Shown here: positions 1 to 64,000 of the stretch, one piece after another
Position numbering within the stretch: the first letter of the stretch is position 1
Layout of the letters: each line of letters starts with the position of its first letter
Assembly (NCBI RefSeq): GCF_900142205.1
Contig: NZ_FRAA01000001.1
Span: 1,324,796 to 1,388,795, forward strand
From: Reichenbachiella agariperforans
GTDB taxonomy: Bacteria; Bacteroidota; Bacteroidia; Cytophagales; Cyclobacteriaceae
Length of the DNA stretch: 64,000 bases
Reading direction: 5' to 3'
Position numbers and translations under genes: made by a program
Notes under the pieces: model-generated
What the model was told of the DNA's origin: nothing
The model's input: only the letters and a program-made list of their open reading frames with translations
Database searches by the model: none

Positions 1-201
1 CAAGCCCAGAGCAATTGCATTTAAACCAATATGCAGCCCCCCAAGGGTTTAGCCATACAATCAAGGCCATAGTTTATACCCCTACTGTGCATTATAAATA
101 CCTAACCCTTGGAGGAGTCAGTGTTTTAAATACGACGGCCCTGAGTAAGGGAAGCCAATTACCTAATTCTAGGGATATTGCACTTTGGGACGTCCCAAAA
201 G

Positions 202-230
202 TTGCGCACTTCTCGTACTTCTTATATTTT
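202..230 (+). promoter_or_regulatory. Possible Bacteroidota-type promoter
   Basis: A TTG at 202-204 and TATATTTT at 223-230 are separated by 18 bases. This resembles the TTG / TAnnTTTG arrangement of the primary sigma factor of this phylum, with the final G replaced by T. It would give a short leader for the gene starting at 274. A 16-bp perfect palindrome (tttgggacgtcccaaa, 184-199) lies just upstream and could be an operator. I see no supported gene in 1-273. Confidence 0.3.
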
Positions 231-273
231 CGTAATCCTCGACCCGCTCAACTATACGACTTAAACATTCATC

Positions 274-1275
274 ATGTACCGCAGTTTACTGACACTCCTT
301 TTTCTGTGTATGTTTTTTTGCGCATCCGCGCAAAAAAACCACCCCGAGGCAGCAGACCCTGGGTGCTGTAGCGCCAAAACGGACTCATACTACACCTACA
401 ACAGCGAAGAAGGTCGCGTCATCTACCAACTCTATGATGTCAATAGGGCGTCAGAGAAGAGCGTCTTTTATTTAGGGAAATTTGATCCTTGGAAGGAAAA
501 TCGAAACAATCCGTTTTTCAGTCAAGCCTACATCACCCCTCCAGGTACGATCCCTATCGCGGAGGGCACCTATGTGGATCAGACCGAGGTGACGAACATA
601 GACTATCAGGAATTTCTGTTCTATGTAGTGAAGGACTCTGGCAAATATGCGGACAAACCCTACCTACCCCAGCTCGAAACCAAGTACCGGTCAAAATACT
701 TTCTGAATCCTGAGTTCTACTACTATCCCGTCGTAGGCATCCGCTACGAAAACGCACGCGCCTACTGCGACTGGCGCGCCAAAAAAGTCAACCGAAACTA
801 CAAAGAGGCACTCATCAAAGACGGCAACTACTACCTCTACGCTGGCAGACTCCCTACCGAATCAGAATGGAAAAAAATGGCAGGAATCCCATCCAAAAAC
901 ATCTACATCAAAAACTACAAATTGGGCAATGATGAAAAAAAACACCTCGATACCGAATGGATAGACAACCGCTTCGCCAACCCTGCGCTGATAGATCTGG
1001 ATGTCTACTTTGGCTATACCCATCATTTCAAAATAGATACCGATGAACCGCTAGGCATTGAGATACCAGCCTATGCCTACAGCTTCACGCCGACTACCTC
1101 AGGCATCTATAACCTGTATGGCAATGTCAAGGAGCTCGTGCAGGGAGGCTATGCGATCGGCGGAAGTTTCATGACCGCTTTCTCAGCAGACGAACTATTC
1201 TACCCAGATGACGTGCAGGCCTATCGCATGGATGTAGGCTTCCGATGCTTGACCGAAATCAAGAAAAAATACTAA
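274..1275 (+). CDS. Secreted SUMF1/FGE-sulfatase-domain protein (GldJ/GldK-like fold)
   Basis: A 333-residue protein with an N-terminal signal peptide (hydrophobic residues 4-19, ending CASAQ). The body has the landmarks of the formylglycine-generating-enzyme-like fold: YVDQTEVTNIDYQEF near residue 102, the RLPTESEWKKMAG block near 198, NLYGNVKELVQGG near 280, and a C-terminal GGSFMT...VGFRCL. In Bacteroidota such domains occur in non-catalytic gliding/secretion lipoproteins (GldJ, GldK) and in many stand-alone exported proteins. I see no lipobox Cys and no second gliding gene nearby, so a gliding role is unproven. A CC pair at residues 31-32 just after the cleavage region is unusual. Start chosen because the signal peptide begins directly at this ATG. 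Confidence 0.7.
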   Translation: MYRSLLTLLFLCMFFCASAQKNHPEAADPGCCSAKTDSYYTYNSEEGRVIYQLYDVNRASEKSVFYLGKFDPWKENRNNPFFSQAYITPPGTIPIAEGTYVDQTEVTNIDYQEFLFYVVKDSGKYADKPYLPQLETKYRSKYFLNPEFYYYPVVGIRYENARAYCDWRAKKVNRNYKEALIKDGNYYLYAGRLPTESEWKKMAGIPSKNIYIKNYKLGNDEKKHLDTEWIDNRFANPALIDLDVYFGYTHHFKIDTDEPLGIEIPAYAYSFTPTTSGIYNLYGNVKELVQGGYAIGGSFMTAFSADELFYPDDVQAYRMDVGFRCLTEIKKKY

Positions 1276-1416
1276 TAACCTGAGTTCGATTCTAAATAGC
1301 AGTTTCCATAAAGGGCTAGGCTGTTTTAGCCCCCTCTCCAAAGCTTGCATCAAAACAGACCTTAAGACCTTGGAAAGATATTCTGATTACGCAATTCGAA
1401 TTCAGGACGTACCCTT

Positions 1417-1524
1417 GTCTTGTCACTTTCGATCTATTACCCTATTTTACTTTCTATTACAGTTCAAAGCATACTTCACATCAGGTTCATTGAATAGAGA
1501 ATACCTTGAGAAGATAAATAATTA
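1417..1524. repeat. Dispersed upstream repeat, copy 1
   Basis: About 108 bases resemble 55016-55121, including an almost identical core (ccctattttactttctatta) and a shared catcaggttcaNtg block. Both copies lie shortly before a lone low-GC gene (1588 here, 55136 there). The stretch 1276-1587 otherwise holds only a 6-bp-arm hairpin at 1313-1332 and a small inverted repeat (GTGAC/GTCAC) around 1542-1556. Confidence 0.6.
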
Positions 1525-1587
1525 AAAATATAATGCGGATATGTGACGTGGTGTCACGTGTTCGGTTGTTAGCAGCCACGATCTGCA

Positions 1588-2241
1588 ATGAACAAAGAGT
1601 CAAGAGTAAATATAGAAACCCTTAATATTTCACCGTTAGTTTGGTACAAGGCAATTAAATACGCCAACGACATGGCACGTGATGTTGGAAACTGTATCGA
1701 TAAGAACTCCAGCTTTGAAAGCTGGCTCAACCAAGGAACAATTGAACATGACAACATTCAGATTGCAAATGACTATTTGGAAGGAGTTTTATCGGAACAC
1801 AACAACCAAATCCAAAACGATTACATATACAAGGTTGCATTCGTTGACAGATACAAAATCAAACACATATGCGTAGATATTGAAGATCTCCAATTACATC
1901 CTTCCTACGAGAACCAAGAAATTACTTACATATTCGAGGTTCAGTCTCTAATTCATTATTCCCTTTACCATTTACAGAATTGGTTATTATTCTCAACCGA
2001 ATTTCATCAAAAAAGATGGATTCTATTTATGAAATTCCTGTTAACCAAAACAACTGGAACTGATGGCGAACTTTGCCGAATTTTTTGGAACATGCTTTTG
2101 GTCAGGCTCGACTTAAGTCTCAAGCATTACGCAGATAACAGTCAATACAAAACCTTCAGTGAATACAACGAATATTTGGAACGAGAATCCGCAGAAGTTT
2201 GGGATAAATTTATAAAAATTAGAGACTCGAAAGGCTGCTAA
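1588..2241 (+). CDS. Hypothetical protein, 217 residues
   Basis: I do not recognise this protein. It is soluble-looking, acidic and rich in aromatic residues, with no signal peptide or membrane segment. The second half (residues 110-185) has helical, hydrophobic character (FEVQSLIHYSLYHLQNWLLF, then KRWILFMKFLLTKTTG). Base composition is AT-rich compared with the P450 and hydrolase genes further right. It is a singleton, bracketed by the short inverted sequence ttagcagcc just before the start (about 1569-1577) and ggctgctaa forming its last codons and stop (2233-2241). It sits between repeat-rich stretches, which suggests an acquired cassette-like gene. Start is the first ATG in frame. Confidence 0.55.
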   Translation: MNKESRVNIETLNISPLVWYKAIKYANDMARDVGNCIDKNSSFESWLNQGTIEHDNIQIANDYLEGVLSEHNNQIQNDYIYKVAFVDRYKIKHICVDIEDLQLHPSYENQEITYIFEVQSLIHYSLYHLQNWLLFSTEFHQKRWILFMKFLLTKTTGTDGELCRIFWNMLLVRLDLSLKHYADNSQYKTFSEYNEYLERESAEVWDKFIKIRDSKGC

Positions 2242-2511
2242 TCGAGTAGACGGCTGACGGTCAAATGACCGCCAGTGCGCCTCTCACACCACCTAGCTCT
2301 TTTAAGTCTTAGCGCAAAGCGAGACTTGAAAGCATATATACAAGGCAAGTCTTCAGACTTGCTTACTCCTAATTGGCGACCTTCATTGGCTCAATACCCA
2401 GCCATAATCATGTGTTCATCAGGGGGGAATCAGAAATCAGCAGGGGATTTATTTCATCACCCAAAAACCTTCTAAAAAGGCATTTGAGCAGGCTTTATGC
2501 GCTTTGAACAA

Positions 2512-2635
2512 AAGCTTAGCTTACCTGAGCCTGAAGGTAAGCTTACCAGAGCCCCAACCTAAGCTTACTACAGGGTGAAACTAAGCTTACCTCGGCCCTG
2601 AGGTAAGGCAACATGGGAGCCGAACTAAGCTTAGG
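2512..2635. repeat. 22-bp periodic AAGCTTACC repeat array
   Basis: The core aagctt recurs at 2539, 2561, 2583 and 2627, exactly 22 or 44 bases apart, with a degenerate copy (aaggca) at 2605 and another core at 2512. The best unit is the perfect palindrome GGTAAGCTTACC (2536-2547). Related cores occur at 56711-56790. The surrounding gene-free stretch 2242-2657 also holds a hairpin cggtcaaatgaccg near 2259 and an imperfect inverted repeat agtctt...agact near 2305-2330. No coding region is supported there. Confidence 0.7.
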
Positions 2636-2657
2636 TTGGACAGATCAGGTCTCATCC

Positions 2658-2797
2658 CCGATCGGGCGCGTTTGCAACGCGTTCGTCCTGCTCAGCCTCA
2701 TTCCCCAATTGCAACTGAAACCTTCCGAGCATTTGAAATGAGGCACGCCTTGCAAATGCGCATCAGCCATAATAGACGCTGGCATTTGCAATTACCG
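2658..2797. repeat. 140-bp direct repeat, left copy
   Basis: Identical to 5670-5809 except for two substitutions (by eye). It contains gcgcgtttgcaacgcg and a 10-bp inverted pair, ttgcaaatgc (2750-2759) and gcatttgcaa (2782-2791), that could fold into a stem-loop. The pair brackets about 2.9 kb of accessory genes. The element looks like a dispersed palindromic intergenic repeat; its family is unknown to me. Confidence 0.85.
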
Positions 2798-2848
2798 TCC
2801 CGCTCGCAGGGGACTTCCACCTGCTGGAACTTTCGTGTTAACTTTGTT
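2792..2848. repeat. 57-bp direct repeat flanking the ParE module, left copy
   Basis: Matches 3399-3455 with one substitution by eye. It overlaps the last six bases of the 140-bp repeat. The two 57-bp copies lie on either side of the toxin-antitoxin pair at 2927-3384, which suggests the pair moved as, or was inserted into, a repeat-bounded unit. Confidence 0.85.
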
Positions 2849-2926
2849 AACACATGCACATACTGGGCGCACACGGTGGGCAAATAGGACACTTGATCAT
2901 GAGCCTAACATCTTGTATATTTGAAC

Positions 2927-3109
2927 ATGCTCACAAAAGAAAAAGTAATAAACGCGTTTAGCCAGCTTCCAAGTGAATTCTCGGTTGATCAGGCCATAGA
3001 TGAACTCATACTTTTAGAGAAGATTGATAGAGGGCTAGTTCAATCTGAAGCTAACGAGGTAATTCCAGACGAAGAACTCGACAAAGAGCTCCCCGAATGG
3101 TTAAGATAA
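2927..3109 (+). CDS. Putative antitoxin of a ParE-type toxin-antitoxin pair
   Basis: A 60-residue acidic protein (an upstream in-frame TTG at 2921 would add two residues). It begins MLTKEKVINAFSQLPSEFSVDQAIDELILLEKI, a helical N-terminal segment typical of small antitoxins paired with RelE/ParE toxins, and ends in an acidic tail (PDEELDKELPEWL). Its last 13 bases overlap the toxin start at 3097, the usual arrangement of translational coupling. Assignment rests mainly on the partner. It would bind and neutralise the downstream toxin and probably repress the shared promoter. Confidence 0.75.
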   Translation: MLTKEKVINAFSQLPSEFSVDQAIDELILLEKIDRGLVQSEANEVIPDEELDKELPEWLR

Positions 3110-3384
3110 ATTGGACTCCTCAATCCAAGAACGATCTCATAGCAATCGCAGACTTTATCGCACAAAACTCTGTGAAATACGCAAGAATTCAGGTTCAACG
3201 AATTCGTGAACGGGTAAGGCAACTAGCAACCTTTCCAAATTCTGGACGAATTGTACCAGAACTTAATATTCCAAGAATCCGTGAAGTAATCCTAGGTAAC
3301 TACCGGATAATTTACATTACCGCAACCGATGAGCGTATTGACATTCTAACAATACACCATTCAGCCAAACTGCTTGACATATAA
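3097..3384 (+). CDS. RelE/ParE-family toxin
   Basis: A 95-residue basic protein with the ParE-type pattern: WTPQSKNDLIAIADFI near the N-terminus, RQLATFPNSGRIVPEL in the middle, and the closing strands REVILGNYRIIYI ... IDILTIHHSAKLL. Family members poison DNA gyrase (ParE) or cleave mRNA on the ribosome (RelE); the PNSGRxVPE and YRIIY features point to the ParE side. It overlaps the antitoxin gene. It lies between two 57-bp direct repeats, inside the larger island bounded by 140-bp repeats. Length is typical of the family, so it appears intact. Confidence 0.88.
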   Translation: MVKINWTPQSKNDLIAIADFIAQNSVKYARIQVQRIRERVRQLATFPNSGRIVPELNIPRIREVILGNYRIIYITATDERIDILTIHHSAKLLDI

Positions 3385-3398
3385 AATCCAAGTGACGG

Positions 3399-3455
3399 TT
3401 ACCGTCCCGCTCGCAGGGGACTTCCACCTGCGGGAACTTTCGTGTTAACTTTGTT
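3399..3455. repeat. 57-bp direct repeat flanking the ParE module, right copy
   Basis: Second copy of the element at 2792-2848, beginning 15 bases after the toxin stop codon. The rest of the gap to 3619 shows no supported gene. Confidence 0.85.
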
Positions 3456-3619
3456 TGATCATACCCCAATAGTCAGGATATTTTCGTGGGGATTGGAAAA
3501 TCCACCACAAGTAATATATTTGAAATAAGGCCTGGCTATGTGCGAGACGAGAGGTTAGTGTTTTCTAATCCTCACTCATCATAGCTAAGGGTTGGTCGTA
3601 ATGTAGAAATCCTCCGAAA

Positions 3620-4201
3620 ATGACAGAGTTATTAAAACAAAATATATTAAATCATATTACCCTTTCCCCAAAAGAGATAGATAGCTTTTGCAACTTATTT
3701 AACCAAAAGGAAGTTCAAAAAAAACACTTTCTACTGCGAGAAGGTCAACTTTGCAAGTTTGAGGGATTTGTTATCAAAGGACTTTTCAGAGTATATCACG
3801 TAGATAGTAATGGCTTTGAACAAGTACTCTATTTTGCTAAAGAAAATTGGTGGATTACCGATATAGACAGTTTCACTAACGAAAAACCATCACAACTTTA
3901 TATTCAAGCATTAGAGAATAGTGAGGTATTACTCATATCAAAAAAAGACAAAGAGTTTTCTTATAATAATATTCCAGAAATAGAAAAACTGTTTAGAGTC
4001 ATGACTCAAAAAACGCATATCGCGTTGCAACGAAGAATGATAGATAATTTGAGTAAAACTGCCGACCAACGTTATTTGGACTTTATTGAAAAACATCCCA
4101 ACCTATTTCAACGATTAACCAACCTGCAGATTGCCGCTTACTTGGGCATTAGCCACGAGTTTTTGAGTAAAATAAGACGAAAAATCGCTAGTAAAAAGTA
4201 G
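3620..4201 (+). CDS. Crp/Fnr-family transcriptional regulator
   Basis: A 193-residue protein with an N-terminal cyclic-nucleotide-binding-type beta-roll (HFLLREGQLCKFEGFVIKGLFRVYHVDSNGFEQVLYFAKENWW, about residues 37-80) and a C-terminal winged-helix segment (NLQIAAYLGISHEFLSKIRRKI, residues 168-190). There is no N-terminal Cys cluster like that of Fnr, so an iron-sulfur sensor is unlikely; many Bacteroidota members of this family have unknown ligands. The gene is AT-rich, lies inside the repeat-bounded island, and directly precedes an MBL/SnoaL unit on the same strand. The intergenic region between them contains an Fnr-like palindrome (4217-4230), suggesting that this regulator controls its neighbours. 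Confidence 0.9.
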   Translation: MTELLKQNILNHITLSPKEIDSFCNLFNQKEVQKKHFLLREGQLCKFEGFVIKGLFRVYHVDSNGFEQVLYFAKENWWITDIDSFTNEKPSQLYIQALENSEVLLISKKDKEFSYNNIPEIEKLFRVMTQKTHIALQRRMIDNLSKTADQRYLDFIEKHPNLFQRLTNLQIAAYLGISHEFLSKIRRKIASKK

Positions 4202-4216
4202 TCGGAAATTCGTTTA

Positions 4217-4230
4217 TTGAACTTGTTCAA
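4217..4230. promoter_or_regulatory. Fnr/Crp-like operator palindrome
   Basis: The sequence TTGAACTTGTTCAA fits the TTGA-N6-TCAA pattern of Fnr/Crp-class sites; with one more base on each side it is a 16-mer with 7-bp arms (4216-4231). It lies between the regulator gene and the MBL gene, about 24 bases before a CATCTTTG -7-like element. If transcription starts near 4268, its centre is at roughly -44, close to a class II activator position. Confidence 0.6.
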
Positions 4231-4253
4231 TGTTTTGTAGCAGGTAGTCATCG

Positions 4254-4261
4254 CATCTTTG
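4254..4261 (+). promoter_or_regulatory. Putative -7 element of the MBL/SnoaL unit
   Basis: CATCTTTG differs from TAnnTTTG at its first base. It lies 23 bases before the ATG at 4285 and directly downstream of the Fnr-like palindrome. No good -33 TTG is present at the usual distance, which is consistent with an activator-dependent promoter. Confidence 0.4.
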
Positions 4262-4284
4262 TACCATCATTTAAAACAAGCAAC

Positions 4285-5175
4285 ATGAGATCGATTATTT
4301 CAACAGCATTAGTAACAATTTTAATTTTATTCAATATGGACGCTCAAGCACAAAGTTTCAAAACAATAGAAACAAACAAATTTAAATTACAAGTGTACAA
4401 TGCATCAGAAAACAGCTTTGGTGTCGCATCAGTAATTATCTCAGGTAAAAACGATGCGGTATTGATAGATGCACAATTTACGTTGGCAGATGCCGAAGAG
4501 GTAGCACAAGAAATCAAAAACTCAGGAAAGAAATTAACCACGATTTATGTTTCACATGGTGACCCTGATTTTTATTTCGGATTAGAAGTATTCAAGAAAT
4601 ATTTCCCAGAGGTTACTGCTTATGCTTCGCCTGCAACAATAGAGCACATTAAAGCAACAGCTCAAAAGAAATTAGAAGTTTGGGGCGGAAAATTAGGTGA
4701 TAAGATCACCTCTAATATTGTTTTACCTCAAGCTCTTACAGGAAACGCTATTGAGTTAGAAGGCGAAAAATTGGAGATCATTGGATTAGAGACTTTCCCA
4801 AAAAGAACTTTCGTTTGGATTCCTTCCATAAAAACAGCTTTAGGTGGTATCAATGTTTTTGGCACAACATTTAATTTGTGGATGGCAGATGCACAAACAA
4901 CAGAGATTCGTAACAACTGGATCTCGATCTTAAATACGATCAGCGAATTAAAACCTGAAATAGTAATCCCTGCACACGCAAATACCAATTCCGATTTCAC
5001 TATTGATGCTGTAAACCACACGAAGAATTATATTCAATTTTATGAAGAAGCCTTAAAAAGCAATAAAACTTCCGAAGCGTTGATAGCAACAATAAAATCA
5101 AAATATCCAAATCTAACTTTTGAAACAGCCTTAATGCTAGGTGCCAAAGTAAACACAGGAGAAATGAAATGGTAA
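4285..5175 (+). CDS. Secreted MBL-fold protein with altered metal-site motif
   Basis: A 296-residue protein with an N-terminal signal peptide (to about DAQAQS, residue 25). The fold is recognisable from ISGKNDAVLIDAQFTLADAEEVAQEI (residues 52-77), then VSHGDPDFYFGLEVFKKYFP, then YASPATIEHI, and a late ELKPEIVIPAHANTN segment. In catalytic metallo-beta-lactamase-fold enzymes the central motif is HxHxDH; here it reads HGDPDF, so two of the four ligand positions differ (the second and last His become Asp and Phe). Either the protein uses an unusual site or it is not a hydrolase. Its stop overlaps the start of the SnoaL-like gene by 7 bases, so the two are probably co-translated. The gene is AT-rich. 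Confidence 0.8.
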   Translation: MRSIISTALVTILILFNMDAQAQSFKTIETNKFKLQVYNASENSFGVASVIISGKNDAVLIDAQFTLADAEEVAQEIKNSGKKLTTIYVSHGDPDFYFGLEVFKKYFPEVTAYASPATIEHIKATAQKKLEVWGGKLGDKITSNIVLPQALTGNAIELEGEKLEIIGLETFPKRTFVWIPSIKTALGGINVFGTTFNLWMADAQTTEIRNNWISILNTISELKPEIVIPAHANTNSDFTIDAVNHTKNYIQFYEEALKSNKTSEALIATIKSKYPNLTFETALMLGAKVNTGEMKW

Positions 5176-5630
5176 GAACTATAATCATCAACATGATAAT
5201 GCTTTTAGCATTGTCATGTTGTTCATTTAAACAAGATGTTATGACAAATCTAGATATCATAAAAAGCACGTATGAAGGTAAAACTTCAGAAGAAAACGGT
5301 AAGAATTTAGCCAAACATGTTGCTGAAAATATTACTTGGACAGAAGCCAAAGGCTTTCCTTATGCAGGAACTTATATTGGCTTAGAAAGTGTTACCGAAA
5401 ATGTTTTTAAGCGCTTAGGTAGCGAGTGGATTGATTATAAATTTACTCCTGAAGATTATATTGCAAATGAAGACAAAGTAGTTGCTTATGGCACGTATTC
5501 GGGTACCTATAAAAAAACGAACAAGTATTTTGAAGCGAGAGTTGCCCATATATGGAAACTAAACAATGGCAAGATTATTAGTTTTGAGCAGTTTGTAGAC
5601 AGTAAATTGGTTGACGAAGCAATACGTTAA
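5169..5630 (+). CDS. SnoaL-like (NTF2-fold) putative lipoprotein
   Basis: A 153-residue protein. Residues 1-18 form a short hydrophobic signal with consecutive cysteines (LALSCCS), suggesting a lipoprotein. The rest matches the SnoaL/NTF2 ketosteroid-isomerase-like pattern: IIKSTYEGKTSEENGKNLAKHVAENITWTEAKGFPYAGTYIGLESV, then a beta-rich half ending VAHIWKLNNGKIISFEQFVDS. These small alpha+beta barrels bind or isomerise hydrophobic small molecules; the substrate cannot be read from sequence. It overlaps the MBL gene by 7 bases and probably forms one unit with it under the Crp/Fnr-like site. Confidence 0.8.
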   Translation: MVRTIIINMIMLLALSCCSFKQDVMTNLDIIKSTYEGKTSEENGKNLAKHVAENITWTEAKGFPYAGTYIGLESVTENVFKRLGSEWIDYKFTPEDYIANEDKVVAYGTYSGTYKKTNKYFEARVAHIWKLNNGKIISFEQFVDSKLVDEAIR

Positions 5631-5669
5631 AACACTAGCCCAGTCGAGTAGATAAAGGGGAATGGCACT

Positions 5670-5809
5670 CCGATCGGGCGCGTTTGCAACGCGTTCGTCC
5701 TGCTCAGCCTCATTCCCCAATTGCAACTAAAACCTTCCGAGCATTTGAAATGAGGCACGCCTTGCAAATGCGCATCAGTCATAATAGACGCTGGCATTTG
5801 CAATTACCG
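5670..5809. repeat. 140-bp direct repeat, right copy
   Basis: Right-hand partner of 2658-2797 in the same orientation. It begins about 40 bases after the SnoaL-like gene and closes the AT-rich island. An ORF across it is a by-product of the repeat. Confidence 0.85.
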
Positions 5810-5843
5810 CCTACAGATACCTTCCTAATCGGCGAACAAGCCT

Positions 5844-5869
5844 CGTCACTTCGCTCTGTCGCAATGACG
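5844..5869. repeat. REP-like palindromic intergenic repeat
   Basis: The sequence cgtcacttcgctctgtcgcaatgacg has cgtca/tgacg arms and matches the widespread intergenic element whose other strand begins cgtcattgcga. Such elements are common in intergenic DNA of many bacteria. The rest of 5810-6036 shows no gene. Confidence 0.55.
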
Positions 5870-6036
5870 TAGTAAGTCCAATCCCCCAAAACATCCGTAT
5901 TTCAGCCACTTGACTAGTCCGCAATAGGTTTCTTATTACAGAATGCAGGTTTAAATGCGATTGCCCTGCGATTCATGCCGCTTTGTATCAAATGAATATT
6001 AGTTTTATCGATACGAAAGACAATCCTCCGACACCT

Positions 6037-7446
6037 ATGACTACATCACCGATCACCAGCAGCCAACTCCCTTCCCCCAAAGGTAAATTCGTCGTAGGGC
6101 ATCTAACACAGTTCAAGGCGGACAACAAGCATCAGGTCATGGAACGATGGGTCGAGGAAGTAGGGGATCTATTTACCATCAGCTTGCTCGGCAAGAAGTT
6201 CATTGTCTCAGCCAAGCCAGAGATCAACAAAGAGATTCTGCGGTTGAGACCGGGGAAATTCAGACGCTTTGATAAGATCGAAGAGATCTTGAAGGAGATG
6301 GGTATTTTGGGTGTTTTCAATGCCGAAGGTGAGGCATGGCGAAAACACCGCCTCATTACCATGCAGGCTCTCAACCGGCAAAATGTAGAAGGCTTCTTCC
6401 CTACGATCTCTAAAGTCGCAGACCGACTATGGACCAAATGGAACGCTATGGCCCAAGCAGGAGAAACCATAGATGTACAAAAAGAAATGATGCGCTACAC
6501 GGTAGACATCACCACAGAGATTGCATTTGGGTATCCCATGAACACACTCGAAAAAGGCGAGGATGTGATCCAAACGCATCTAGAAAAGATATTCCCGATG
6601 ATCAATGCCCGAATCACCGCACCGCTCCCACTCTGGCGACTCATCAAATCCAAAAAAGACAAGGCTTTCGATACGGCCATGGTCGAAATCAAAAGCACCG
6701 TACACCAGCTGATCGAGGAAGGGAAAAAACGCTTGGTAGAGCATCCAGAGATCAAAGACCATCCAAACAACTTCCTAGAAGCCTTGCTAGTACAGCAAGC
6801 CAACGAAGGCACGTTCAGCGATGACGAGGTGTTTGGCAATGTATTCACCATGCTACTGGCTGGCGAGGACACCACCTCGAACAGTATCTCCTGGAGCCTC
6901 TACTACTTGGCACAAAACCCAGCCATAGTGGACAAAATCCGCCAAGAAGCCAATGACATCTATGGCAACTCCCACACCCCCAGCACATACGAGGAAGCCA
7001 GTGCACTGACCTATACAGATGCCGTCGTTCAAGAATCGCTGCGCATCAAACCTGTGACGCCCAACCTATACATGACCGCCCTAGAGGACGTAGAGATAGA
7101 AGGCTATCTATTTCAAAAAGGCGAAACCATCATGATGCAAAACAAGGTAGCGCAGACGCATCCAGACAACTTTATCCGACCTGACGAATTCATGCCTGAG
7201 CGGTGGATTAGCAGCGGGTGTCCCATGCATGGTGGTGCACACAGTCCTGATATAATACGAACCTTTGGAGGTGGATCTAGATTCTGTCCAGGCAAAGGAC
7301 TCGCGATGAGCGAGCTCGTGATTACCCTCTCCACGATTTGCAAAAACTTTGATTTGGAACTAGCCGTACGGCCCGAAGAAGTGAAGGAAGTATTTGCTTT
7401 CAGCATGTTTCCAGAAAACCTCCTCATTAAACTAAAAGCGGTTTAA
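6037..7446 (+). CDS. Cytochrome P450
   Basis: A soluble bacterial P450 of about 469 residues from the ATG at 6037; upstream in-frame starts at 5992 (ATG) or 5983 (TTG) are possible. Motifs by ORF residue: I-helix oxygen-activation motif AGEDTTS near 295, K-helix ExxR in QESLRIKP near 350, and the haem-ligand loop FGGGSRFCPGKG near 428 with the axial Cys. It is predicted to be a haem monooxygenase that needs ferredoxin or another electron donor, none of which is encoded nearby. The substrate is unknown; long-chain fatty acids are one possibility from its general resemblance to CYP102/CYP4-type sequences. It appears monocistronic. Confidence 0.93.
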   Translation: MTTSPITSSQLPSPKGKFVVGHLTQFKADNKHQVMERWVEEVGDLFTISLLGKKFIVSAKPEINKEILRLRPGKFRRFDKIEEILKEMGILGVFNAEGEAWRKHRLITMQALNRQNVEGFFPTISKVADRLWTKWNAMAQAGETIDVQKEMMRYTVDITTEIAFGYPMNTLEKGEDVIQTHLEKIFPMINARITAPLPLWRLIKSKKDKAFDTAMVEIKSTVHQLIEEGKKRLVEHPEIKDHPNNFLEALLVQQANEGTFSDDEVFGNVFTMLLAGEDTTSNSISWSLYYLAQNPAIVDKIRQEANDIYGNSHTPSTYEEASALTYTDAVVQESLRIKPVTPNLYMTALEDVEIEGYLFQKGETIMMQNKVAQTHPDNFIRPDEFMPERWISSGCPMHGGAHSPDIIRTFGGGSRFCPGKGLAMSELVITLSTICKNFDLELAVRPEEVKEVFAFSMFPENLLIKLKAV

Positions 7447-7590
7447 AATTCCCCTCTCGTATTAAAAAAAACATCCATCAGCTCGGCGCTTGATACACAA
7501 ACACTGAATTTATTATTCAATAATTAACAACGACCCTTCGAGCCTCCTAATCGTCTATCAATTATGAGATTATTGGGTGATATTTATGAG

Positions 7591-9216
7591 ATGATGACAT
7601 TCACAAACAAAACATCTCGATCCATTTTCGTACTGCTGTTATGGGTAGCTGCGCTCCAGAGTCAGGCACAATCTAAGGTTTGGAATCCCGACAATAACGA
7701 TGGCACCTACTCCAACCCCATCATCCATGCTGACTACTCAGATCCTGATATATGTCGGGTCGGCGATGACTTTTATATGACAGCCTCCTCGTTCAACGCA
7801 GTCCCAGGGCTACCCATACTTCATTCTCGAGACCTGGTCAACTGGACGCTGATCAATCATGCACTCCCTGCCAACCAAGACTCACATTTTGACACACCAC
7901 AGCATGGCAATGGCGTATGGGCACCCTCCATTCGCTATCACGAGGAACTATTCTACATCTACTGGGGCGATCCTGATCGTGGAATATTCATGGTACAGAC
8001 CGATGACCCGCGCAGTGAATGGTCTGCTCCAGTCCTCGTCAAAAAAGCCTATGGCAACATAGACGCATGCCCCCTATGGGATGATGATGGCAGGATGTAT
8101 CTTATTCATGCATTTGCACATAGTAGAGCGGGTGTCAAAAGTCTACTACAGGTCGTCGAGCTCACCCCCGACGGTACACAAATATTGGACAAGGGAACTG
8201 TTGTTTTTGATGGACATCAAGACCACCCAACGATAGAAGGGCCTAAATTCTACAAACGCAATGGGTATTACTACATCTTTGCGCCAGGCGGTGGCGTCCC
8301 TACCGGATGGCAAATCATCCTCCGATCCAAAAACATCTATGGACCCTATGAAGACAAAATAGTCCTCGCTCAGGGCAACACAGACATAAACGGCCCTCAC
8401 CAAGGAGGCTGGGTAGAACTCGACAATGGAGAAAGCTGGTTCATCCACTTTCAAGACAAAGGCCCCTACGGACGAGTGCCACATCTACAACCCGTCACAT
8501 GGAAGAAAGGTTGGCCTATGATGGGGATCAACCCAAACAAAGAAGGAGTCGGCGAGCCTGTACTCAACTACTCGAACCCAAAGACGAACTACGGTAACGA
8601 TCAATGGACACCTCAGGACTCAGATGAATTTGACCTACCAACCTTAGGGCTACAATGGCAATGGAACGCCAACCCCCGACCACAATACGCCAGTTTGACT
8701 ACTCGACCTGGTCACCTCCAGTTGACGAGCCAGCCTCTCAGTACAGGCACTCAGAACCTCTGGATGTCACCCAACATACTAACCCAGAAAATCCCCGCCA
8801 TGGATTTTCTCACTACCATCAAGCTAGATGTAGCACATCTAGCAGAGGGGGAAGAAACTGGTTTGATGATTTTCGGTATGGACTATTCGGGGATAGTCGT
8901 CAGGAGAACAAATGGGGGGCTTCAAGTAGTGCAAAGCATCTGTACCGATGCTCCAAAAAACACCACCCCTAGCTATGAAGATTCAAAAGACATCAAAGCA
9001 TCTACCCTATGGCTCAGCGTTCAAGTTAAAAATGGGAAGGCCAGCTACGCTTACAGTATAGATGGGGAAGCATTCGACCCCATAGGTTCAGAACAAACCA
9101 TGCGAGAAGGAAAATGGATCGGTGCTAAAATCGCACTCTATGCAAGCAAATCCAACCCCAAAGGTCTTCCAGGCTATGCAGACATAGACTGGATACGCTT
9201 GTCCGCCATAGAATAA
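7591..9216 (+). CDS. Glycoside hydrolase family 43 (beta-xylosidase / alpha-L-arabinofuranosidase type)
   Basis: About 541 residues with a signal peptide ending in QSQAQS; the ATG at 7591 places this signal at the N-terminus (an upstream ATG at 7564 would add nine residues). The five-bladed propeller of GH43 is clear: catalytic base Asp in HADYSDPDICRVGDDFYM, the second Asp in NIDACPLWDDDGRMYLIHAFA, and the general acid Glu in TIEGPKFYKRNGYYYIFAPGG. A C-terminal beta-sandwich (from about SDEFDLPTLGLQWQWNANP) is typical of the longer xylan-active members. It should act in the periplasm or at the surface on xylo-oligosaccharides. It converges on the GH10 xylanase, with a shared terminator between them. 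Confidence 0.92.
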   Translation: MMTFTNKTSRSIFVLLLWVAALQSQAQSKVWNPDNNDGTYSNPIIHADYSDPDICRVGDDFYMTASSFNAVPGLPILHSRDLVNWTLINHALPANQDSHFDTPQHGNGVWAPSIRYHEELFYIYWGDPDRGIFMVQTDDPRSEWSAPVLVKKAYGNIDACPLWDDDGRMYLIHAFAHSRAGVKSLLQVVELTPDGTQILDKGTVVFDGHQDHPTIEGPKFYKRNGYYYIFAPGGGVPTGWQIILRSKNIYGPYEDKIVLAQGNTDINGPHQGGWVELDNGESWFIHFQDKGPYGRVPHLQPVTWKKGWPMMGINPNKEGVGEPVLNYSNPKTNYGNDQWTPQDSDEFDLPTLGLQWQWNANPRPQYASLTTRPGHLQLTSQPLSTGTQNLWMSPNILTQKIPAMDFLTTIKLDVAHLAEGEETGLMIFGMDYSGIVVRRTNGGLQVVQSICTDAPKNTTPSYEDSKDIKASTLWLSVQVKNGKASYAYSIDGEAFDPIGSEQTMREGKWIGAKIALYASKSNPKGLPGYADIDWIRLSAIE

Positions 9217-9217
9217 T

Positions 9218-9261
9218 CAAAACAAGAGAGGCTCGGAATATTCCGAGCCTCTCTTGTTTTG
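9218..9261. terminator. Bidirectional terminator between GH43 and GH10
   Basis: A perfect 44-base palindrome with 22-base arms, A-rich on the left and T-rich on the right, so it can act as an intrinsic terminator for both converging genes. It begins 2 bases after the GH43 stop. Confidence 0.92.
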
Positions 9262-9278
9262 TCACTGATATATGAGTT

Positions 9279-10664
9279 TTACTCTAACCCTTCTAAGAAT
9301 CCAGTGTGCGCCTTCTTGACCGAGAAGTCATTGTTGTACATCAATGGCCAATCTTGGTGACCCCAAAAATCAATCAACCAAGTATCCTGATCTCTTAGCC
9401 CCCACACCGTCAGCGCGAACTTACTCTCCTCAGGGATGGCGTTATAGATTTCTACTACTTCCTTGTACTTTTCTTGTAAATCCACCGCTCTTTGCACAGT
9501 CAGCTCGCTCATATCGTTGTTAGGATTCGCTCGTATGTCTAGCTCCGAAAAATGCAGCATAAGTCCTGTATCTGTCACCTTTTTGGCAGCTGATTCTATC
9601 GTAGCTCTGTCTGGGCCATTGTAAGAGATATGCATCTGAAAACCTATCCCGTCGATCGGTACATCTCTGGCGATAAAATCCTCCGCCATGTCTATCGTCG
9701 ATCCTAGCTTCGACGCATCAGTCGTCATGTTGTAATCGTTGTAGAAGATCAGAACATCTGGATCAGCTTCGCGTGTCCACTTGTAGCACTTTTCGATGTA
9801 GTCATCTCCCATTTTTTGTCTGAAGACACTGTTTCTCAAACTACCCGATCCATCTTCGAATGCCTCATTGACTACATCCCAAGACTTTATCTTTCCTTTG
9901 TAACGTGTCACAGTCGTGATTATATAATCCTTGACCATCGCCTCAAACTCAGCATCTGTACCTGCAAAATCTTCTACCCATGCTGGCGTAGAATTATGCC
10001 AGATCAGCGAATGCCCATGAATCTCCAAACCATTGGTCTCCGCAAACTCAACCAGCTCGTCGGCACGAGTGAAGTCATAGCCTGCACTTGAGGGGTACAT
10101 CACACTCATTTTCATCTCCCACTCGGCAGTGATTTGATCAAACTCTTTCGTCAATATCGTGAGATAATCCCCCGTCAATCGACTCGTCTGCACCGCCATC
10201 CCTACAGAGAAAGTCGTAGCGACCTCCTTGAGCGCCGTCTCCGGCTCAGGGCCTTCTTCGTCTAAAGTAGTCGCCATGACTACATTAGAATAAGCCGATA
10301 TCTCCTCTCCAACAACGGTTCTCATCCGTGCAAAATAAGGCGTATTCAAAGTCAAACCATCGACATCCAACAGCACGCCATAAGCAGTCCACGGATCATA
10401 GCTAGACACGAGATTGTCAAACGCTTCATCTGTAGCGACCTCTACGAGATAGTTGTCCGCTCCAGAGACTTTGTTCCATGAGAGACTAAAACTCTCCTGC
10501 GTAATACCAGATACTGGATTGAGCGTTGGAGGTACCACCTGAACGGCTTCCTCTTCCTTACCTCCATCATCGCTACACGAACTCATCATAAACAGCACCA
10601 CCCAAACTAACAACAAGGTTACGATCTGTTCCCATGCTCTAAAATTCCTCATTACTTCTTTCAT
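9279..10664 (-). CDS. GH10 endo-1,4-beta-xylanase lipoprotein with fibronectin-III-like domain
   Basis: About 461 residues. The ATG at 10664 (rather than the TTG at 10688) gives a lipoprotein signal ending MMSSC followed by DD, suggesting outer-membrane or surface display. An Fn3-like domain follows (PPTLNPVSGITQESFSLSWNKVSGADNYLVEVA), then the GH10 barrel: HGHSLIWHNSTPAW, acid/base Glu in WDVVNEAF, and nucleophile Glu in HFSELDIR near the C-terminus. It cleaves the xylan backbone. It is the last gene of the minus-strand run GH3-SusC-SusD-VCBS-GH10 and ends at a strong shared terminator. Confidence 0.95.
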   Translation of the reverse strand: MKEVMRNFRAWEQIVTLLLVWVVLFMMSSCSDDGGKEEEAVQVVPPTLNPVSGITQESFSLSWNKVSGADNYLVEVATDEAFDNLVSSYDPWTAYGVLLDVDGLTLNTPYFARMRTVVGEEISAYSNVVMATTLDEEGPEPETALKEVATTFSVGMAVQTSRLTGDYLTILTKEFDQITAEWEMKMSVMYPSSAGYDFTRADELVEFAETNGLEIHGHSLIWHNSTPAWVEDFAGTDAEFEAMVKDYIITTVTRYKGKIKSWDVVNEAFEDGSGSLRNSVFRQKMGDDYIEKCYKWTREADPDVLIFYNDYNMTTDASKLGSTIDMAEDFIARDVPIDGIGFQMHISYNGPDRATIESAAKKVTDTGLMLHFSELDIRANPNNDMSELTVQRAVDLQEKYKEVVEIYNAIPEESKFALTVWGLRDQDTWLIDFWGHQDWPLMYNNDFSVKKAHTGFLEGLE

Positions 10665-10787
10665 TTTTCTTCTTATTGACTTTAACAAAATAGCCCTATT
10701 CTACTCCACGTCTCTGCGTGCATAGAATAAAATTTAACTTAGATTGAGTTCTTTTGATTCAAAATAAAACACCACACCAAAAGCTCT

Positions 10788-13700
10788 TTATTGCTTATCC
10801 TTTTCTTCTAACAAGTATAACCGTCCCCCATTGTTGGCAACCACCACACCCGACTGACTGCCTAACTGAATTGCTACTGCCTTCTTGCTATCATGTGGAA
10901 TAAAAACACCACTCTCGCTCATAGACACCACCTCAAAACCATCTTTTCCATCTCCTCTGAGTAGTAACCCCAAGCCAGCATCATTCCGTGGCGTCTCCAC
11001 TTCGCTCGCATATAGATTTCCTACTAGCAGGATATCCAGTTTGTCATCATGATCAAAGTCACGGATGACTAAATCATTAACCGTACTCAATTGAGCCTCA
11101 TTGGGCAAAGCAGTCAACTTCATCTTTCCATTTCCTTGGTTTTCTATATACACGCTAGCAAAACGCTCTACACTGTGATTCAAAGAAGTCTCCAAATCCT
11201 CCGCACCATACACGTCCACTACGCTTGCCTGAGAGAAAGACTGATAGTCCTTGAATTTCTTTTTGATACTAGGAATCTGCTGAGACGAACAACCACGTCC
11301 ACGCACAGGGTATTCTTCTCCAAAATTATGATAGCTCAGTACGATATCCTTTTGGCCGTTGCTATCAAAGTCACTGGCGTAAATATTGAAACTCGCCTCG
11401 GGACTCGCCTGGTACTTGTAGTTCTTGCCTAGGTTGCCAAGTACATAGTCTAAATCACCATCTTGATCAAAATCGGCCTGATCTATACTAAACCACCAGC
11501 CGGTCGTGTTCCCCTCGAAATAATCCGCAGATTGATTGACAAAAACTCCATCACGCTGTGCAAACACGGTAATAGGCATCCACTCACCCACCAAAATTAA
11601 ATCCTGAGTTCCGTCCTGATCGATATCTGTCCATAGCGCATCTGTGACCATTCCCACATCGGATAGTCCTGGCGCTACACGCTCAGTCACATCTTCGAAT
11701 AACAGTTTGCCAGACTCCAGTTTGTTTTCCAATACGTAGGACTGCCCCGCCTCTGGGTAGCTCCTAGGACTGTGTCGTCCCCCGACGAACAAATCTAAAT
11801 CTCCATCCCTATCATAGTCATAGGCTCTCACACACGAGCCGCTTCCTGTCAGCTCTGGCTGTGAATCCATCGCCCATTTTAGGCTACCCGCCTCATTGAG
11901 GTATATTCTATCTTGATAGTTTTGACTACCTCTTTCATAGGCATTTCCTCCACTAACCACATACAAGTCCAAGTCACCGTCTGCATCTAGATCTAGCCAA
12001 GCGGCATCCATATCCTCGTAGTTTTTGTCCCGTTCATCTTGAAAACTGACTGGACTAAATGTACCATCAGCTGACTGCACCATTACCTGTCCCAAAGAAC
12101 CAACCGCTCCTCCTACATACACATCATCCAAGCCATCACCATTCATATCACCCACTGCCAGCGCTGGACCAAAATTGGACATCTTGTGAGGAAGTAAAAC
12201 CTGAAACATAAAGTCATCGAATGGGTTTTCCTGATGAACAAAATCCATCTGAGCAGCCATAGTTATGTCCTCAAAAATGGTTTCGCCTTTCCCTTCCTTC
12301 TGTTTAGCTGGCTGTGTCGCTTCGTCCTGAACGAGCTTGATGGACGTATTCACTTCAACATCATTGAGCGTCTGCATTCGCCCATCAGGCCATTCGACAC
12401 ACAAAGAATCTACGAGCTGAGCAGTCCCCAAACCAAAGAGCAATTGAGGCTCTACAGAAGACTGAAATCCCCTAGCCAGTACCATCTCCATCACTTGCAT
12501 CATGCCATCACTCCATACATAGGCTTTTGCACCGACACCTAGCGGATTAGCCGCAGCCCCTTGGAGTTTAACTTTCAGATAGTTTTTGCTTTCACTCGCA
12601 TGATTTTGATAGATACCTACTGGCTCATCGATGTTATTGACGATCAAATCCCAATCGCCATCATTGTCCAAATCTGCGTAGGCAGCACCATTAGAAAAGC
12701 TTTTGTCATCCAGTCCCCACTCTTTCATCCTTTTGGAGAAAGTCAAATCACCATTGTTTTGAAATACATAGTTCGTGATAGCCTCTGATGGCATTTTCTT
12801 TACGTTTTCGACAGGTATTTTGTCTCGCTCGGATGAGGAAGGAAAGTACACCTCGTCTTTCTCTAGTTTCTTAAAAAAGTCATTGTTATTGATATCTCGG
12901 CGTGTGCCATTGGTAATGAAGACATCTTTCCAGCCGTCATTGTTGAGGTCGACAAACAAAGGTGCCCAACTCCAGTCTGTAGACGACATCCCCGCATACC
13001 AAGCCACATTGCTGAGTTGAGGTAAGCCATCTGCATCCAAGCCACGATTGAGCTGTAGGGAGTTGTACATATACTGGTGATGCAATCCCAAGTCTACCAG
13101 TTCGTAAAAACTAGCGGGGTTCATTCCTGACATATTTTCTTTGGATCGACGGTTGTCCTCAGGCGCCATATCGACTTGGATCACATCCATCAGACCATCA
13201 TTGTTATAATCAGCTATGTCTGATCCCATACCATAGAATGAAGTCTGTCGAGTCACCACCTTAGACTGATCGGTAAATGTGCCGTCTCCATTGTTCATGT
13301 AAATAAAATCAGGACTTGCAAAGTCATTGGATACGTAGATATCCTGCCAGCCATCATTATTGATATCCGCTACAGAGGCACTCAGTGACAACCCAAAATT
13401 GAGCACACCCGCTTCCTTTGTCACATCCGAAAAGCTACCGTCACCATTGTTTCGGTAGAGGTGATCTGAATCTTTGCTTTTAGCATTTCGGTTCATCTGG
13501 GCGTAGTAAAAATTAGGAGAGTCAAAACGTGTAATGGGATAGTTGGCTACATAAAGATCCAAATCTCCGTCTTTGTCATAGTCAAAAAACGCAGCTTGGG
13601 TACTGTGTCCTGTATCAGCTATACCATACTGCTCGGCTTGATCCTCGAACAATGGCACACCCGCATCATTGTTTCCCATATTGATCAAGAGAATGTTTTT

Positions 13701-14144
13701 ACATAAATCGGTCTGACCTGACACACTGATATAAAGATCTACCTTGCCATCCGTATTGACATCACATATGGTCACACCCTGCATCCAGCGTGTATCACCA
13801 GCGGTCTGAGACAGTGCTGTAACGTCCTCAAAGGTAAAATCACCTTTCCCTAGGTAGAGTTTGTTATCCACCATGTTGCCAGTGAAAAAAATATCGTTGA
13901 ACCCATCGCGATTGAAATCAGCGACAGCTACTCCCCCTCCCATGTAGATGTAGGGGTAATTGAAGTAATTGAGTGTATCTGTTTCGGTGAGGGTATTTTC
14001 GAAGCGTACAGATGACACAGCGGGTGAGACCTTCTCGAATAAGGTAGTAGAGGGGAGAGGTTGCTTAGACTCATCACATGCGAACAGGGATAAGACCAAA
14101 AGGATAATTAAATACTGTTTGTAATTGTGTGCCATAAACCTCAT
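10788..14144 (-). CDS. VCBS/FG-GAP repeat lipoprotein with ASPIC/UnbV domain (CRTAC1-like)
   Basis: 1118 residues; a second in-frame ATG at 14135 gives an equally good lipoprotein signal (LLVLSLFAC). It contains many calcium-binding FG-GAP/VCBS blades with the pattern DxNxDGxxD (for example DFNRDGFND, DVNTDGKVD, DYDKDGDLD, DLNNDGWKD), forming two propeller arrays. Between them is an ASPIC/UnbV module (YLKVKLQGAAANPLGVGAKAYVW ... SLCVEWPDG). Such proteins often sit beside SusC/SusD pairs in Bacteroidota and are thought to be surface glycan- or ligand-binding lipoproteins. It occupies the place where SusE/SusF or another surface glycan-binding protein is usually found. It is 60 bases downstream of the SusD gene, same strand. 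Confidence 0.9.
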   Translation of the reverse strand: MRFMAHNYKQYLIILLVLSLFACDESKQPLPSTTLFEKVSPAVSSVRFENTLTETDTLNYFNYPYIYMGGGVAVADFNRDGFNDIFFTGNMVDNKLYLGKGDFTFEDVTALSQTAGDTRWMQGVTICDVNTDGKVDLYISVSGQTDLCKNILLINMGNNDAGVPLFEDQAEQYGIADTGHSTQAAFFDYDKDGDLDLYVANYPITRFDSPNFYYAQMNRNAKSKDSDHLYRNNGDGSFSDVTKEAGVLNFGLSLSASVADINNDGWQDIYVSNDFASPDFIYMNNGDGTFTDQSKVVTRQTSFYGMGSDIADYNNDGLMDVIQVDMAPEDNRRSKENMSGMNPASFYELVDLGLHHQYMYNSLQLNRGLDADGLPQLSNVAWYAGMSSTDWSWAPLFVDLNNDGWKDVFITNGTRRDINNNDFFKKLEKDEVYFPSSSERDKIPVENVKKMPSEAITNYVFQNNGDLTFSKRMKEWGLDDKSFSNGAAYADLDNDGDWDLIVNNIDEPVGIYQNHASESKNYLKVKLQGAAANPLGVGAKAYVWSDGMMQVMEMVLARGFQSSVEPQLLFGLGTAQLVDSLCVEWPDGRMQTLNDVEVNTSIKLVQDEATQPAKQKEGKGETIFEDITMAAQMDFVHQENPFDDFMFQVLLPHKMSNFGPALAVGDMNGDGLDDVYVGGAVGSLGQVMVQSADGTFSPVSFQDERDKNYEDMDAAWLDLDADGDLDLYVVSGGNAYERGSQNYQDRIYLNEAGSLKWAMDSQPELTGSGSCVRAYDYDRDGDLDLFVGGRHSPRSYPEAGQSYVLENKLESGKLLFEDVTERVAPGLSDVGMVTDALWTDIDQDGTQDLILVGEWMPITVFAQRDGVFVNQSADYFEGNTTGWWFSIDQADFDQDGDLDYVLGNLGKNYKYQASPEASFNIYASDFDSNGQKDIVLSYHNFGEEYPVRGRGCSSQQIPSIKKKFKDYQSFSQASVVDVYGAEDLETSLNHSVERFASVYIENQGNGKMKLTALPNEAQLSTVNDLVIRDFDHDDKLDILLVGNLYASEVETPRNDAGLGLLLRGDGKDGFEVVSMSESGVFIPHDSKKAVAIQLGSQSGVVVANNGGRLYLLEEKDKQ

Positions 14145-14204
14145 TAGGTTAAAAAAAGGAATGGCTGATACCAGCCATTCCTCTACGATTATTACTCAAT
14201 CTAT

Positions 14205-15713
14205 TTAATAACCAAAATTCTGATCATCATTAGAAAGACTACTATTAAAATTAATCTCTTGCTGCGGGATAGGAAAAACCTCATGCTTTCCTGCTTCGAA
14301 CCCGAAAGCACTTAGCTCCTGCTCAGCCAAACCCCATCGAACCAAATCCGGAAATCTCACCTGCTCACCAGCCAGCTCTACCATACGCTCATGTACGATC
14401 GCATCAAAAATCTGTGCTTTCGTACCTACTGGATATCCAGCGGCATCCATCACGGCGGTACCGTAATTAGGCATACCTACACGGTCTCTGACCTCATTTA
14501 GGTAACCGATCGCATCTGCTGCTGTTCCTACTTCGTTCTCGATCTCTGCCATCATCAACAGTACATCCGCATAACGAATGACCCTGAAGTTGATCCCAGA
14601 TTCTTGATTTTCATTGGCATCCTTATAGTAGTTGCTATACTTTCTCCACGCTTGAGTACGCTGTACCGCTGGGTCTCCATAGGCAGGAAGGCTCACTGTC
14701 CCTCCAGCAAATGCATCTCCATTGAAATAAAAATTGCCGCTCAACCTAGGATCCCCTGTTTCGAACTCTGCAACCAAGGCATCTGATGGATAAGCATTGT
14801 ACCAGTCATTCCATCCATACTCCTGTCCACGGAAAGTACTGGCGATAAATCCACTACCCGAAGCGTCAGAATTCCACTGGTCAGACTTCCCTACAGCTAT
14901 ATCATAAGACACTTCAAAAATTGACTCTGCATTGAACTCAGTCTCTTCCAAGAAGTTGTCAGTATAATCCGCTACTAAAGAATAATCTCCGAGGATATTG
15001 TTAAAAGCCGTTTTCGCAGCACCATAATTGCCGCGATATAACTCCATTTTACCCATCAAAGCATAAGCAGCTCCACTGGTAGCTCTACCGTTTTCTGCAT
15101 CACCTGCCGCGAACAACTTATCAGCAGCATCAGTTAAATCCAGTATGATCTGGTCATACACTGCACTCACGGGGCTCTTCGGTGTTCCTTCACCCGAAGT
15201 AGGTGTCGTGATGACCAACGGGATGTCTCCAAACCGAGTACCCAACAAGAAGTAATAATAAGCTCTCATGAACTTAGCTTCTCCGATAAAGTTATCCTTC
15301 ATCGCATCAGTAAAGTCAGCCGAAACGATAGCTCTGATTTTTTCTTCGTTATCGATCACATAGTTACACTTGTTGATTCCACGGTAGCAACTCTCCCAGT
15401 ATGCTCTAATCAATCCATGACTCGGATCGAAAGTAAAGTTCAAATACTGCACCTTATCTGCTTCCAGTTGTGGGTTTCCAGAATTCTCATGAGACATGTT
15501 ATCCATAGAGAAAAACATCCCTCTAGAATACAGTCCTCTCGTCTGAAGGTTGGCATACACAGCATTGACTGCAGACTGGGCTTGCGCCTGAGTCACCAAA
15601 AATGTCTCAGGAGACAAATCGTTCGGATTGGTCAACTCCAACTTATCTTGATCACAGGCATTGAGTGCCAATAAAGACATCAATCCTGCTATTATATATC
15701 TGTTAAATTTCAT
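14205..15713 (-). CDS. SusD/RagB-family surface glycan-binding lipoprotein
   Basis: 502 residues with a lipoprotein signal (LMSLLALNAC, Cys near 20). It has typical SusD features: LSPETFLVTQAQAQSAVNAVYANLQ near the N-terminus, YWESCYRGINKCNYVID, the TPR-like helices AKFMRAYYYFLLGTRFGDIPLV, and the C-terminal INFRVIRYADVLLMMAEIENEVG, followed by EVRDRVGMPNYG and HERMVELAGEQVRFPDLVRWG. It caps the SusC barrel and delivers oligosaccharides. It lies 18 bases after SusC and is certainly its partner. Family length is normal. Confidence 0.97.
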   Translation of the reverse strand: MKFNRYIIAGLMSLLALNACDQDKLELTNPNDLSPETFLVTQAQAQSAVNAVYANLQTRGLYSRGMFFSMDNMSHENSGNPQLEADKVQYLNFTFDPSHGLIRAYWESCYRGINKCNYVIDNEEKIRAIVSADFTDAMKDNFIGEAKFMRAYYYFLLGTRFGDIPLVITTPTSGEGTPKSPVSAVYDQIILDLTDAADKLFAAGDAENGRATSGAAYALMGKMELYRGNYGAAKTAFNNILGDYSLVADYTDNFLEETEFNAESIFEVSYDIAVGKSDQWNSDASGSGFIASTFRGQEYGWNDWYNAYPSDALVAEFETGDPRLSGNFYFNGDAFAGGTVSLPAYGDPAVQRTQAWRKYSNYYKDANENQESGINFRVIRYADVLLMMAEIENEVGTAADAIGYLNEVRDRVGMPNYGTAVMDAAGYPVGTKAQIFDAIVHERMVELAGEQVRFPDLVRWGLAEQELSAFGFEAGKHEVFPIPQQEINFNSSLSNDDQNFGY

Positions 15714-15731
15714 AATGATTCCTGTTTACGA

Positions 15732-18700
15732 TTAAAATGTGATTTCAATCCCTGCAATGAATGACTTAGGCATAGGGTAATTACCTCTATCTACCCCAGA
15801 CTCAAAGTTGCCCGTAGGCTGTCCGTTGGCATTAGTAGGGGTAGAACCAATAGCACCAGGAGGAGAGTTTACTTCTCTATTGGAATAGGCTCCTACCTCT
15901 GGATCCAGTCCTGAGTATTTGGTAAATGTCAATAGGTTTTGCGCACTCACATAGACTCTACAGTTGGTAAAGATGTCACCTACCCCTCCTAGTCTCGTCA
16001 AGTCATAGCCCAAGGTCACGTTTCTTAATCGAGAGAAAGAACCATCCTCTACGAAACGACTAGATGTCTGTAGGTTAGTACCTGCCCCTCCAGCTCTAGG
16101 TATGGAATTGGACGAACCGTCTCCTGTCCATCTGTCCAGTACTGCAGTACCCGAGTTGAACAATCTCGGCATCCCTTCCAAATCATAGATGTTGGTATTG
16201 TAGATTTCGTTTCCAGAAACTCCATTAAAGAAAAGACTAAAGTCAAGTCCTTTGTAGGATGCAGCGAGGTTCAAACCGTATGTAAACTTAGGGAAAGGGT
16301 TGCCTATGAAGGTACGATCATCATCTGTGATTTCTCCGTTACCATCTACATCTACTATTCTAAAATCACCTGGTTCAGCATTGGGTTGAGTCGCATGAGC
16401 ATCTATCTCTCCTTGATTTTGGAATATCCCGTCGAACTGCCATCCATAGAATTGGAATGCAGGATGTCCAACTTCTGTTCTAGAAATATCCTGTCCTTCG
16501 AATGTCGCTCCTGTGATCGCATCGTTTTCTCCTAGATCCAACACTTCATTTTTACTGGTACCGAACAGCAGTGATGCTGACCACTGAAAGTCACCCTCGA
16601 AATCTTGGAATCCTAAATTCAACTCGACCCCTTTGGTCTCCATCTGCCCGATATTCTCTGTTACACTTCCATTATGGAACCCAGAAGAAAGTGGCAATAC
16701 ACGTGGCATCAAGATGTCGCTACTCTTATTGATATAGTATTCGGCTGCTAAAGTGAACTGATTGTTCAACAAACCTAGATCCAAACCAATGTTCGTCATG
16801 GCAGTTTCCTCCCACTTCAAATCAGGATTAGCCAACCCAGAAGCAGTGGCTCCTAACGCATCGCCTCCATTGATTCCATAGTGGAAATTGGATACAACAT
16901 TAGTAGAGTATAGATAGTTACCGATATTATCGTTTCCTGTTTTACCCCAGCTACCTCTTAATTTCAAATTACTGATGGCACTAACTCCCTGTAAGAATGG
17001 TTCTTCGCTCACTCTCCAACCTGCTGATACTGACGGGAAAGTACCCCATCTATTGTTCGCACCAAATCTCGAAGAAGCATCCGTACGGATGGACGCCCCT
17101 ACCAAATACTTACCATCATAGTTGTAGTTGATTCTACCCAAGTAACCTACTCTGATATACTCATTGGTATAAGAAGAAAGGTTAACATCCGTAGTAGAAA
17201 CCTGATTCACGTCATCCGAAATCTCATTGTTACTTCTCGCGTTCAGGTTTTGTGTGATCGTAGAAGTCTGCTCTGCTAGTGCTAGCAACTCTAGGTTGTG
17301 CTTTTCTGCAAAAGTCTTCTTATAATTCAAACTGTTGGTGAAAATAACTGTCTGTAAAGACCCCTGACTATGACCTATTAGTGCAAAATTTTGTGCATGT
17401 GTTGCTCCATCACTATCATCATCATACGATGGTTTGAATAATCTGTAATCGAAATTCTGGAATTCACCACCGACCTGTGATTTAAAATTCAATCCCGAAA
17501 TGATCTCATATTGCGCATAGATATTACCGATAACCGTCATGCGCTTATCCGAGATAGACCCCATCTCCAAAACTCTTACTGGGTTTTCAGCATCTTGACC
17601 ATCAATAGAACTGTTAGGCCCTTGGTAACCACCAAGATTATTCTCGTTGTACACTGGCAAGTATGGTGCAGATTTGATCGCGTGTTCTATCACTGATCGT
17701 CCACCATTGCTTGTTTCAGGATTTTGTTCACTGACAGAAATCGATACGTTCTCACCGATCTTCAATTTGCCTATGCTAAAATTACTATTGGCTCTGAAGT
17801 TATACCTATCCATACCTGTACTGATGATAATTCCTTCCTGAGACAGGTATCCTCCAGAAATTCTAAAGGCACTGTTTTCACCTCCACCAGATACACCTAC
17901 ATTGTAACTTTGCATTGCGCCCTGCTGAAAAATCTCATCTTGCCAGTCCGTGTCATTTTCTAACATAGCTGAATACTGTGGATCGGTCATTCTGGTAGGA
18001 GCTCCAAATGCATCAGTTGCATATTGAATATACTCATCCGTATCCAGCAAGTCATATCGGTTGGAAGTCCACTGTGTACCAGCGTATGCGTTGATATCTA
18101 CAGTCACTTTACCAGCCTGGCCGCCTTTGGTTGTGATCATAATCACACCATTAGACCCCTTGGATCCATATACAGCAGTCGTCGACGCATCTTTCAGTAC
18201 CTGAATCGACTCGATATCATTAGGGTTAAGACTGCCCATACCAGATGATATCACTCCATCTATCACATACAAAGGGCCGTTGTTACTGGTACTATTGAGA
18301 CCTCTAATGGTCACAGTAGGAGATGTCCCTGGTGATCCATTGTTGATCACAGTCACACCTGCTGCTCGACCTTGTAGCGCCTGATCGGCTGTTGCTACAG
18401 GTACGGACACCACGTCTTTGGAGGATACTGAACTAATCGCACCAGTCACTTCTGATCTGCGCTGCTCACCATACCCTACTACCACTACTTCTTCTAGTGA
18501 TTTCACATCGAGTGCCATGCTTACATCCACAGTAGATCTACCAGAGATAGGCGCTTCCTGTGTCAAGTATCCTATGAAACTAAACACCAAAGTGCCCGCT
18601 TCGTCTGCGGTGATGGTATAGTTACCATCCAAATCTGTCACTGTACCAGTCGCCGATCCTTTGATGAGGACGTTGACACCTGGTAGACCCGATCCATCAT

Positions 18701-18857
18701 CGGCATCTGTGACTTTTCCTTTGACCGTAATGTCATCCATACTCATGGTTCGAGACGAAGCGTGCGTCATCACGCCTGTCATCAATAGACACTGTGTCAA
18801 AACAATCGATAGCACTGCTCTTTTGAGAGCAATTACTTTTAGTAATCGTTTTTTCAT
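15732..18857 (-). CDS. SusC/RagA-family TonB-dependent outer-membrane transporter
   Basis: 1041 residues with a signal peptide to about residue 33. An N-terminal carboxypeptidase-regulatory-like domain follows (VKGKVTDADDGSGLPGVNVLIKG...), then the SusC-specific TonB box region EEVVVVGYGEQRR (near residue 126). The plug domain has PTVTIRGLNS and PLYVIDGV ... IESIQVLKDASTTAVYGSKGSNGVIMITTK. The 22-stranded barrel ends in an aromatic C-terminus (IAGIEITF). It imports oligosaccharides released at the surface, driven by TonB. No N-terminal FecR-interacting signalling domain is visible, so anti-sigma control is unlikely. First transporter gene of the minus-strand operon. Confidence 0.97.
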   Translation of the reverse strand: MKKRLLKVIALKRAVLSIVLTQCLLMTGVMTHASSRTMSMDDITVKGKVTDADDGSGLPGVNVLIKGSATGTVTDLDGNYTITADEAGTLVFSFIGYLTQEAPISGRSTVDVSMALDVKSLEEVVVVGYGEQRRSEVTGAISSVSSKDVVSVPVATADQALQGRAAGVTVINNGSPGTSPTVTIRGLNSTSNNGPLYVIDGVISSGMGSLNPNDIESIQVLKDASTTAVYGSKGSNGVIMITTKGGQAGKVTVDINAYAGTQWTSNRYDLLDTDEYIQYATDAFGAPTRMTDPQYSAMLENDTDWQDEIFQQGAMQSYNVGVSGGGENSAFRISGGYLSQEGIIISTGMDRYNFRANSNFSIGKLKIGENVSISVSEQNPETSNGGRSVIEHAIKSAPYLPVYNENNLGGYQGPNSSIDGQDAENPVRVLEMGSISDKRMTVIGNIYAQYEIISGLNFKSQVGGEFQNFDYRLFKPSYDDDSDGATHAQNFALIGHSQGSLQTVIFTNSLNYKKTFAEKHNLELLALAEQTSTITQNLNARSNNEISDDVNQVSTTDVNLSSYTNEYIRVGYLGRINYNYDGKYLVGASIRTDASSRFGANNRWGTFPSVSAGWRVSEEPFLQGVSAISNLKLRGSWGKTGNDNIGNYLYSTNVVSNFHYGINGGDALGATASGLANPDLKWEETAMTNIGLDLGLLNNQFTLAAEYYINKSSDILMPRVLPLSSGFHNGSVTENIGQMETKGVELNLGFQDFEGDFQWSASLLFGTSKNEVLDLGENDAITGATFEGQDISRTEVGHPAFQFYGWQFDGIFQNQGEIDAHATQPNAEPGDFRIVDVDGNGEITDDDRTFIGNPFPKFTYGLNLAASYKGLDFSLFFNGVSGNEIYNTNIYDLEGMPRLFNSGTAVLDRWTGDGSSNSIPRAGGAGTNLQTSSRFVEDGSFSRLRNVTLGYDLTRLGGVGDIFTNCRVYVSAQNLLTFTKYSGLDPEVGAYSNREVNSPPGAIGSTPTNANGQPTGNFESGVDRGNYPMPKSFIAGIEITF

Positions 18858-18946
18858 AATAGTTTGCTTTTAGTAATTAAATAGTAAGTCGAATTCTCAG
18901 AATTCGATGCAGCTGGGACTACTCCAATAGTCCCAGCCTATATCTG

Positions 18947-21580
18947 TTATAGGATATTCACTGTTTTGGTTAACACTTGCGAACTCTTCGCATCAGCCAC
19001 GCCTTCAAATCCTGGCTGCTTTCCTCCTACTATTACTTCCAACTCCCCCGGCTCTACGATCACCTGTCCGTCTTGTGTGATCTGTGCATATTGCTCTGCA
19101 GAGATTTCAAAACTCACGTTTTGGCTCTGCCCTTTTTCTAGCACAATTCTTTCAAACCCTACCAGCGATCTCTTCGCTGCATTCGGGTTATTCTTTCTAT
19201 TTGACACATACAACTGTACCACTTCCTCTCCTGCTCTGTCCCCTGTATTGGTCACGGATACTGACACAGTCATGACATCCCCCGCTTTGGTCTCCGCTAC
19301 ATCGAACTGATCATAAGCGAAACTGGTATAGCTCAACCCGTGACCAAAAGGAAACAAAGGCGCTCCTTCGAAGTATTTATAAGTTCGATTCGTCATGTCG
19401 TACGTTTTAAAATCTGGTAGATCCTCCGTTGACTTGTAGAAAGTCACAGGCAGTTTACCTCCTGGGTTGTAATCCCCAAATAGCACATCGGCTATCGCCT
19501 CTCCACCAAACTCACCTGGATACCAGGCCTCTAGAATAGCGGGGACGTTCTCAGCAGCGAAATTCACTGCCAAGGCGCTCCCGTTCATCAAAACTACTAC
19601 CGTCGGTTTGTTCAATTGATAGATTGCTTTTAGCAGCTTTCGCTGTGAAGCAGGTAGCTGAATGTCTGATCGGTCTCCCGAATCAAACCCTTCTAACACT
19701 ACAGGCATTTCTTCTCCTTCGATATCTGGCGTCAATCCAAGGCACATCACCACTACATCTGCTTGCTGGGCTGCTGCGACAGCTGGAGTCAACAGGTCTT
19801 CATTCAATTTTGCCCATAGCAATTGTGCCTGTGGATCAGCATGGAAGTTGTAATAATCGATTTTGATATCATACGACTGACCAGCAGTCAATTCCATATC
19901 ATAGTATTTCATCGTAGGGTGGTGATCATCTTGGAAGTCAATTCTCAATTCACCGTTGATGTACACTTTGCCTACATTACAGGCTCTGAACCCAATACGG
20001 TAGGTTCCCGACTGATCCGCCACGAGCTGACCTGTCCATCTAACCGTAAACGTATCAGTTGCCAATTCTTTGATCGGTCTATCTAACCATACAAAGTCCA
20101 CCGTCTCGTCGGTCCGTGAGATACTTGGGTCTCCCTCCCATTTTTCGTTCGGAAAATACTCGCCTTTCAGTCCATTCTTTTCACCAGACCTTAAGTTCTG
20201 ACTAGGGATGGGTGTCAGCAGTGGCCAGCCTTCAGCTACTGCAGATCCTTTAGCATAGATCACTTTGGCATTGGGCAACTTCGACTTGATCCCTTGATAA
20301 GGAGTAACCTGACTAACAGGCGTACCGTGGTAATTGCCTAACAGCGATTGCTTGTCATTGGCATTGGGTCCGATGACCGCCACAGTCGATACCTCCTTGC
20401 TCAGTGGCAATAAGTTTCCTTCGTTCTTTAGCAACACCATAGACTCTAAAGCTGCTTTCTTGGATAGCTTGTGATGCTTTTCACTCGCTACCACACTATA
20501 TGGAATACTAGCATAAGGCACCAAACTTTCATCATCGAACATTCCTAACTTGAACCGTGCTGCCATCAATCTAACGAGCGCTTGGTCTACTTCCGATTCA
20601 TCGATGAGTTCTTTGAGTACTGCTTCGCTCAGATTCGGGTCATAGGTATCTCCACAGTTGAGATCTGTTCCGCTTTTTACCGCGAGAGCAGACGCCTCCT
20701 CTGGTGAGTCAGATACTCCATGTCGATTAGGCATATAAAAATCGTTGATCGCCCAGCAGTCAGATACCACATAGCCATCAAATCCCCATTCATTTCTAAG
20801 GATATTGGTAAGGAGTAAATTACTCCCACAACATGCCTCGTCTCTATATCTATTGTAAGCACACATGACAGACTGCACGTTAGCTTCTTTGATCGCTGAT
20901 TTAAAAGCTGGAAGGTATGTTTCTTTTAAGTCCTTGTCAGAGGTTTGATAGTTGTCTTCGTGTCTTGATTTTTCAGGACCACTGTGCACTGCGAAATGCT
21001 TGGCCGTGGCGACTACTTTCAAATATTTCGGATCATCACCTTGTAGTCCTTTGATAAACTCCACACCCATGCGGCTGGTCAAATAGGGGTCTTCTCCATA
21101 AGTTTCCTGGCCTCTGCCCCATCTCGGATCACGAAAGATGTTAATATTAGGTGTCCAGAACGTCAACCCTTGATATATCCCTCTTTTATTTTCGCTGATA
21201 AACTTATGATGCTTGGCACGTGCTTCGTCCGAGATCACTGTAGCGACATTAGACATCAGATTCACATCCCAAGTAGCTCCCATTCCTATTCCTTGTGGAA
21301 AAACCGTTGACACACCTGCTCGACCTACTCCATGCAAGCACTCATTCCACCAGTTGTATCTCGGGATACCCAAACGAGGTACCGCAGGCGCGTCATACTT
21401 CATTTGAGACACCTTCTCTTGTAAGGTCATTTGGTTCACCAAGTCGATCGCCCTTTCTTCTGGGGCTAGATCAGGGTTCATATACGCATACTGGTAGGCA
21501 TTCTCCTGACTACACATGGACAACCCCATCAACACTACTACCGCCGCTACTGCGCGTACTACTTTAATCATGCTCTTCAT
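18947..21580 (-). CDS. GH3 beta-glycosidase with inserted PA14 domain (beta-xylosidase/beta-glucosidase)
   Basis: About 877 residues from the ATG at 21580, which gives a lipoprotein-like signal (AVVVLMGLSMCSQ); extending upstream to 21664 only adds an implausible Cys/Trp-rich head. Order: GH3 N-terminal barrel with WWNECLHGVGR and the nucleophile region GYVVSDCWAINDF; the (alpha/beta)6 domain (AVIGPNANDKQSLLGNY); an inserted PA14 module (GLKGEYFPN...VRWTGQLVADQSGTYRIGF); then the rest of the domain (EAWYPGEFGGEAIADVLFGDYNPGGKLPVTF) and a C-terminal Fn3-like domain. It should hydrolyse terminal beta-xylosyl or beta-glucosyl residues. First gene of the minus-strand utilisation operon, 89 bases before SusC. 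Confidence 0.94.
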   Translation of the reverse strand: MKSMIKVVRAVAAVVVLMGLSMCSQENAYQYAYMNPDLAPEERAIDLVNQMTLQEKVSQMKYDAPAVPRLGIPRYNWWNECLHGVGRAGVSTVFPQGIGMGATWDVNLMSNVATVISDEARAKHHKFISENKRGIYQGLTFWTPNINIFRDPRWGRGQETYGEDPYLTSRMGVEFIKGLQGDDPKYLKVVATAKHFAVHSGPEKSRHEDNYQTSDKDLKETYLPAFKSAIKEANVQSVMCAYNRYRDEACCGSNLLLTNILRNEWGFDGYVVSDCWAINDFYMPNRHGVSDSPEEASALAVKSGTDLNCGDTYDPNLSEAVLKELIDESEVDQALVRLMAARFKLGMFDDESLVPYASIPYSVVASEKHHKLSKKAALESMVLLKNEGNLLPLSKEVSTVAVIGPNANDKQSLLGNYHGTPVSQVTPYQGIKSKLPNAKVIYAKGSAVAEGWPLLTPIPSQNLRSGEKNGLKGEYFPNEKWEGDPSISRTDETVDFVWLDRPIKELATDTFTVRWTGQLVADQSGTYRIGFRACNVGKVYINGELRIDFQDDHHPTMKYYDMELTAGQSYDIKIDYYNFHADPQAQLLWAKLNEDLLTPAVAAAQQADVVVMCLGLTPDIEGEEMPVVLEGFDSGDRSDIQLPASQRKLLKAIYQLNKPTVVVLMNGSALAVNFAAENVPAILEAWYPGEFGGEAIADVLFGDYNPGGKLPVTFYKSTEDLPDFKTYDMTNRTYKYFEGAPLFPFGHGLSYTSFAYDQFDVAETKAGDVMTVSVSVTNTGDRAGEEVVQLYVSNRKNNPNAAKRSLVGFERIVLEKGQSQNVSFEISAEQYAQITQDGQVIVEPGELEVIVGGKQPGFEGVADAKSSQVLTKTVNIL

Positions 21581-21984
21581 AAATTCACTGTTAACACTAC
21601 TAGTTTTACAAAAATGAAATGAGGACAAAAAACAGAGCGACCAATGCCAAAACCAACAACCCATCCATCAGCCATTGCCATTTCCGCCTACTCTTCATTT
21701 TTATTCCTAATTATTTCAAAATCGTAGAAGCAATTAACAGAAGTATCTCTTCTAGAAATAGCACAAATCAAGCATACACCATCAATTTTGATGCGAATCA
21801 GCAGGTTCTATAGGTTTATGCATCATTTGTTTCAGTTCATGCATCATGCGTACTATTTCAGGCTGACCTAGAACACATATGGACTTTTCTTCTTTCATTT
21901 CCCTTCTAAAAAAATTACACTAAACAATACCCACCTTAACCAACCATCTATTAATCAGTATAGTTACAAAAACACGCAGAGTAT

Positions 21985-22031
21985 TTACAGTCGTCATTTG
22001 GGATATTCAAGCACCCTTGCTTACAGTCGTC
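21985..22031. promoter_or_regulatory. Paired 11-bp direct repeats in the GH3-GH5 divergent region
   Basis: The sequence ttacagtcgtc occurs at 21985-21995 and again at 22021-22031, 36 bases apart, in the 494-base gap between the divergent GH3 and GH5 genes. This arrangement suits a dimeric regulator controlling the utilisation locus. The rest of the gap shows AT-rich DNA but no gene. Confidence 0.45.
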
Positions 22032-22035
22032 GATT

Positions 22036-22043
22036 TACATTTG
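22036..22043 (+). promoter_or_regulatory. Putative -7 element of the GH5 gene
   Basis: TACATTTG matches the TAnnTTTG consensus exactly and lies 31 bases before the GH5 start. The nearest TTG (22017-22019) is 16 bases upstream, slightly short for the -33 element. The second 11-bp repeat ends 4 bases before it. Confidence 0.5.
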
Positions 22044-22074
22044 AGAAATAATTATTGACATAAACACTTTACAA

Positions 22075-23112
22075 ATGAACTTTCGAACCATTGGAATTCT
22101 ATGCCTATGCATGATGCTAGTTTTCGCTTGCTCTACAACAGAAGACACTTCTGAAGACGATGCCAAAACAGAAACGGTAATAGAAGAAACAGAGCACCCC
22201 ACACTAAGTCCCATAGAGCAACATGGCAATCTACAAGTCAAAGGACATCAGCTACTCAACGAACACGGAGAAGTCGCTCAACTCCGAGGCATGTCTTTCT
22301 TTTGGAGCCAATGGCAGGGACAGTTCTACAATAAAACCATCGTCGATTATCTAGCAGACGACTGGCAGTGTGATATCATTCGCGCGGCGATGGGAGTAAA
22401 CCACGGTGGATATATCGAAAACCCAGAAGTCGAACTACAAAAGGTAGATCAACTCATCCAAGCAGCTGTAGACAATGGTCTCTACGTGATCATCGACTAC
22501 CACGCACATACAGCATCTGAAGATGTCGAGTCGGCAGTTGATTTCTTTAGCCAGATGGCAAAAAAATATGGACACCTACCGAATGTCATCTATGAGATTT
22601 ACAACGAACCTCTAGAGGATTCTTGGGCGGATGTGCTCGTGCCCTATGCGCAATCCGTAATCGCTGCGATCCGCCAGCACGACCCTGACAATCTCGTTCT
22701 CTGTGGTACACGCACTTGGTCTCAGCGTGTAGACGAAGTGGCTCAAAAACCTCTAGAAGACAACAATGTGGCCTATGTCTTACACTTCTACGCTGGCACG
22801 CATAAACAAGATTTAAGAGATATCGGAGATCGTGCCATTGCTGCAGGCACCTGTATTTTCGTATCTGAGTTTGGTGTGATCAATGCCGATGGGGATGGAG
22901 ACATCAACTATGCCAGTACCAAAGAATGGATGCAATGGCTGGACAAGCACCAGCTTTCGTGGTGTAACTGGGCCGTCTCTGAAAAAGAAGAAGGCGCATC
23001 TATCTTCTTACCTGGTACGACAAGCAATCAAACACCTACAGCAGGAAGCCTAACCGAATCAGGACTATATCTGCGCAACATACTACGAAACAGAAACTAC
23101 GACCAGCCTTAA
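22075..23112 (+). CDS. GH5 endo-beta-glucanase-type lipoprotein
   Basis: 345 residues with a lipoprotein signal (LCMMLVFACSTT), an acidic linker, then the GH5 barrel. Diagnostic segments: GEVAQLRGMSFFWSQW at the first strand, DIIRAAMGV, YVIIDYHAH, acid/base Glu in VIYEIYNEPLEDSW, HFYAGTH, and nucleophile Glu in CIFVSEFGV. The RGMSxFWSQW opening is characteristic of endoglucanase-like members (subfamily 2), so beta-1,4-glucan is more likely than mannan. It is divergent from the GH3-SusCD operon but close enough to belong to the same locus. This suggests a substrate containing both xylan and glucan, such as plant cell-wall material. Confidence 0.92.
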   Translation: MNFRTIGILCLCMMLVFACSTTEDTSEDDAKTETVIEETEHPTLSPIEQHGNLQVKGHQLLNEHGEVAQLRGMSFFWSQWQGQFYNKTIVDYLADDWQCDIIRAAMGVNHGGYIENPEVELQKVDQLIQAAVDNGLYVIIDYHAHTASEDVESAVDFFSQMAKKYGHLPNVIYEIYNEPLEDSWADVLVPYAQSVIAAIRQHDPDNLVLCGTRTWSQRVDEVAQKPLEDNNVAYVLHFYAGTHKQDLRDIGDRAIAAGTCIFVSEFGVINADGDGDINYASTKEWMQWLDKHQLSWCNWAVSEKEEGASIFLPGTTSNQTPTAGSLTESGLYLRNILRNRNYDQP

Positions 23113-23119
23113 TAGAAGA

Positions 23120-23149
23120 CTTCACTCAGGCCGATAGGTCTGGGTGAAG
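23120..23149 (+). terminator. Hairpin after GH5
   Basis: Arms of 10 bases (23120-23129 and 23140-23149) pair with one G-U wobble. There is no clear T tract, so terminator activity is uncertain. It begins 7 bases after the GH5 stop. Confidence 0.4.
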
Positions 23150-23334
23150 CCTCTCTCCAGATTATTCCTACCGCTTACTTAAGCAACACATTGATACGTT
23201 CATTTTTAAATCGCAAGATTAAGACTGAGGAGATCATTAACTAAATTATTAGCCGCCTGCTTTCTTTTCTTGAGCAAGAGGTTTTATCATTGCCTGTTTA
23301 TTAAAGGTTAACAATTAGAATAAACCATATCACT

Positions 23335-23655
23335 ATGTTTAAATCATTAGGTGCTTTCATCAGCGGGTTGTTTGCGTCAGAACCCAAGGAACTAATCGTT
23401 AAGATCTCCAAGGAAAACCAATCTGGGTTATACAAAACCCTAGAACTAGCTAAAAAAGTAGAAGAAGAGAAAAAGAAACAAGCCATTCTAGCTGAAAAAA
23501 GAGCTAAAATAGAGGCTGAGAAAAAAGCAAAATTAGAAGCAAAACAGGCGGCTGAAAAAGCCAAAATGGAAGCAAAAAAAGCAGCAGAAAAAGCTAAACT
23601 GGAGGCAAAAAAAGCAACCGAAGAGGCCAAAGTTGCTCAGAAAAAGAAAAAGTAA
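23335..23655 (+). CDS. Small Lys/Ala/Glu-rich coiled-coil protein
   Basis: 106 residues. The first 40 (FKSLGAFISGLFASEPKELIVKISKENQSG) are ordinary; the rest is a highly charged helix of repeated EAKKAAEKAKLEAKKA-type units predicted to form a coiled coil, ending in poly-Lys. Low complexity makes homology meaningless for function. The alternating purine-rich codons also create a false ORF on the other strand. It stands alone between GH5 and the convergent DUF2721 gene. Function unknown. Confidence 0.6.
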   Translation: MFKSLGAFISGLFASEPKELIVKISKENQSGLYKTLELAKKVEEEKKKQAILAEKRAKIEAEKKAKLEAKQAAEKAKMEAKKAAEKAKLEAKKATEEAKVAQKKKK

Positions 23656-23717
23656 ACCACTATCAACTTACTAACCACAGGTGCAAGCAATCGCTTGTGC
23701 CATTTACAGGCTTTTAC

Positions 23718-24116
23718 TCACCGAGCGTCTTCCATATCACTCAACTCAATGTTGAGTGCCCGAGTTGAAATCTGAATTTCGATCAGGGAAAATGTTAGAG
23801 AAATCAGCAAAGACACTAGACTAGCTCCAAACAAATAATTGGCGATAATGTGGCTCTTTTGGAAAAGTGCAATCATACAAGCTACCGTCAAAAGGAAACT
23901 GAGTACCCCCATCGCCTGCATTCGCCTCACAAGATTTAACCTCTTGCGTAGGTTGTTGATCTGATCGACTACCAACTTCAAATCATTGTTTTTTTGATAC
24001 TCCGAGTGCAATCCTCGAATCAAGGTAGCCAATGCTAAAAAGCGATTGGTATAGGCCAGTAGTAACAAGGTAATGGCGGGGAATAATAAAGCCGGTGTAG
24101 AAATATCCAGCTCCAT
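23718..24116 (-). CDS. DUF2721-family membrane protein
   Basis: 132 residues with three hydrophobic segments: residues 5-32 (PALLFPAITLLLLAYTNRFLALATLI), 70-90 (GVLSFLLTVACMIALF), and 95-115 (ANYLFGASLVSLLISLTFSL). The intervening helix ends in QINNLRKRLNLVRRMQAMG, the charged loop typical of this family. Function of the family is unknown. It starts 2 bases after the response regulator stop, so the two are translationally coupled at the end of the aspS operon. Confidence 0.8.
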   Translation of the reverse strand: MELDISTPALLFPAITLLLLAYTNRFLALATLIRGLHSEYQKNNDLKLVVDQINNLRKRLNLVRRMQAMGVLSFLLTVACMIALFQKSHIIANYLFGASLVSLLISLTFSLIEIQISTRALNIELSDMEDAR

Positions 24117-24118
24117 CG

Positions 24119-24481
24119 TTAATTATTCTTCTCAATCATAGCGATCAACTCCTCTGCATCCCATGGTTTACCCATGCTACCATCCAAGTCATAGGACTTA
24201 ATCGCGTGGCGAATGATCTCATCGTTGACATATTCAGAGATAATGATCTTGATCATATCTGGGAACTTATCACTGACGATCTGAAGCATCTCTACCCCAG
24301 TCATACCAGGCATACGATGATCACAGACGATGACGTCATACTTTTCGTTCTCCAGTAGCTCCATACCTTCCTCTGCACTACCCGCAGTAGTTACTTGATA
24401 CCTTCTTTTGAATGCTATTCTGAAGACATTGAGGTTGGCCACCTCGTCATCAACGTAAAGTAGTTTTTTTTTCTCTGCCAT
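24119..24481 (-). CDS. Single-domain response regulator (receiver only)
   Basis: 120 residues forming a complete CheY-like receiver with no output domain. Acidic pocket DDE in LLYVDDEVANLN, phospho-acceptor Asp in VIVCDHRMPGMTG (near 53), conserved Thr/Ser position in IIISEYVND, and the switch Lys in MGKPWDAEEL. The ...GKPW ending is characteristic of the RpfG/HD-GYP-type receiver family. No histidine kinase is encoded in the window. It is followed after 2 bases by a DUF2721 membrane protein and preceded by an outer-membrane beta-barrel gene. Confidence 0.93.
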   Translation of the reverse strand: MAEKKKLLYVDDEVANLNVFRIAFKRRYQVTTAGSAEEGMELLENEKYDVIVCDHRMPGMTGVEMLQIVSDKFPDMIKIIISEYVNDEIIRHAIKSYDLDGSMGKPWDAEELIAMIEKNN

Positions 24482-24532
24482 AAATAAATTTCTTATTCAG
24501 CTGGTTACCTGCAAAACTAATAATTCCGAGGA

Positions 24533-25642
24533 TCAAAAGGCCTCTCGCACAGACAAATAAAATGCGTACTGACCATTGTCCGTAAAGCCGACATCCATTC
24601 TCAAGTTCAATTTCTGATCTTTCATGGCCTGAAACCGACCACCAAATCCATAGACAAAACGCACATCCTCCGCATTCAGCTCCGAAAACGTGTCAAACAC
24701 CTGACCCGCACCCGCGAACAACACTCCACCTAGCCGCCAAAATAAGTCCTGACGCCCCTCTACTTGAAAATACATACTTTGCCTGTCCATGTAGACATTG
24801 CGGTGATCAAACCCTCGAAGATAATTGTCCCCAGCCATCACATTAAGCTTATAAAAAGGCACATCATCCCCAGTAATGAAATTGGCTCGAAACTGATAGG
24901 CCAGTATATTCTTTGGTCCGAGCAACTCGAAATAATTCCTAAAATCAAAGTTGTAAGTCACATAGTTATACTCCCCTCCTATCGCACGACCATATAGCCC
25001 GATCGAACTCTTGAATAGCATACCTGCCGTAGGATATAACGTACTATTACGCGAGTCATAATTAGCCGCTGGGCCGATACCAACATTGCGCCCGCCACTC
25101 ACCCCAATGGGGTTTTGTATCTCCAGCATCCCTCCATCATCTGGTTGGATATCGTTGTACTGTAGGTCAAAAGTCAATCCATAAAAGACCTTACTATTGA
25201 GCGGCTTTAGCGCCTGACCTACCAACTGGATATAATTGTTACCATAGCGTTCGTAAGCTTCTGGATCCGTATCATTGCCGACCCCATAATAGGAATCAGG
25301 GTACTTGTAGATACGTGAGATGAAATTGAGATTGATACCGCTCTTGAAGAAAAAATCGAACTCAGACTTAACCAATATCTGCTTATTGGTAGTAAAGACC
25401 ACATAGGGTGTGATCGAAGTAGGACGGTAAAACTCACTCGTTCCACCTTTTTTTTCATGATCCAAAACGACAAACGCAATGGCTCCTAAATTCAATTTGC
25501 TTTCTGGCGAATAAGCCACCACTGGGTAGAAAGCATACTTTTTCTTGTCTTTAACCGGGCTTACAATAGTACTATCACCCACCTGCCCCTTAACCACATT
25601 GGCTAGCAACAGGAAGGTGATAGCTATCAACCAGGCTTTCAC
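24533..25642 (-). CDS. BamA/TamA-like outer-membrane beta-barrel (surface antigen) protein
   Basis: 369 residues with a GTG start and a signal peptide ending VVKGQ. There is no POTRA region: the barrel begins almost at once (KKYAFYPVVAYSPESKLNLGAIAFVVL). It shows the Omp85 C-terminal style, with alternating aromatic strands, GDDVPFYKLNVMAGDNYLRGFDHRN (matching the RGF loop-6 element of the superfamily as LRGF) and a terminal Phe. It resembles the short bacterial surface-antigen/BamA-domain proteins rather than BamA itself. It starts 3 bases after aspS, and 51 bases separate it from the response regulator, so it belongs to the same operon. Confidence 0.85.
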   Translation of the reverse strand: MKAWLIAITFLLLANVVKGQVGDSTIVSPVKDKKKYAFYPVVAYSPESKLNLGAIAFVVLDHEKKGGTSEFYRPTSITPYVVFTTNKQILVKSEFDFFFKSGINLNFISRIYKYPDSYYGVGNDTDPEAYERYGNNYIQLVGQALKPLNSKVFYGLTFDLQYNDIQPDDGGMLEIQNPIGVSGGRNVGIGPAANYDSRNSTLYPTAGMLFKSSIGLYGRAIGGEYNYVTYNFDFRNYFELLGPKNILAYQFRANFITGDDVPFYKLNVMAGDNYLRGFDHRNVYMDRQSMYFQVEGRQDLFWRLGGVLFAGAGQVFDTFSELNAEDVRFVYGFGGRFQAMKDQKLNLRMDVGFTDNGQYAFYLSVREAF

Positions 25643-25645
25643 GTT

Positions 25646-27400
25646 TTACTCGCTTGGAAGTAAATCTAACCCGAGATCATCCAACTGATCACGCGAAATA
25701 GGAGACGGTGACTCGATCATCACGTCTCTGGCTGAAGTATTTTTAGGAAAAGCGATAAAGTCTCTGATAGAATCTGACCCACCAAACATCGAGCATAATC
25801 TATCGAACCCAAATGCAATTCCACCATGTGGAGGCGCACCATATTCGAATGCCTCCATCAAGAAGCCAAACTGTGATTTAGCCTCTTCGTCGCTGAACCC
25901 GAGGTGCTTGAACATCAAAGCCTGAGTCTTCTGATCATGGATTCTGATCGACCCACCACCAATCTCCACACCATTGATCACCAAATCATACGCATTGGCC
26001 TTCACAGCACCTGGATCAGTATCCAACAGCGGAATTTGCTCCTCTTTCGGAGAGGTAAATGGGTGATGCATAGCATGGTAACGCTGCGTATCCTCATCCC
26101 ACTCTAGGAGTGGGAAATCTAATACCCAAAGTGGCTTAAAATTCATCGGGTCTTTCAATTCGAGCAAATCTCCCATATGCAAACGCAGATCATTCATCTG
26201 CTTTCTCGTCGCATCGATCCCTCCTGATAGGACAAGAATCAAATCACCTGGCTTAGCACCCGCTTTGTCCGCCCATGCTTTCAAATCCTCTTGCGAGTAG
26301 AACTTGTCTACCGAGGATTTGAAAGTGCCGTCTGTGTTACATTTAACATGCACGAGACCTTTGGCTCCTACCTGTGGCCTCTTGACAAAATCCGTCAATG
26401 CGTCGATCTGCTTTCTCGTCCAATCTGCACATCCTTCTGCACAGATCCCTACCACGAGTTCCGCTTGATCAAATACGTTGAAACCTTTATTTTGCGCCAC
26501 ATCGTTCAGTTCCACGAATTGCATCCCGAATCTCACATCTGGCTTATCAGACCCATAGAGTCTCATCGCATCATCGTACTGCATGTGTACAAATTCACCG
26601 ACCTCTACGTCTAGTGCTTCTTTAAACAAGAATCTCGTCAAGCCTTCGAAAGTATCCAGAATATCCTGCTGAGACACAAAAGACATTTCACAATCGATCT
26701 GTGTAAATTCTGGTTGTCTATCCGCTCTCAAATCCTCGTCTCTAAAACACTTCACGATCTGGAAGTATCTATCAAAACCCGAAACCATCAGCAGCTGCTT
26801 AAAAGTCTGCGGTGACTGTGGCAAAGCATAAAATTCACCCTTATTCACACGAGATGGGACGACAAAATCACGAGCCCCCTCGGGAGTCGACTTGATCAGT
26901 ACAGGTGTCTCTACCTCCATAAAGCTGGAGTCAGAAAGATACTTGCGAGTCGCCTGTAGCATTTTGTGACGAAGCATCAGTTTATCCCTCACCTCTCCTC
27001 TTCTCAGGTCTAGATATCGGTATTTCATTCGGAGTTCCTCTCCACCATCGGTATCATTATCGATGATAAATGGAGGTACTTTCGATGCATTCAATATTTC
27101 TAAATCGGTGACTTTGATTTCAATATCACCCGTTTCTATCTTATCATTTTTCGCAAAGCGTTCTACCACTTCACCAGAAGCCTTGAGTACAAACTCACGA
27201 CCAATGGTTTTAGCCATTTCGATCACCTTAGTATCTGTTACGCCTTCTTCGAATATCAATTGGGTGACACCATATCTATCACGAAGATCGATCCAGACCA
27301 TACCACCTTTATCTCTTACTTTTTGTACCCAGCCGCACAAGGTCGCTTGGCTACCCGCCTGTTCGGCTCTTAATTCTCCACATGTGTGAGTTCTAAGCAT
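25646..27400 (-). CDS. aspS: Aspartyl-tRNA synthetase
   Basis: 584 residues from the ATG at 27400 ([16 protein letters not shown]); in-frame codons further upstream encode no plausible protein. N-terminal OB-fold anticodon-binding domain ([22 protein letters not shown]), then the class II core with motif 1 ([11 protein letters not shown]), motif 2 ([23 protein letters not shown]) and motif 3 ([15 protein letters not shown]). A GAD insertion domain lies in the middle, as in bacterial-type AspRS. Charges tRNA-Asp in the cytoplasm. First gene of a run with an outer-membrane barrel, receiver and DUF2721 gene, a linkage that looks accidental rather than functional. Confidence 0.97.
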
Positions 27401-27593
27401 GCTTATTTTTTTTGTTTGTAAAAAACGAGGCGCAAATTTAATCATTGTAAGGTATTGGGCTTCATAGCGAACTACTTTAATTTTGATTTTTTCCGAGATG
27501 CAACATCCATATATCAAGACCATGCGAATGAGTCCATTGACCGAAGTGAAACTGCACAATGAGCCTTATATTGCGGGCACAAACAAGACATAC

Positions 27594-28148
27594 ATGCAAC
27601 TATTTTTTATAAGCTTATCTATTTTAATCCAATCCTACACTCAGGATCTTAGTCCTGTACAGGTCACCGACAACATCAGCATGCTGATCCCCTCGGATTT
27701 CAGACCGATGACGGATGACGAAATCGCCAGTAAGTACTTTACCACCAAACGTCCTTTAGTACTTTATACCAACAGAGACCTCACCATCGATCTAGGTGTC
27801 AATCAATCCGTCACCCAGTGGGTAGAAAAAGACATTGAAATCATGGCAGATTTTCAAAAATCCAACGTTTTCAACCTCTATGATGACGTCAAAATCATCT
27901 CCGAAGGCACCAAAGAGATCAACGGACGAAAAGCCGTCTACATGGAATTCATCTCCACTGTCAATCCAGACAAAGACTCGTTTCGCAACGAAGGCAGCAT
28001 CCAAAAATACACCTATATCCAATACATCATTGTCGGCAAGCATGCTCTAGTATTTAACTTCACTAGCCCTTCTCAGCTACAGGAAGAATGGCAAGGAGCC
28101 GCACACCAGATCATGGACGATGTCCGCATCAAAGGAAAAATCAAATGA
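27594..28148 (+). CDS. Secreted protein of unknown function
   Basis: About 184 residues from the ATG at 27594, chosen because it begins a signal peptide (QLFFISLSILIQSYTQ); codons from 27483 would put a non-signal tail in front. The mature part begins with a beta-rich segment (PVQVTDNISMLIPSDFRPMTDDEIASKYFTT), continues through LYTNRDLTIDLGVNQSVTQW and GRKAVYMEFIST, and ends HALVFNFTSPSQLQEEWQGAAHQIMDDVRIK. This pattern resembles small exported proteins with a PsbP/DcrB-like fold that protect or monitor the envelope, but I cannot be certain. Its stop overlaps the tadA start (ATGA). Confidence 0.65.
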   Translation: MQLFFISLSILIQSYTQDLSPVQVTDNISMLIPSDFRPMTDDEIASKYFTTKRPLVLYTNRDLTIDLGVNQSVTQWVEKDIEIMADFQKSNVFNLYDDVKIISEGTKEINGRKAVYMEFISTVNPDKDSFRNEGSIQKYTYIQYIIVGKHALVFNFTSPSQLQEEWQGAAHQIMDDVRIKGKIK

Positions 28149-28594
28149 TACAAGGTCTACACAGCGATGAGGCCTTCATGAAGGAAGCGCTAAAACAAGC
28201 ACAGTACGCATTCGAAGAAGGAGAAATTCCCGTAGGTGCAGTAGTGGTCTGCGACAATAAAATCATCGCACGCGCCTACAACCAGACCGAGCGACTCAAT
28301 GATGTCACTGCACATGCAGAGATGCTTGCCATCACCTCTGCAGCCAATTATCTCGGATCAAAATATTTAACGAATTGTAAACTCTATGTCACACTAGAAC
28401 CTTGTACCATGTGTGCTGGTGCTACATTTTGGTCACAAGTAGATGAAATCATCTTCGGTGCACACGACGACAAACGGGGCTACAGCAGACTGCAAGGACA
28501 AGTGCTCCATCCCAAAGCCAAAGTAACAGGCGGCATCATGGAAAAAGAATGTGGTAACTTGGTTACATCTTTTTTCTCAAAACTGAGAGATTGA
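28145..28594 (+). CDS. tadA: tRNA-specific adenosine deaminase (TadA-like)
   Basis: 149 residues from the ATG at 28145, which overlaps the preceding stop by 4 bases (ATGA). Zinc-dependent deaminase motifs: HAEMLAI (His ligand and catalytic Glu) near residue 58 and PCTMCAGA (two Cys ligands) near residue 88. The MKEALKQAQYAFEEGEIPVGAVVV opening and the terminal LVTSFFSKLR are typical of TadA, which converts A34 to inosine in tRNA-Arg. The related guanine deaminases differ at the C-terminus. Length is normal. Confidence 0.93.
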   Translation: MIQGLHSDEAFMKEALKQAQYAFEEGEIPVGAVVVCDNKIIARAYNQTERLNDVTAHAEMLAITSAANYLGSKYLTNCKLYVTLEPCTMCAGATFWSQVDEIIFGAHDDKRGYSRLQGQVLHPKAKVTGGIMEKECGNLVTSFFSKLRD

Positions 28595-28700
28595 CGTTAA
28601 CAATCTTTTAATAGAATAGAATGATAAGTTTCTCTTTCATTCTGTTAAAGAAATTCTACTTTTACGAGTAAATAAATTTTGAACATAAAACGACAAAATC

Positions 28701-29303
28701 ATGGCTTTCGAATTAGCACCTTTACCATATGCACACGACGCATTGGAGCCTAACATTGACAAGGCGACAATGGAAATCCACCACGGCAAACACCACGCTG
28801 CATACATCAGCAAGTTGAATGATGCCATCGCTGGTACGGATCTAGAAGGAAAATCTATTGATGAATTGGTTAAAAACCACAGTGACAATACTGCTGTCAG
28901 AAACAACGGCGGTGGACACTTCAACCACTCTCTATTCTGGTCAGTATTGAGCCCAGACGGTGGAGGAACCCCTACTGGAGACGTAGCAACAGCTATCGAT
29001 TCAGCTTTCGGTTCGTTAGACAACTTCAAAGACGAGTTCGCCAAAGCTGCAGCCACTAGATTTGGCTCTGGATGGGCTTGGCTATGTGTCAAAGACGGTA
29101 AGCTAGAAATATGCTCTACTGCCAACCAAGACAATCCATTGATGCCAGTAGCAGGATGCGAAGGTACACCTATCCTTGGACTGGACGTATGGGAGCACGC
29201 TTACTACTTGAACTACCAAAACAGAAGACCAGACTACATCGCAGCATTTTTCAACGTGATCAACTGGGACGAAGTAAACAAAAGATTCGCTGCTGCTAAG
29301 TAA
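28701..29303 (+). CDS. sodA: Superoxide dismutase, Fe/Mn family
   Basis: 200 residues with no signal peptide, so cytoplasmic. Metal ligands are all visible: His in [10 protein letters not shown], His in [11 protein letters not shown], and the Asp and His in [15 protein letters not shown]. The GGG before HFNH and the Gln in ANQDNPLM are the positions usually associated with manganese or cambialistic enzymes, rather than the Fe type. Dismutates superoxide. Monocistronic, closed by a strong terminator; no OxyR/SoxR-type regulator in the window. Confidence 0.96.
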
Positions 29304-29326
29304 TTAGTTTCGCACATAATCATTTC

Positions 29327-29363
29327 GCCTTGCTAGATGCAAAATTTCTAGCAAGGCTTTTTT
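29327..29363 (+). terminator. Rho-independent terminator of sodA
   Basis: 11-base arms (29327-29337 and 29347-29357) with a 9-base loop, followed by six or more T. It begins 24 bases after the sodA stop. Confidence 0.93.
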
Positions 29364-29391
29364 ATGCCCAACACTACAAAAGTATAAACAC

Positions 29392-29425
29392 AAAAAAGCA
29401 CCAAGGGATTCCTTGGTGCTTTTTA
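29392..29425 (-). terminator. Terminator of rplU-rpmA (bidirectional)
   Basis: A 4-base-loop hairpin with arms aaaagcaccaagg / ccttggtgctttt. The A tract on the left serves as the T tract for the minus strand, so it terminates the rplU-rpmA message. Confidence 0.88.
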
Positions 29426-29471
29426 CTTCCTCTCTAGAACGCTAAGGAACTAGATAGTTTATATTTTCAGA

Positions 29472-29741
29472 TTATGCCTGAGCAACCTCTTTAGACACTA
29501 CAGATACAAATGATCTGTTTTGTCTTCCTTTTCTAAACTCTACTACACCGTCAGTCAATGCGAACAATGTATGATCTTTACCGATTCCAACATTAACGCC
29601 TGGGTGGTGCTTTGTACCTCTTTGTCTCACGATGATGTTACCAGCTATGATTTTCTCACCGCCAAAGATTTTCACCCCTAGTCGTTTACTATGTGACTCT
29701 CTTCCGTTTTTAGAACTACCCGCTCCTTTCTTATGTGCCAT
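29472..29741 (-). CDS. rpmA: Ribosomal protein L27
   Basis: 89 residues: the invariant [24 protein letters not shown] opening, then [36 protein letters not shown]. The N-terminus has no leader, so no Prp-type cleavage is expected. It lies 9 bases after rplU and is cotranscribed with it. Confidence 0.98.
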
Positions 29742-29750
29742 GGTGTTATA

Positions 29751-30059
29751 TTATTTTATGGTCTCAATCAATATTTTTGTCAAGGCTTGTCTGTGCCCGT
29801 TTTTCTTCTTGTAACCTTTTCTTCTTTTCTTCTTGAAGACGATCACTTTATCGTCCTTCACATGCGAAAGAATCTTGGCTGTAACTTTAGCACCCTTTAC
29901 TGTTGGAGTACCTACTTTGACCGCACCGTCGTTATCCACTAACAATACATTGTCAAACTCTACGGAAGCGCCCTCTTCACCCTCCAATGCTGGAGCATAA
30001 ATGAATTGGTCTTGCGTTACTTTGAACTGCTTTCCTGCTATATCTACTATTGCGTACAT
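29751..30059 (-). CDS. rplU: Ribosomal protein L21
   Basis: 102 residues starting MYAIVDIAGKQFKV, with the conserved lysine-rich KVIVFKKKRRKGYKKKNGHRQ segment near the C-terminus that contacts 23S rRNA. Standard length. First gene of the rplU-rpmA operon, divergent from nrdB with 458 bases between the starts. Confidence 0.98.
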   Translation of the reverse strand: MYAIVDIAGKQFKVTQDQFIYAPALEGEEGASVEFDNVLLVDNDGAVKVGTPTVKGAKVTAKILSHVKDDKVIVFKKKRRKGYKKKNGHRQALTKILIETIK

Positions 30060-30310
30060 AATATTATTAAAATATGCCTTATAAAAATTCGGACTGCAAA
30101 ACTAACACGAAACCTCCGCTTTCCCAATAGTTTCTCTAGCATTTTATCGTGACAAAAAAAAATATTTTTTTTTCACTTTTTTCATACCCTCTAAAACACT
30201 CGTTTTAGATCAAGTTGTAATTCACAAACAAGTAGTATCACACTGTATATCATACATTTAACTTATTTTTCCACATAGGTCAAAACATCACTTTGGTACG
30301 GGTGTAGAGA

Positions 30311-30341
30311 TTGATTTTTTGAGGTCTTTTTTTCATATTTG
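30311..30341 (+). promoter_or_regulatory. Putative nrdBA promoter
   Basis: TTG at 30311-30313, a 20-base spacer, then CATATTTG at 30334-30341 (one mismatch to TAnnTTTG). It would give an unusually long leader of about 170 bases before nrdB. Confidence 0.45.
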
Positions 30342-30414
30342 TACTGCTTGATCAAAGGACTCTTCATACCTACAGGTCAAGTAATTCAAAGAAATAATTC
30401 AAGAAGTGCCAGTG

Positions 30415-30491
30415 ATCGATTTCGACAGGGTTTTTATGTCGAACGGTGACTCATTGCTATTGTTTCTAGGGAGAGACTTAAAGATATCGAT
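30415..30491 (+). ncRNA. Potentially folded nrdBA leader RNA
   Basis: The self-complementary hexamer atcgat at 30415-30420 can pair with the copy at 30486-30491, enclosing a perfect 7-bp hairpin (ttcgaca 30421-30427 with tgtcgaa 30437-30443) and about 40 further bases. This resembles a small junction. I do not recognise a known riboswitch class. It could equally be chance. Confidence 0.35.
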
Positions 30492-30517
30492 TAAAAACAG
30501 CGTGTAATAAAACTATA

Positions 30518-31507
30518 ATGGCGAATCAACATATTGAAAATGAACCTATACTCAGAGAGAATAAAGACCGGTTCGTTTTGTTCCCAATCGAGAAGAATGA
30601 CATCTGGCAATTCTACAAAAAAGCAGAAGCTAGTTTTTGGACTGCTGAAGAAATTGACCTCAGTCAAGATCTAAAAGATTGGAACAATTTAAATGATGGA
30701 GAAAGGCATTTTATCACGCATGTTTTAGCGTTCTTTGCAGCCAGTGATGGAATCGTCAATGAGAACCTTGCGGAGAACTTTGTCTCTGAAGTACAGTATA
30801 CTGAAGCGAAATTCTTTTACGGTTTTCAGATAGCCATAGAAAACATTCACTCGGAAACTTATTCTCTACTGATCGATACTTATGTAAAGGACAATAAAGA
30901 AAAAGACAAGCTGTTTCACGCAGTGGAAACTATCCCTTGTGTAAAGAAAAAAGCAGACTGGGCGCTACGATGGATCGATAATGGATCTTTTGCTGAGCGC
31001 CTCATTGCTTTTGCCGCTGTAGAAGGTATTTTCTTCTCTGGTTCTTTCTGCTCTATCTTCTGGTTGAAGAAGCGAGGTTTGATGCCAGGATTGACTTTTT
31101 CGAATGAGTTGATCTCTAGAGATGAAGGATTACACTGTGATTTTGCGTGTTTGTTATATAACGACCACTTGGTCAACAAACTTTCTGTGGAAACCATCAA
31201 AGAAATCATCTGTGATGCCGTAACCATAGAGAAGGAGTTTGTCACTGATGCGATTCCTGTCAAATTGATCGGAATGAACTCTGAGTTAATGTGTCAGTAC
31301 ATTGAGTTTGTTGCAGACAGATTACTCATGGAGCTCAACTGCGACAAAGTGTACAACGCTACCAACCCATTTGATTTCATGGAAATGATCTCATTACAGG
31401 GTAAGACCAATTTCTTTGAAAAAAGAGTGGCAGAATACCAAAAAGCGGGAGTCATGAACGATGGCAATGATGACTCTCCAAAATTTAGTTTAGACGAAGA
31501 CTTTTAA
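30518..31507 (+). CDS. nrdB: Ribonucleotide reductase class I, beta (radical) subunit
   Basis: 329 residues. The diiron/tyrosyl-radical ligands are visible: [14 protein letters not shown], then [42 protein letters not shown], and [12 protein letters not shown]. Together with NrdA it reduces ribonucleotides to deoxyribonucleotides. The beta gene precedes alpha, 36 bases apart, an order common in Bacteroidota. Sequence is typical of the eukaryote-like class Ia group. The C-terminal tail ([12 protein letters not shown]) is the peptide that docks onto NrdA. Confidence 0.97.
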
Positions 31508-31543
31508 TATAATATTAGATAACCCCTTATTCCCTATCGCCTT

Positions 31544-33895
31544 ATGTTAGTAATAAAAAGAGATGGTCGCCGCGAATCTGTGAAGTTCGATAAAGTGACT
31601 GCCCGAATCGAAAAACTCTGCTACGGTCTCAACACCTCCTTCATTGAGCCTATTGATATCGCTAAAAAAGTGATCAATGGAATCTACGACGGTGTAACGA
31701 CTGTAGAACTAGACAATTTAGCTGCTGAGACCGCTGCTGCTTTGACAACTGTCCACCCGGATTTTGCCAAACTTGCTGCTCGTATCGCTATATCTAACCT
31801 ACACAAGACTACAAGCAAATCATTCTCTAACACGATGAAGAGAATGTATACCTACATAGATCCTAAAACTGGCGAGAATGCTTCGTTGATCGCAAAGGAT
31901 GTATATGGCATCATCAAAGAAAACGCAGCGCTACTAGACTCTTCTATTATCTACGATAGAGATTTTGGATATGACTACTTTGGGTTCAAAACACTCGAAA
32001 GATCATATCTCATGAAGCTAGACGGCCAGATCGTAGAGAGACCACAGCACATGCTCATGAGAGTAGCAGTAGGCATTCACAAAGAAGATATCCCAGCGGC
32101 TATCGAGACCTACAACTTGCTTTCTGAAAAGTGGTTTACACATGCGACACCTACGCTATTCAACGCAGGTACACCTAAGCCACAGTTGTCTTCTTGTTTT
32201 CTACTAACAATGAAAGATGACAGTATCGATGGGATTTACGACACACTGAAACAAACCGCTAAAATATCTCAATCTGCAGGGGGAATCGGACTGAGCATTC
32301 ACAACGTAAGAGCGACTGGATCATATATTAAAGGAACTAACGGCGTATCCAATGGTATCGTACCGATGTTGAGGAACTTCGACATGACAGCTAGATACGT
32401 AGACCAAGGCGGGGGAAAAAGAAAAGGAAGCTTTGCGATCTATCTAGAGCCATGGCATGCGGATATTTTTGATTTCTTGGACTTGAAAAAGAACCACGGT
32501 AAAGAAGAGTTGAGAGCAAGAGATTTGTTCTACGCACTTTGGACACCAGACTTGTTCATGCAGAGAGTCAAAGAAAACGGCGAATGGACCCTCATGTGTC
32601 CACACGAATGCCCTGGACTAGCAGAAGTACACGGTGAGGAGTTTGAAAAGCTATACACCAAGTACGAATCAGAAGGTAGAGGCAGAAAAACCATCAAGGC
32701 ACAAGACCTATGGTTCGAAATCCTCGAATCTCAGATCGAGACAGGTACACCATATATGCTCTTCAAAGATGCTGCCAACAAGAAGTCGAATCAGAAGAAC
32801 TTAGGTACGATCAAGTCAAGTAACTTGTGTACAGAGATCATCGAGTACACTTCTCCTGACGAAGTAGCGGTATGTAACCTAGCGTCTATCGCATTGCCGA
32901 TGTACATCAACGAGAACAACGAGTTTGATCATCAGAAGCTATATGACATCACTTATGTGATCACCAAGAACTTGAACAAAGTGATTGATGTGAACTACTA
33001 CCCAGTACCAGAGGCTAAGAACTCAAACATGAGACACAGACCTATCGGTATCGGTGTACAAGGGTTGGCGGATACATTCATGAAATTAAGAATGCCATTC
33101 GACTCTCCTGAATCTAGAAAACTAAACAGCGAAATCTTCGAGACAATCTATTTCGCGTCAATGACAGCTTCTAAGGACATCGCCAAAGTAGAGGGTGCTT
33201 ACGAAACATTCAAAGGTTCACCAGTATCAAAAGGCATCTTCCAGTACGACATGTGGAATGTAACACCAACAGATCGATGGGACTGGACTAGCTTGAAACA
33301 AGAAGTGAAAAAGCACGGGGTTAGAAACTCATTACTGTTGGCTCCTATGCCTACTGCATCGACTTCTCAAATCCTTGGCAACAACGAATGCTTCGAACCT
33401 TACACGTCCAACATGTACTTGAGAAGAGTACTATCAGGAGAGTTCACTGTTGTGAACAAGCACTTGATGAGTGATTTGATAGAGCTTGGCATCTGGGACG
33501 ACAGCATGAAAAACAGAATCATGAACGCAAACGGTTCTATTCAAAACATCGCTGAGATACCACAGGAGATCAAAGACATCTACAAGACAGTTTGGGAGAT
33601 TTCACAAAAAGCGATCATCGATATGTCGGCTGACAGAGGGGCGTTCATTTGCCAAAGTCAGAGTTTGAACATCCATTTACAGGAGCCTAACTTCGGCAAG
33701 ATGACTTCTATGCACTTCTACGCATGGGAGAAAGGATTGAAAACAGGCATGTACTACTTGAGAACGAAAGCTGCGGCTGATGCGATCAAGTTCACTGTTA
33801 CCAAAGACAAAAAAGTAGAATCAGAGGCAGCAGAATTGACCGATAGAGCTGGTCAAGCCAATTCAGATTTCGAATGTGTAGGATGCGGTAGCTAA
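31544..33895 (+). CDS. nrdA: Ribonucleotide reductase class I, alpha (catalytic) subunit
   Basis: 783 residues. An N-terminal ATP-cone ([23 protein letters not shown]) for allosteric activity control is followed by the large-subunit barrel. Visible landmarks: [21 protein letters not shown] (active-site Cys), the loop with [40 protein letters not shown], and [23 protein letters not shown]. It ends in a redox-active C-terminal pair (FECVGCGS). It is translated with nrdB and followed by a strong terminator. Intact family length. Confidence 0.98.
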
Positions 33896-33915
33896 GTTAG
33901 CAACTTACAAAAGTT

Positions 33916-33960
33916 AAAAAAAAGAGTCCTAACAATCTGATTGTTAGGACTCTTTTTTTT
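33916..33960 (+). terminator. Terminator of nrdBA
   Basis: Arms aagagtcctaacaa / ttgttaggactctt with a 5-base loop, an upstream A tract and a downstream run of eight T. Confidence 0.93.
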
Positions 33961-33973
33961 AACAGAATAATTA

Positions 33974-34012
33974 ATATCTTTTATATTTACAAATCGTAAA
34001 TATAAAAGATAT
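33974..34012. promoter_or_regulatory. Perfect inverted-repeat operator of the MazF module
   Basis: Two 17-base arms, atatcttttatatttac (33974-33990) and its exact complement (33996-34012), are separated by 5 bases. The right arm runs into the antitoxin ATG at 34011, and the left arm contains a TATATTTa -7-like element. This is the expected autoregulation site for a ribbon-helix-helix antitoxin and antitoxin-toxin complex. Confidence 0.8.
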
Positions 34013-34259
34013 GACAACATTTACTTCTTCCCTACCCGATTCGCTTTTGCAACGTCTCAATGACACTGCTCAAAAACTCAAGTTGCCTAAAAACAAATTG
34101 ATCGAAAAGGCACTAGATATCTATCTAGACCAAATCAATAGGGCAGAATATGTCTCCTCCTATAAATTGGCAGGGCAGGATCAGGACACGATACTCATCG
34201 CAGAAGAAGGCATGGTCGAATACATGACACAGCTAAGTGATACAGATGAAACAAGGTGA
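34011..34259 (+). CDS. CopG-like ribbon-helix-helix antitoxin
   Basis: 82 residues. The N-terminal TTFTSSLPDSLLQRLNDTAQKLKLPKNKLIEKALDIYLDQ segment fits the ribbon-helix-helix fold: a short strand, then two helices with the LPKNKLI turn, which binds DNA as a dimer. The acidic C-terminus (residues 45-82) would wrap the toxin. It starts inside the right arm of a perfect inverted repeat and overlaps the toxin gene by 14 bases. Confidence 0.85.
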   Translation: MTTFTSSLPDSLLQRLNDTAQKLKLPKNKLIEKALDIYLDQINRAEYVSSYKLAGQDQDTILIAEEGMVEYMTQLSDTDETR

Positions 34260-34578
34260 AATCTGGGAACTTTATCTGAACCCTGTAAAAGGTAGTGAAC
34301 AAGCAGGGCGTAGGCCTGCTGTCATTCTCAGTGGAGACTTGATGAACAAATACCTGAAGGTAGTCATAGTTTGTCCTCTGACTACCAAAATAAAAAATTA
34401 CAAAGGAAATATTGTCTTAAAACCAGACACCTTCAACAACCTCATAGAACCCTCTGAAGTATTGATTTTTCATATCCGATCGGTCTCCAAAGACAGATTA
34501 CAGCACAAAATAGGCAACATAGACAAAGCCCAATTGGCTCAACTGAAACAAGGGCTAGACGACATACTACGCTACTAA
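34246..34578 (+). CDS. MazF/PemK-family mRNA interferase toxin
   Basis: 110 residues from the ATG at 34246 (MKQGEIWEL); a start at 34237 would add three residues. Family landmarks: GEIWELYLNPVKGSEQAGRRPAVILS, VVIVCPLTTKIKNYKGNIVL, EPSEVLIFHIRSVSKDRL, and IGNIDKAQLAQLKQGL. MazF toxins cleave mRNA at short motifs. It overlaps the antitoxin by 14 bases, and its terminator begins within the stop codon. Confidence 0.94.
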   Translation: MKQGEIWELYLNPVKGSEQAGRRPAVILSGDLMNKYLKVVIVCPLTTKIKNYKGNIVLKPDTFNNLIEPSEVLIFHIRSVSKDRLQHKIGNIDKAQLAQLKQGLDDILRY

Positions 34579-34616
34579 AAAAAGCCCATCGTTCTTTCGA
34601 ACGATGGGCTTTTTTT
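34577..34616 (+). terminator. Terminator of the MazF module (bidirectional)
   Basis: 14-base arms with a tttc loop (34581-34594, 34599-34612), flanked by A and T runs. It also faces the convergent methyltransferase gene ending at 34630. Confidence 0.92.
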
Positions 34617-34629
34617 CAGTTGACTATCC

Positions 34630-35535
34630 TCATATCTTCTCAAATACCAACCTGTAGTGATCCATAATCTCCTCCTCAAAGCATACACGGTTTGGGCTGA
34701 CTTTGAAAACGGCTACTTGGTGTCTAAACTCTTTATTGGTCAAGAACTTCGGGATCAACGAAAGATACAAGCCGTACTTCTTCAAATTGAACTTCCTGAA
34801 CTTCTTTCTCCACTGACCGATCGTCTCGATATAATCCAATCGGCCACTGCTCTGCGAAATCAGCTTGAAATATGGCTTAGCACAATCGATCACCATTTCA
34901 GGACCGTAGGGCAACCAAGACCCTGGAAACTCCTTGATCATCAGTGCAAGAACGTGCGAAGCAGAACCTGGCTCTGCATTGATATCGATCTCCTCAAAGG
35001 GTAGCATATTCTTGCTAAACGTCATCGTTTGCATATAGTACCTGCCTCCTACTGGCAGCAAATCATAAAGCACCTTGAAAAAATCCTTGTAGACCTGCTC
35101 CTGTTTGCCAGCCTGCCACTCCTCCACTGAACAAAAATGCTCCAAGCCTCCGATGCATGTAATGGCATCAAACGTACCATAATCCTCCGGCTTTACCGTA
35201 CGGCAATCTCTCACTATCACATTGAATCCATTTTTCTGACAGGCATCTGCCTGACCCTGAGACAGTGTCAACCCCATACTGGTCGCTCCTCGTTCTTTAA
35301 CAATATAACGCGTGAAAGGTGCCCAGCCACAAGCCATGTCTAGCACCTTGCTACCCTCTTTGATGTTTAGACTATCCGCTATGAACTTATGCTTTGCTTT
35401 TTGGGCATCTTCCAATGTCATTGAAAAATCGCCATCATATTTGGCACCACTGTAATCCCCAGTTTCGCCCATACTTAGGCGAAAAATTTTGTCAATCGTG
35501 GTATAGGTAAAGTCTAGGTCTGCTTGTTGAGCCAT
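34630..35535 (-). CDS. SAM-dependent methyltransferase, cyclopropane-fatty-acid-synthase-like
   Basis: 301 residues. SAM-binding motif I is VLDMACGWAPFTRYIVKE (near residue 64), followed by GLTLSQGQADACQKN and a CIGGLEHF segment. These are characteristic of the CFA-synthase/mycolic-acid-cyclase-like methyltransferases (GLTLSxxQ and xxxEHF). It is shorter than true CFA synthase at the N-terminus, so the substrate may be a different lipid or small molecule. It lies 115 bases downstream of ribD on the same strand, but I see no functional link. Confidence 0.85.
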   Translation of the reverse strand: MAQQADLDFTYTTIDKIFRLSMGETGDYSGAKYDGDFSMTLEDAQKAKHKFIADSLNIKEGSKVLDMACGWAPFTRYIVKERGATSMGLTLSQGQADACQKNGFNVIVRDCRTVKPEDYGTFDAITCIGGLEHFCSVEEWQAGKQEQVYKDFFKVLYDLLPVGGRYYMQTMTFSKNMLPFEEIDINAEPGSASHVLALMIKEFPGSWLPYGPEMVIDCAKPYFKLISQSSGRLDYIETIGQWRKKFRKFNLKKYGLYLSLIPKFLTNKEFRHQVAVFKVSPNRVCFEEEIMDHYRLVFEKI

Positions 35536-35650
35536 GATCTATATTTTTGGTTAGGTAATGGCAGGATTGCCACTACAGCTGTGGTAAGATATGAATAATA
35601 CTAGCTACTCCTGAATTTTAGCGGCTTAATTACAAGCGCAACCTAGTATT

Positions 35651-36682
35651 CTAATACGGACGAAAACAAACTAGCTTATCCCCTTCTATATCTAAAGATG
35701 AAATCTGATTCCCAATCAACCTAGGTGCTAATATTCCCTCACCAAATTCACTCTGAGAAATAAACACACGCGCTTCATCCCATAGCTTCTCAGTAATAAA
35801 CGTATGTAATACAGCGCTCCCCCCTTCTATGATCACAGATTGCACCTTTCGCTTCATCAAGTCCTGTAGCATTTCATGTAGGAAATCCCTACTATCCAGT
35901 TTGATATACACCAAGTTCTCTGACCCAGTCGAACGAACTGTATTATAACAAATCGTCGGGATGGATCGATCCATGATTTTGTATCCCTCCTCCAGTTCAA
36001 GATTTCTATCTATAAAAATCCGAAGTGGGTCAGTCCCATTCCAATCTCTGACGTTGAGTGTGGGATCATCATACTTCACGGTATTCTTACCTACTAAGAT
36101 CGCATCCTCCTCAGCACGCCATCGGTGCACCAGTTTTCGCGAATAGCTGTTACTGATCCATTTGGAATCATAATTTTTTCGTGCAACAAAACCATCAGCT
36201 GTCTGTGCCCATTTCAAAACAATGTAAGGTCTCTGCTTTTCGACCACATGAAAGAACCGACAATTCAATTCTCGTCCGACGTGATCCAACACCCCAACCT
36301 CCACAGCAATCCCTGCAGCTTTCAGTTTATCTATCCCTCCACCGTTGACTAATGGAAAAGGATCATGATTAGCGATCACGACGCGCTGCACTTTATGCTT
36401 AACCAAAAGATCTGCACATGGTGGCGTTTTCCCATGATGTGCACAGGGTTCTAGAGTTACGTAAACAGTGGCTTCTGATAGAAGCGACGTATCTTCCACG
36501 CTATGGACAGCATTGACTTCTGCGTGTCCTTCGCCATATTTTTGATGCCAACCCTCTCCGACAACTCGTCCCTCATGGACAATCACACAACCTACCATAG
36601 GATTGGGGCTCACACTACCTCTACCCTTTTCGGCGAGATCAAAAGCCCGCTGCATAAAATATTGATCAGAGGTTTTATTCAT
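35651..36682 (-). CDS. ribD: Bifunctional riboflavin biosynthesis deaminase/reductase
   Basis: 343 residues. N-terminal deaminase domain with zinc motifs HAEVNAV (near 54) and PCAHHGKTPPC (near 79), then the reductase domain (VLKWAQTADGFVARKN, WRAEEDAILVGKNTVKYDDPTLNVRDW, QSVIIEGGSAVLHTFI). It deaminates and reduces the pyrimidine intermediate of riboflavin synthesis. Other rib genes are not in the window. Its start faces prmC, with only 36 bases between the two ATG codons. Confidence 0.96.
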   Translation of the reverse strand: MNKTSDQYFMQRAFDLAEKGRGSVSPNPMVGCVIVHEGRVVGEGWHQKYGEGHAEVNAVHSVEDTSLLSEATVYVTLEPCAHHGKTPPCADLLVKHKVQRVVIANHDPFPLVNGGGIDKLKAAGIAVEVGVLDHVGRELNCRFFHVVEKQRPYIVLKWAQTADGFVARKNYDSKWISNSYSRKLVHRWRAEEDAILVGKNTVKYDDPTLNVRDWNGTDPLRIFIDRNLELEEGYKIMDRSIPTICYNTVRSTGSENLVYIKLDSRDFLHEMLQDLMKRKVQSVIIEGGSAVLHTFITEKLWDEARVFISQSEFGEGILAPRLIGNQISSLDIEGDKLVCFRPY

Positions 36683-36718
36683 CGGTTAAAGATACTTTTC
36701 TTTCCATATTTTTGCTCC

Positions 36719-37573
36719 ATGAAGGTCATCTTTCCCAAAGAAACACAACAATCCATCGTCCAACTCCTGTCTCCAAACTACGACACACCCGAAGCTTCTT
36801 CTTTGAGTTTTTTACTCCTAGAATATGTTTTTGGATGGACACAAACTTCTATCATCATCAATTCAGCACATACACCTACAGCAGAAGAAGAAGAACTGTT
36901 AGACACCAGCATCACACGTCTCCAAAACAACGAACCTATCCAATACATCATGGAGGTCGCAGACTTTTATAGTCGTAGCTTTCATGTCAACGAACATGTA
37001 CTCATCCCAAGACAAGAGACAGAGTCATTGATTCAATTCATCAAAGAATATCAACCTTGGACACAAGTCAAAATTGCAGACATAGGCACTGGATCTGGCT
37101 GTATTCCATGCACTTTGTATCACGAAATTGATGCAAGCGAAATACACGCTTATGATATCAGCACAGATGCACTAGCGGTAGCAGAACAAAACATCCAATC
37201 TCTCGGTTGTCAAATTCAGCTACATAAAATAGACATCTTGAACGAGTCGCTGGCCGAATCCAACTTTGACATCATCATCAGTAACCCTCCCTATGTACTA
37301 GAGTCTGAGAAGAAATCCATGCATGCCAATGTACTAATCCACGAACCTCACTTGGCACTATTCGTCAAAGATGAAAATCCCCTACTCTTTTATTCCGAGA
37401 TCGCAAAACAAGGCCGGCATGCACTCAAAAAAGGGGGGCTTCTCTTCTTCGAGATCAATGAACGGTATGCTATCGAAACAGCCGAAATGCTCCTCTCAAA
37501 AGGATATACCAAAACTCGTATCTTCCAAGACATCCATGGCAAAGACCGCTTCGTATCAGGAGAACTCAGTTGA
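36719..37573 (+). CDS. prmC: Release-factor glutamine N5-methyltransferase
   Basis: 284 residues from the ATG at 36719; codons further upstream lie antisense to ribD. An N-terminal helical domain is followed by the catalytic domain with ADIGTGSGCIPCTLY (SAM site) and the diagnostic NPPYV motif (near residue 183), preceded by RQETESLIQF. It methylates the GGQ glutamine of RF1/RF2. Its last 8 bases overlap the convergent acyltransferase gene. Confidence 0.95.
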   Translation: MKVIFPKETQQSIVQLLSPNYDTPEASSLSFLLLEYVFGWTQTSIIINSAHTPTAEEEELLDTSITRLQNNEPIQYIMEVADFYSRSFHVNEHVLIPRQETESLIQFIKEYQPWTQVKIADIGTGSGCIPCTLYHEIDASEIHAYDISTDALAVAEQNIQSLGCQIQLHKIDILNESLAESNFDIIISNPPYVLESEKKSMHANVLIHEPHLALFVKDENPLLFYSEIAKQGRHALKKGGLLFFEINERYAIETAEMLLSKGYTKTRIFQDIHGKDRFVSGELS

Positions 37574-38810
37574 CCAACTCCTTCAGTGAGGTCACCTTTT
37601 GGAGGAACTGATTATATACGGATGACAAATGTGAAGACTTTCTTACCCGTCGGTTTTGGCGATAGACCGTCAGTATCTTATACCACCTTCCATAGATCAA
37701 CAAACTCATGGCACCTCCTAATGCTGCGCCCAAAGCCCACCACCACGAAGCTGTCAAATTATAAGCTATCGAGGCATATATACCCCAAACCGCAGGAGCG
37801 GCGACCAATCCTACGCCAAAATATATGGTATCGGTGAAGACTACATCTTTGATCCCCTTCATGATTTTCCATGGGATGAAAATAACAGGAAGGTTCAAAA
37901 CCAAACCTACCATCGCAAACGGGCTCACAACATAAGTCAATAAAGCCGTTCCAAACAGGTTCTTTTTATACTCAAATGGAAAAATGACTCCTCCCTTTTC
38001 CAACTCTTTGCTCAAGCTAAGCACAGCCTCTTTATCTTCTTCACTTGCTTTCGCCCCCAATGCACGAGACTGCTGATTAATCAGAGCATAGTCCTCAATA
38101 AGTCGCTGAGGATTTTGATTGTGAAAAAACACCTTCTCTAAATAGTCATAACCTTCCTCTGGCATAGCCGCATGATACGCTGGTAGTGCCTGTTCAAACT
38201 TATCTTTGAGCGCATCGATATTCGCAGATGTCTCTTCTTTCGATTCTACCTTGATTGCATCACCATAGTGTAGCACCACCGATGACCTAAACTTGGTCTG
38301 CCCCGAATAAGTCAGGCCTATCGGTACGATGTAAAGCTCCTCAGGTGCATCAGGTTGGTTCAACCCTCCCAATGCTATCCGAGCAATTCCCTTTTTCATG
38401 GGCTTGACCACATAGCGACTATCATGACTCCCTTCAGGAAAAAGCATCAAGGATTCGTTCTCCTTAAATGCATCAAAACATGCTCTAAATACTTCTTGAT
38501 TAGCCTTGACCGAATTAACACCATCTCGGGCACGGTACACTGCCATGAGATTAAGTGAATTCAGAAACCGCTTGACAAAGGGATTTTTGAATACATCCGC
38601 ACGAACCAGATAATGCGTCATCTGATACACATGAGTGGTCATCAGTAGCGGATCAACGAGCGCATTTTGATGATTAGCACCAAAGATCACAGGAACGCCC
38701 TTCGGGACATTCTCATAGCCGACTACTTTGATTCTCTTATAATAAAAATGGAGGCAGGTACGAACATATAACCAAAAGGAATAGTACCAAAGGAAACGTA
38801 TGATTTGCAT
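37566..38810 (-). CDS. 1-acyl-sn-glycerol-3-phosphate acyltransferase-like membrane protein
   Basis: 414 residues. PlsC-type motifs: GANHQNALVDPLL (NHxxxxD, near 45) and LMLFPEGSHDSRYVV (FPEG). A C-terminal extension carries hydrophobic segments (ALLTYVVSPFAMVGLVLNLPVIFIPW, DTIYFGVGLVAAPAVWGIYASIAY, WWWALGAALGGAMSLLIYG), longer than standard PlsC. This matches the long GPAT/LPAAT-like Bacteroidota proteins of phospholipid synthesis. Its start shares a base with the rluD stop (TAATG), so translation is coupled. Confidence 0.9.
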   Translation of the reverse strand: MQIIRFLWYYSFWLYVRTCLHFYYKRIKVVGYENVPKGVPVIFGANHQNALVDPLLMTTHVYQMTHYLVRADVFKNPFVKRFLNSLNLMAVYRARDGVNSVKANQEVFRACFDAFKENESLMLFPEGSHDSRYVVKPMKKGIARIALGGLNQPDAPEELYIVPIGLTYSGQTKFRSSVVLHYGDAIKVESKEETSANIDALKDKFEQALPAYHAAMPEEGYDYLEKVFFHNQNPQRLIEDYALINQQSRALGAKASEEDKEAVLSLSKELEKGGVIFPFEYKKNLFGTALLTYVVSPFAMVGLVLNLPVIFIPWKIMKGIKDVVFTDTIYFGVGLVAAPAVWGIYASIAYNLTASWWWALGAALGGAMSLLIYGRWYKILTVYRQNRRVRKSSHLSSVYNQFLQKVTSLKELVN

Positions 38811-39832
38811 TAGTCAACAGTATTAACATAGTTCTCCCATTTTTCGATCACCGAACGGAAATCTTCTGGGAGCTCAGAATCAAATTGAACAAATTCGTTA
38901 GTAGCTGGATGCACAAACCCAAGAGACTTGGCGTGCAAAGCCTGTCGTGGTATAATTTTAAAGCAATTGTCTACAAACTGCTTATACTTAGTAAAGGTAG
39001 TCCCCTTCAATACTCGATCACCACCATAGGTCGCATCATTGAATAGTGGATGGCCTATGTATTTGAGATGAGCACGAATCTGATGGGTTCGCCCTGTCTC
39101 TAAGTTGCACTTGATCAACGAGACATAGCGCATATTTCTTAGCACTTCATAGTGGGTCACCGCATTTCGTCCAAAGTCTCCCTCAGGAAATGGCGCGGTA
39201 ATACGACGATCTTTTAAGCTTCTACCTAAGTTCACATCAATAGTCCCCTTCTCCTCTGTAGGCTCTCCCCATACCAATGCGTAGTATGTTCGCTCTATAC
39301 TGTGATCAAAAAACTGCCTCGCCAGACTCGTCATCGCCAGCTCGGTCTTAGCGATGACCAACAGCCCAGAAGTATCTTTATCAATACGGTGTACCAGCCC
39401 TGGTCTCCCATCATTATTAGGCATAGTAGGCAAATTCTGAAAATGGAAGGTGAGTGCATTCACCAAAGTACCAGACCAGTTTTGATAAGCGGGATGCACA
39501 ACCATGCCAGGCTCCTTGTTGACGACTAGAATATGGTCATCTTCAAAGACGATATTGAGCGGTATATCTTCTGGTTCGATATCTGTCACATTAGGAGGCT
39601 CGGGTAGTTCTACAACCACTTCATCCCCTGGACGCACCTTATAGTTAGGCTTTACTATCTCACTGTTCACCTTGATAAAACCTTCCTTGATTCCATCCTG
39701 CACTTTATTTCTTGTGACGTTGGGCAGCTTATCCATTAGGAACTTATCCAACCGCAGCAGCTCCTGTTTTGGATCTATTGTAATCCGATGATGTTCGTAT
39801 AATTCGCCGTCCTCTATGTATGTCTCTTCCAT
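38810..39832 (-). CDS. rluD: 23S rRNA pseudouridine synthase, RluD-like
   Basis: 340 residues from the ATG at 39832 (a TTG at 39841 is possible but weaker). S4 RNA-binding domain at residues 20-70 (LLRLDKFLMDKLPNVTRNKVQDGIKEGFIKVN), then the RluA-family catalytic motif GLVHRIDKDTSGLLVIAKTE with the catalytic Asp, and the RTHQIRAHL segment. It probably makes pseudouridines in helix 69 of 23S rRNA, as RluD does; RluC is a less likely alternative. Coupled to the downstream acyltransferase gene. Confidence 0.92.
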   Translation of the reverse strand: MEETYIEDGELYEHHRITIDPKQELLRLDKFLMDKLPNVTRNKVQDGIKEGFIKVNSEIVKPNYKVRPGDEVVVELPEPPNVTDIEPEDIPLNIVFEDDHILVVNKEPGMVVHPAYQNWSGTLVNALTFHFQNLPTMPNNDGRPGLVHRIDKDTSGLLVIAKTELAMTSLARQFFDHSIERTYYALVWGEPTEEKGTIDVNLGRSLKDRRITAPFPEGDFGRNAVTHYEVLRNMRYVSLIKCNLETGRTHQIRAHLKYIGHPLFNDATYGGDRVLKGTTFTKYKQFVDNCFKIIPRQALHAKSLGFVHPATNEFVQFDSELPEDFRSVIEKWENYVNTVD

Positions 39833-39938
39833 TGTCGGCAAATTTACTATTTCAAATCTTTAAAAGACAGTGTATGTCTTGCACTATTCCTCTAAAAAAA
39901 TATCACAGTCGCCTTATCAGGTATATTATTCATCGAAT

Positions 39939-39946
39939 TAGTTTTG
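39939..39946 (+). promoter_or_regulatory. Putative promoter of the LPP20/DUF4384/caspase/TerB unit
   Basis: TAGTTTTG matches TAnnTTTG exactly and lies 63 bases before the ATG at 40009. A good -33 TTG is not obvious. Confidence 0.4.
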
Positions 39947-40008
39947 CAATTCAAGTACCAACACATAACTTGGATTCATCAAAATATTCTATTTAAACTC
40001 ACTGTAAC

Positions 40009-40665
40009 ATGAAAACTAGAAACCTTTGCGCCTTAGGAGTGCTTTTTGCACTAGTATTTGCTTTTTCAGCTCAGGCACAACAAGACAAAAAAGACGTCAA
40101 AGCATTAAAAAAAGAGCTCAAAGACAAAGCGATCAAAGACGCTAGAAAAGAAGCTAAAAGGATAGAAAAAGATGATTGGTTTACTCAGCCAGGCACCTTA
40201 CCACTGGACAAGCAAATCGAAAAAGCTTGGATGAAAGAAGCTGAAATAGATGACTATGGTTTTCCGGCTTACTTTGTAGGCTCTGGTAGTGCGCTAGCGG
40301 GCACACAATCTGCTGCTAAACTACAGGCTTCTACAATAGCAAAACAAGACCTAGCAGGTAGAATCAGTTCTAGTATTGCAGCTATTATTGAAACAAATAT
40401 CGCTACAGAGCAACTATCAGCAGAAGATGCCGCTACGATCCAGCAAACGGTCTCCGCATCTACTGAAGTGATCTCTCAAAAACTAGCTAGAGTCATCCCA
40501 TTGACCGAGCTTTACAGAAAGCAAGACAAGAATTTCGAATGCCAAATCAGAATTGCTTATAGTCAAGAAATGGCCAAGCAAGCGGCTAAAGATGTCATTG
40601 CACAAGAGCTAGAAGACAAAACCAACGTAACCAGAGAAAAGTTGGACAAGTTAATGAACTTCTAA
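40009..40665 (+). CDS. Secreted LPP20-like protein
   Basis: 218 residues with a signal peptide ending SAQAQQ. A charged helical segment (DVKALKKELKDKAIKDARKEAKRIEKDDW) precedes the main domain (YFVGSGSALAGTQSAAKLQASTIAKQDLAGRISSSIAAIIETNI), which fits the LPP20 pattern of a small glycine-serine turn followed by A/I-rich helices. Function of this family is not established. It heads a four-gene run on one strand: gap 69 to the DUF4384 gene, then 22 and 41 bases. The next protein carries a related region at its N-terminus, which supports a shared pathway. Confidence 0.75.
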   Translation: MKTRNLCALGVLFALVFAFSAQAQQDKKDVKALKKELKDKAIKDARKEAKRIEKDDWFTQPGTLPLDKQIEKAWMKEAEIDDYGFPAYFVGSGSALAGTQSAAKLQASTIAKQDLAGRISSSIAAIIETNIATEQLSAEDAATIQQTVSASTEVISQKLARVIPLTELYRKQDKNFECQIRIAYSQEMAKQAAKDVIAQELEDKTNVTREKLDKLMNF

Positions 40666-40734
40666 TTCATAAAATTATTTAACCGCTTAGGGGAGTTTTT
40701 CACTTCCCTAAGCTATTAATGCTTTTTCTTCCAG

Positions 40735-42261
40735 ATGAAATCCATATCACTACTTCTCCTTATCGCTCTTGTGCCCTTGGTAGACTCGCTAGCCCAAGCT
40801 CCTGTCTGGACCAACTACGTACATAGGAAAGCCAATTTTCCTGAATCTGAATATTTGGTCGGCTTCATGTCCGAAAACAACATCAATGGAGAACCCGAAG
40901 AAGTAGTTCTGGAGAGATTACAAGGCTATAGCCGCGAGCAACTGGTAGAAAGCATACTCGTCGATATCCAAAGTATCAGTACGCTCAACATCCACAACGT
41001 CAATGCAAATACCCACGAAGAATTCAAAAAAAACAGCACGTCTGTAAGTAATGCCTCAATCGTAGGACTCAAAACAGAAACCTACTATGACAAAAGAAAG
41101 GACATTGGCTATGCTATCTCCTATGCTAAAAAGAAGGATGTCATCAACCATTATAGCAATGAAATAGCCAAAAGCCTCAACCAAATCAATACGCTCTACA
41201 CGATCATTCAAAATCAAATACAAGCAGGAAACAACGAAAATGCCCTTAAATCGCTATTTGAAACACAGACCTTATTGAGAAACATCGAGCAGCAAAGTAC
41301 CATGCTCATCACACTGACTGGAGAGTACAACCATCCAGCCATCAAAAGGGATGAATTCAATCAACACAAAATCAACATTGACAATGATTTAATTTCAATC
41401 CGTAACACCGATCAATTTAAACTCGATGATGCGGCGTTCTTTATCGCTTACTCTCTCAGTATACAGCTAGACAATACCGACACGCCTATTAGAGTCAATA
41501 ATTTCACCTACGAGGACACGCCTATGACTAGCTCATTTTCTCGTCGATTAAATGCCAGTATTGAACAAAAACTCATTCAACAAGGATTCAAAGTAATAAG
41601 TCAGAACATCGACAATCAAGACTACTACGTTCTCAATGGTATATACTGGGATGCAGCAGACAAACTAAAGGTCTCCACCATACTAAGAGAAACCGCCAGT
41701 TCAACAGCCATAGCCAGTACAGACTGCTACCTCACCAAGAGTTTTCTCGATCAAAACCAAATCTCCTACAAACCGCAAAACTATCAAGAAGCGATGGTGT
41801 CCATGCAGCAGTTTGCAAAAAACGAAATCACTGATGGCGGGCTCAAAATTGACGTTTTCACGAACAAAGGAAAAGACAATTTGATCTTTGAAGAAAATGA
41901 AGAAATGAAACTATTCGTCAAAGCGAATCGAGAATGTTATTTAAGATTCATCTACCACCTAGCAGACGACAGTAAAGTGCTGCTACTCGACGACTACTAC
42001 ATTAGCCGTGAGTATGTCAACAAGGCCTATCAGCTACCCGAAACCTTCACCTGCGCCGAGCCCTTTGGTTTCGAAATCTTACAGCTCAATGCACAAAGTA
42101 CTCCTTTTGAGCCTCTTCAGACGCAAGAAAAATATGGCTATAAATTTATTATCGAAGACAGTGAGACCATCATTCAAAAAACCCGTGGTTTCAAAAAATC
42201 AACGAATACCGAAGTTCTAAAGGCCGAAAAACGCCTATCGATCACTACCATGACCCCCTAA
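40735..42261 (+). CDS. Secreted protein with LPP20-like N-terminus and DUF4384 C-terminus
   Basis: 508 residues with a signal peptide (LLLIALVPLVDSLAQ). The N-terminal part (FPESEYLVGFMSENNINGEPEEVVLERLQGYSREQLVESI) resembles LPP20-type segments; a helical middle follows. The C-terminal third (DGGLKIDVFTNKGKDNLIFEENEEMKLFVKANRECYLRFIYHLADDSKVLL) is a DUF4384 domain. In other bacteria this beta-sandwich often accompanies caspase-like or peptidoglycan-associated proteins. It sits directly before the WD40-caspase gene, with 22 bases between, so the two are very likely partners. Confidence 0.8.
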   Translation: MKSISLLLLIALVPLVDSLAQAPVWTNYVHRKANFPESEYLVGFMSENNINGEPEEVVLERLQGYSREQLVESILVDIQSISTLNIHNVNANTHEEFKKNSTSVSNASIVGLKTETYYDKRKDIGYAISYAKKKDVINHYSNEIAKSLNQINTLYTIIQNQIQAGNNENALKSLFETQTLLRNIEQQSTMLITLTGEYNHPAIKRDEFNQHKINIDNDLISIRNTDQFKLDDAAFFIAYSLSIQLDNTDTPIRVNNFTYEDTPMTSSFSRRLNASIEQKLIQQGFKVISQNIDNQDYYVLNGIYWDAADKLKVSTILRETASSTAIASTDCYLTKSFLDQNQISYKPQNYQEAMVSMQQFAKNEITDGGLKIDVFTNKGKDNLIFEENEEMKLFVKANRECYLRFIYHLADDSKVLLLDDYYISREYVNKAYQLPETFTCAEPFGFEILQLNAQSTPFEPLQTQEKYGYKFIIEDSETIIQKTRGFKKSTNTEVLKAEKRLSITTMTP

Positions 42262-42283
42262 TTAACCGTTTCAATCAAAAGAT

Positions 42284-45220
42284 ATGAGATCACTACTATT
42301 TGTCCTCGTCCTCTCTCTAGCCGCTCAGCAGCTCTTCTCCCAAAAACTAATCATCGATAACCAAGGACATTCGGGGCTTGTACATGGCTTAGCTTTTACT
42401 GAACAAGGGAAAAAACTAGTCTCTGTCTCAGAGGACAAAACTGTAAGAGTCTGGGATGTAGCATCAGGTACATTAACCAAAACCTATAGATTCGAAATTG
42501 AAGACGGAGTTGATGGTAGAATATACACTTCGGTACTTTCCAAAGATGAACGATTCCTGTTTTTGGGTGGTTATTTTGACCATCAAGAAGGGAATCCAAG
42601 TGAGATAGGACAGATTCGTATCCTTGACTTAGAGGAAGAAAAACTACTACCAAGCCTAAAGGGACATCAAAATGTCGTACTTGATTTGGCAATCTCTCAG
42701 GACGGAAAAAAGTTAATCAGCAGCTCAGCAGACCAATCCATCATAGCATGGGACATTAGCAACATGAGAGCTCCCGTACGATCGGCCACTATCACAGGGA
42801 TCGAGAGCATCATCAACAGCATAGACATTAGCGAAGACGGTAGTACCATCGCCGCTGGTGACCAAGACGGAAATTTAAGAACCTGGTCTGTATCTGGAGG
42901 AAACCCCAGCAGGTCCATCGTCCACTCGGATGCGATACGAGATGTAAAATACGCTGGAAATCAACTCTACTCCGCCGGAGAAGATGGACAGATCATCAAA
43001 TGGACAAAGTCAGGGAAATTCATGGGACCACTCACAGAACTCCCAGGAGCCGTCAACGCACTAGAAGTATCAGCAGACAACCGATATCTTACCGCCATGG
43101 GAAGAGTGGGTATCGTCTACGACTTATCTAACCGGACACTAATTACCCAGTTCAGCTACCATACCAATGTAGTAAGTGCTATCACCACCGCTCCTTTCAC
43201 TACTTTCGACCAAGAGAAAGGCATCTATGTCGCATCTGCTGGTGGTGATGACAAGAACATTCTCCTATGGAACATCCTATCTGGACAACTCGAAAGAAAC
43301 TTTGTCGGGAAAGGCAAAAGTGTATTCGGCGTGGGAATTGATGAAGCAGCCAACAAAATAGCCTTCAGTCAAAGCAATCCAACGGGCATCCTAGATGATG
43401 TAGTGCTAGAAAAAGCATTCGACCTAGAGGAACTGGCGCTAGACAGAAAGCTAAACCCTGAGAACAAATATCATCGCGCAACCCAAGCTGCATCCAACAA
43501 ATTCATCAGTAAAGAGTCCTCTAATTCCATCAAAGTAGATGGACGTATGATAACTACTGATGACCGAAAAGACGGTACCGTACGTTCATTCACTTTCATC
43601 AATAAAGGCAATGCACTGGCTCTTGGCTCTTCCTACTCATTGAACAAATATAACGTATCAGGCTCCTTGTTGGGTAGTTTTCAAGGACACGAAGGAGAGG
43701 TATGGGCGCTAGCTGATTTTGCATCAAAGGATCTACTCCTATCAGCAAGTAATGATCAGACCATCAAAATTTGGAATAATATTACTGGCGAAAACCTAGC
43801 ATCTCTCTTCGTAGCATCAGACAATGAGTGGGTAATATGGACTCCTCAAGGATTCTATGAAGCATCTGCAGGTGGCGAGAAGTATATCGGATGGCATATC
43901 AACCAAGGACAGAACAATCTAGCTGTTTTTCATGACGTATCAGCCTTCGCATCCTTCTACCACAGGCCTGATGTCATACAGGAGATTTTGAAGCTTAAAT
44001 CTTTTGACAAAGTAGCTCAGATGATGAATCTCTCGGACAAACCAGAAGAGAAAATCACTCCCCCAACCGTGACATGGATTACAGAGACTAACACTATTGT
44101 AGAGGGGCATACGACCACACTCAGCTTCGATATCACCTCCCCTACGCCAGTACATCAGATCAAAATACTAGCAGATGGGCGACCACTCATACACCAGTCT
44201 GAATTATCTATTTCTGGTGATAACCGCACCGAGCGTGTAGATATCCCAATAGAATTACCAGAAGAAACGGACAAGAGCTTTGCCTTCACGGTATTCGTCG
44301 CAGATCAAAACTCTAAAATATTATCTACAGAGCGCCATGTGGCCTTTGAATACATCGCACCAGAAGAAGAAAATGAACCTGACACTTCTAGCCCCGTAGC
44401 AGCTACGCCTAGAGGTGAAGACGCCTCCGCAAGCAATGCCATAACTACTTTAGATCCAGTGCCTACCAAAATCAAAAAGAGCAATCTGTATTTGGTATCC
44501 ATAGGAATCTCCGAGTTTGCCGAGTCGCACAACAATCTCAACCATGCTGACAAAGATGCAGATGCGATAGATGAGCTATTCAAAGGACAGCAAGGCAAGA
44601 TGTTCAATAATGTCACTAGCATTAAACTCACGAACGAAAAAGCTACCAGAGCGAATATTTTACAGAAGTTCCAACGACTTGAAGAATTCACCACTGTGGA
44701 TGATTTCGTTATCATATTCATCGCTTCACATGGGCTCAATGAGAACGACAATTTCTACCTACTACCCTACGACGGTAGTACCAAGACCCCTAGAATATCA
44801 TGCATAGACTGGCGAGATTTTTCTGACATGATCGGAAATATTTCAGCGCGAGTCGTCTTGTTCATAGATACCTGCCACAGTGGTCAACTGGGCAACAATA
44901 TGGGACAACACAAAGTCAACAATACAGAAGCCGTTCGCCAACTCTCGGGGCAAGAATATGGAGTCGTCATCATGGCTGCTTCTACAGGTGCTGAGTATTC
45001 TTTTGAACATCAAGATTGGGGACATGGTGCTTTTGCGCTATCCATACTCGAAGGAATAGGCGAGGGAAAGGCCGATGTCAAACCCGATGGCGTAATTTAT
45101 CTGAGAGAACTAGACTATTACCTATCCGAACGCGTACAAGAACTCACTGGAGGTAGACAGCATCCTACGACACAAAAACCGAGTTCTATCAGTAGATTGT
45201 CTCTTGCAGAGGTTCAATAA
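42284..45220 (+). CDS. Exported WD40-repeat / caspase-like (C14) protease
   Basis: 978 residues with a signal peptide (LFVLVLSLAAQQLFSQ). WD40 blades fill residues about 25-560 (for example GHSGLVHGLAF...SEDKTVRVWD; GHQNVVLDLAIS...SADQSIIAWD; GHEGEVWALADF...SNDQTIKIWN). A linker with an Ig-like beta-rich stretch follows (TPPTVTWITETNTIVEGHTTTLSFDI), then the caspase domain. The catalytic dyad is present: His816 in IASHGLNENDNF and Cys864 in LFIDTCHSGQLG. A predicted export signal is notable, because most described caspase-like proteins act in the cytoplasm. Neighbours are DUF4384/LPP20-like and TerB-like genes. Confidence 0.92.
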   Translation: MRSLLFVLVLSLAAQQLFSQKLIIDNQGHSGLVHGLAFTEQGKKLVSVSEDKTVRVWDVASGTLTKTYRFEIEDGVDGRIYTSVLSKDERFLFLGGYFDHQEGNPSEIGQIRILDLEEEKLLPSLKGHQNVVLDLAISQDGKKLISSSADQSIIAWDISNMRAPVRSATITGIESIINSIDISEDGSTIAAGDQDGNLRTWSVSGGNPSRSIVHSDAIRDVKYAGNQLYSAGEDGQIIKWTKSGKFMGPLTELPGAVNALEVSADNRYLTAMGRVGIVYDLSNRTLITQFSYHTNVVSAITTAPFTTFDQEKGIYVASAGGDDKNILLWNILSGQLERNFVGKGKSVFGVGIDEAANKIAFSQSNPTGILDDVVLEKAFDLEELALDRKLNPENKYHRATQAASNKFISKESSNSIKVDGRMITTDDRKDGTVRSFTFINKGNALALGSSYSLNKYNVSGSLLGSFQGHEGEVWALADFASKDLLLSASNDQTIKIWNNITGENLASLFVASDNEWVIWTPQGFYEASAGGEKYIGWHINQGQNNLAVFHDVSAFASFYHRPDVIQEILKLKSFDKVAQMMNLSDKPEEKITPPTVTWITETNTIVEGHTTTLSFDITSPTPVHQIKILADGRPLIHQSELSISGDNRTERVDIPIELPEETDKSFAFTVFVADQNSKILSTERHVAFEYIAPEEENEPDTSSPVAATPRGEDASASNAITTLDPVPTKIKKSNLYLVSIGISEFAESHNNLNHADKDADAIDELFKGQQGKMFNNVTSIKLTNEKATRANILQKFQRLEEFTTVDDFVIIFIASHGLNENDNFYLLPYDGSTKTPRISCIDWRDFSDMIGNISARVVLFIDTCHSGQLGNNMGQHKVNNTEAVRQLSGQEYGVVIMAASTGAEYSFEHQDWGHGAFALSILEGIGEGKADVKPDGVIYLRELDYYLSERVQELTGGRQHPTTQKPSSISRLSLAEVQ

Positions 45221-45261
45221 TCTACATTATTTATTAAATTCAGGTATCAAAACCTTATAGC

Positions 45262-45798
45262 ATGACAAAGCCCATCATTCCCACAGACTATCAAAGATTA
45301 CATCTCAAGACGGTATTTGCCTTTATGATTTGTGACACACACATATCACAAGACGAAGTAAGCCTAATTAGACAAAAAGCCAAAGACAAGGTGTTTGGTG
45401 ATCTGAAAATTGAAGATGAACTTGCCGAACTAATAGACCATGTCAACCGCAGAGGCATAGATTTTTTTGATGATTATTTCAAAAAAGTCCAACGAGTAGA
45501 GATGACAGATGAAGAGGAACTGAATCTCCTACAGTCCGCCATTCAAACCATAAAAGCAGATGACAAGATCACTCAAGAGGAAATTAATTTCCTAAAGATT
45601 CTGAGAGTGCTACTACAAGTCTCTAATGAGAGCATCGTTACTCGATTCCCTGAGGTTGGTCCCCAGTTTGTAGACAAAGATCGGTTCACAGATATCTACT
45701 TTAAAGAACTGTATGCCAACTATGCCAAACTAAAGACCATGCCCATCTTTGACATCAGTGATGTACAAGACATAACAGAAACCATCGATAGGAAATAA
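45262..45798 (+). CDS. TerB-like helical protein
   Basis: 178 residues, all-helical, with no signal peptide. The two repeats (LKTVFAFMICDTHISQDEVSLIRQKAKDKVF and LLQSAIQTIKADDKITQEEINFLKILRVLLQ) match the TerB/tellurite-resistance fold, in which ...D..I...E...L acidic motifs line a metal-binding helical bundle. It lies 41 bases after the caspase gene and likely ends the unit. It is predicted to be cytoplasmic, unlike the other three proteins. It may be unrelated in function. Confidence 0.8.
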   Translation: MTKPIIPTDYQRLHLKTVFAFMICDTHISQDEVSLIRQKAKDKVFGDLKIEDELAELIDHVNRRGIDFFDDYFKKVQRVEMTDEEELNLLQSAIQTIKADDKITQEEINFLKILRVLLQVSNESIVTRFPEVGPQFVDKDRFTDIYFKELYANYAKLKTMPIFDISDVQDITETIDRK

Positions 45799-45912
45799 AG
45801 CCTCTTATACGAAAACATGCGTCATGGATTATGAGTAACGATATTCAAAATCCATGACGAAGAACTTACTTTTAGGGAACTGCCTTTCTCATTTTACCGT
45901 TATAGTCGTAAA

Positions 45913-47226
45913 TTGTATAGAACCAAAACAATCCCGACTATCCAAGCCTCCAATCCCAAATTCGCCAAAGATTCTTTGCTCTCTCATCTCAAAGAGAAAT
46001 ACTTGCAGATAAGAGCACAGTCCGAAAAGATATGTCAACCACTACATCTAGAAGACTATGTCGTCCAGCCTGTTGTCGATGTAAGTCCACCTAAATGGCA
46101 CCTTGGACATACGACATGGTTTTTTGAGAAGATGCTCCTAGAGGCTTTCTCCAAAGACTACTGCGTCTATCATCCAGAATACAACTACGTCTTTAATAGC
46201 TACTATGAATCCATCGGCAAACGTGTCCTTCGTACCAACCGTGGCAATCTCACGAGACCTTCTGTAGCAGATGTCTATAAATACCGCGCATTTGTAGATC
46301 AACAGATGCTCAACTTTTTCGACACGAGAGAAACCCTCTCAGCCGAAGAGAAAACAATCATCGAAATTGGCCTCCAACATGAGCAACAGCACCAAGAGTT
46401 GCTCCTATACGACATCAAATATATACTCGGCACTAACCCGCTATTCCCTGCCTATCAAACCAGTCCCAAACTACAGATAGAGACAGCTCCTAAACCATTA
46501 GGATTCTTAAATGTACCTGCCGGCAACTACACCATAGGACATGAAGGAGATAGATTCAGCTTTGACAATGAACACGGTCGTCATCAGGTCTACTTGCATG
46601 ACTACCGTATCGGTGATCGGCTAATCACTAACCGTGAGTATCTTGACTTTATCAAAGACGGAGGCTATCGAAATTTCACCTACTGGTACGCCGAGGCATG
46701 GGACTGGGTACAGCGAGAAGATAAACAAGCTCCCTTTCACTGGCACTTCATCGAGGATTGCTGGCATAGCTACACCTTGGAAGGACTACAACCTATCAAT
46801 CTAAACGAACCTGTTAGTCATATCAGCCAGTACGAAGCAGCAGCCTTTGCCAACTGGAAAGGCATGCGACTCCCTACGGAGTTCGAGTGGGAAGTCGCAT
46901 GCCTCCTGCATCAACCAACCATTCCAGAGAATAGCAACTTCGTCAACCAAGAAAACCACCGTCCTCTACCCGCTACCGAAGGCAACTACCAGTTCTATGG
47001 CGATCTATGGGAGTGGACTAACTCCGCCTACTTACCCTACCCCTACTACAAAACTGAAGCAGGGCCTTTAGGAGAATACAATGGCAAATTCATGATCAGT
47101 CAAATGGTCTTACGTGGGGGTTCCTATGCCACACCTAAAGACCATATCCGACCGACTTATAGAAACTTTTTTCATCCACACCTGAATTGGTTATTTTCAG
47201 GTATTCGACTTGCACAACATGCCTGA
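45913..47226 (+). CDS. egtB: EgtB-like ergothioneine biosynthesis protein
   Basis: 437 residues; the frame opens with a TTG codon at 45913 and no ATG precedes residue 70, so the start is TTG. An N-terminal DinB-like domain (PPKWHLGHTTWFFEKMLLE) supplies iron-ligand His residues, completed by GLQHEQQHQELLLYDIKY. The C-terminal FGE/sulfatase-modifying-factor-like domain has MRLPTEFEWEVA, DLWEWTNSAYLPYPYY and VLRGGSYATPKDHIRPTYRNFFHPHLNWLFSGIRLA. Non-haem-iron sulfoxide synthases of this type join a thiol donor to trimethylhistidine. It overlaps the methyltransferase gene by 8 bases, so the two form an operon. Confidence 0.92.
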   Translation: MYRTKTIPTIQASNPKFAKDSLLSHLKEKYLQIRAQSEKICQPLHLEDYVVQPVVDVSPPKWHLGHTTWFFEKMLLEAFSKDYCVYHPEYNYVFNSYYESIGKRVLRTNRGNLTRPSVADVYKYRAFVDQQMLNFFDTRETLSAEEKTIIEIGLQHEQQHQELLLYDIKYILGTNPLFPAYQTSPKLQIETAPKPLGFLNVPAGNYTIGHEGDRFSFDNEHGRHQVYLHDYRIGDRLITNREYLDFIKDGGYRNFTYWYAEAWDWVQREDKQAPFHWHFIEDCWHSYTLEGLQPINLNEPVSHISQYEAAAFANWKGMRLPTEFEWEVACLLHQPTIPENSNFVNQENHRPLPATEGNYQFYGDLWEWTNSAYLPYPYYKTEAGPLGEYNGKFMISQMVLRGGSYATPKDHIRPTYRNFFHPHLNWLFSGIRLAQHA

Positions 47227-48184
47227 GACCATCGAAATCATCCAAAACAAGACTTTCCTGAACGACACGCTCAAAGGTCTAAAAAGTAAACCAAAGACTT
47301 TATCATCGAAATATTTTTACAACAAACGAGGAGACGAACTCTTCCAGCAAATAATGAAACTGGACGAATACTACCTCACCGATGCAGAGTACAGTATTTT
47401 CGAATCCCAAAAAGACAATATCCTAAAAGCCTTTTCACCGAATGGAGAAGACTTTAATCTAGTCGAGTTCGGTGCTGGGGATGGATACAAAACCAAAGTC
47501 CTGCTTCAACACTTCGTATCAGAAGAAGCGCTCTTTGACTATATCCCCATAGATATTTCCCAACATGCACTCGATGGGCTCGCCCAGTCCTTAGCCCAAA
47601 CAATCCCCGAACTAAGTATCACCCCCATGCAGGGAGACTATTTCCAAGTATTGGATAGACTCAGTCACTCCAGCACCCGTCGCAATGTCATTCTATTTTT
47701 GGGCTCTAACATCGGTAATTTCTCATTTGATCAAGCGCAGAATTTTCTCTCGAAAATCAGAGAAGACATCAATACGGGAGACCAGTTATTGATCGGAGTT
47801 GATCTAAAAAAAGACCCTACCAAAATACTAGCTGCATACAACGATTCGAAAGGCGTCACCGCTGCATTCAACATGAACCTGCTCAACAGAATCAATGAAG
47901 AACTAGGCGGCAACTTTAACTTAGAGAGTTTCCAGCACTACCCGTTTTACAATCCTGTAACAGGAGAATGTAAAAGCGCTATCATGAGCTTGAAAGACCA
48001 AGAGGTTCTCATCGGTGAAGAAATCATCGCTTTCAAGAAATGGGAAACGATGCAAACCGAAATATCAAAGAAATATTCGACAGATGAAATCCAAGAATTA
48101 GCAGAAAAATGCGGGTTCGAAGTACGCTATAACCTTGAGGATCAGAACGGATACTTTGTAGATTCAATTTGGTCCGCAGTTTAA
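47219..48184 (+). CDS. egtD: EgtD-like L-histidine N-alpha-methyltransferase
   Basis: 321 residues from the ATG at 47219. Family features: FYNKRGDELFQQIMKLDEYYLTDAEYSIF near residue 28, LVEFGAGDGYKTKVLLQHF (SAM-binding motif), YIPIDISQHAL, and FLGSNIGNFSFDQAQNFL. EgtD transfers three methyl groups to histidine, giving hercynine, the substrate of EgtB. The gene overlaps the EgtB-like gene by 8 bases. EgtA, EgtC and EgtE are absent; organisms with this two-gene form use a shorter route, as in some fungi and bacteria. Confidence 0.92.
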   Translation: MPETIEIIQNKTFLNDTLKGLKSKPKTLSSKYFYNKRGDELFQQIMKLDEYYLTDAEYSIFESQKDNILKAFSPNGEDFNLVEFGAGDGYKTKVLLQHFVSEEALFDYIPIDISQHALDGLAQSLAQTIPELSITPMQGDYFQVLDRLSHSSTRRNVILFLGSNIGNFSFDQAQNFLSKIREDINTGDQLLIGVDLKKDPTKILAAYNDSKGVTAAFNMNLLNRINEELGGNFNLESFQHYPFYNPVTGECKSAIMSLKDQEVLIGEEIIAFKKWETMQTEISKKYSTDEIQELAEKCGFEVRYNLEDQNGYFVDSIWSAV

Positions 48185-48239
48185 TTGACTTTTTTCATGG
48201 ATTATTCATCTTAAATCCTATTTTTGCATTCCATTTTAA

Positions 48240-48323
48240 GCGCACGTGGTGAAATTGGTAGACACGCCATCTTGAGGGGGTGGTGGACTTACGTCCGTGG
48301 AAGTTCGAATCTTCTCGTGCGCA
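48240..48323 (+). tRNA. tRNA-Leu (anticodon GAG)
   Basis: 84 bases with a perfect 7-bp acceptor stem (gcgcacg / cgtgcgc), discriminator A, anticodon loop with GAG in cttgagg, the D-loop ggtagac and the T-arm gttcgaatc. The long variable arm is expected for leucine. No CCA is encoded. Confidence 0.95.
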
Positions 48324-48437
48324 CACTTTATAAAACTGTGCTAAAGCTGAAATCACCAGAGACCAGCGACTCATATCGAGTTCGCTCCTATCCCAATCAG
48401 TCTCGTGATCTGCACACCATCAAAAACTACAAAAAAC

Positions 48438-49484
48438 ATGTCATTTAACACGCCACTACTCAAGAAAGTCTGTGAAATCGCTGGTGCTCCGGGGTTCGAG
48501 TCACGCATTAGAAACTTGATCATCGAAGAAATCAAAGATCATGTCGACTCCTACAGTATCGACAACATGGGCAATATCATCGCGATCAAAAAAGGGTCGA
48601 CAGATAAAAAAGTAATGGTAGCCGCTCACATGGATGAGATTGGCTTCATCGTGAGCCATATCGACGACAATGGTTTCGTTAGATTCCAGCCATTGGGTGG
48701 TTTTGATCCCAAAACCCTGACAGCCCAGCGTGTAATCATCCACGGTCGCGAAGATGTGATCGGTGTGATGGGTAGCAAACCCATCCATGTCATGACCCCA
48801 GAGGAGCGTCAAAAGGTCGCCAAAATGGAGGACTACTTCATCGATCTCGGCATGAATAAAGAAGAAGTGGAAAAAATCGTGGCTATTGGCGATTCGATTA
48901 CACGAGACAGAGAACTTATCGAAATGGGTGACTGTGTCAATTGCAAATCCATTGACAACAGAGTCTCTGTTTTCATCCTAATCGAAACACTCAAAAAAAT
49001 CAAGACACCATCGGCAGATCTATACGCGGTATTTTCGGTACAAGAAGAGGTCGGTCTACGTGGTGCCAATGTAGCAGCGCACAGCATCAACCCTGACTTT
49101 GGGATCGCTCTCGATACGACGATCGCCTATGACCTACCTGGTGCGCAACCCCACGAGTACGTCACCAAACTCGGTGAAGGTACGGCCATCAAAATCCTAG
49201 ACGCTATGACTATCTGTGATCAACGTATGGTCAAGTTCCTCAGACAAACCGCTGATTCGAAAAAAATCAAATGGCAAAATGAAATCCTAGTAGCTGGTGG
49301 CACAGACACTGCTGGTATCCAACAGCGTGGCAAAAACGGATCAATTGCAGGTGCAATCTCTATCCCAACTCGCCATCTACACCAAGTGATCGAAATGGCG
49401 CACAAAGACGACATCACGGGATCTACTGATTTACTCATAGCAGCGTTGGAGAATCTGACGAGTCATGACTGGAGCTGGGAATAG
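48438..49484 (+). CDS. M42-family metallopeptidase (aminopeptidase/endoglucanase-type)
   Basis: 348 residues from the ATG at 48438, giving MSFNTPLLKKVCEIAGAPGFE. Binuclear-metal ligands are visible: His in MVAAHMDEIGFIV, Asp in CKSIDNRVSVF, the catalytic Glu pair in VQEEVGLRG, Asp in ALDTTIAYD, and His in IPTRHLHQV. M42 members are large dodecameric aminopeptidases that trim peptides. It is cytoplasmic (no signal) and lies just downstream of tRNA-Leu, apparently alone. Confidence 0.94.
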   Translation: MSFNTPLLKKVCEIAGAPGFESRIRNLIIEEIKDHVDSYSIDNMGNIIAIKKGSTDKKVMVAAHMDEIGFIVSHIDDNGFVRFQPLGGFDPKTLTAQRVIIHGREDVIGVMGSKPIHVMTPEERQKVAKMEDYFIDLGMNKEEVEKIVAIGDSITRDRELIEMGDCVNCKSIDNRVSVFILIETLKKIKTPSADLYAVFSVQEEVGLRGANVAAHSINPDFGIALDTTIAYDLPGAQPHEYVTKLGEGTAIKILDAMTICDQRMVKFLRQTADSKKIKWQNEILVAGGTDTAGIQQRGKNGSIAGAISIPTRHLHQVIEMAHKDDITGSTDLLIAALENLTSHDWSWE

Positions 49485-49625
49485 CACCTCAGGCTCGACC
49501 TTTTTCATCTCGTGACACATGCTAGCGTATTTCCATTCTCTCTGAAATGGCTATTGTTCATTTCGGGTTTATATTGCGGGTGATATCATTGGTCTCGATC
49601 AAAATTTCGACAACTCAAGTAAACT

Positions 49626-51122
49626 ATGGGATTCCGATCTGCACTCAGTAAGCCTTTTGCCAAGTACATCGTCAACGACCAGAAAAAATGGTCACTAGAT
49701 GCCATCAATACGCAACACAAAATCCTAAAGAGCCTCGTCTCAAAAGCCAAACACACACAGTTTGGCAAGGATCATCATTTTGCAGATATCGAGACTTATG
49801 AGGATTTCAAGTCTGCTGTACCTGTGGCAGACTATGAAGGGCTCAAAGACTATGTTGAGAAAATCAAACAAGGAGATAGCGACATCTTATGGCCAGGCAA
49901 ACCCGAATACTTTGCCAAAACATCAGGGACTACATCGGGCACCAAATACATCCCCATTACCAAAGACTCCATCCCTAACCATATCAACAGCGCACGAAAT
50001 GCCCTCCTCACCTATGTGCACAACTCAGGACAAAGCCAGTTTTTAGACAAAAGCTTGATATTCCTATCAGGCAGTCCTATCATGACCAAAACAGCGGGCA
50101 TCCATACTGGACGCCTCTCAGGGATCGTTAATCACCACGTCCCTGGTTATCTTCGCTCCAACCAGATGCCCAGCTATGAGACCAACTGCATCGAAGACTG
50201 GGAGACGAAACTAGACGCCATCGTAGAGGAAACGCTTACGAAAGACATGAGCCTGATCTCAGGCATTCCACCATGGGTACAGATGTACTTCGACCGGATC
50301 ACAGCCAAAACTGGCAAGGCGATCAAAGACGTATTTCCTGATTTTTCTCTCTTTGTATATGGAGGGGTTAACTTCGAGCCGTACCGTGGAAAGCTATTCG
50401 AAAGCATCGGCAAGACCATCGACTCAGTAGAAACTTACCCTGCCTCGGAGGGCTTTATCGCCTACCAAGACACGCTAGATCAGAAAGGGCTATTGCTCCT
50501 ACTCAACTCTGGGATATTCTTTGAGTTCATCCCTGCGGATCAGTACTTTGATGACAACCCGCCACGACTCAGTATCGGAGAAGTGGAGCTAGGTGTCAAC
50601 TATGCGCTCATCATCAATAGCAACGCTGGACTATGGGGCTACTCGATAGGCGACACCATAGAGTTCGTCTCCAAAGACCCCTACAGGATACTGGTTACAG
50701 GACGAATCAAGCACTTTATCTCTGCCTTTGGGGAGCACGTCATCGGTCAGGAAGTGGAAAAAGCCATGAACCATGCCCTGGCTCAGCATCCAGAGGCGGA
50801 AATCGTAGAATTCACCGTAGCACCTCAGGTCACACCAGAATCTGGCCTACCCCGCCATCAATGGTTTATCGAATTTGATCAACCACCTGCTGACTTCAAC
50901 AGTTTTAAATCCACGCTGGACAAAAAACTGACCGAACTGAACTCCTACTATGAAGATTTAATCGTCGGCAGTATCTTGGAAGAATTAGAAATCGTTCCTT
51001 TACAAAAAAATGCTTTTATCAACTACATGAAATCGCAAGGAAAGCTAGGCGGACAAAACAAAGTCCCTCGCCTATCCAATGATAGAAAAATCGCGGATGA
51101 ATTGATGAATTTTAGATATTAG
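49626..51122 (+). CDS. GH3 (auxin-responsive)-family acyl-acid amido synthetase-like protein
   Basis: 498 residues. The family signature begins with ATP-binding YFAKTSGTTSGTKYIPIT (residues 97-114), continues with FVYGGVNFEPYRGKLFESIG and ETYPASEGF, and ends with GRIKHFISAFGEHVIGQEVEKAM. This is the adenylate-forming fold of plant GH3 proteins; Bacteroidota homologues are common but their acyl and amine substrates are not established. The name must not be confused with glycoside hydrolase family 3. It precedes dxr by 80 bases on the same strand. Confidence 0.9.
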   Translation: MGFRSALSKPFAKYIVNDQKKWSLDAINTQHKILKSLVSKAKHTQFGKDHHFADIETYEDFKSAVPVADYEGLKDYVEKIKQGDSDILWPGKPEYFAKTSGTTSGTKYIPITKDSIPNHINSARNALLTYVHNSGQSQFLDKSLIFLSGSPIMTKTAGIHTGRLSGIVNHHVPGYLRSNQMPSYETNCIEDWETKLDAIVEETLTKDMSLISGIPPWVQMYFDRITAKTGKAIKDVFPDFSLFVYGGVNFEPYRGKLFESIGKTIDSVETYPASEGFIAYQDTLDQKGLLLLLNSGIFFEFIPADQYFDDNPPRLSIGEVELGVNYALIINSNAGLWGYSIGDTIEFVSKDPYRILVTGRIKHFISAFGEHVIGQEVEKAMNHALAQHPEAEIVEFTVAPQVTPESGLPRHQWFIEFDQPPADFNSFKSTLDKKLTELNSYYEDLIVGSILEELEIVPLQKNAFINYMKSQGKLGGQNKVPRLSNDRKIADELMNFRY

Positions 51123-51202
51123 ACACAAGACTTTAGATAATAGACATTAATAAGGAATAGCAGTCCCAATGACAATTTCCGATCCCAAAACCCAATAGAT
51201 AG

Positions 51203-52354
51203 TTGAAGAAAACAATATCCATACTCGGCTCTACCGGCTCGATCGGTACACAGGCACTCGAAGTGATCGCAGCGAACCCGGAGCAATTCGTACTAGAAGC
51301 CATCTCGGCATACAACAATGCGGATCTACTGATCCAGCAGGCCTTGCAGTTCAAGCCCAATGTCGTGGTAATCGGCAATGACGACAAATACGAGCAAGTA
51401 TTCGAGGCACTGGATCCGCACGACATCAAAGTATTTGCTGGCGAATCAGGGCTGTGCCACATCGCAGAGATCGAAGCGGTCGATATCGTCCTCACGGCTC
51501 TGGTCGGCTATGCAGGACTAAAACCTACCGTACACGCCATCAAGGCAGGTAAAGTAATCGCCCTGGCCAACAAGGAGACACTCGTCGTGGCTGGAGAGCT
51601 CATCACCGAGCTGACTCAGGAGTACAAAGCAACGATCTTGCCAGTGGACTCGGAGCACTCTGCGATCTTTCAGTGTCTGACGGGAGAGGTTGGCAACCCC
51701 ATCGAAAAAATCATCTTGACTGCCTCTGGCGGACCGTTTAGAGGCAAAGACAAAGCGTTTTTACAATCCGTCAAAAAAGAAGCTGCCCTCAAACATCCCA
51801 ACTGGGAAATGGGTGCAAAGATCACCATCGACTCGGCCTCACTGATGAACAAAGGACTGGAAGTCATAGAAGCCAAATGGCTCTTTGGACTCACAGCAGA
51901 TCAGATCGAAGTGATCGTCCATCCTCAGTCCATCATCCACTCCATGGTACAGTTCGAAGATGGCTCTATCAAGGCACAAATGGGGCTCCCAGACATGAAA
52001 CTCCCAATACAATATGCCATGACCTACCCTGACCGAATTAAAACTACTTTTCCTAGGTTCGATTTTACAGAATACCCATCTTTGACGTTCGAAAAACCAG
52101 ACGTAGAGACGTTTAGAAATCTGGCGCTTTCGTTTGCAGCGATGAAACAAGGGGGAAACCTCCCATGTATACTCAATGCCGCTAACGAAATAGCTGTATC
52201 TGAATTCTTAAATGACCGTATAGGATTTTTGGAGATGTCCGATGTAGTAGAAAAATGCATGGACAAGGTCTCATTCATTGCCCATCCAAACATGGAGGAT
52301 TACGTGGAGACAGATAAAGAAACAAGAAAAATAGCACTAGACATCATTAGTTAA
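51203..52354 (+). CDS. dxr: 1-deoxy-D-xylulose-5-phosphate reductoisomerase
   Basis: 383 residues with a TTG start at 51203 (KKTISILGSTGSIGTQALEVI). NADPH-binding GSTGSIG, then ALANKETLVVAGEL, the metal-binding LPVDSEHSAIFQCL, and MNKGLEVIEAKWLF with the substrate-binding residues. First committed step of the methylerythritol phosphate route to isoprenoids. Its stop overlaps the rseP start (TAATG), so it is translationally coupled to that gene, the usual order in this phylum. Confidence 0.97.
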   Translation: MKKTISILGSTGSIGTQALEVIAANPEQFVLEAISAYNNADLLIQQALQFKPNVVVIGNDDKYEQVFEALDPHDIKVFAGESGLCHIAEIEAVDIVLTALVGYAGLKPTVHAIKAGKVIALANKETLVVAGELITELTQEYKATILPVDSEHSAIFQCLTGEVGNPIEKIILTASGGPFRGKDKAFLQSVKKEAALKHPNWEMGAKITIDSASLMNKGLEVIEAKWLFGLTADQIEVIVHPQSIIHSMVQFEDGSIKAQMGLPDMKLPIQYAMTYPDRIKTTFPRFDFTEYPSLTFEKPDVETFRNLALSFAAMKQGGNLPCILNAANEIAVSEFLNDRIGFLEMSDVVEKCMDKVSFIAHPNMEDYVETDKETRKIALDIIS

Positions 52355-53676
52355 TGGAAGGATTGATCATGGCAGCCCAACTCATGTTGGGCTTATCAAT
52401 ATTAGTTGGATTACACGAATTAGGACACTTATTGGCCGCCAAGGCATTTGGCATGAGAGTAGAAAAATACTCCATCGGCTTCCCTCCTAAAATCTGGGGT
52501 TTTCAATACGGCGAAACAGAATACTCGTTTGGAGCCATTCCCCTCGGTGGATTTGTCAAAATATCAGGCATGATCGACGAGTCACTAGACACAGCGTCCA
52601 TGTCTGCCGAGCCAGAGCCATGGGAGTTTAGAGCCAAACCAGCCTGGCAGAGACTCATCGTCATGATGGGCGGTATCATCGTCAATGTCATCACAGGCGT
52701 ATTCATTTTCATCGTCATCACCTACAACAGTGGAGAGTCCTACCTGACCAAAGATGTACTCAACCAAAACGGGATCGCTGCCTATGAACTAGGACAAGAA
52801 ATTGGATTCAAAAACGGTGACAAAGTACTGAAGGTAAACGGCCAGGACTACAGCAGGTTCCAAGAGCTGATCAACAATGATGTGATCCTCAAAGAGAACT
52901 CTAGCTACACTGTTCAGAGAGGCGACTCTGTGTTTACACTGACGCTCCCTAATGGATTCTTGAACAAATATGCTGACAAGAAAAAATATGACGGCCAGTT
53001 CATCAGCTACCTCAAACCCTTTGAGATCAAGCAAGTAATGGCAGGTAGTGCCGCCGCGGATGCGGGTCTGCAAGAAGGCGATCGATTCATCTCTATCGAA
53101 GGTAAATCAGCCAACTATTTCTCAGACTTCAAAAGCATCCTAGATGCCAACAAGGAGAAAGAGGTCACAGCAGTGATCCAAAGCAAAACAGGTCAGACCA
53201 GAGAGGCCAAACTACAGATAGGCGAAGATGGGACTTTAGGTTTCTATCCAGAGATACTCTTAGACTTTGCTCATCAGGAGTACACCTTCGGAGAGTCTGT
53301 CAACAAAGGATCACAGCAGGCATTCAACGTGGTATGGGTCAACATCAAAGCCTTTGGCAAAATATTCCGTGGCGAAGTATCTGCCTCCAAATCCCTCAGT
53401 GGCCCTATCGGTATCGCTCAGATGTTCGGTGGACAGTGGATCTGGAGCAAATTCTGGTACTTGACTGGGCTCCTATCTATGGTGCTTGCCTTCATGAACT
53501 TCCTCCCCATCCCAGCGCTGGATGGAGGACACGTGGTATTTTTGACTTACGAAATCGTCTCTGGACAAAAGCCCTCTGACAAATTCCTCGAAGGAGCACA
53601 GAAAGTAGGCATGGTACTACTCCTAGGTCTAATGGTTTTTGCGATATTCAACGATCTATTTAAGGCCATCTTCTAA
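52354..53676 (+). CDS. rseP: Site-2 intramembrane zinc metalloprotease
   Basis: 440 residues. Catalytic HELGH in the first membrane helix (LHELGHLLAAKAF, near residue 22), a second helix (LIVMMGGIIVNVITGVFIFIVI), a PDZ region (IKQVMAGSAAADAGLQEGDRFISIEGKS, near 229-257), and the LDG motif (PALDGGHVVFLTYEIV) before the last helix. RseP-type proteases cut anti-sigma factors after a first cleavage. A second PDZ copy is degenerate (ELGQEIGFKNGDKVLKVNGQDY). It overlaps dxr by one base and is followed by a terminator. Confidence 0.96.
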   Translation: MEGLIMAAQLMLGLSILVGLHELGHLLAAKAFGMRVEKYSIGFPPKIWGFQYGETEYSFGAIPLGGFVKISGMIDESLDTASMSAEPEPWEFRAKPAWQRLIVMMGGIIVNVITGVFIFIVITYNSGESYLTKDVLNQNGIAAYELGQEIGFKNGDKVLKVNGQDYSRFQELINNDVILKENSSYTVQRGDSVFTLTLPNGFLNKYADKKKYDGQFISYLKPFEIKQVMAGSAAADAGLQEGDRFISIEGKSANYFSDFKSILDANKEKEVTAVIQSKTGQTREAKLQIGEDGTLGFYPEILLDFAHQEYTFGESVNKGSQQAFNVVWVNIKAFGKIFRGEVSASKSLSGPIGIAQMFGGQWIWSKFWYLTGLLSMVLAFMNFLPIPALDGGHVVFLTYEIVSGQKPSDKFLEGAQKVGMVLLLGLMVFAIFNDLFKAIF

Positions 53677-53707
53677 AGACACTGCGCGTGTACAATGACA
53701 CTTACCT

Positions 53708-53737
53708 AGCCCTAGACCAACCGTCTGGGGCTTTTTT
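53708..53737 (+). terminator. Terminator of dxr-rseP
   Basis: agccctagac / gtctggggct stem with a 5-base loop and one internal mismatch, followed by five or six T. Confidence 0.8.
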
Positions 53738-53822
53738 ATGTAGCATTCATTCGTGACAATAAGAAAGGTAGTGTCTTGGGATCAGTCGGTATGACTGGGG
53801 ATAGAAATCAATATTCGATATT

Positions 53823-53847
53823 CATTATTCCAATCATTGGAATAATG
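53823..53847. repeat. 25-bp near-perfect palindrome
   Basis: cattattccaat-c-attggaataatg: 12-base arms around a single central base, in a gene-free stretch. It may be an operator or a decayed mobile-element end. Confidence 0.6.
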
Positions 53848-54058
53848 CCTCACAGACTCATAACAGGTGGTTATTTCAAAGAAAAACAATAACGAATTTC
53901 GAACCATAAATCTTGAATAACGGAGTGATCTGTCTCTTTGACTAATGAAATGTAGGCTCAACATGCCTGACTTCAACCTGACTTCAATACTGTTTAGATA
54001 GGCTTGAAAGAATCTAATATAACCGTGGGGAATCTGTCTAACATCTAAACAGCTCCTC

Positions 54059-54235
54059 AACGCACGTTTGGATACTATCCTAGACCAAGACACCTCCTCA
54101 ACGCACATTTGGACACTATCCGAGATCAAGACACCTCCTCAACGCACATTTGGACACTATCCGAAATCAAGCCCCCCCCTCAACGCACATTTGGACACTA
54201 TCCGAAATCAAGACACCCCCTCAACGCCCGTTGGA
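54059..54235. repeat. 41-bp tandem repeat, about four copies
   Basis: The block aacgcacatttggacactat plus a spacer recurs at 54059, 54100, 54141, 54182 and (truncated) 54223, exactly 41 bases apart, with scattered substitutions. Because 41 is not a multiple of three, ORFs crossing it are artefacts. It lies in the largest gene-free stretch of the window (53738-55135). Confidence 0.92.
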
Positions 54236-54648
54236 GAGCCTGTAGCGATAGAAACACTTGTCTAACAGCCATTGTGCAGGCAGATCGGCTTGATTTGCTT
54301 ATCGAACGCCTGTCGAGCAAGACACACAAAGTCTGATAGCTTCTAAACTAACGTTGTAGTGGTAGATTGATTCAGTACAATACTCTGACGGACGTGTAGG
54401 AGGGGAATAAACCTGTGGTAGGCGTGCAACCGATGTAACTACTGATGCGAACGCTATGTCTTTAAGTTTAGATTTTTATCCGGTACGATAGGAGAAATCT
54501 AAACACAAACCCTTTCAGAATGGCTAAGATCCCTCCGTCGGGATGATACAATGGAGCGTATGCGTTTAAACCTAAATTCGATTTTAGCTTTCATTAAAAC
54601 CGCTTCTGAAATGCATCAATTGTTCTTTGTCTTCAAGCCAGACAGACT

Positions 54649-54729
54649 CTTCCTTTTTTCATTGCCAAAAAAGGAAGCAAAAAGGCTAGAAAATTATAAA
54701 CTCGCTATCGCTCAGACAGTATAATTTTC
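54649..54729. repeat. Pair of palindromes, dispersed-repeat-like
   Basis: Two inverted pairs in series: cttcctttttt (54649-54659) with aaaaaaggaag (54667-54677), and gaaaattata (54689-54698) with tataattttc (54720-54729). Such arrangements recur as dispersed intergenic elements in this phylum (from memory; not verified here). Confidence 0.5.
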
Positions 54730-54905
54730 AAAAACCTTGAATTAAGAAGATGATTTATATCCTTTACTAATCGAACTCAGGTTTTAACTTAACGACATGG
54801 GGTGAGTTGAATAAATAGAAGGGCGCTTTGCCAGAAACAAACCTTACCCCACAGGCAATAAACCAAGCATTGAAACAAAGTGAAAAATACCACTAGAGCC
54901 TCTTA

Positions 54906-54951
54906 AACCCTTCAAGATTTATCTTCACTTAGAAAGAAGTCTTGAAGGGTT
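54906..54951. repeat. 12-bp-arm inverted repeat
   Basis: aacccttcaaga (54906-54917) and its complement (54940-54951) with a 22-base loop. A second hairpin (gaggtg/cacctc) lies near 54999-55014, just before the dispersed upstream repeat. No gene is supported in 53738-55135. Confidence 0.55.
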
Positions 54952-55015
54952 GGTTGGGAGTATATAGAATCTGGATTGGTGCTCCGTCGAGTTTTTAGAG
55001 GTGTCAGCACCTCTT

Positions 55016-55121
55016 TCATCTTGCCACTTTGGGTCTATTGCCCTATTTTACTTTCTATTACAGTCAAGGCATTCTTCATATCAGGTTCAGTGTTAGAGGG
55101 GTACTTTGATAAGAACAGTAA
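55016..55121. repeat. Dispersed upstream repeat, copy 2
   Basis: Partner of 1417-1524 in the same orientation, and likewise shortly upstream of a lone AT-rich gene. The shared block includes a conserved ccctattttactttctatta core. Confidence 0.6.
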
Positions 55122-55135
55122 TTAAGAAGAAGAAT

Positions 55136-56410
55136 ATGAAAGTTACGAAGTTGTTAGTGTTAATATGTCTTTTCAGCCATCCTCTTTTATCTCAACATTC
55201 CGTCGAATCCCAAATTGACCGTTTACATCAGTATGTCGGGCATTGGGTGAGTAGCATCCATTCAGATACGGATAGTGTTGCTGCATTTCCTCATATTAAA
55301 ATGAATAACATCTCAAAAATGGACAAGCTCTCCATGCAGGTGGAAGTACTTCAATATCAAAAGGGAGAATACAATCCCCTACTCACAGAATTGATTGCTT
55401 ATGATTCAAATAGCAATCAGATTATTGCTTTAGGACAGAATAAAGACGCTATAGTTTTCAAAGGAACAGGACGTTTTTCTAATGAAAAAGAATGGGAAAT
55501 GCAGGATGTAGATATGTTGGGCAATTTTTACCTGCATGTCAAATTTGATTTTCAAAGCTTTTCAAATGTACTATTGGAGGGATTTGATGAGTCTGGTAAA
55601 AGTCTTTGGAAAACCCGATATATTAAGTCTAACCCAAAAGATAAAAAAATCGGCATTCAATTAGTTTCTGTTCATCAAGATATGCTGAAAGACCCAGTGG
55701 GAACGTTGCAGGAGTTAGGACGAATGGGCTATAGTTATATAGAAACTTTTGTTTATAATGATGGTACATTTTACGGCATGTCACCTGCTGAATTTCGAAA
55801 AGTGGTAGAAGCTGAAGAAATGCAATTTTTAGGCTCTATGACGTTTCATGACCTCCCTACTTCTGACTCTTGGGAAAGCTCTATGAAATGGTGGTCGAAA
55901 TGTATAGACGACCATTTGGCAGCAGGCGTAGAATACTTAACGACCTCCAATAACCAACTCAAATCAGTTAAAACCAAAGCGGAATTGCAACGCTATTGCG
56001 ACTATTACAATACGATTGGAAAATTATGTAAAGAGAAAGGTATCACCTTTGCTTTTCACAACCATGCAGATGAATTTGGGGTGATCGATGGGAGCCTAAT
56101 ATATGATTATTTATTGGAGAATACGGATCCTGAATATGTTCATTTCCAAGCTGATATTTATTGGATGGATATAGGCGGAGTGAAAGCGGTTGATTATTTT
56201 CAAAAATATCCCAAGCGGTTTATAAGTTGGCATATCAAGGATTATAAGGAGTTGGGCGCAAGTGGGAAAATTAATTGGATGGAATTATTTCATCACCCTG
56301 ATTTTGACGTGCCAAAATATATGGTCACAGAGGTGGAAGATTATTCTTACCCTCCACTATATAGTGTTCAGTTGGCTTGGGAATATTTATACTATCAAAT
56401 ATTGGATTAG
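55136..56410 (+). CDS. Secreted sugar phosphate isomerase/epimerase-like TIM-barrel protein
   Basis: About 424 residues from the ATG at 55136, which starts a signal peptide (LLVLICLFSHPLLSQ). Residues 20-175 form an N-terminal domain that I do not recognise (HVKFDFQSFSNVLLEGFDESG). The C-terminal half is a xylose-isomerase-like TIM barrel: KIGIQLVSVHQDMLKDPVGTLQELGRMGYSYIE, ITFAFHNHADEF, VHFQADIYWMDIGG, and FISWHIKDYKEL, with His, Asp and Glu residues in metal-binding positions. Exported members of this family are common in Bacteroidota, and substrates are usually unknown. A repeat lies just upstream (55016-55121). Confidence 0.85.
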   Translation: MKVTKLLVLICLFSHPLLSQHSVESQIDRLHQYVGHWVSSIHSDTDSVAAFPHIKMNNISKMDKLSMQVEVLQYQKGEYNPLLTELIAYDSNSNQIIALGQNKDAIVFKGTGRFSNEKEWEMQDVDMLGNFYLHVKFDFQSFSNVLLEGFDESGKSLWKTRYIKSNPKDKKIGIQLVSVHQDMLKDPVGTLQELGRMGYSYIETFVYNDGTFYGMSPAEFRKVVEAEEMQFLGSMTFHDLPTSDSWESSMKWWSKCIDDHLAAGVEYLTTSNNQLKSVKTKAELQRYCDYYNTIGKLCKEKGITFAFHNHADEFGVIDGSLIYDYLLENTDPEYVHFQADIYWMDIGGVKAVDYFQKYPKRFISWHIKDYKELGASGKINWMELFHHPDFDVPKYMVTEVEDYSYPPLYSVQLAWEYLYYQILD

Positions 56411-56430
56411 ACATCTTTGCCCCCACTCAT

Positions 56431-56448
56431 CCTCGTTTCCGAACGAGG
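56431..56448 (+). terminator. Hairpin after the isomerase-like gene
   Basis: cctcgtt / aacgagg arms with a 4-base loop, 20 bases after the stop. There is no T tract, so terminator function is uncertain. Confidence 0.35.
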
Positions 56449-56507
56449 GCGGGTAGATTCCCCCAGTTATTTTGAATAGTAATACCTTGATCGATGACAG
56501 TATCGTG

Positions 56508-56539
56508 AAGCAGTTGGCTAACGAAATTTCAAAAAGCCG
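56508..56539. repeat. 32-bp direct repeat flanking the chimeric receptor, left copy
   Basis: aagcagttggctaac...aaaaagccg matches 60919-60950 with one substitution by eye; similarity continues weakly upstream (tcgatNNcag). The receptor gene at 56971-60774 lies between the copies. Confidence 0.8.
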
Positions 56540-56710
56540 GATCCAGCTCGGTCGCATTCCCTAATGCAACCGACATCTTCTTGGCATTTATAATATCCAT
56601 TGGCAGAGACCATACCCGATTTTTCTCTTCCAAATCCAAGGTACAGTTACGGTTTTCAAAACTTCCCTTTACCCTTACCCTTACCCAAAGGTTGCTTTAC
56701 CAGGCCCCAA

Positions 56711-56790
56711 AGGTAAGCTAACCTATAGCTGGAGGTTAACTTACCTTTGGCTATTCGCTACTTTAAAAAAAGGAGGAGGTAAGCTTACCT
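56711..56790. repeat. AAGCTTACC-type repeats, second locus
   Basis: Cores aaggtaagctaacc (from 56711), ggttaacttacc (56735-56746) and aggtaagcttacc (56778-56790) are spaced about 22 or 43 bases, as at 2512-2635. The remainder of 56411-56970 shows no gene. Confidence 0.6.
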
Positions 56791-56970
56791 TTTTGGGTAT
56801 GCTCCCTTTAGCACAATCCCCAGTCACAGTCGGCTATTCTCATTGGTTCAATTAAGCAATGAAACAATAATAACTCATAAATGATCGATGAGTTATACTG
56901 AAGAACGAATAGTAATACTTGTTATTTGCAAAAAAAGGTACATTTACCATCGACAGCATGACGAGGTGAG

Positions 56971-59900
56971 ATGAATTACAGATTTTCAATTGGTATCAGA
57001 CGAATGGTCTATATGATACTTTTTATTGGGCTAAATTTTAACGCCCTATCCCAAAACAATCGATACAATTTCCAAAAACTATCCTTAAATGAAGGCCTAT
57101 CCCAAAGTACGGTTTTCTGCACGACACAGGACAAGAATGGTTTCATTTGGATCGGTACCCGTACAGGAGGCTTAAACAAATATGACGGGTATTCATTTGA
57201 TCATTACATCAAAAACCCCGATGACAGCACCAGTATTAGTGGCAATGAAATCATATGCTTATTAGAGGATTCGAAAGGAAATCTCTGGGTAGGCACCAAT
57301 AGTGATGGTCTAAACTCGTTTGATTATACCTCAGAAAAATTCAAGCGCTTTTACAGCGAAGGTCAATCCCCAAACACCCTAAATCAGAAGTCAATTAAAG
57401 ATCTGATAGAAGATGAAAATGGGTTAATATGGATCGCAACCGAAGAGGGGCTATTCACACTGAATCCATCCGAAGAGTCATTTAGTGAAGTCTCAAATAG
57501 TCTATTAAAAACCACGCACTATGGTTTTGTGTCTGACCTTAGCCTTGGAAAAAAGGGCGAACTTATAGTAGGAGCTTCTCAAGGCTTGTTCGTCGTGGAT
57601 ATAAACAGTCGACTGACCAAAAAAGTATTTGACCACACGATTTTTAACCAAAGCTCGGATGACATATCGAACAGAATCAAGGATATCCTCTATGATGACA
57701 AGGGCAACATCTGGTACGGCACGCACCGAAATGGACTCTACCAGATTACTGATTTTGACAACAATGAAGCGCAATTATATTCCGCAGAAGAAGGCTACAA
57801 TATTTCAAGCACTTTTATCAGAACTATTGATCAAGACTCTAATGGCAACATTTGGATAGGTACTAATCAAGGGCTTAATCTTTTAAAGCATCATGAATCT
57901 GCCAATGACCAACCCGAATTCATACACATCCAAAGTAATGAGACCGATAACAAAAGTTTAAGTCAAAATTCCATCTATTGCTTTGATGAGGACAATAAGG
58001 GCAACTTTTGGATAGGAACCTGGAGTGGTGGTTTGAATTATTTGCACAACGAAAAGCAGAAGTTTGATCACTACAAGCATTTGTTTAATGTTGATTCTTC
58101 TTTGAGTAACAATTCGGTTACTAGTTTCTGTGCCAATGACAAGGGAATCTGGGTAGGCACAGCCTATGGAGGACTCAATCTTTTCGACCCCCAAAAGGGC
58201 ACTTTCTCTTCCTACCAACAAAGCTCTTACGCCCACAAAGGGCTCAACAGTGACCATATGAAGGCGCTCACTATTGATGGAAAGGATAATTTTTGGATAG
58301 GAACCTACCAGGGCCTCCTGCTCTTTGATGATGACAAGGGTTCGTTTGAAACCATCTTGGATAACACTACGATCAATTGCATCACGGAGGGTAATGATAA
58401 TGACATTTGGATAGGAACCAGTACACTTCTCAAGCTCGACAATGTCACCAAAAAGTATCAATCGTACCCTCATAACCCCGATAACCTTACGAGCCTTTCA
58501 TCAGGAGCGATCAATTGTATATTCAAAGACTCGCAAGACAACATCTGGATAGGTACCAGCTATGGTCTCAACAAATACATCCCAAGTCTAGATCAGTTTG
58601 AACGATACATTCATGACAAGAACAACCCCAACAGTTTGAGCCATTATAACATTACCACCATCAACGAAGACTTGAATGGTAACATCTGGGTAGGTACTCT
58701 CGGTGGCCTCAATAGATTAAAAGAAGATAAAAAAAGCTTTGAACGGTATGATCAACGGCATGGACTACCTGACAACTCTATTAGCAATTTAGTCATCGAT
58801 GACTCAGGTGTCTTTTGGGTGACGACTAACAAAGGCATGAGTAAAATATCATTCTCGATCGATTTCGAAAACATGTCCATCCGAAACTATGATATCTATG
58901 ATGGGTTGCAAGACTATGAGTTCAGTACGAATTCATCCTATAAAGATGATCAGGGCAATATATACATAGGTGGGATCAACGGTTTTAATCATTTCGCTCC
59001 TACTGAAGTCAAAGACAATCAAGAAATCCCAAACATCATCGTGACACACTTTAAACTCGACAACAAGGAGGTCTCTATTGACGATATCAACTCGCCCCTT
59101 GACCGGCATATTTCCGAAACAGATTCCATCACACTCACACATAAACAAACGGATATTATATTCGAATTCGTAGCACTGAACTACACCTCTCCAGAAAAAA
59201 ACCAATACGCCTACATGATGGAAGGGTATGATAGTGAATGGAAACAATCAGGCAATCGTCGACAAGCCTATTATACAAACCTACCCTCAGGCCAATACAC
59301 GTTTAGAGTAAAAGGCTCCAACAATGACAACATATGGAATGAAAAAGGAGCCTCAATATACCTGAACATCCTCCCTGCTTGGTACAACACGTGGTGGTTT
59401 AGAACCATCGTCATCCTGATCATAGTCTCCTCCATTATATATTTCAATATATGGAAATCCAAAAAATACAAAAAGGACAAAGAGAAGCTTAATGATCAAA
59501 TCAACAATGCCACCGAGCAAGTCATTGCTCAAAACGCCGAACTAGAGACACAAAAAAACAGTCTATTAAAAGCGGTTAGTGAAATCAATTTGGTCGTATC
59601 CGAGGCGGTAGAGTCTGGCAATTTCAAAGCAAGAATCAACCTAGACGGCATGGATGGCGAATGGAAAAATCTCGGAGTATCTGTCAACAAAATGTTTGAG
59701 TCAGTACTCAAGCCATTTTCTGAAATCAATCGAATCGTTGACGGCATGGCTTCTGGGGATTTATCCAAAAGGTATACAGATGAGGCAAAAGGTGACGTGG
59801 CACTGCTTTCGACGAATCTGAATTCAGCTTTAGACTCCCTGTCCGATCTGCTTTCTAATCTTAAAGAGCAAATAGCTTCGATAGGGAGCTCGACAGATGA

Positions 59901-60774
59901 CATGACCCATACCACCGAAGAAATCAATAATAGCACCAGCGAAATAGCATCTGCCATTGCTCAAATGAGTAGTGGAGCACAGCAGCAAGTGGCGAATGTG
60001 GATCAGTCATCAAACATCATAGAAGGAATATTGAAGTTTTCTAGTGACATGAAAAGACAAGCCTTTGAAATCAATGAAGCTACGAAAATAGGGGTTGAAA
60101 AGAGTCAGGCAGGTATGCAACAAATGGGCACACTGGACACCCAAATGAAGGACATACTATCTTACTCCGCAGAAACAACAGAAGCTATAAAAATCCTAAC
60201 ACAAAGATCAAATGACATCAACGCCGTCCTAAGAATTATAGAAGATGTCGCGTCACAAACCAACCTTCTAGCGCTCAATGCCGCCATAGAAGCTGCGCAA
60301 GCAGGTGATGCAGGGAGAGGTTTTGCCGTCGTAGCTGAGGAAATCAGAAAACTAGCAGAAGATTCGAAAGTGTCAACTTCCAAAATCCAAAAACTTATTT
60401 CAGGTGTACAAACGGTCACCTCTTCTACAGCCTCGCTCGTCTCCAAAATGAGTTCAAGAATTACAGAAGGAAGTGAGGCCACCAAACACTCACTTTCTGC
60501 TTTCCAAGACATTTCAACAGGGTATGAAGATACCTTAAAAAAATCTGAAAATATCGTCACCGCTACCAATCAGCAAACAAATGACCTAGGCAATGTGGTA
60601 AATATGATGGACGAAATAGTAGTGATAGCAGAAGAAACTGCAGCAGGTACTGAACAAACCGCCAGCTCGGCGACTCAACTTTCGGCGGGTATGGAAAACC
60701 ACCTACAAAAAAGCAAAGAAGTGTCTTCCATCACCTATGCCCTACGTTCAGAAGTCGACAAGTTCAAACTGTAG
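56971..60774 (+). CDS. Chimeric receptor: two-component-regulator propeller + Y_Y_Y + HAMP + methyl-accepting chemotaxis domain
   Basis: 1267 residues. Signal/anchor segment ([17 protein letters not shown]). About 13 repeats of the regulator-propeller pattern D..GNIWIGT..GGLN fill residues about 30-690. A Y_Y_Y domain follows ([42 protein letters not shown], about 748-790), then a membrane helix ([18 protein letters not shown], about 808-828). The cytoplasmic part has HAMP-like helices ([17 protein letters not shown]) and a methyl-accepting signalling domain with the conserved tip region [25 protein letters not shown] (near 1093-1117). Normally this sensor is joined to a histidine kinase and AraC output. 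The ends appear intact and the domains are in one frame. Confidence 0.93.
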
Positions 60775-60813
60775 CCTTCTCCTTCACTTAAAGCTGTCTT
60801 ATAGCCTCTACAT

Positions 60814-60862
60814 GGTCACCACCAGACAAATGGTCACTTTATTCCTGTGGCTGGTGGTGACC
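60814..60862 (+). terminator. Stem-loop after the chimeric receptor
   Basis: ggtcaccaccag (60814-60825) pairs perfectly with ctggtggtgacc (60851-60862) around a 25-base loop, 40 bases after the stop. No T tract follows, so it could be a terminator or a regulatory/mobile-element structure. Confidence 0.45.
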
Positions 60863-60918
60863 TTACGTTTTGGTTTCATTCAGTCACATTCCAAACACCA
60901 TCTTCGATCAGCATCATC

Positions 60919-60950
60919 AAGCAGTTGGCTAACAAAATTTCAAAAAGCCG
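60919..60950. repeat. 32-bp direct repeat flanking the chimeric receptor, right copy
   Basis: Right-hand partner of 56508-56539. It lies between the receptor and the transglutaminase-fold gene. Confidence 0.8.
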
Positions 60951-61007
60951 AGCGCCTAAGCTTAGCATTTTTCTTATCTTGTCGCCTTATCAATCCTCCC
61001 GTATTTG

Positions 61008-62669
61008 ATGAAAGTATATTGCCTCCTTAGTCTATTTTTTCTTGCCCTCATACAGCCACTGGCTGCACAGATCCACACCTATACAGTCGACCTGAACAAC
61101 ACATCTGTGGGCTCTTACCAAACGAGCGTTCACATCGCTGACACCATCCACACCACGCAGCAGCTGCAGCTCAGCCTCGTCACCCTACAAGACAGCACCT
61201 CTATCTTCATCCAGACCCGCTATCAAGAAGACGCCATAGGTCAGCTACTATCCGCCACCAACGACATCAGCCTATCACCAGGAGATACGATTCACTCCAC
61301 CTACTCGAACGACTCATTGATCACATCACTCGGTGATTCGAGTTACTTTCAGATGGTTTTGGGACCATACGGGACACAAAAAGTCAGTCAGAGCACACTC
61401 CATCATCTCCAAGACAGTATTCGGTTCCGTACCTACTCACCAGACCTCCATCAGGTCGTCACTGTATTCAGAACGCTAACCGACACCAAGGTCATTCGTG
61501 CCCAAAAATACTGGGTCATCCATGACTCCATCGCCCAACTGCCAGCTGTAGAGAGCCTCTACGATTTGGACTTCCAATGCTACGCCTCTCAGCAGGCTGG
61601 GCCATTCGGCAAAATGGAAATACGTCCAACGAAAAAAACCGTACATACTTCTCCCCTTCTATCCCTACAAGATGACCAAAAAATCATTTCGTCCAACATC
61701 TGGCTACCCGATCCAAAAAACATCAATGCCATCCAACTCCTGATCACCACGACAGCCGGCGATACCCTAGAGACCAGCATGGCAGACAATCAGTTCTACC
61801 CACTCCCTACAGACAGCCTAGAACTAGCCCACTGTACCGAGTCTACACCCTGGATCAACAAGGACAATTTAGACTTGTTTTACATCGCCGATTCGCTATC
61901 ACGAGACCTAGCTTCCTCATTAGAAATGGCACAGGCGCTAACTCTCTATTGCCGTAGAACAGCTCCAAAGTACCCCGCCCTAGCCCTCATCAGACTGGCG
62001 AGATCCATCGACCTCCCAGCACGCATCGTACATGGCTACTATTACCAATACGGCTATTGGGTCAGCGCGCTTTGGACAGAAATCGGGATCGACGAAGAGT
62101 GGCAAATCTTCAATCCCAACAGTCATAGCCCTATCAATCCCAGCCTATACCTACCTATGGTTAAGAGCGACCTACATGATGGGCTTGCCCCACTATTTCT
62201 GCATCCCAAAATCGCTGCAATACAAACCACCAACTATCTGCGCAATGGAAACCCTATGTCATCCTTCGAAAGTGAGGAGAAACAAAAAGACACGCACTAC
62301 GAAAACCTGGGACTGGGACTATCATTTGACATCCCCAAAAAGTACACCCTCACCGAAGACACGACGGTCAAAATCAGTCCTCTACTCCTAGAGCTAAAAA
62401 ACGACACACACCACATCACGCTGAGCTATGTCACACCTACAGTGCTGTCCGAACAATGGATCGCACAATACCTACTACAGCACACAGGGCAGCTGGATAT
62501 ATCACGTAACAAATACCTAAACTCGAACAATTATCAGGCTATTTCAGAGACCAAGGCGATACTCGTCATACCGCAAGGTGGCAGTGTTTTCATTTGGAAG
62601 TTTGAAGGGACTCAACCCGAAAACATGATTGATGCGATCTGCAAGAAGAACCTATTGATAAAAAACTAA
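61008..62669 (+). CDS. Secreted transglutaminase-fold protein, apparently without catalytic triad
   Basis: About 553 residues from the ATG at 61008, starting a signal peptide (VYCLLSLFFLALIQPLAAQ). The first 280 residues are a beta-rich domain. A transglutaminase-like core then follows (ALTLYCRRTAPKYPALALIRLARSIDLPARIVHGYYYQYGYWVSALWTEIGIDEEWQIFNPNS). In active relatives this reads C...A....R..GIPAR.V.GY...HAW.E.....W...DP. Here the Cys position is Tyr, the HAW is SALW, and DP is NP, so all three catalytic residues seem lost. The C-terminal 150 residues form another beta domain. Probably a binding or structural protein. No terminator is seen. Confidence 0.75.
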   Translation: MKVYCLLSLFFLALIQPLAAQIHTYTVDLNNTSVGSYQTSVHIADTIHTTQQLQLSLVTLQDSTSIFIQTRYQEDAIGQLLSATNDISLSPGDTIHSTYSNDSLITSLGDSSYFQMVLGPYGTQKVSQSTLHHLQDSIRFRTYSPDLHQVVTVFRTLTDTKVIRAQKYWVIHDSIAQLPAVESLYDLDFQCYASQQAGPFGKMEIRPTKKTVHTSPLLSLQDDQKIISSNIWLPDPKNINAIQLLITTTAGDTLETSMADNQFYPLPTDSLELAHCTESTPWINKDNLDLFYIADSLSRDLASSLEMAQALTLYCRRTAPKYPALALIRLARSIDLPARIVHGYYYQYGYWVSALWTEIGIDEEWQIFNPNSHSPINPSLYLPMVKSDLHDGLAPLFLHPKIAAIQTTNYLRNGNPMSSFESEEKQKDTHYENLGLGLSFDIPKKYTLTEDTTVKISPLLLELKNDTHHITLSYVTPTVLSEQWIAQYLLQHTGQLDISRNKYLNSNNYQAISETKAILVIPQGGSVFIWKFEGTQPENMIDAICKKNLLIKN

Positions 62670-62731
62670 ATCTTGTCTCACGCCAGCTTAGAACTTCTAG
62701 TATTTTCAGCTCCATAACTTTCTAATCTTTC

Positions 62732-62739
62732 TATCTTTG
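62732..62739 (+). promoter_or_regulatory. Putative -7 element of metG
   Basis: TATCTTTG matches TAnnTTTG exactly, 16 bases before the GTG at 62756, implying a very short leader. No TTG is seen at the usual -33 spacing. Confidence 0.5.
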
Positions 62740-62755
62740 TCGAAAAAACGGACAC

Positions 62756-64000
62756 GTGCAAAAAGATTACAAAAGATACACCATTACTTCAGCCCTACCC
62801 TATGCGAACGGCCCGCTACACATCGGTCATATCGCAGGAGCGTATTTACCTGCCGACATCTATGTGCGCTTTCTTCGCGCCAGAGGCAAAGAAGTGACCT
62901 ACGTATGTGGCAGTGACGAACATGGTGCTGCGATCACGCTACGTGCCAAAAAAGAAGGAACTACCCCACAGGCCATCATTGACAAATATCATCAGATCAA
63001 TAAAGATACTTTTGAGAAATTCGGGATTGACTTTGACATCTATCACCGCACTTCATCACCGATTCATCATGAGACCTCACAGGAATTCTTCACCAATCTC
63101 TATGACAAAGGAGAGTTCGTCGAGAAGCAATCAGAGCAATTCTATGACGAGGAATACAACCAATTCCTCGCAGATCGATATGTCACCGGGACATGTCCTA
63201 ACTGTGCCTATGATGCCGCCTACGGAGACCAGTGCGAAAAATGTGGCACATCCCACAACTCCACCGACCTTATCAACCCAAAGTCTACACTGAGTGGCAA
63301 AACACCTATCTTAAAATCTACCAAGCACTGGTATCTGCCACTAGACAAATATCAGCCATGGCTCGAAAGATGGCTCATAGAAGGCAAACAAGGACAATGG
63401 AAACCCAACGTCTACGGGCAGTGTAGTTCTTGGCTCAAAGCAGGCCTACAGCCTCGTGCCATGACCAGAGACCTAGACTGGGGAGTAGATGTGCCACTAC
63501 CTGATGCAGAAGGCAAAAAACTATACGTATGGCTCGATGCGCCTATCGGGTACATCTCTGCGACCAAAGCTTGGGCCGCAGAAAAAGGAAAAAATTGGGA
63601 AGACTACTGGAAAACACAGAAGAAAAAAGAAGATGAATCATGTTTGATTCACTTCATCGGCAAGGACAACATCGTCTTTCACTGTATCATATTTCCTGCG
63701 ATCCTACATGCGCACGGTGACTACATCTTACCACAGAATGTACCTGCCAATGAGTTCTTGAACCTAGAAGGAGAGAAAATCTCTACGTCTCGCAACTGGG
63801 CGGTCTGGCTACACGAGTATCTCGAGGATTTCCCCGAGAAGGAAGATGTACTCAGATACGTATTGTGTTCTAATGCCCCAGAGTCCAAAGACAATGACTT
63901 TACTTGGAAAGACTTCCAGGCCAGAAACAACAATGAATTAGTCGCGATCTATGGCAATTTCGTCAATAGAGCGGTAGTACTAACGCACAAATACTTCGAC
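62756..64000 (+). CDS. metG: Methionyl-tRNA synthetase (3' end beyond the window)
   Basis: 415 codons up to the window edge, with no stop inside. The start is a GTG at 62756 ([35 protein letters not shown]); there is no ATG nearby and an exact -7 element precedes it. Visible motifs: HIGH-type LHIGHIAG, the zinc knuckle CPNC...[42 protein letters not shown], and the KMSKS equivalent KISTSRNW. Long Bacteroidota MetRS usually carries a C-terminal tRNA-binding domain, which would lie beyond 64000. Charges initiator and elongator tRNA-Met. Confidence 0.97.

Follow-up and report, generated by a model that had tools for sequence, protein, structure and literature searches.

We identified a chemoreceptor whose outer half is a propeller sensor of the hybrid-two-component (HTCS) type and whose inner half is a genuine methyl-accepting (MCP) signalling protein. 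The gene (56971..60774, + strand; ORF and Pfam) lies in the stretch of 64,000 nucleotides analysed here, referred to as the window. An earlier sequence-only reading had claimed that a single continuous frame joins propeller and Y_Y_Y domains, a membrane helix, and a HAMP region to a full MCP, and the open reading frame and Pfam domains bear this out. The gene encodes a genuine chemoreceptor variant that turns up repeatedly. Computation shows the order of its domains, its fold and the form of its signalling half, the presence of che genes and GldL in the genome, the recurrence of the architecture, and the exchange of halves between relatives. We put the probability of our whole proposal at roughly 0.57, namely that a glycan-type propeller would signal through a long MCP to the CheA of one che cluster (L020) and from there through CheY to gliding. 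To our knowledge, little is understood of the way in which gliding Bacteroidota locate polysaccharides, and the Bacteroides glycan sensors studied so far control transcription. Because the outer half of the receptor is of the polysaccharide-sensor type, the bacterium may steer towards a glycan, beyond switching on the genes to eat it.

Architecture of the receptor

The open reading frame at 56971-60774 (+) starts with ATG and encodes 1267 aa without an internal stop; all parts below lie on the same strand. A likely signal peptide (residues 1-28, 56971..57054), read by eye from the translation, is followed by a double beta-propeller sensor of Reg_prop repeats (residues ~34-675, 57070..58995; Pfam, model, and Foldseek) and a Y_Y_Y beta-sandwich (residues ~688-800, with the Pfam match at 737-800; 59032..59370; Pfam and model). 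The transmembrane (TM) helix (residues ~807-831, 59389..59463; hydrophobicity and model) is the one internal strongly hydrophobic stretch, besides the N-terminal signal-like helix seen by eye. Next come a linker (59464..59652), part of the stretch in which relatives change partners (window residues ~820-880), HAMP_2 (residues 895-957, 59653..59841; Pfam), and the MCP signalling domain (59842..60771). The hairpin tip, the expected CheA/CheW contact, is intact at residues 1096-1130 (60256..60360; motif and alignment), and one 10-residue match to the methylation-site consensus lies at residues 1224-1233 (60640..60669).

All four domains scored above their Pfam cut-offs: Reg_prop (E 5.3e-52), Y_Y_Y, HAMP_2 (45 bits vs. 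a cut-off of 24.3), which sits between the TM helix and the signalling helices, and MCPsignal at residues 1067-1212 (116.8 bits vs. 34.6). Pfam gave no match in the receptor to HisKA, HATPase_c, a receiver, or an AraC-type DNA-binding domain. The protein resembles Bacteroides HTCS such as BT4663 (PDB 4a2l, 4a2m) across its entire sensor half, with a double propeller, Y_Y_Y, and one TM helix, but has HAMP_2 and an MCP domain where HTCS have histidine kinase, receiver, and DNA-binding domains. A propeller protein annotated on an Agarilytica plasmid likewise combines a related sensor region with a non-kinase output; that output is a diguanylate cyclase, whereas ours is an MCP.

Likeness of the sensor half to BT4663

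By phmmer, the sensor matched BT4663 (4a2l/4a2m) at E 2.5e-119 with 776 of 785 query residues aligned, the stretch aligned to 4a2l being query residues 7-782 (protein 32-807). For residues 26-840, modelling with AlphaFold2 from 65 alignment rows (the window sensor plus 64 of 79 related sensors, with 15 left out) reached a pLDDT of 91.2 and a pTM of 0.87. The top ten Foldseek hits were all BT4663 chains (4a2m/4a2l; TM 0.80-0.83 by query and 0.87-0.90 by target), with BT3049 ranked next. The sensor half is thus predicted, at a pLDDT of 91, to fold like BT4663, whose PDB entry titles refer to heparin and heparan-sulphate sensing. From this likeness in sequence and modelled fold, a glycan is a plausible ligand class for the window receptor.

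Signalling half and che clusters

The nearest solved chain to the MCP half is 2ch7 (E 9e-23), a Thermotoga MCP. About 155 residues separate the end of HAMP_2 from the tip, and the tip from the C-terminus, equal to ~44 heptads and corresponding to the 44-heptad class (44H). The receptor is like long-form MCPs (e.g., Thermotoga 2ch7) in its HAMP, hairpin tip, length, and methylation consensus, but unlike them it has a propeller sensor of ~780 residues and only a single internal TM helix.

The genome contains 12 MCPsignal matches (Pfam), comprising 11 full-length MCPs and one 84-aa frame (G000:C18:110228-110434, L012) that holds part of an MCP signalling domain. The long form is found in nine of the 11 full-length MCPs, i.e., the window receptor and eight others, including the MCP of the L020 che cluster, which is 47% identical to the window MCP half. 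The MCPs of the second che cluster (L021) and of L027 are 25% and 23% identical to it, respectively, with four gaps relative to the long form (14, 7, 21, and 14 residues; 56 in all). Sensors of the other MCPs are Cache, four-helix, PilJ, or none recognised. Because the window receptor shares its long form with the L020 cluster MCP, unlike L021, it should belong to the L020 array.

Genome-wide MCPsignal and CheW searches agreed with the earlier observation that the window holds no che gene: its sole MCPsignal match is the receptor, and none of the CheW-domain matches, those of the two CheA among them, falls within it. CheA and CheW are encoded elsewhere, in the two che clusters, and coupling of the window receptor to CheA is likely. 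The L020 cluster encodes a CheY-like protein, CheR, CheA, CheB, two CheW, ParA, and an MCP. A response regulator of 426 aa and a CheX-like protein that scored under its Pfam cut-off are encoded there as well. The MCP in this cluster (L020:11497-14859) has PAS domains after its signalling domain, an unusual order, and in genome G1163 CheW- and ParA-like genes adjoin an MCP whose length is similar. CheW-domain proteins were also encoded in all six of the other fusion-carrying genomes tested.

Recurrence in other genomes

The source genome encodes a second such receptor (L019:2948-6784) of 1278 aa, 36% identical to the window receptor over its full length. A profile of four sequences, spanning Y_Y_Y to the MCP end, was used to search for further cases; its counts are lower bounds from overlapping genome samples in which few candidates were scored per genome. 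At least 25 full-span matches occurred in at least 12 of 245 genomes of the same family, the source genome included, and at least four of the eight listed genomes of its genus were among those with such matches. The phylum sample gave at least nine matches in at least five of 395 genomes, the phylum of a record titled Gemmatimonadetes at least three in at least two of 150, and that of a record titled KSB1 at least two in at least one of 82. A query for the junction was run against 295 genomes of the class; among the matches listed, the two receptors of the source genome alone spanned the whole query, and a further match in G103 covered query positions 1-203 at 35%. In 241 genomes of the order, only those same two, among the matches listed, began at the TM helix, and repeated propeller motifs lay upstream only at the window locus among 30 loci of the order checked by motif.

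Besides the two own receptors, 23 family loci (L226-L248) were inspected. A propeller frame was present in 22, the exception being L248, and the tip was found by motif in 21 of these 22 and by profile alone in L229. Pfam confirmed Reg_prop, Y_Y_Y, and MCPsignal in nine of nine scanned fusions from other groups (L249 and L250 were outside the scan). One candidate, G1076:C288 (profile 58-496), was rejected as a fusion and not counted, as its locus (L252) has no propeller frame. Of 12 plasmid records with a match, none covered 80% of the query. A contig scan by Y_Y_Y pattern turned up at least two fusions among 80 of 572 confirmed stretches, a figure that is no measure of frequency.

Membrane motif and tip could both be located automatically in 20 family receptors, and in every one of these 20 the distance between them was 291 residues, compared to 215-222 in three receptors of the Gemmatimonadetes phylum and 231-271 in six measurable receptors of other Bacteroidota. 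The MCP halves of the latter two groups fall outside the family's long-form MCPs, at a place in the tree where long branches meet. Similar fusions in Gemmatimonadota, KSB1, and other Bacteroidota sit on different MCP types, and it is likely that several independent fusions took place.

We also considered whether the architecture is already widespread and characterised. Several phyla have it, yet few of the genomes sampled do, and we found no characterised example. No paper describing a propeller-MCP architecture and no experimental study of a propeller-headed chemoreceptor turned up in our literature search, which was mostly by title and start of abstract, with subscription papers largely outside it. 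The accessible portions of PMC1183210, PMC11253607, and PMC3762733 do not describe it.

Exchange of sensor and signalling halves

Separate trees for the two halves of 23 receptors conflict. In an MCP-half tree (L229, lacking the tip motif, was left out), 20 of 23 family receptors form one clade with 100/100 support, outside of which fall the source genome's second copy and two near relatives. A conflict is seen in L240, whose sensor groups with L238/L239 (100/100) and whose MCP half groups with L243/L245/L247 (97/95). Neither grouping holds for the other half: the one with L238/L239 is rejected on the MCP data (p-AU 7e-5), and the one with L243/L245/L247 on the sensor data (p-AU 9e-8). Across six AU tests, with each group drawn from the other half's tree and both trees already seen beforehand, four rejected (7e-5, 0.028, 9e-8, and 3e-41) and two did not (0.097 and 0.098). 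Measured by identity, L240 is L238-like up to, and L245-like from, a point that falls within window residues ~820-880. With conflicting trees and a switch in identity near the membrane and linker, halves have recombined, and exchange between receptors is what these results support.

The origin of the sensors is a separate matter. An 89-row sensor tree needs seven label changes, six of them forced by starred branches; its 53 rows labelled HK are tip-less propeller genes or presumed kinases, a minority of them domain-scanned. We do not claim repeated capture of sensors from kinases, as a single clade for the sensors of 21 receptors was not rejected (AU p 0.43). A broader idea, which we offer tentatively and at less than even odds, is of a modular glycan-chemoreceptor family. 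Its polysaccharide-sensor heads would be swapped on a near-constant body at the membrane and linker, some beside the enzymes for their glycan, and gliders would gain glycan-specific taxis cassette by cassette.

Gene neighbours

Directly adjacent to the window gene, Pfam found a xylose-isomerase-like barrel upstream, a marginal transglutaminase-like match downstream, and no CAZyme. The gene is thus not encoded in a polysaccharide utilisation locus (PUL); one lies ~35 kb away in the window. This PUL (7564-21664) is of the xylan type, with GH43, GH10, FG-GAP/UnbV, SusD, a SusC-like plug, and GH3 with PA14. No CAZyme was found among the scanned neighbours of the second own-genome receptor.

Some relatives have more suggestive surroundings. 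L238 has a GH20 gene 202 bases downstream on the same strand, and 321 bases on from L239 is a gene 73% identical to that GH20 gene. L240 overlaps by ~10 bases with a chondroitinase-B-family gene (PL6), a further relative of which, a weaker one, lies upstream. L231, which in the sensor tree comes closest to the window receptor, is flanked by an alpha-L-rhamnosidase gene and by GH88 and 3-keto-disaccharide hydrolase genes, and L228 has an adjacent GH2 gene on the opposite strand. A sulfatase is the second gene downstream of L246; it was left out of the CAZyme count. Two loci were also dropped before counting: L234, which nearly duplicates L232, and L248, which lacks a propeller frame.

A CAZyme was the nearest gene on either side in at least five of 23 family receptor loci, a lower bound because receptor neighbours were scanned in part, vs. 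none of 17 other MCP loci. The length floor for neighbours was 100 aa for receptors and 120 aa for controls, and 32 of 34 control neighbours (10 + 22) were scanned, leaving out two long polyketide-synthase-like frames. The one-sided p was 0.051, or 0.089 with L238/L239 counted once. Removing six controls beside CheW- or ParA-like genes, a control bias, gave 0.12, and 0.18 when L238/L239 were also counted once. Counting as a CAZyme the Alginate_exp match (an outer-membrane family) beside control L027, which we had not done, likewise gave 0.18. The excess is suggestive at most, and with p from 0.051 to 0.18 against other MCP loci, CAZyme linkage was ruled out as proof of a glycan ligand. Of the earlier claim of glycan sensing on a chemoreceptor, then, the HTCS-type sensor on a genuine MCP stands, and the BT4663-like sequence and fold favour a glycan, but the relatives' CAZyme neighbours are not significant and none lies beside the window gene.

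Proposed mechanism and alternatives

The genome encodes GldL (E 1.2e-78). Flagellin had no match in it, and the search for a T2SSE/PilT-type ATPase gave two weak matches, neither of which reached the cut-off. With this gene complement, the source bacterium probably glides, and gliding is the likely output. We propose a single-pass chemoreceptor whose periplasmic BT4663-type double propeller and Y_Y_Y would bind an oligosaccharide-like ligand. Binding would move the Y_Y_Y pair within a dimer, and the motion would pass through one TM helix per subunit to HAMP_2 and the long-form MCP hairpin. For BT4663 itself, a scissor-like movement has been reported, according to the accessible part of a review (PMC8534201). 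The hairpin would modulate CheA via CheW of the L020 cluster, CheR and CheB would adapt the receptor by methylation, and phospho-CheY would bias gliding, with GldL of the T9SS motor as a plausible site of action.

In the available text of PMC10951265, the CheY-like domain of Flavobacterium johnsoniae PorX binds GldL, and a phosphoablative change prevents binding; that of PMC5005315 reports that Porphyromonas gingivalis PorX binds PorL. GldJ has also been proposed as a control point of T9SS rotation (PMC12239597, in part). In pectin-induced spreading of a gliding Flavobacterium, chemotaxis-associated proteins were not induced by pectin, as far as the available text of PMC8056085 goes. In the literature searched, some of it in partial form, we found no demonstration of a Che array acting on gliding, and the GldL binder shown is PorX, not a che-cluster CheY. 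By analogy, a che-cluster CheY might act on GldL here as PorX does.

These results must be weighed against other explanations. That the gene is an assembly join, or a decayed fusion without function, might be suspected because it is the only such gene in the window and the genome also has the 84-aa MCP fragment. Yet the sequence-only reading's worry about a frameshift or join near residue 830 is unfounded, as the second own-genome receptor and relatives in other genomes align through that point. The full second copy, full-span matches in at least 11 other family genomes, and the constant 291-residue spacing rule out a join, and with the tip and methylation consensus intact, we consider join and decay together extremely improbable. 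A more serious alternative is that the propeller senses a peptide, metabolite, envelope component, or partner protein instead of a glycan. This would fit the missing CAZymes beside the window gene and among its paralogue's scanned neighbours, the non-significant excess near relatives, and a weak resemblance to PorZ, a T9SS surface protein (NCBIfam 131.5 bits vs. a cut-off of 260; TM 0.30). Still, the nearest solved homologue is a glycosaminoglycan sensor, and some relatives directly adjoin GH20, chondroitinase-B-family, GH88, and rhamnosidase genes, so a non-glycan ligand deserves consideration but seems doubtful.

It could also be that a genuine glycan-type receptor joins a CheA array that controls polysaccharide or protein secretion, or gene expression, rather than movement. 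The genome has two che clusters, L020 also has ParA, the sub-threshold CheX-like protein, and the 426-aa response regulator, and in relatives the T9SS is a target of a CheY-like protein (PMC5005315 and PMC10951265, from the portions available). However, GldL is encoded, and the predominance of the long form (nine of 11 full-length MCPs) fits a main behavioural pathway; we regard a non-movement output as unlikely. The receptors supply named parts for both sides of the problem, that of finding glycans and that of linking a chemosensory array to the T9SS motor. One is a sensor half that could be produced by itself and has the fold of a solved homologue; the other is a signalling half that we place with one che cluster of the two. 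The first ligands to try are suggested by the receptors next to GH20, chondroitinase-B-family, or GH88/rhamnosidase genes, and the conflicting half trees point to natural swapping that could guide the design of chimeric receptors.

Flanking repeats and other features

A 29-base repeat flanks the receptor gene, with a left copy at 56511..56539 (+) and a right copy, one base different, at 60922..60950 (+), both from a repeat search and each within roughly 50 bases of similarity. It occurs nowhere else in the window with three mismatches allowed, and its exact matches among 299 loci were four (L009, L030, L060, and L170), all of them the window's own stretch. The left repeat region had no plasmid match, and Rfam had no match in 54000-64000. 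The repeats may be an insertion footprint; by eye, the 29 bases can also be read as a short coding remnant. Between the left copy and the gene lies a strong inverted repeat (56707-56750) with 18-base arms (94%) and an 8-base spacer; more copies like it occur upstream of the receptor gene.

A metG-like gene (62756-64000) follows the window receptor at a distance of 2 kb, and such a gene also lies 188-200 bases upstream of L243, L245, and L247; this shared neighbour is possibly a trace of a common position. Farther away in the window, the protein encoded at 42284-45220 combines WD40 repeats with a caspase domain (Peptidase_C14) at its C-terminus, and a WD40-caspase protein is likewise found near receptor locus L232.
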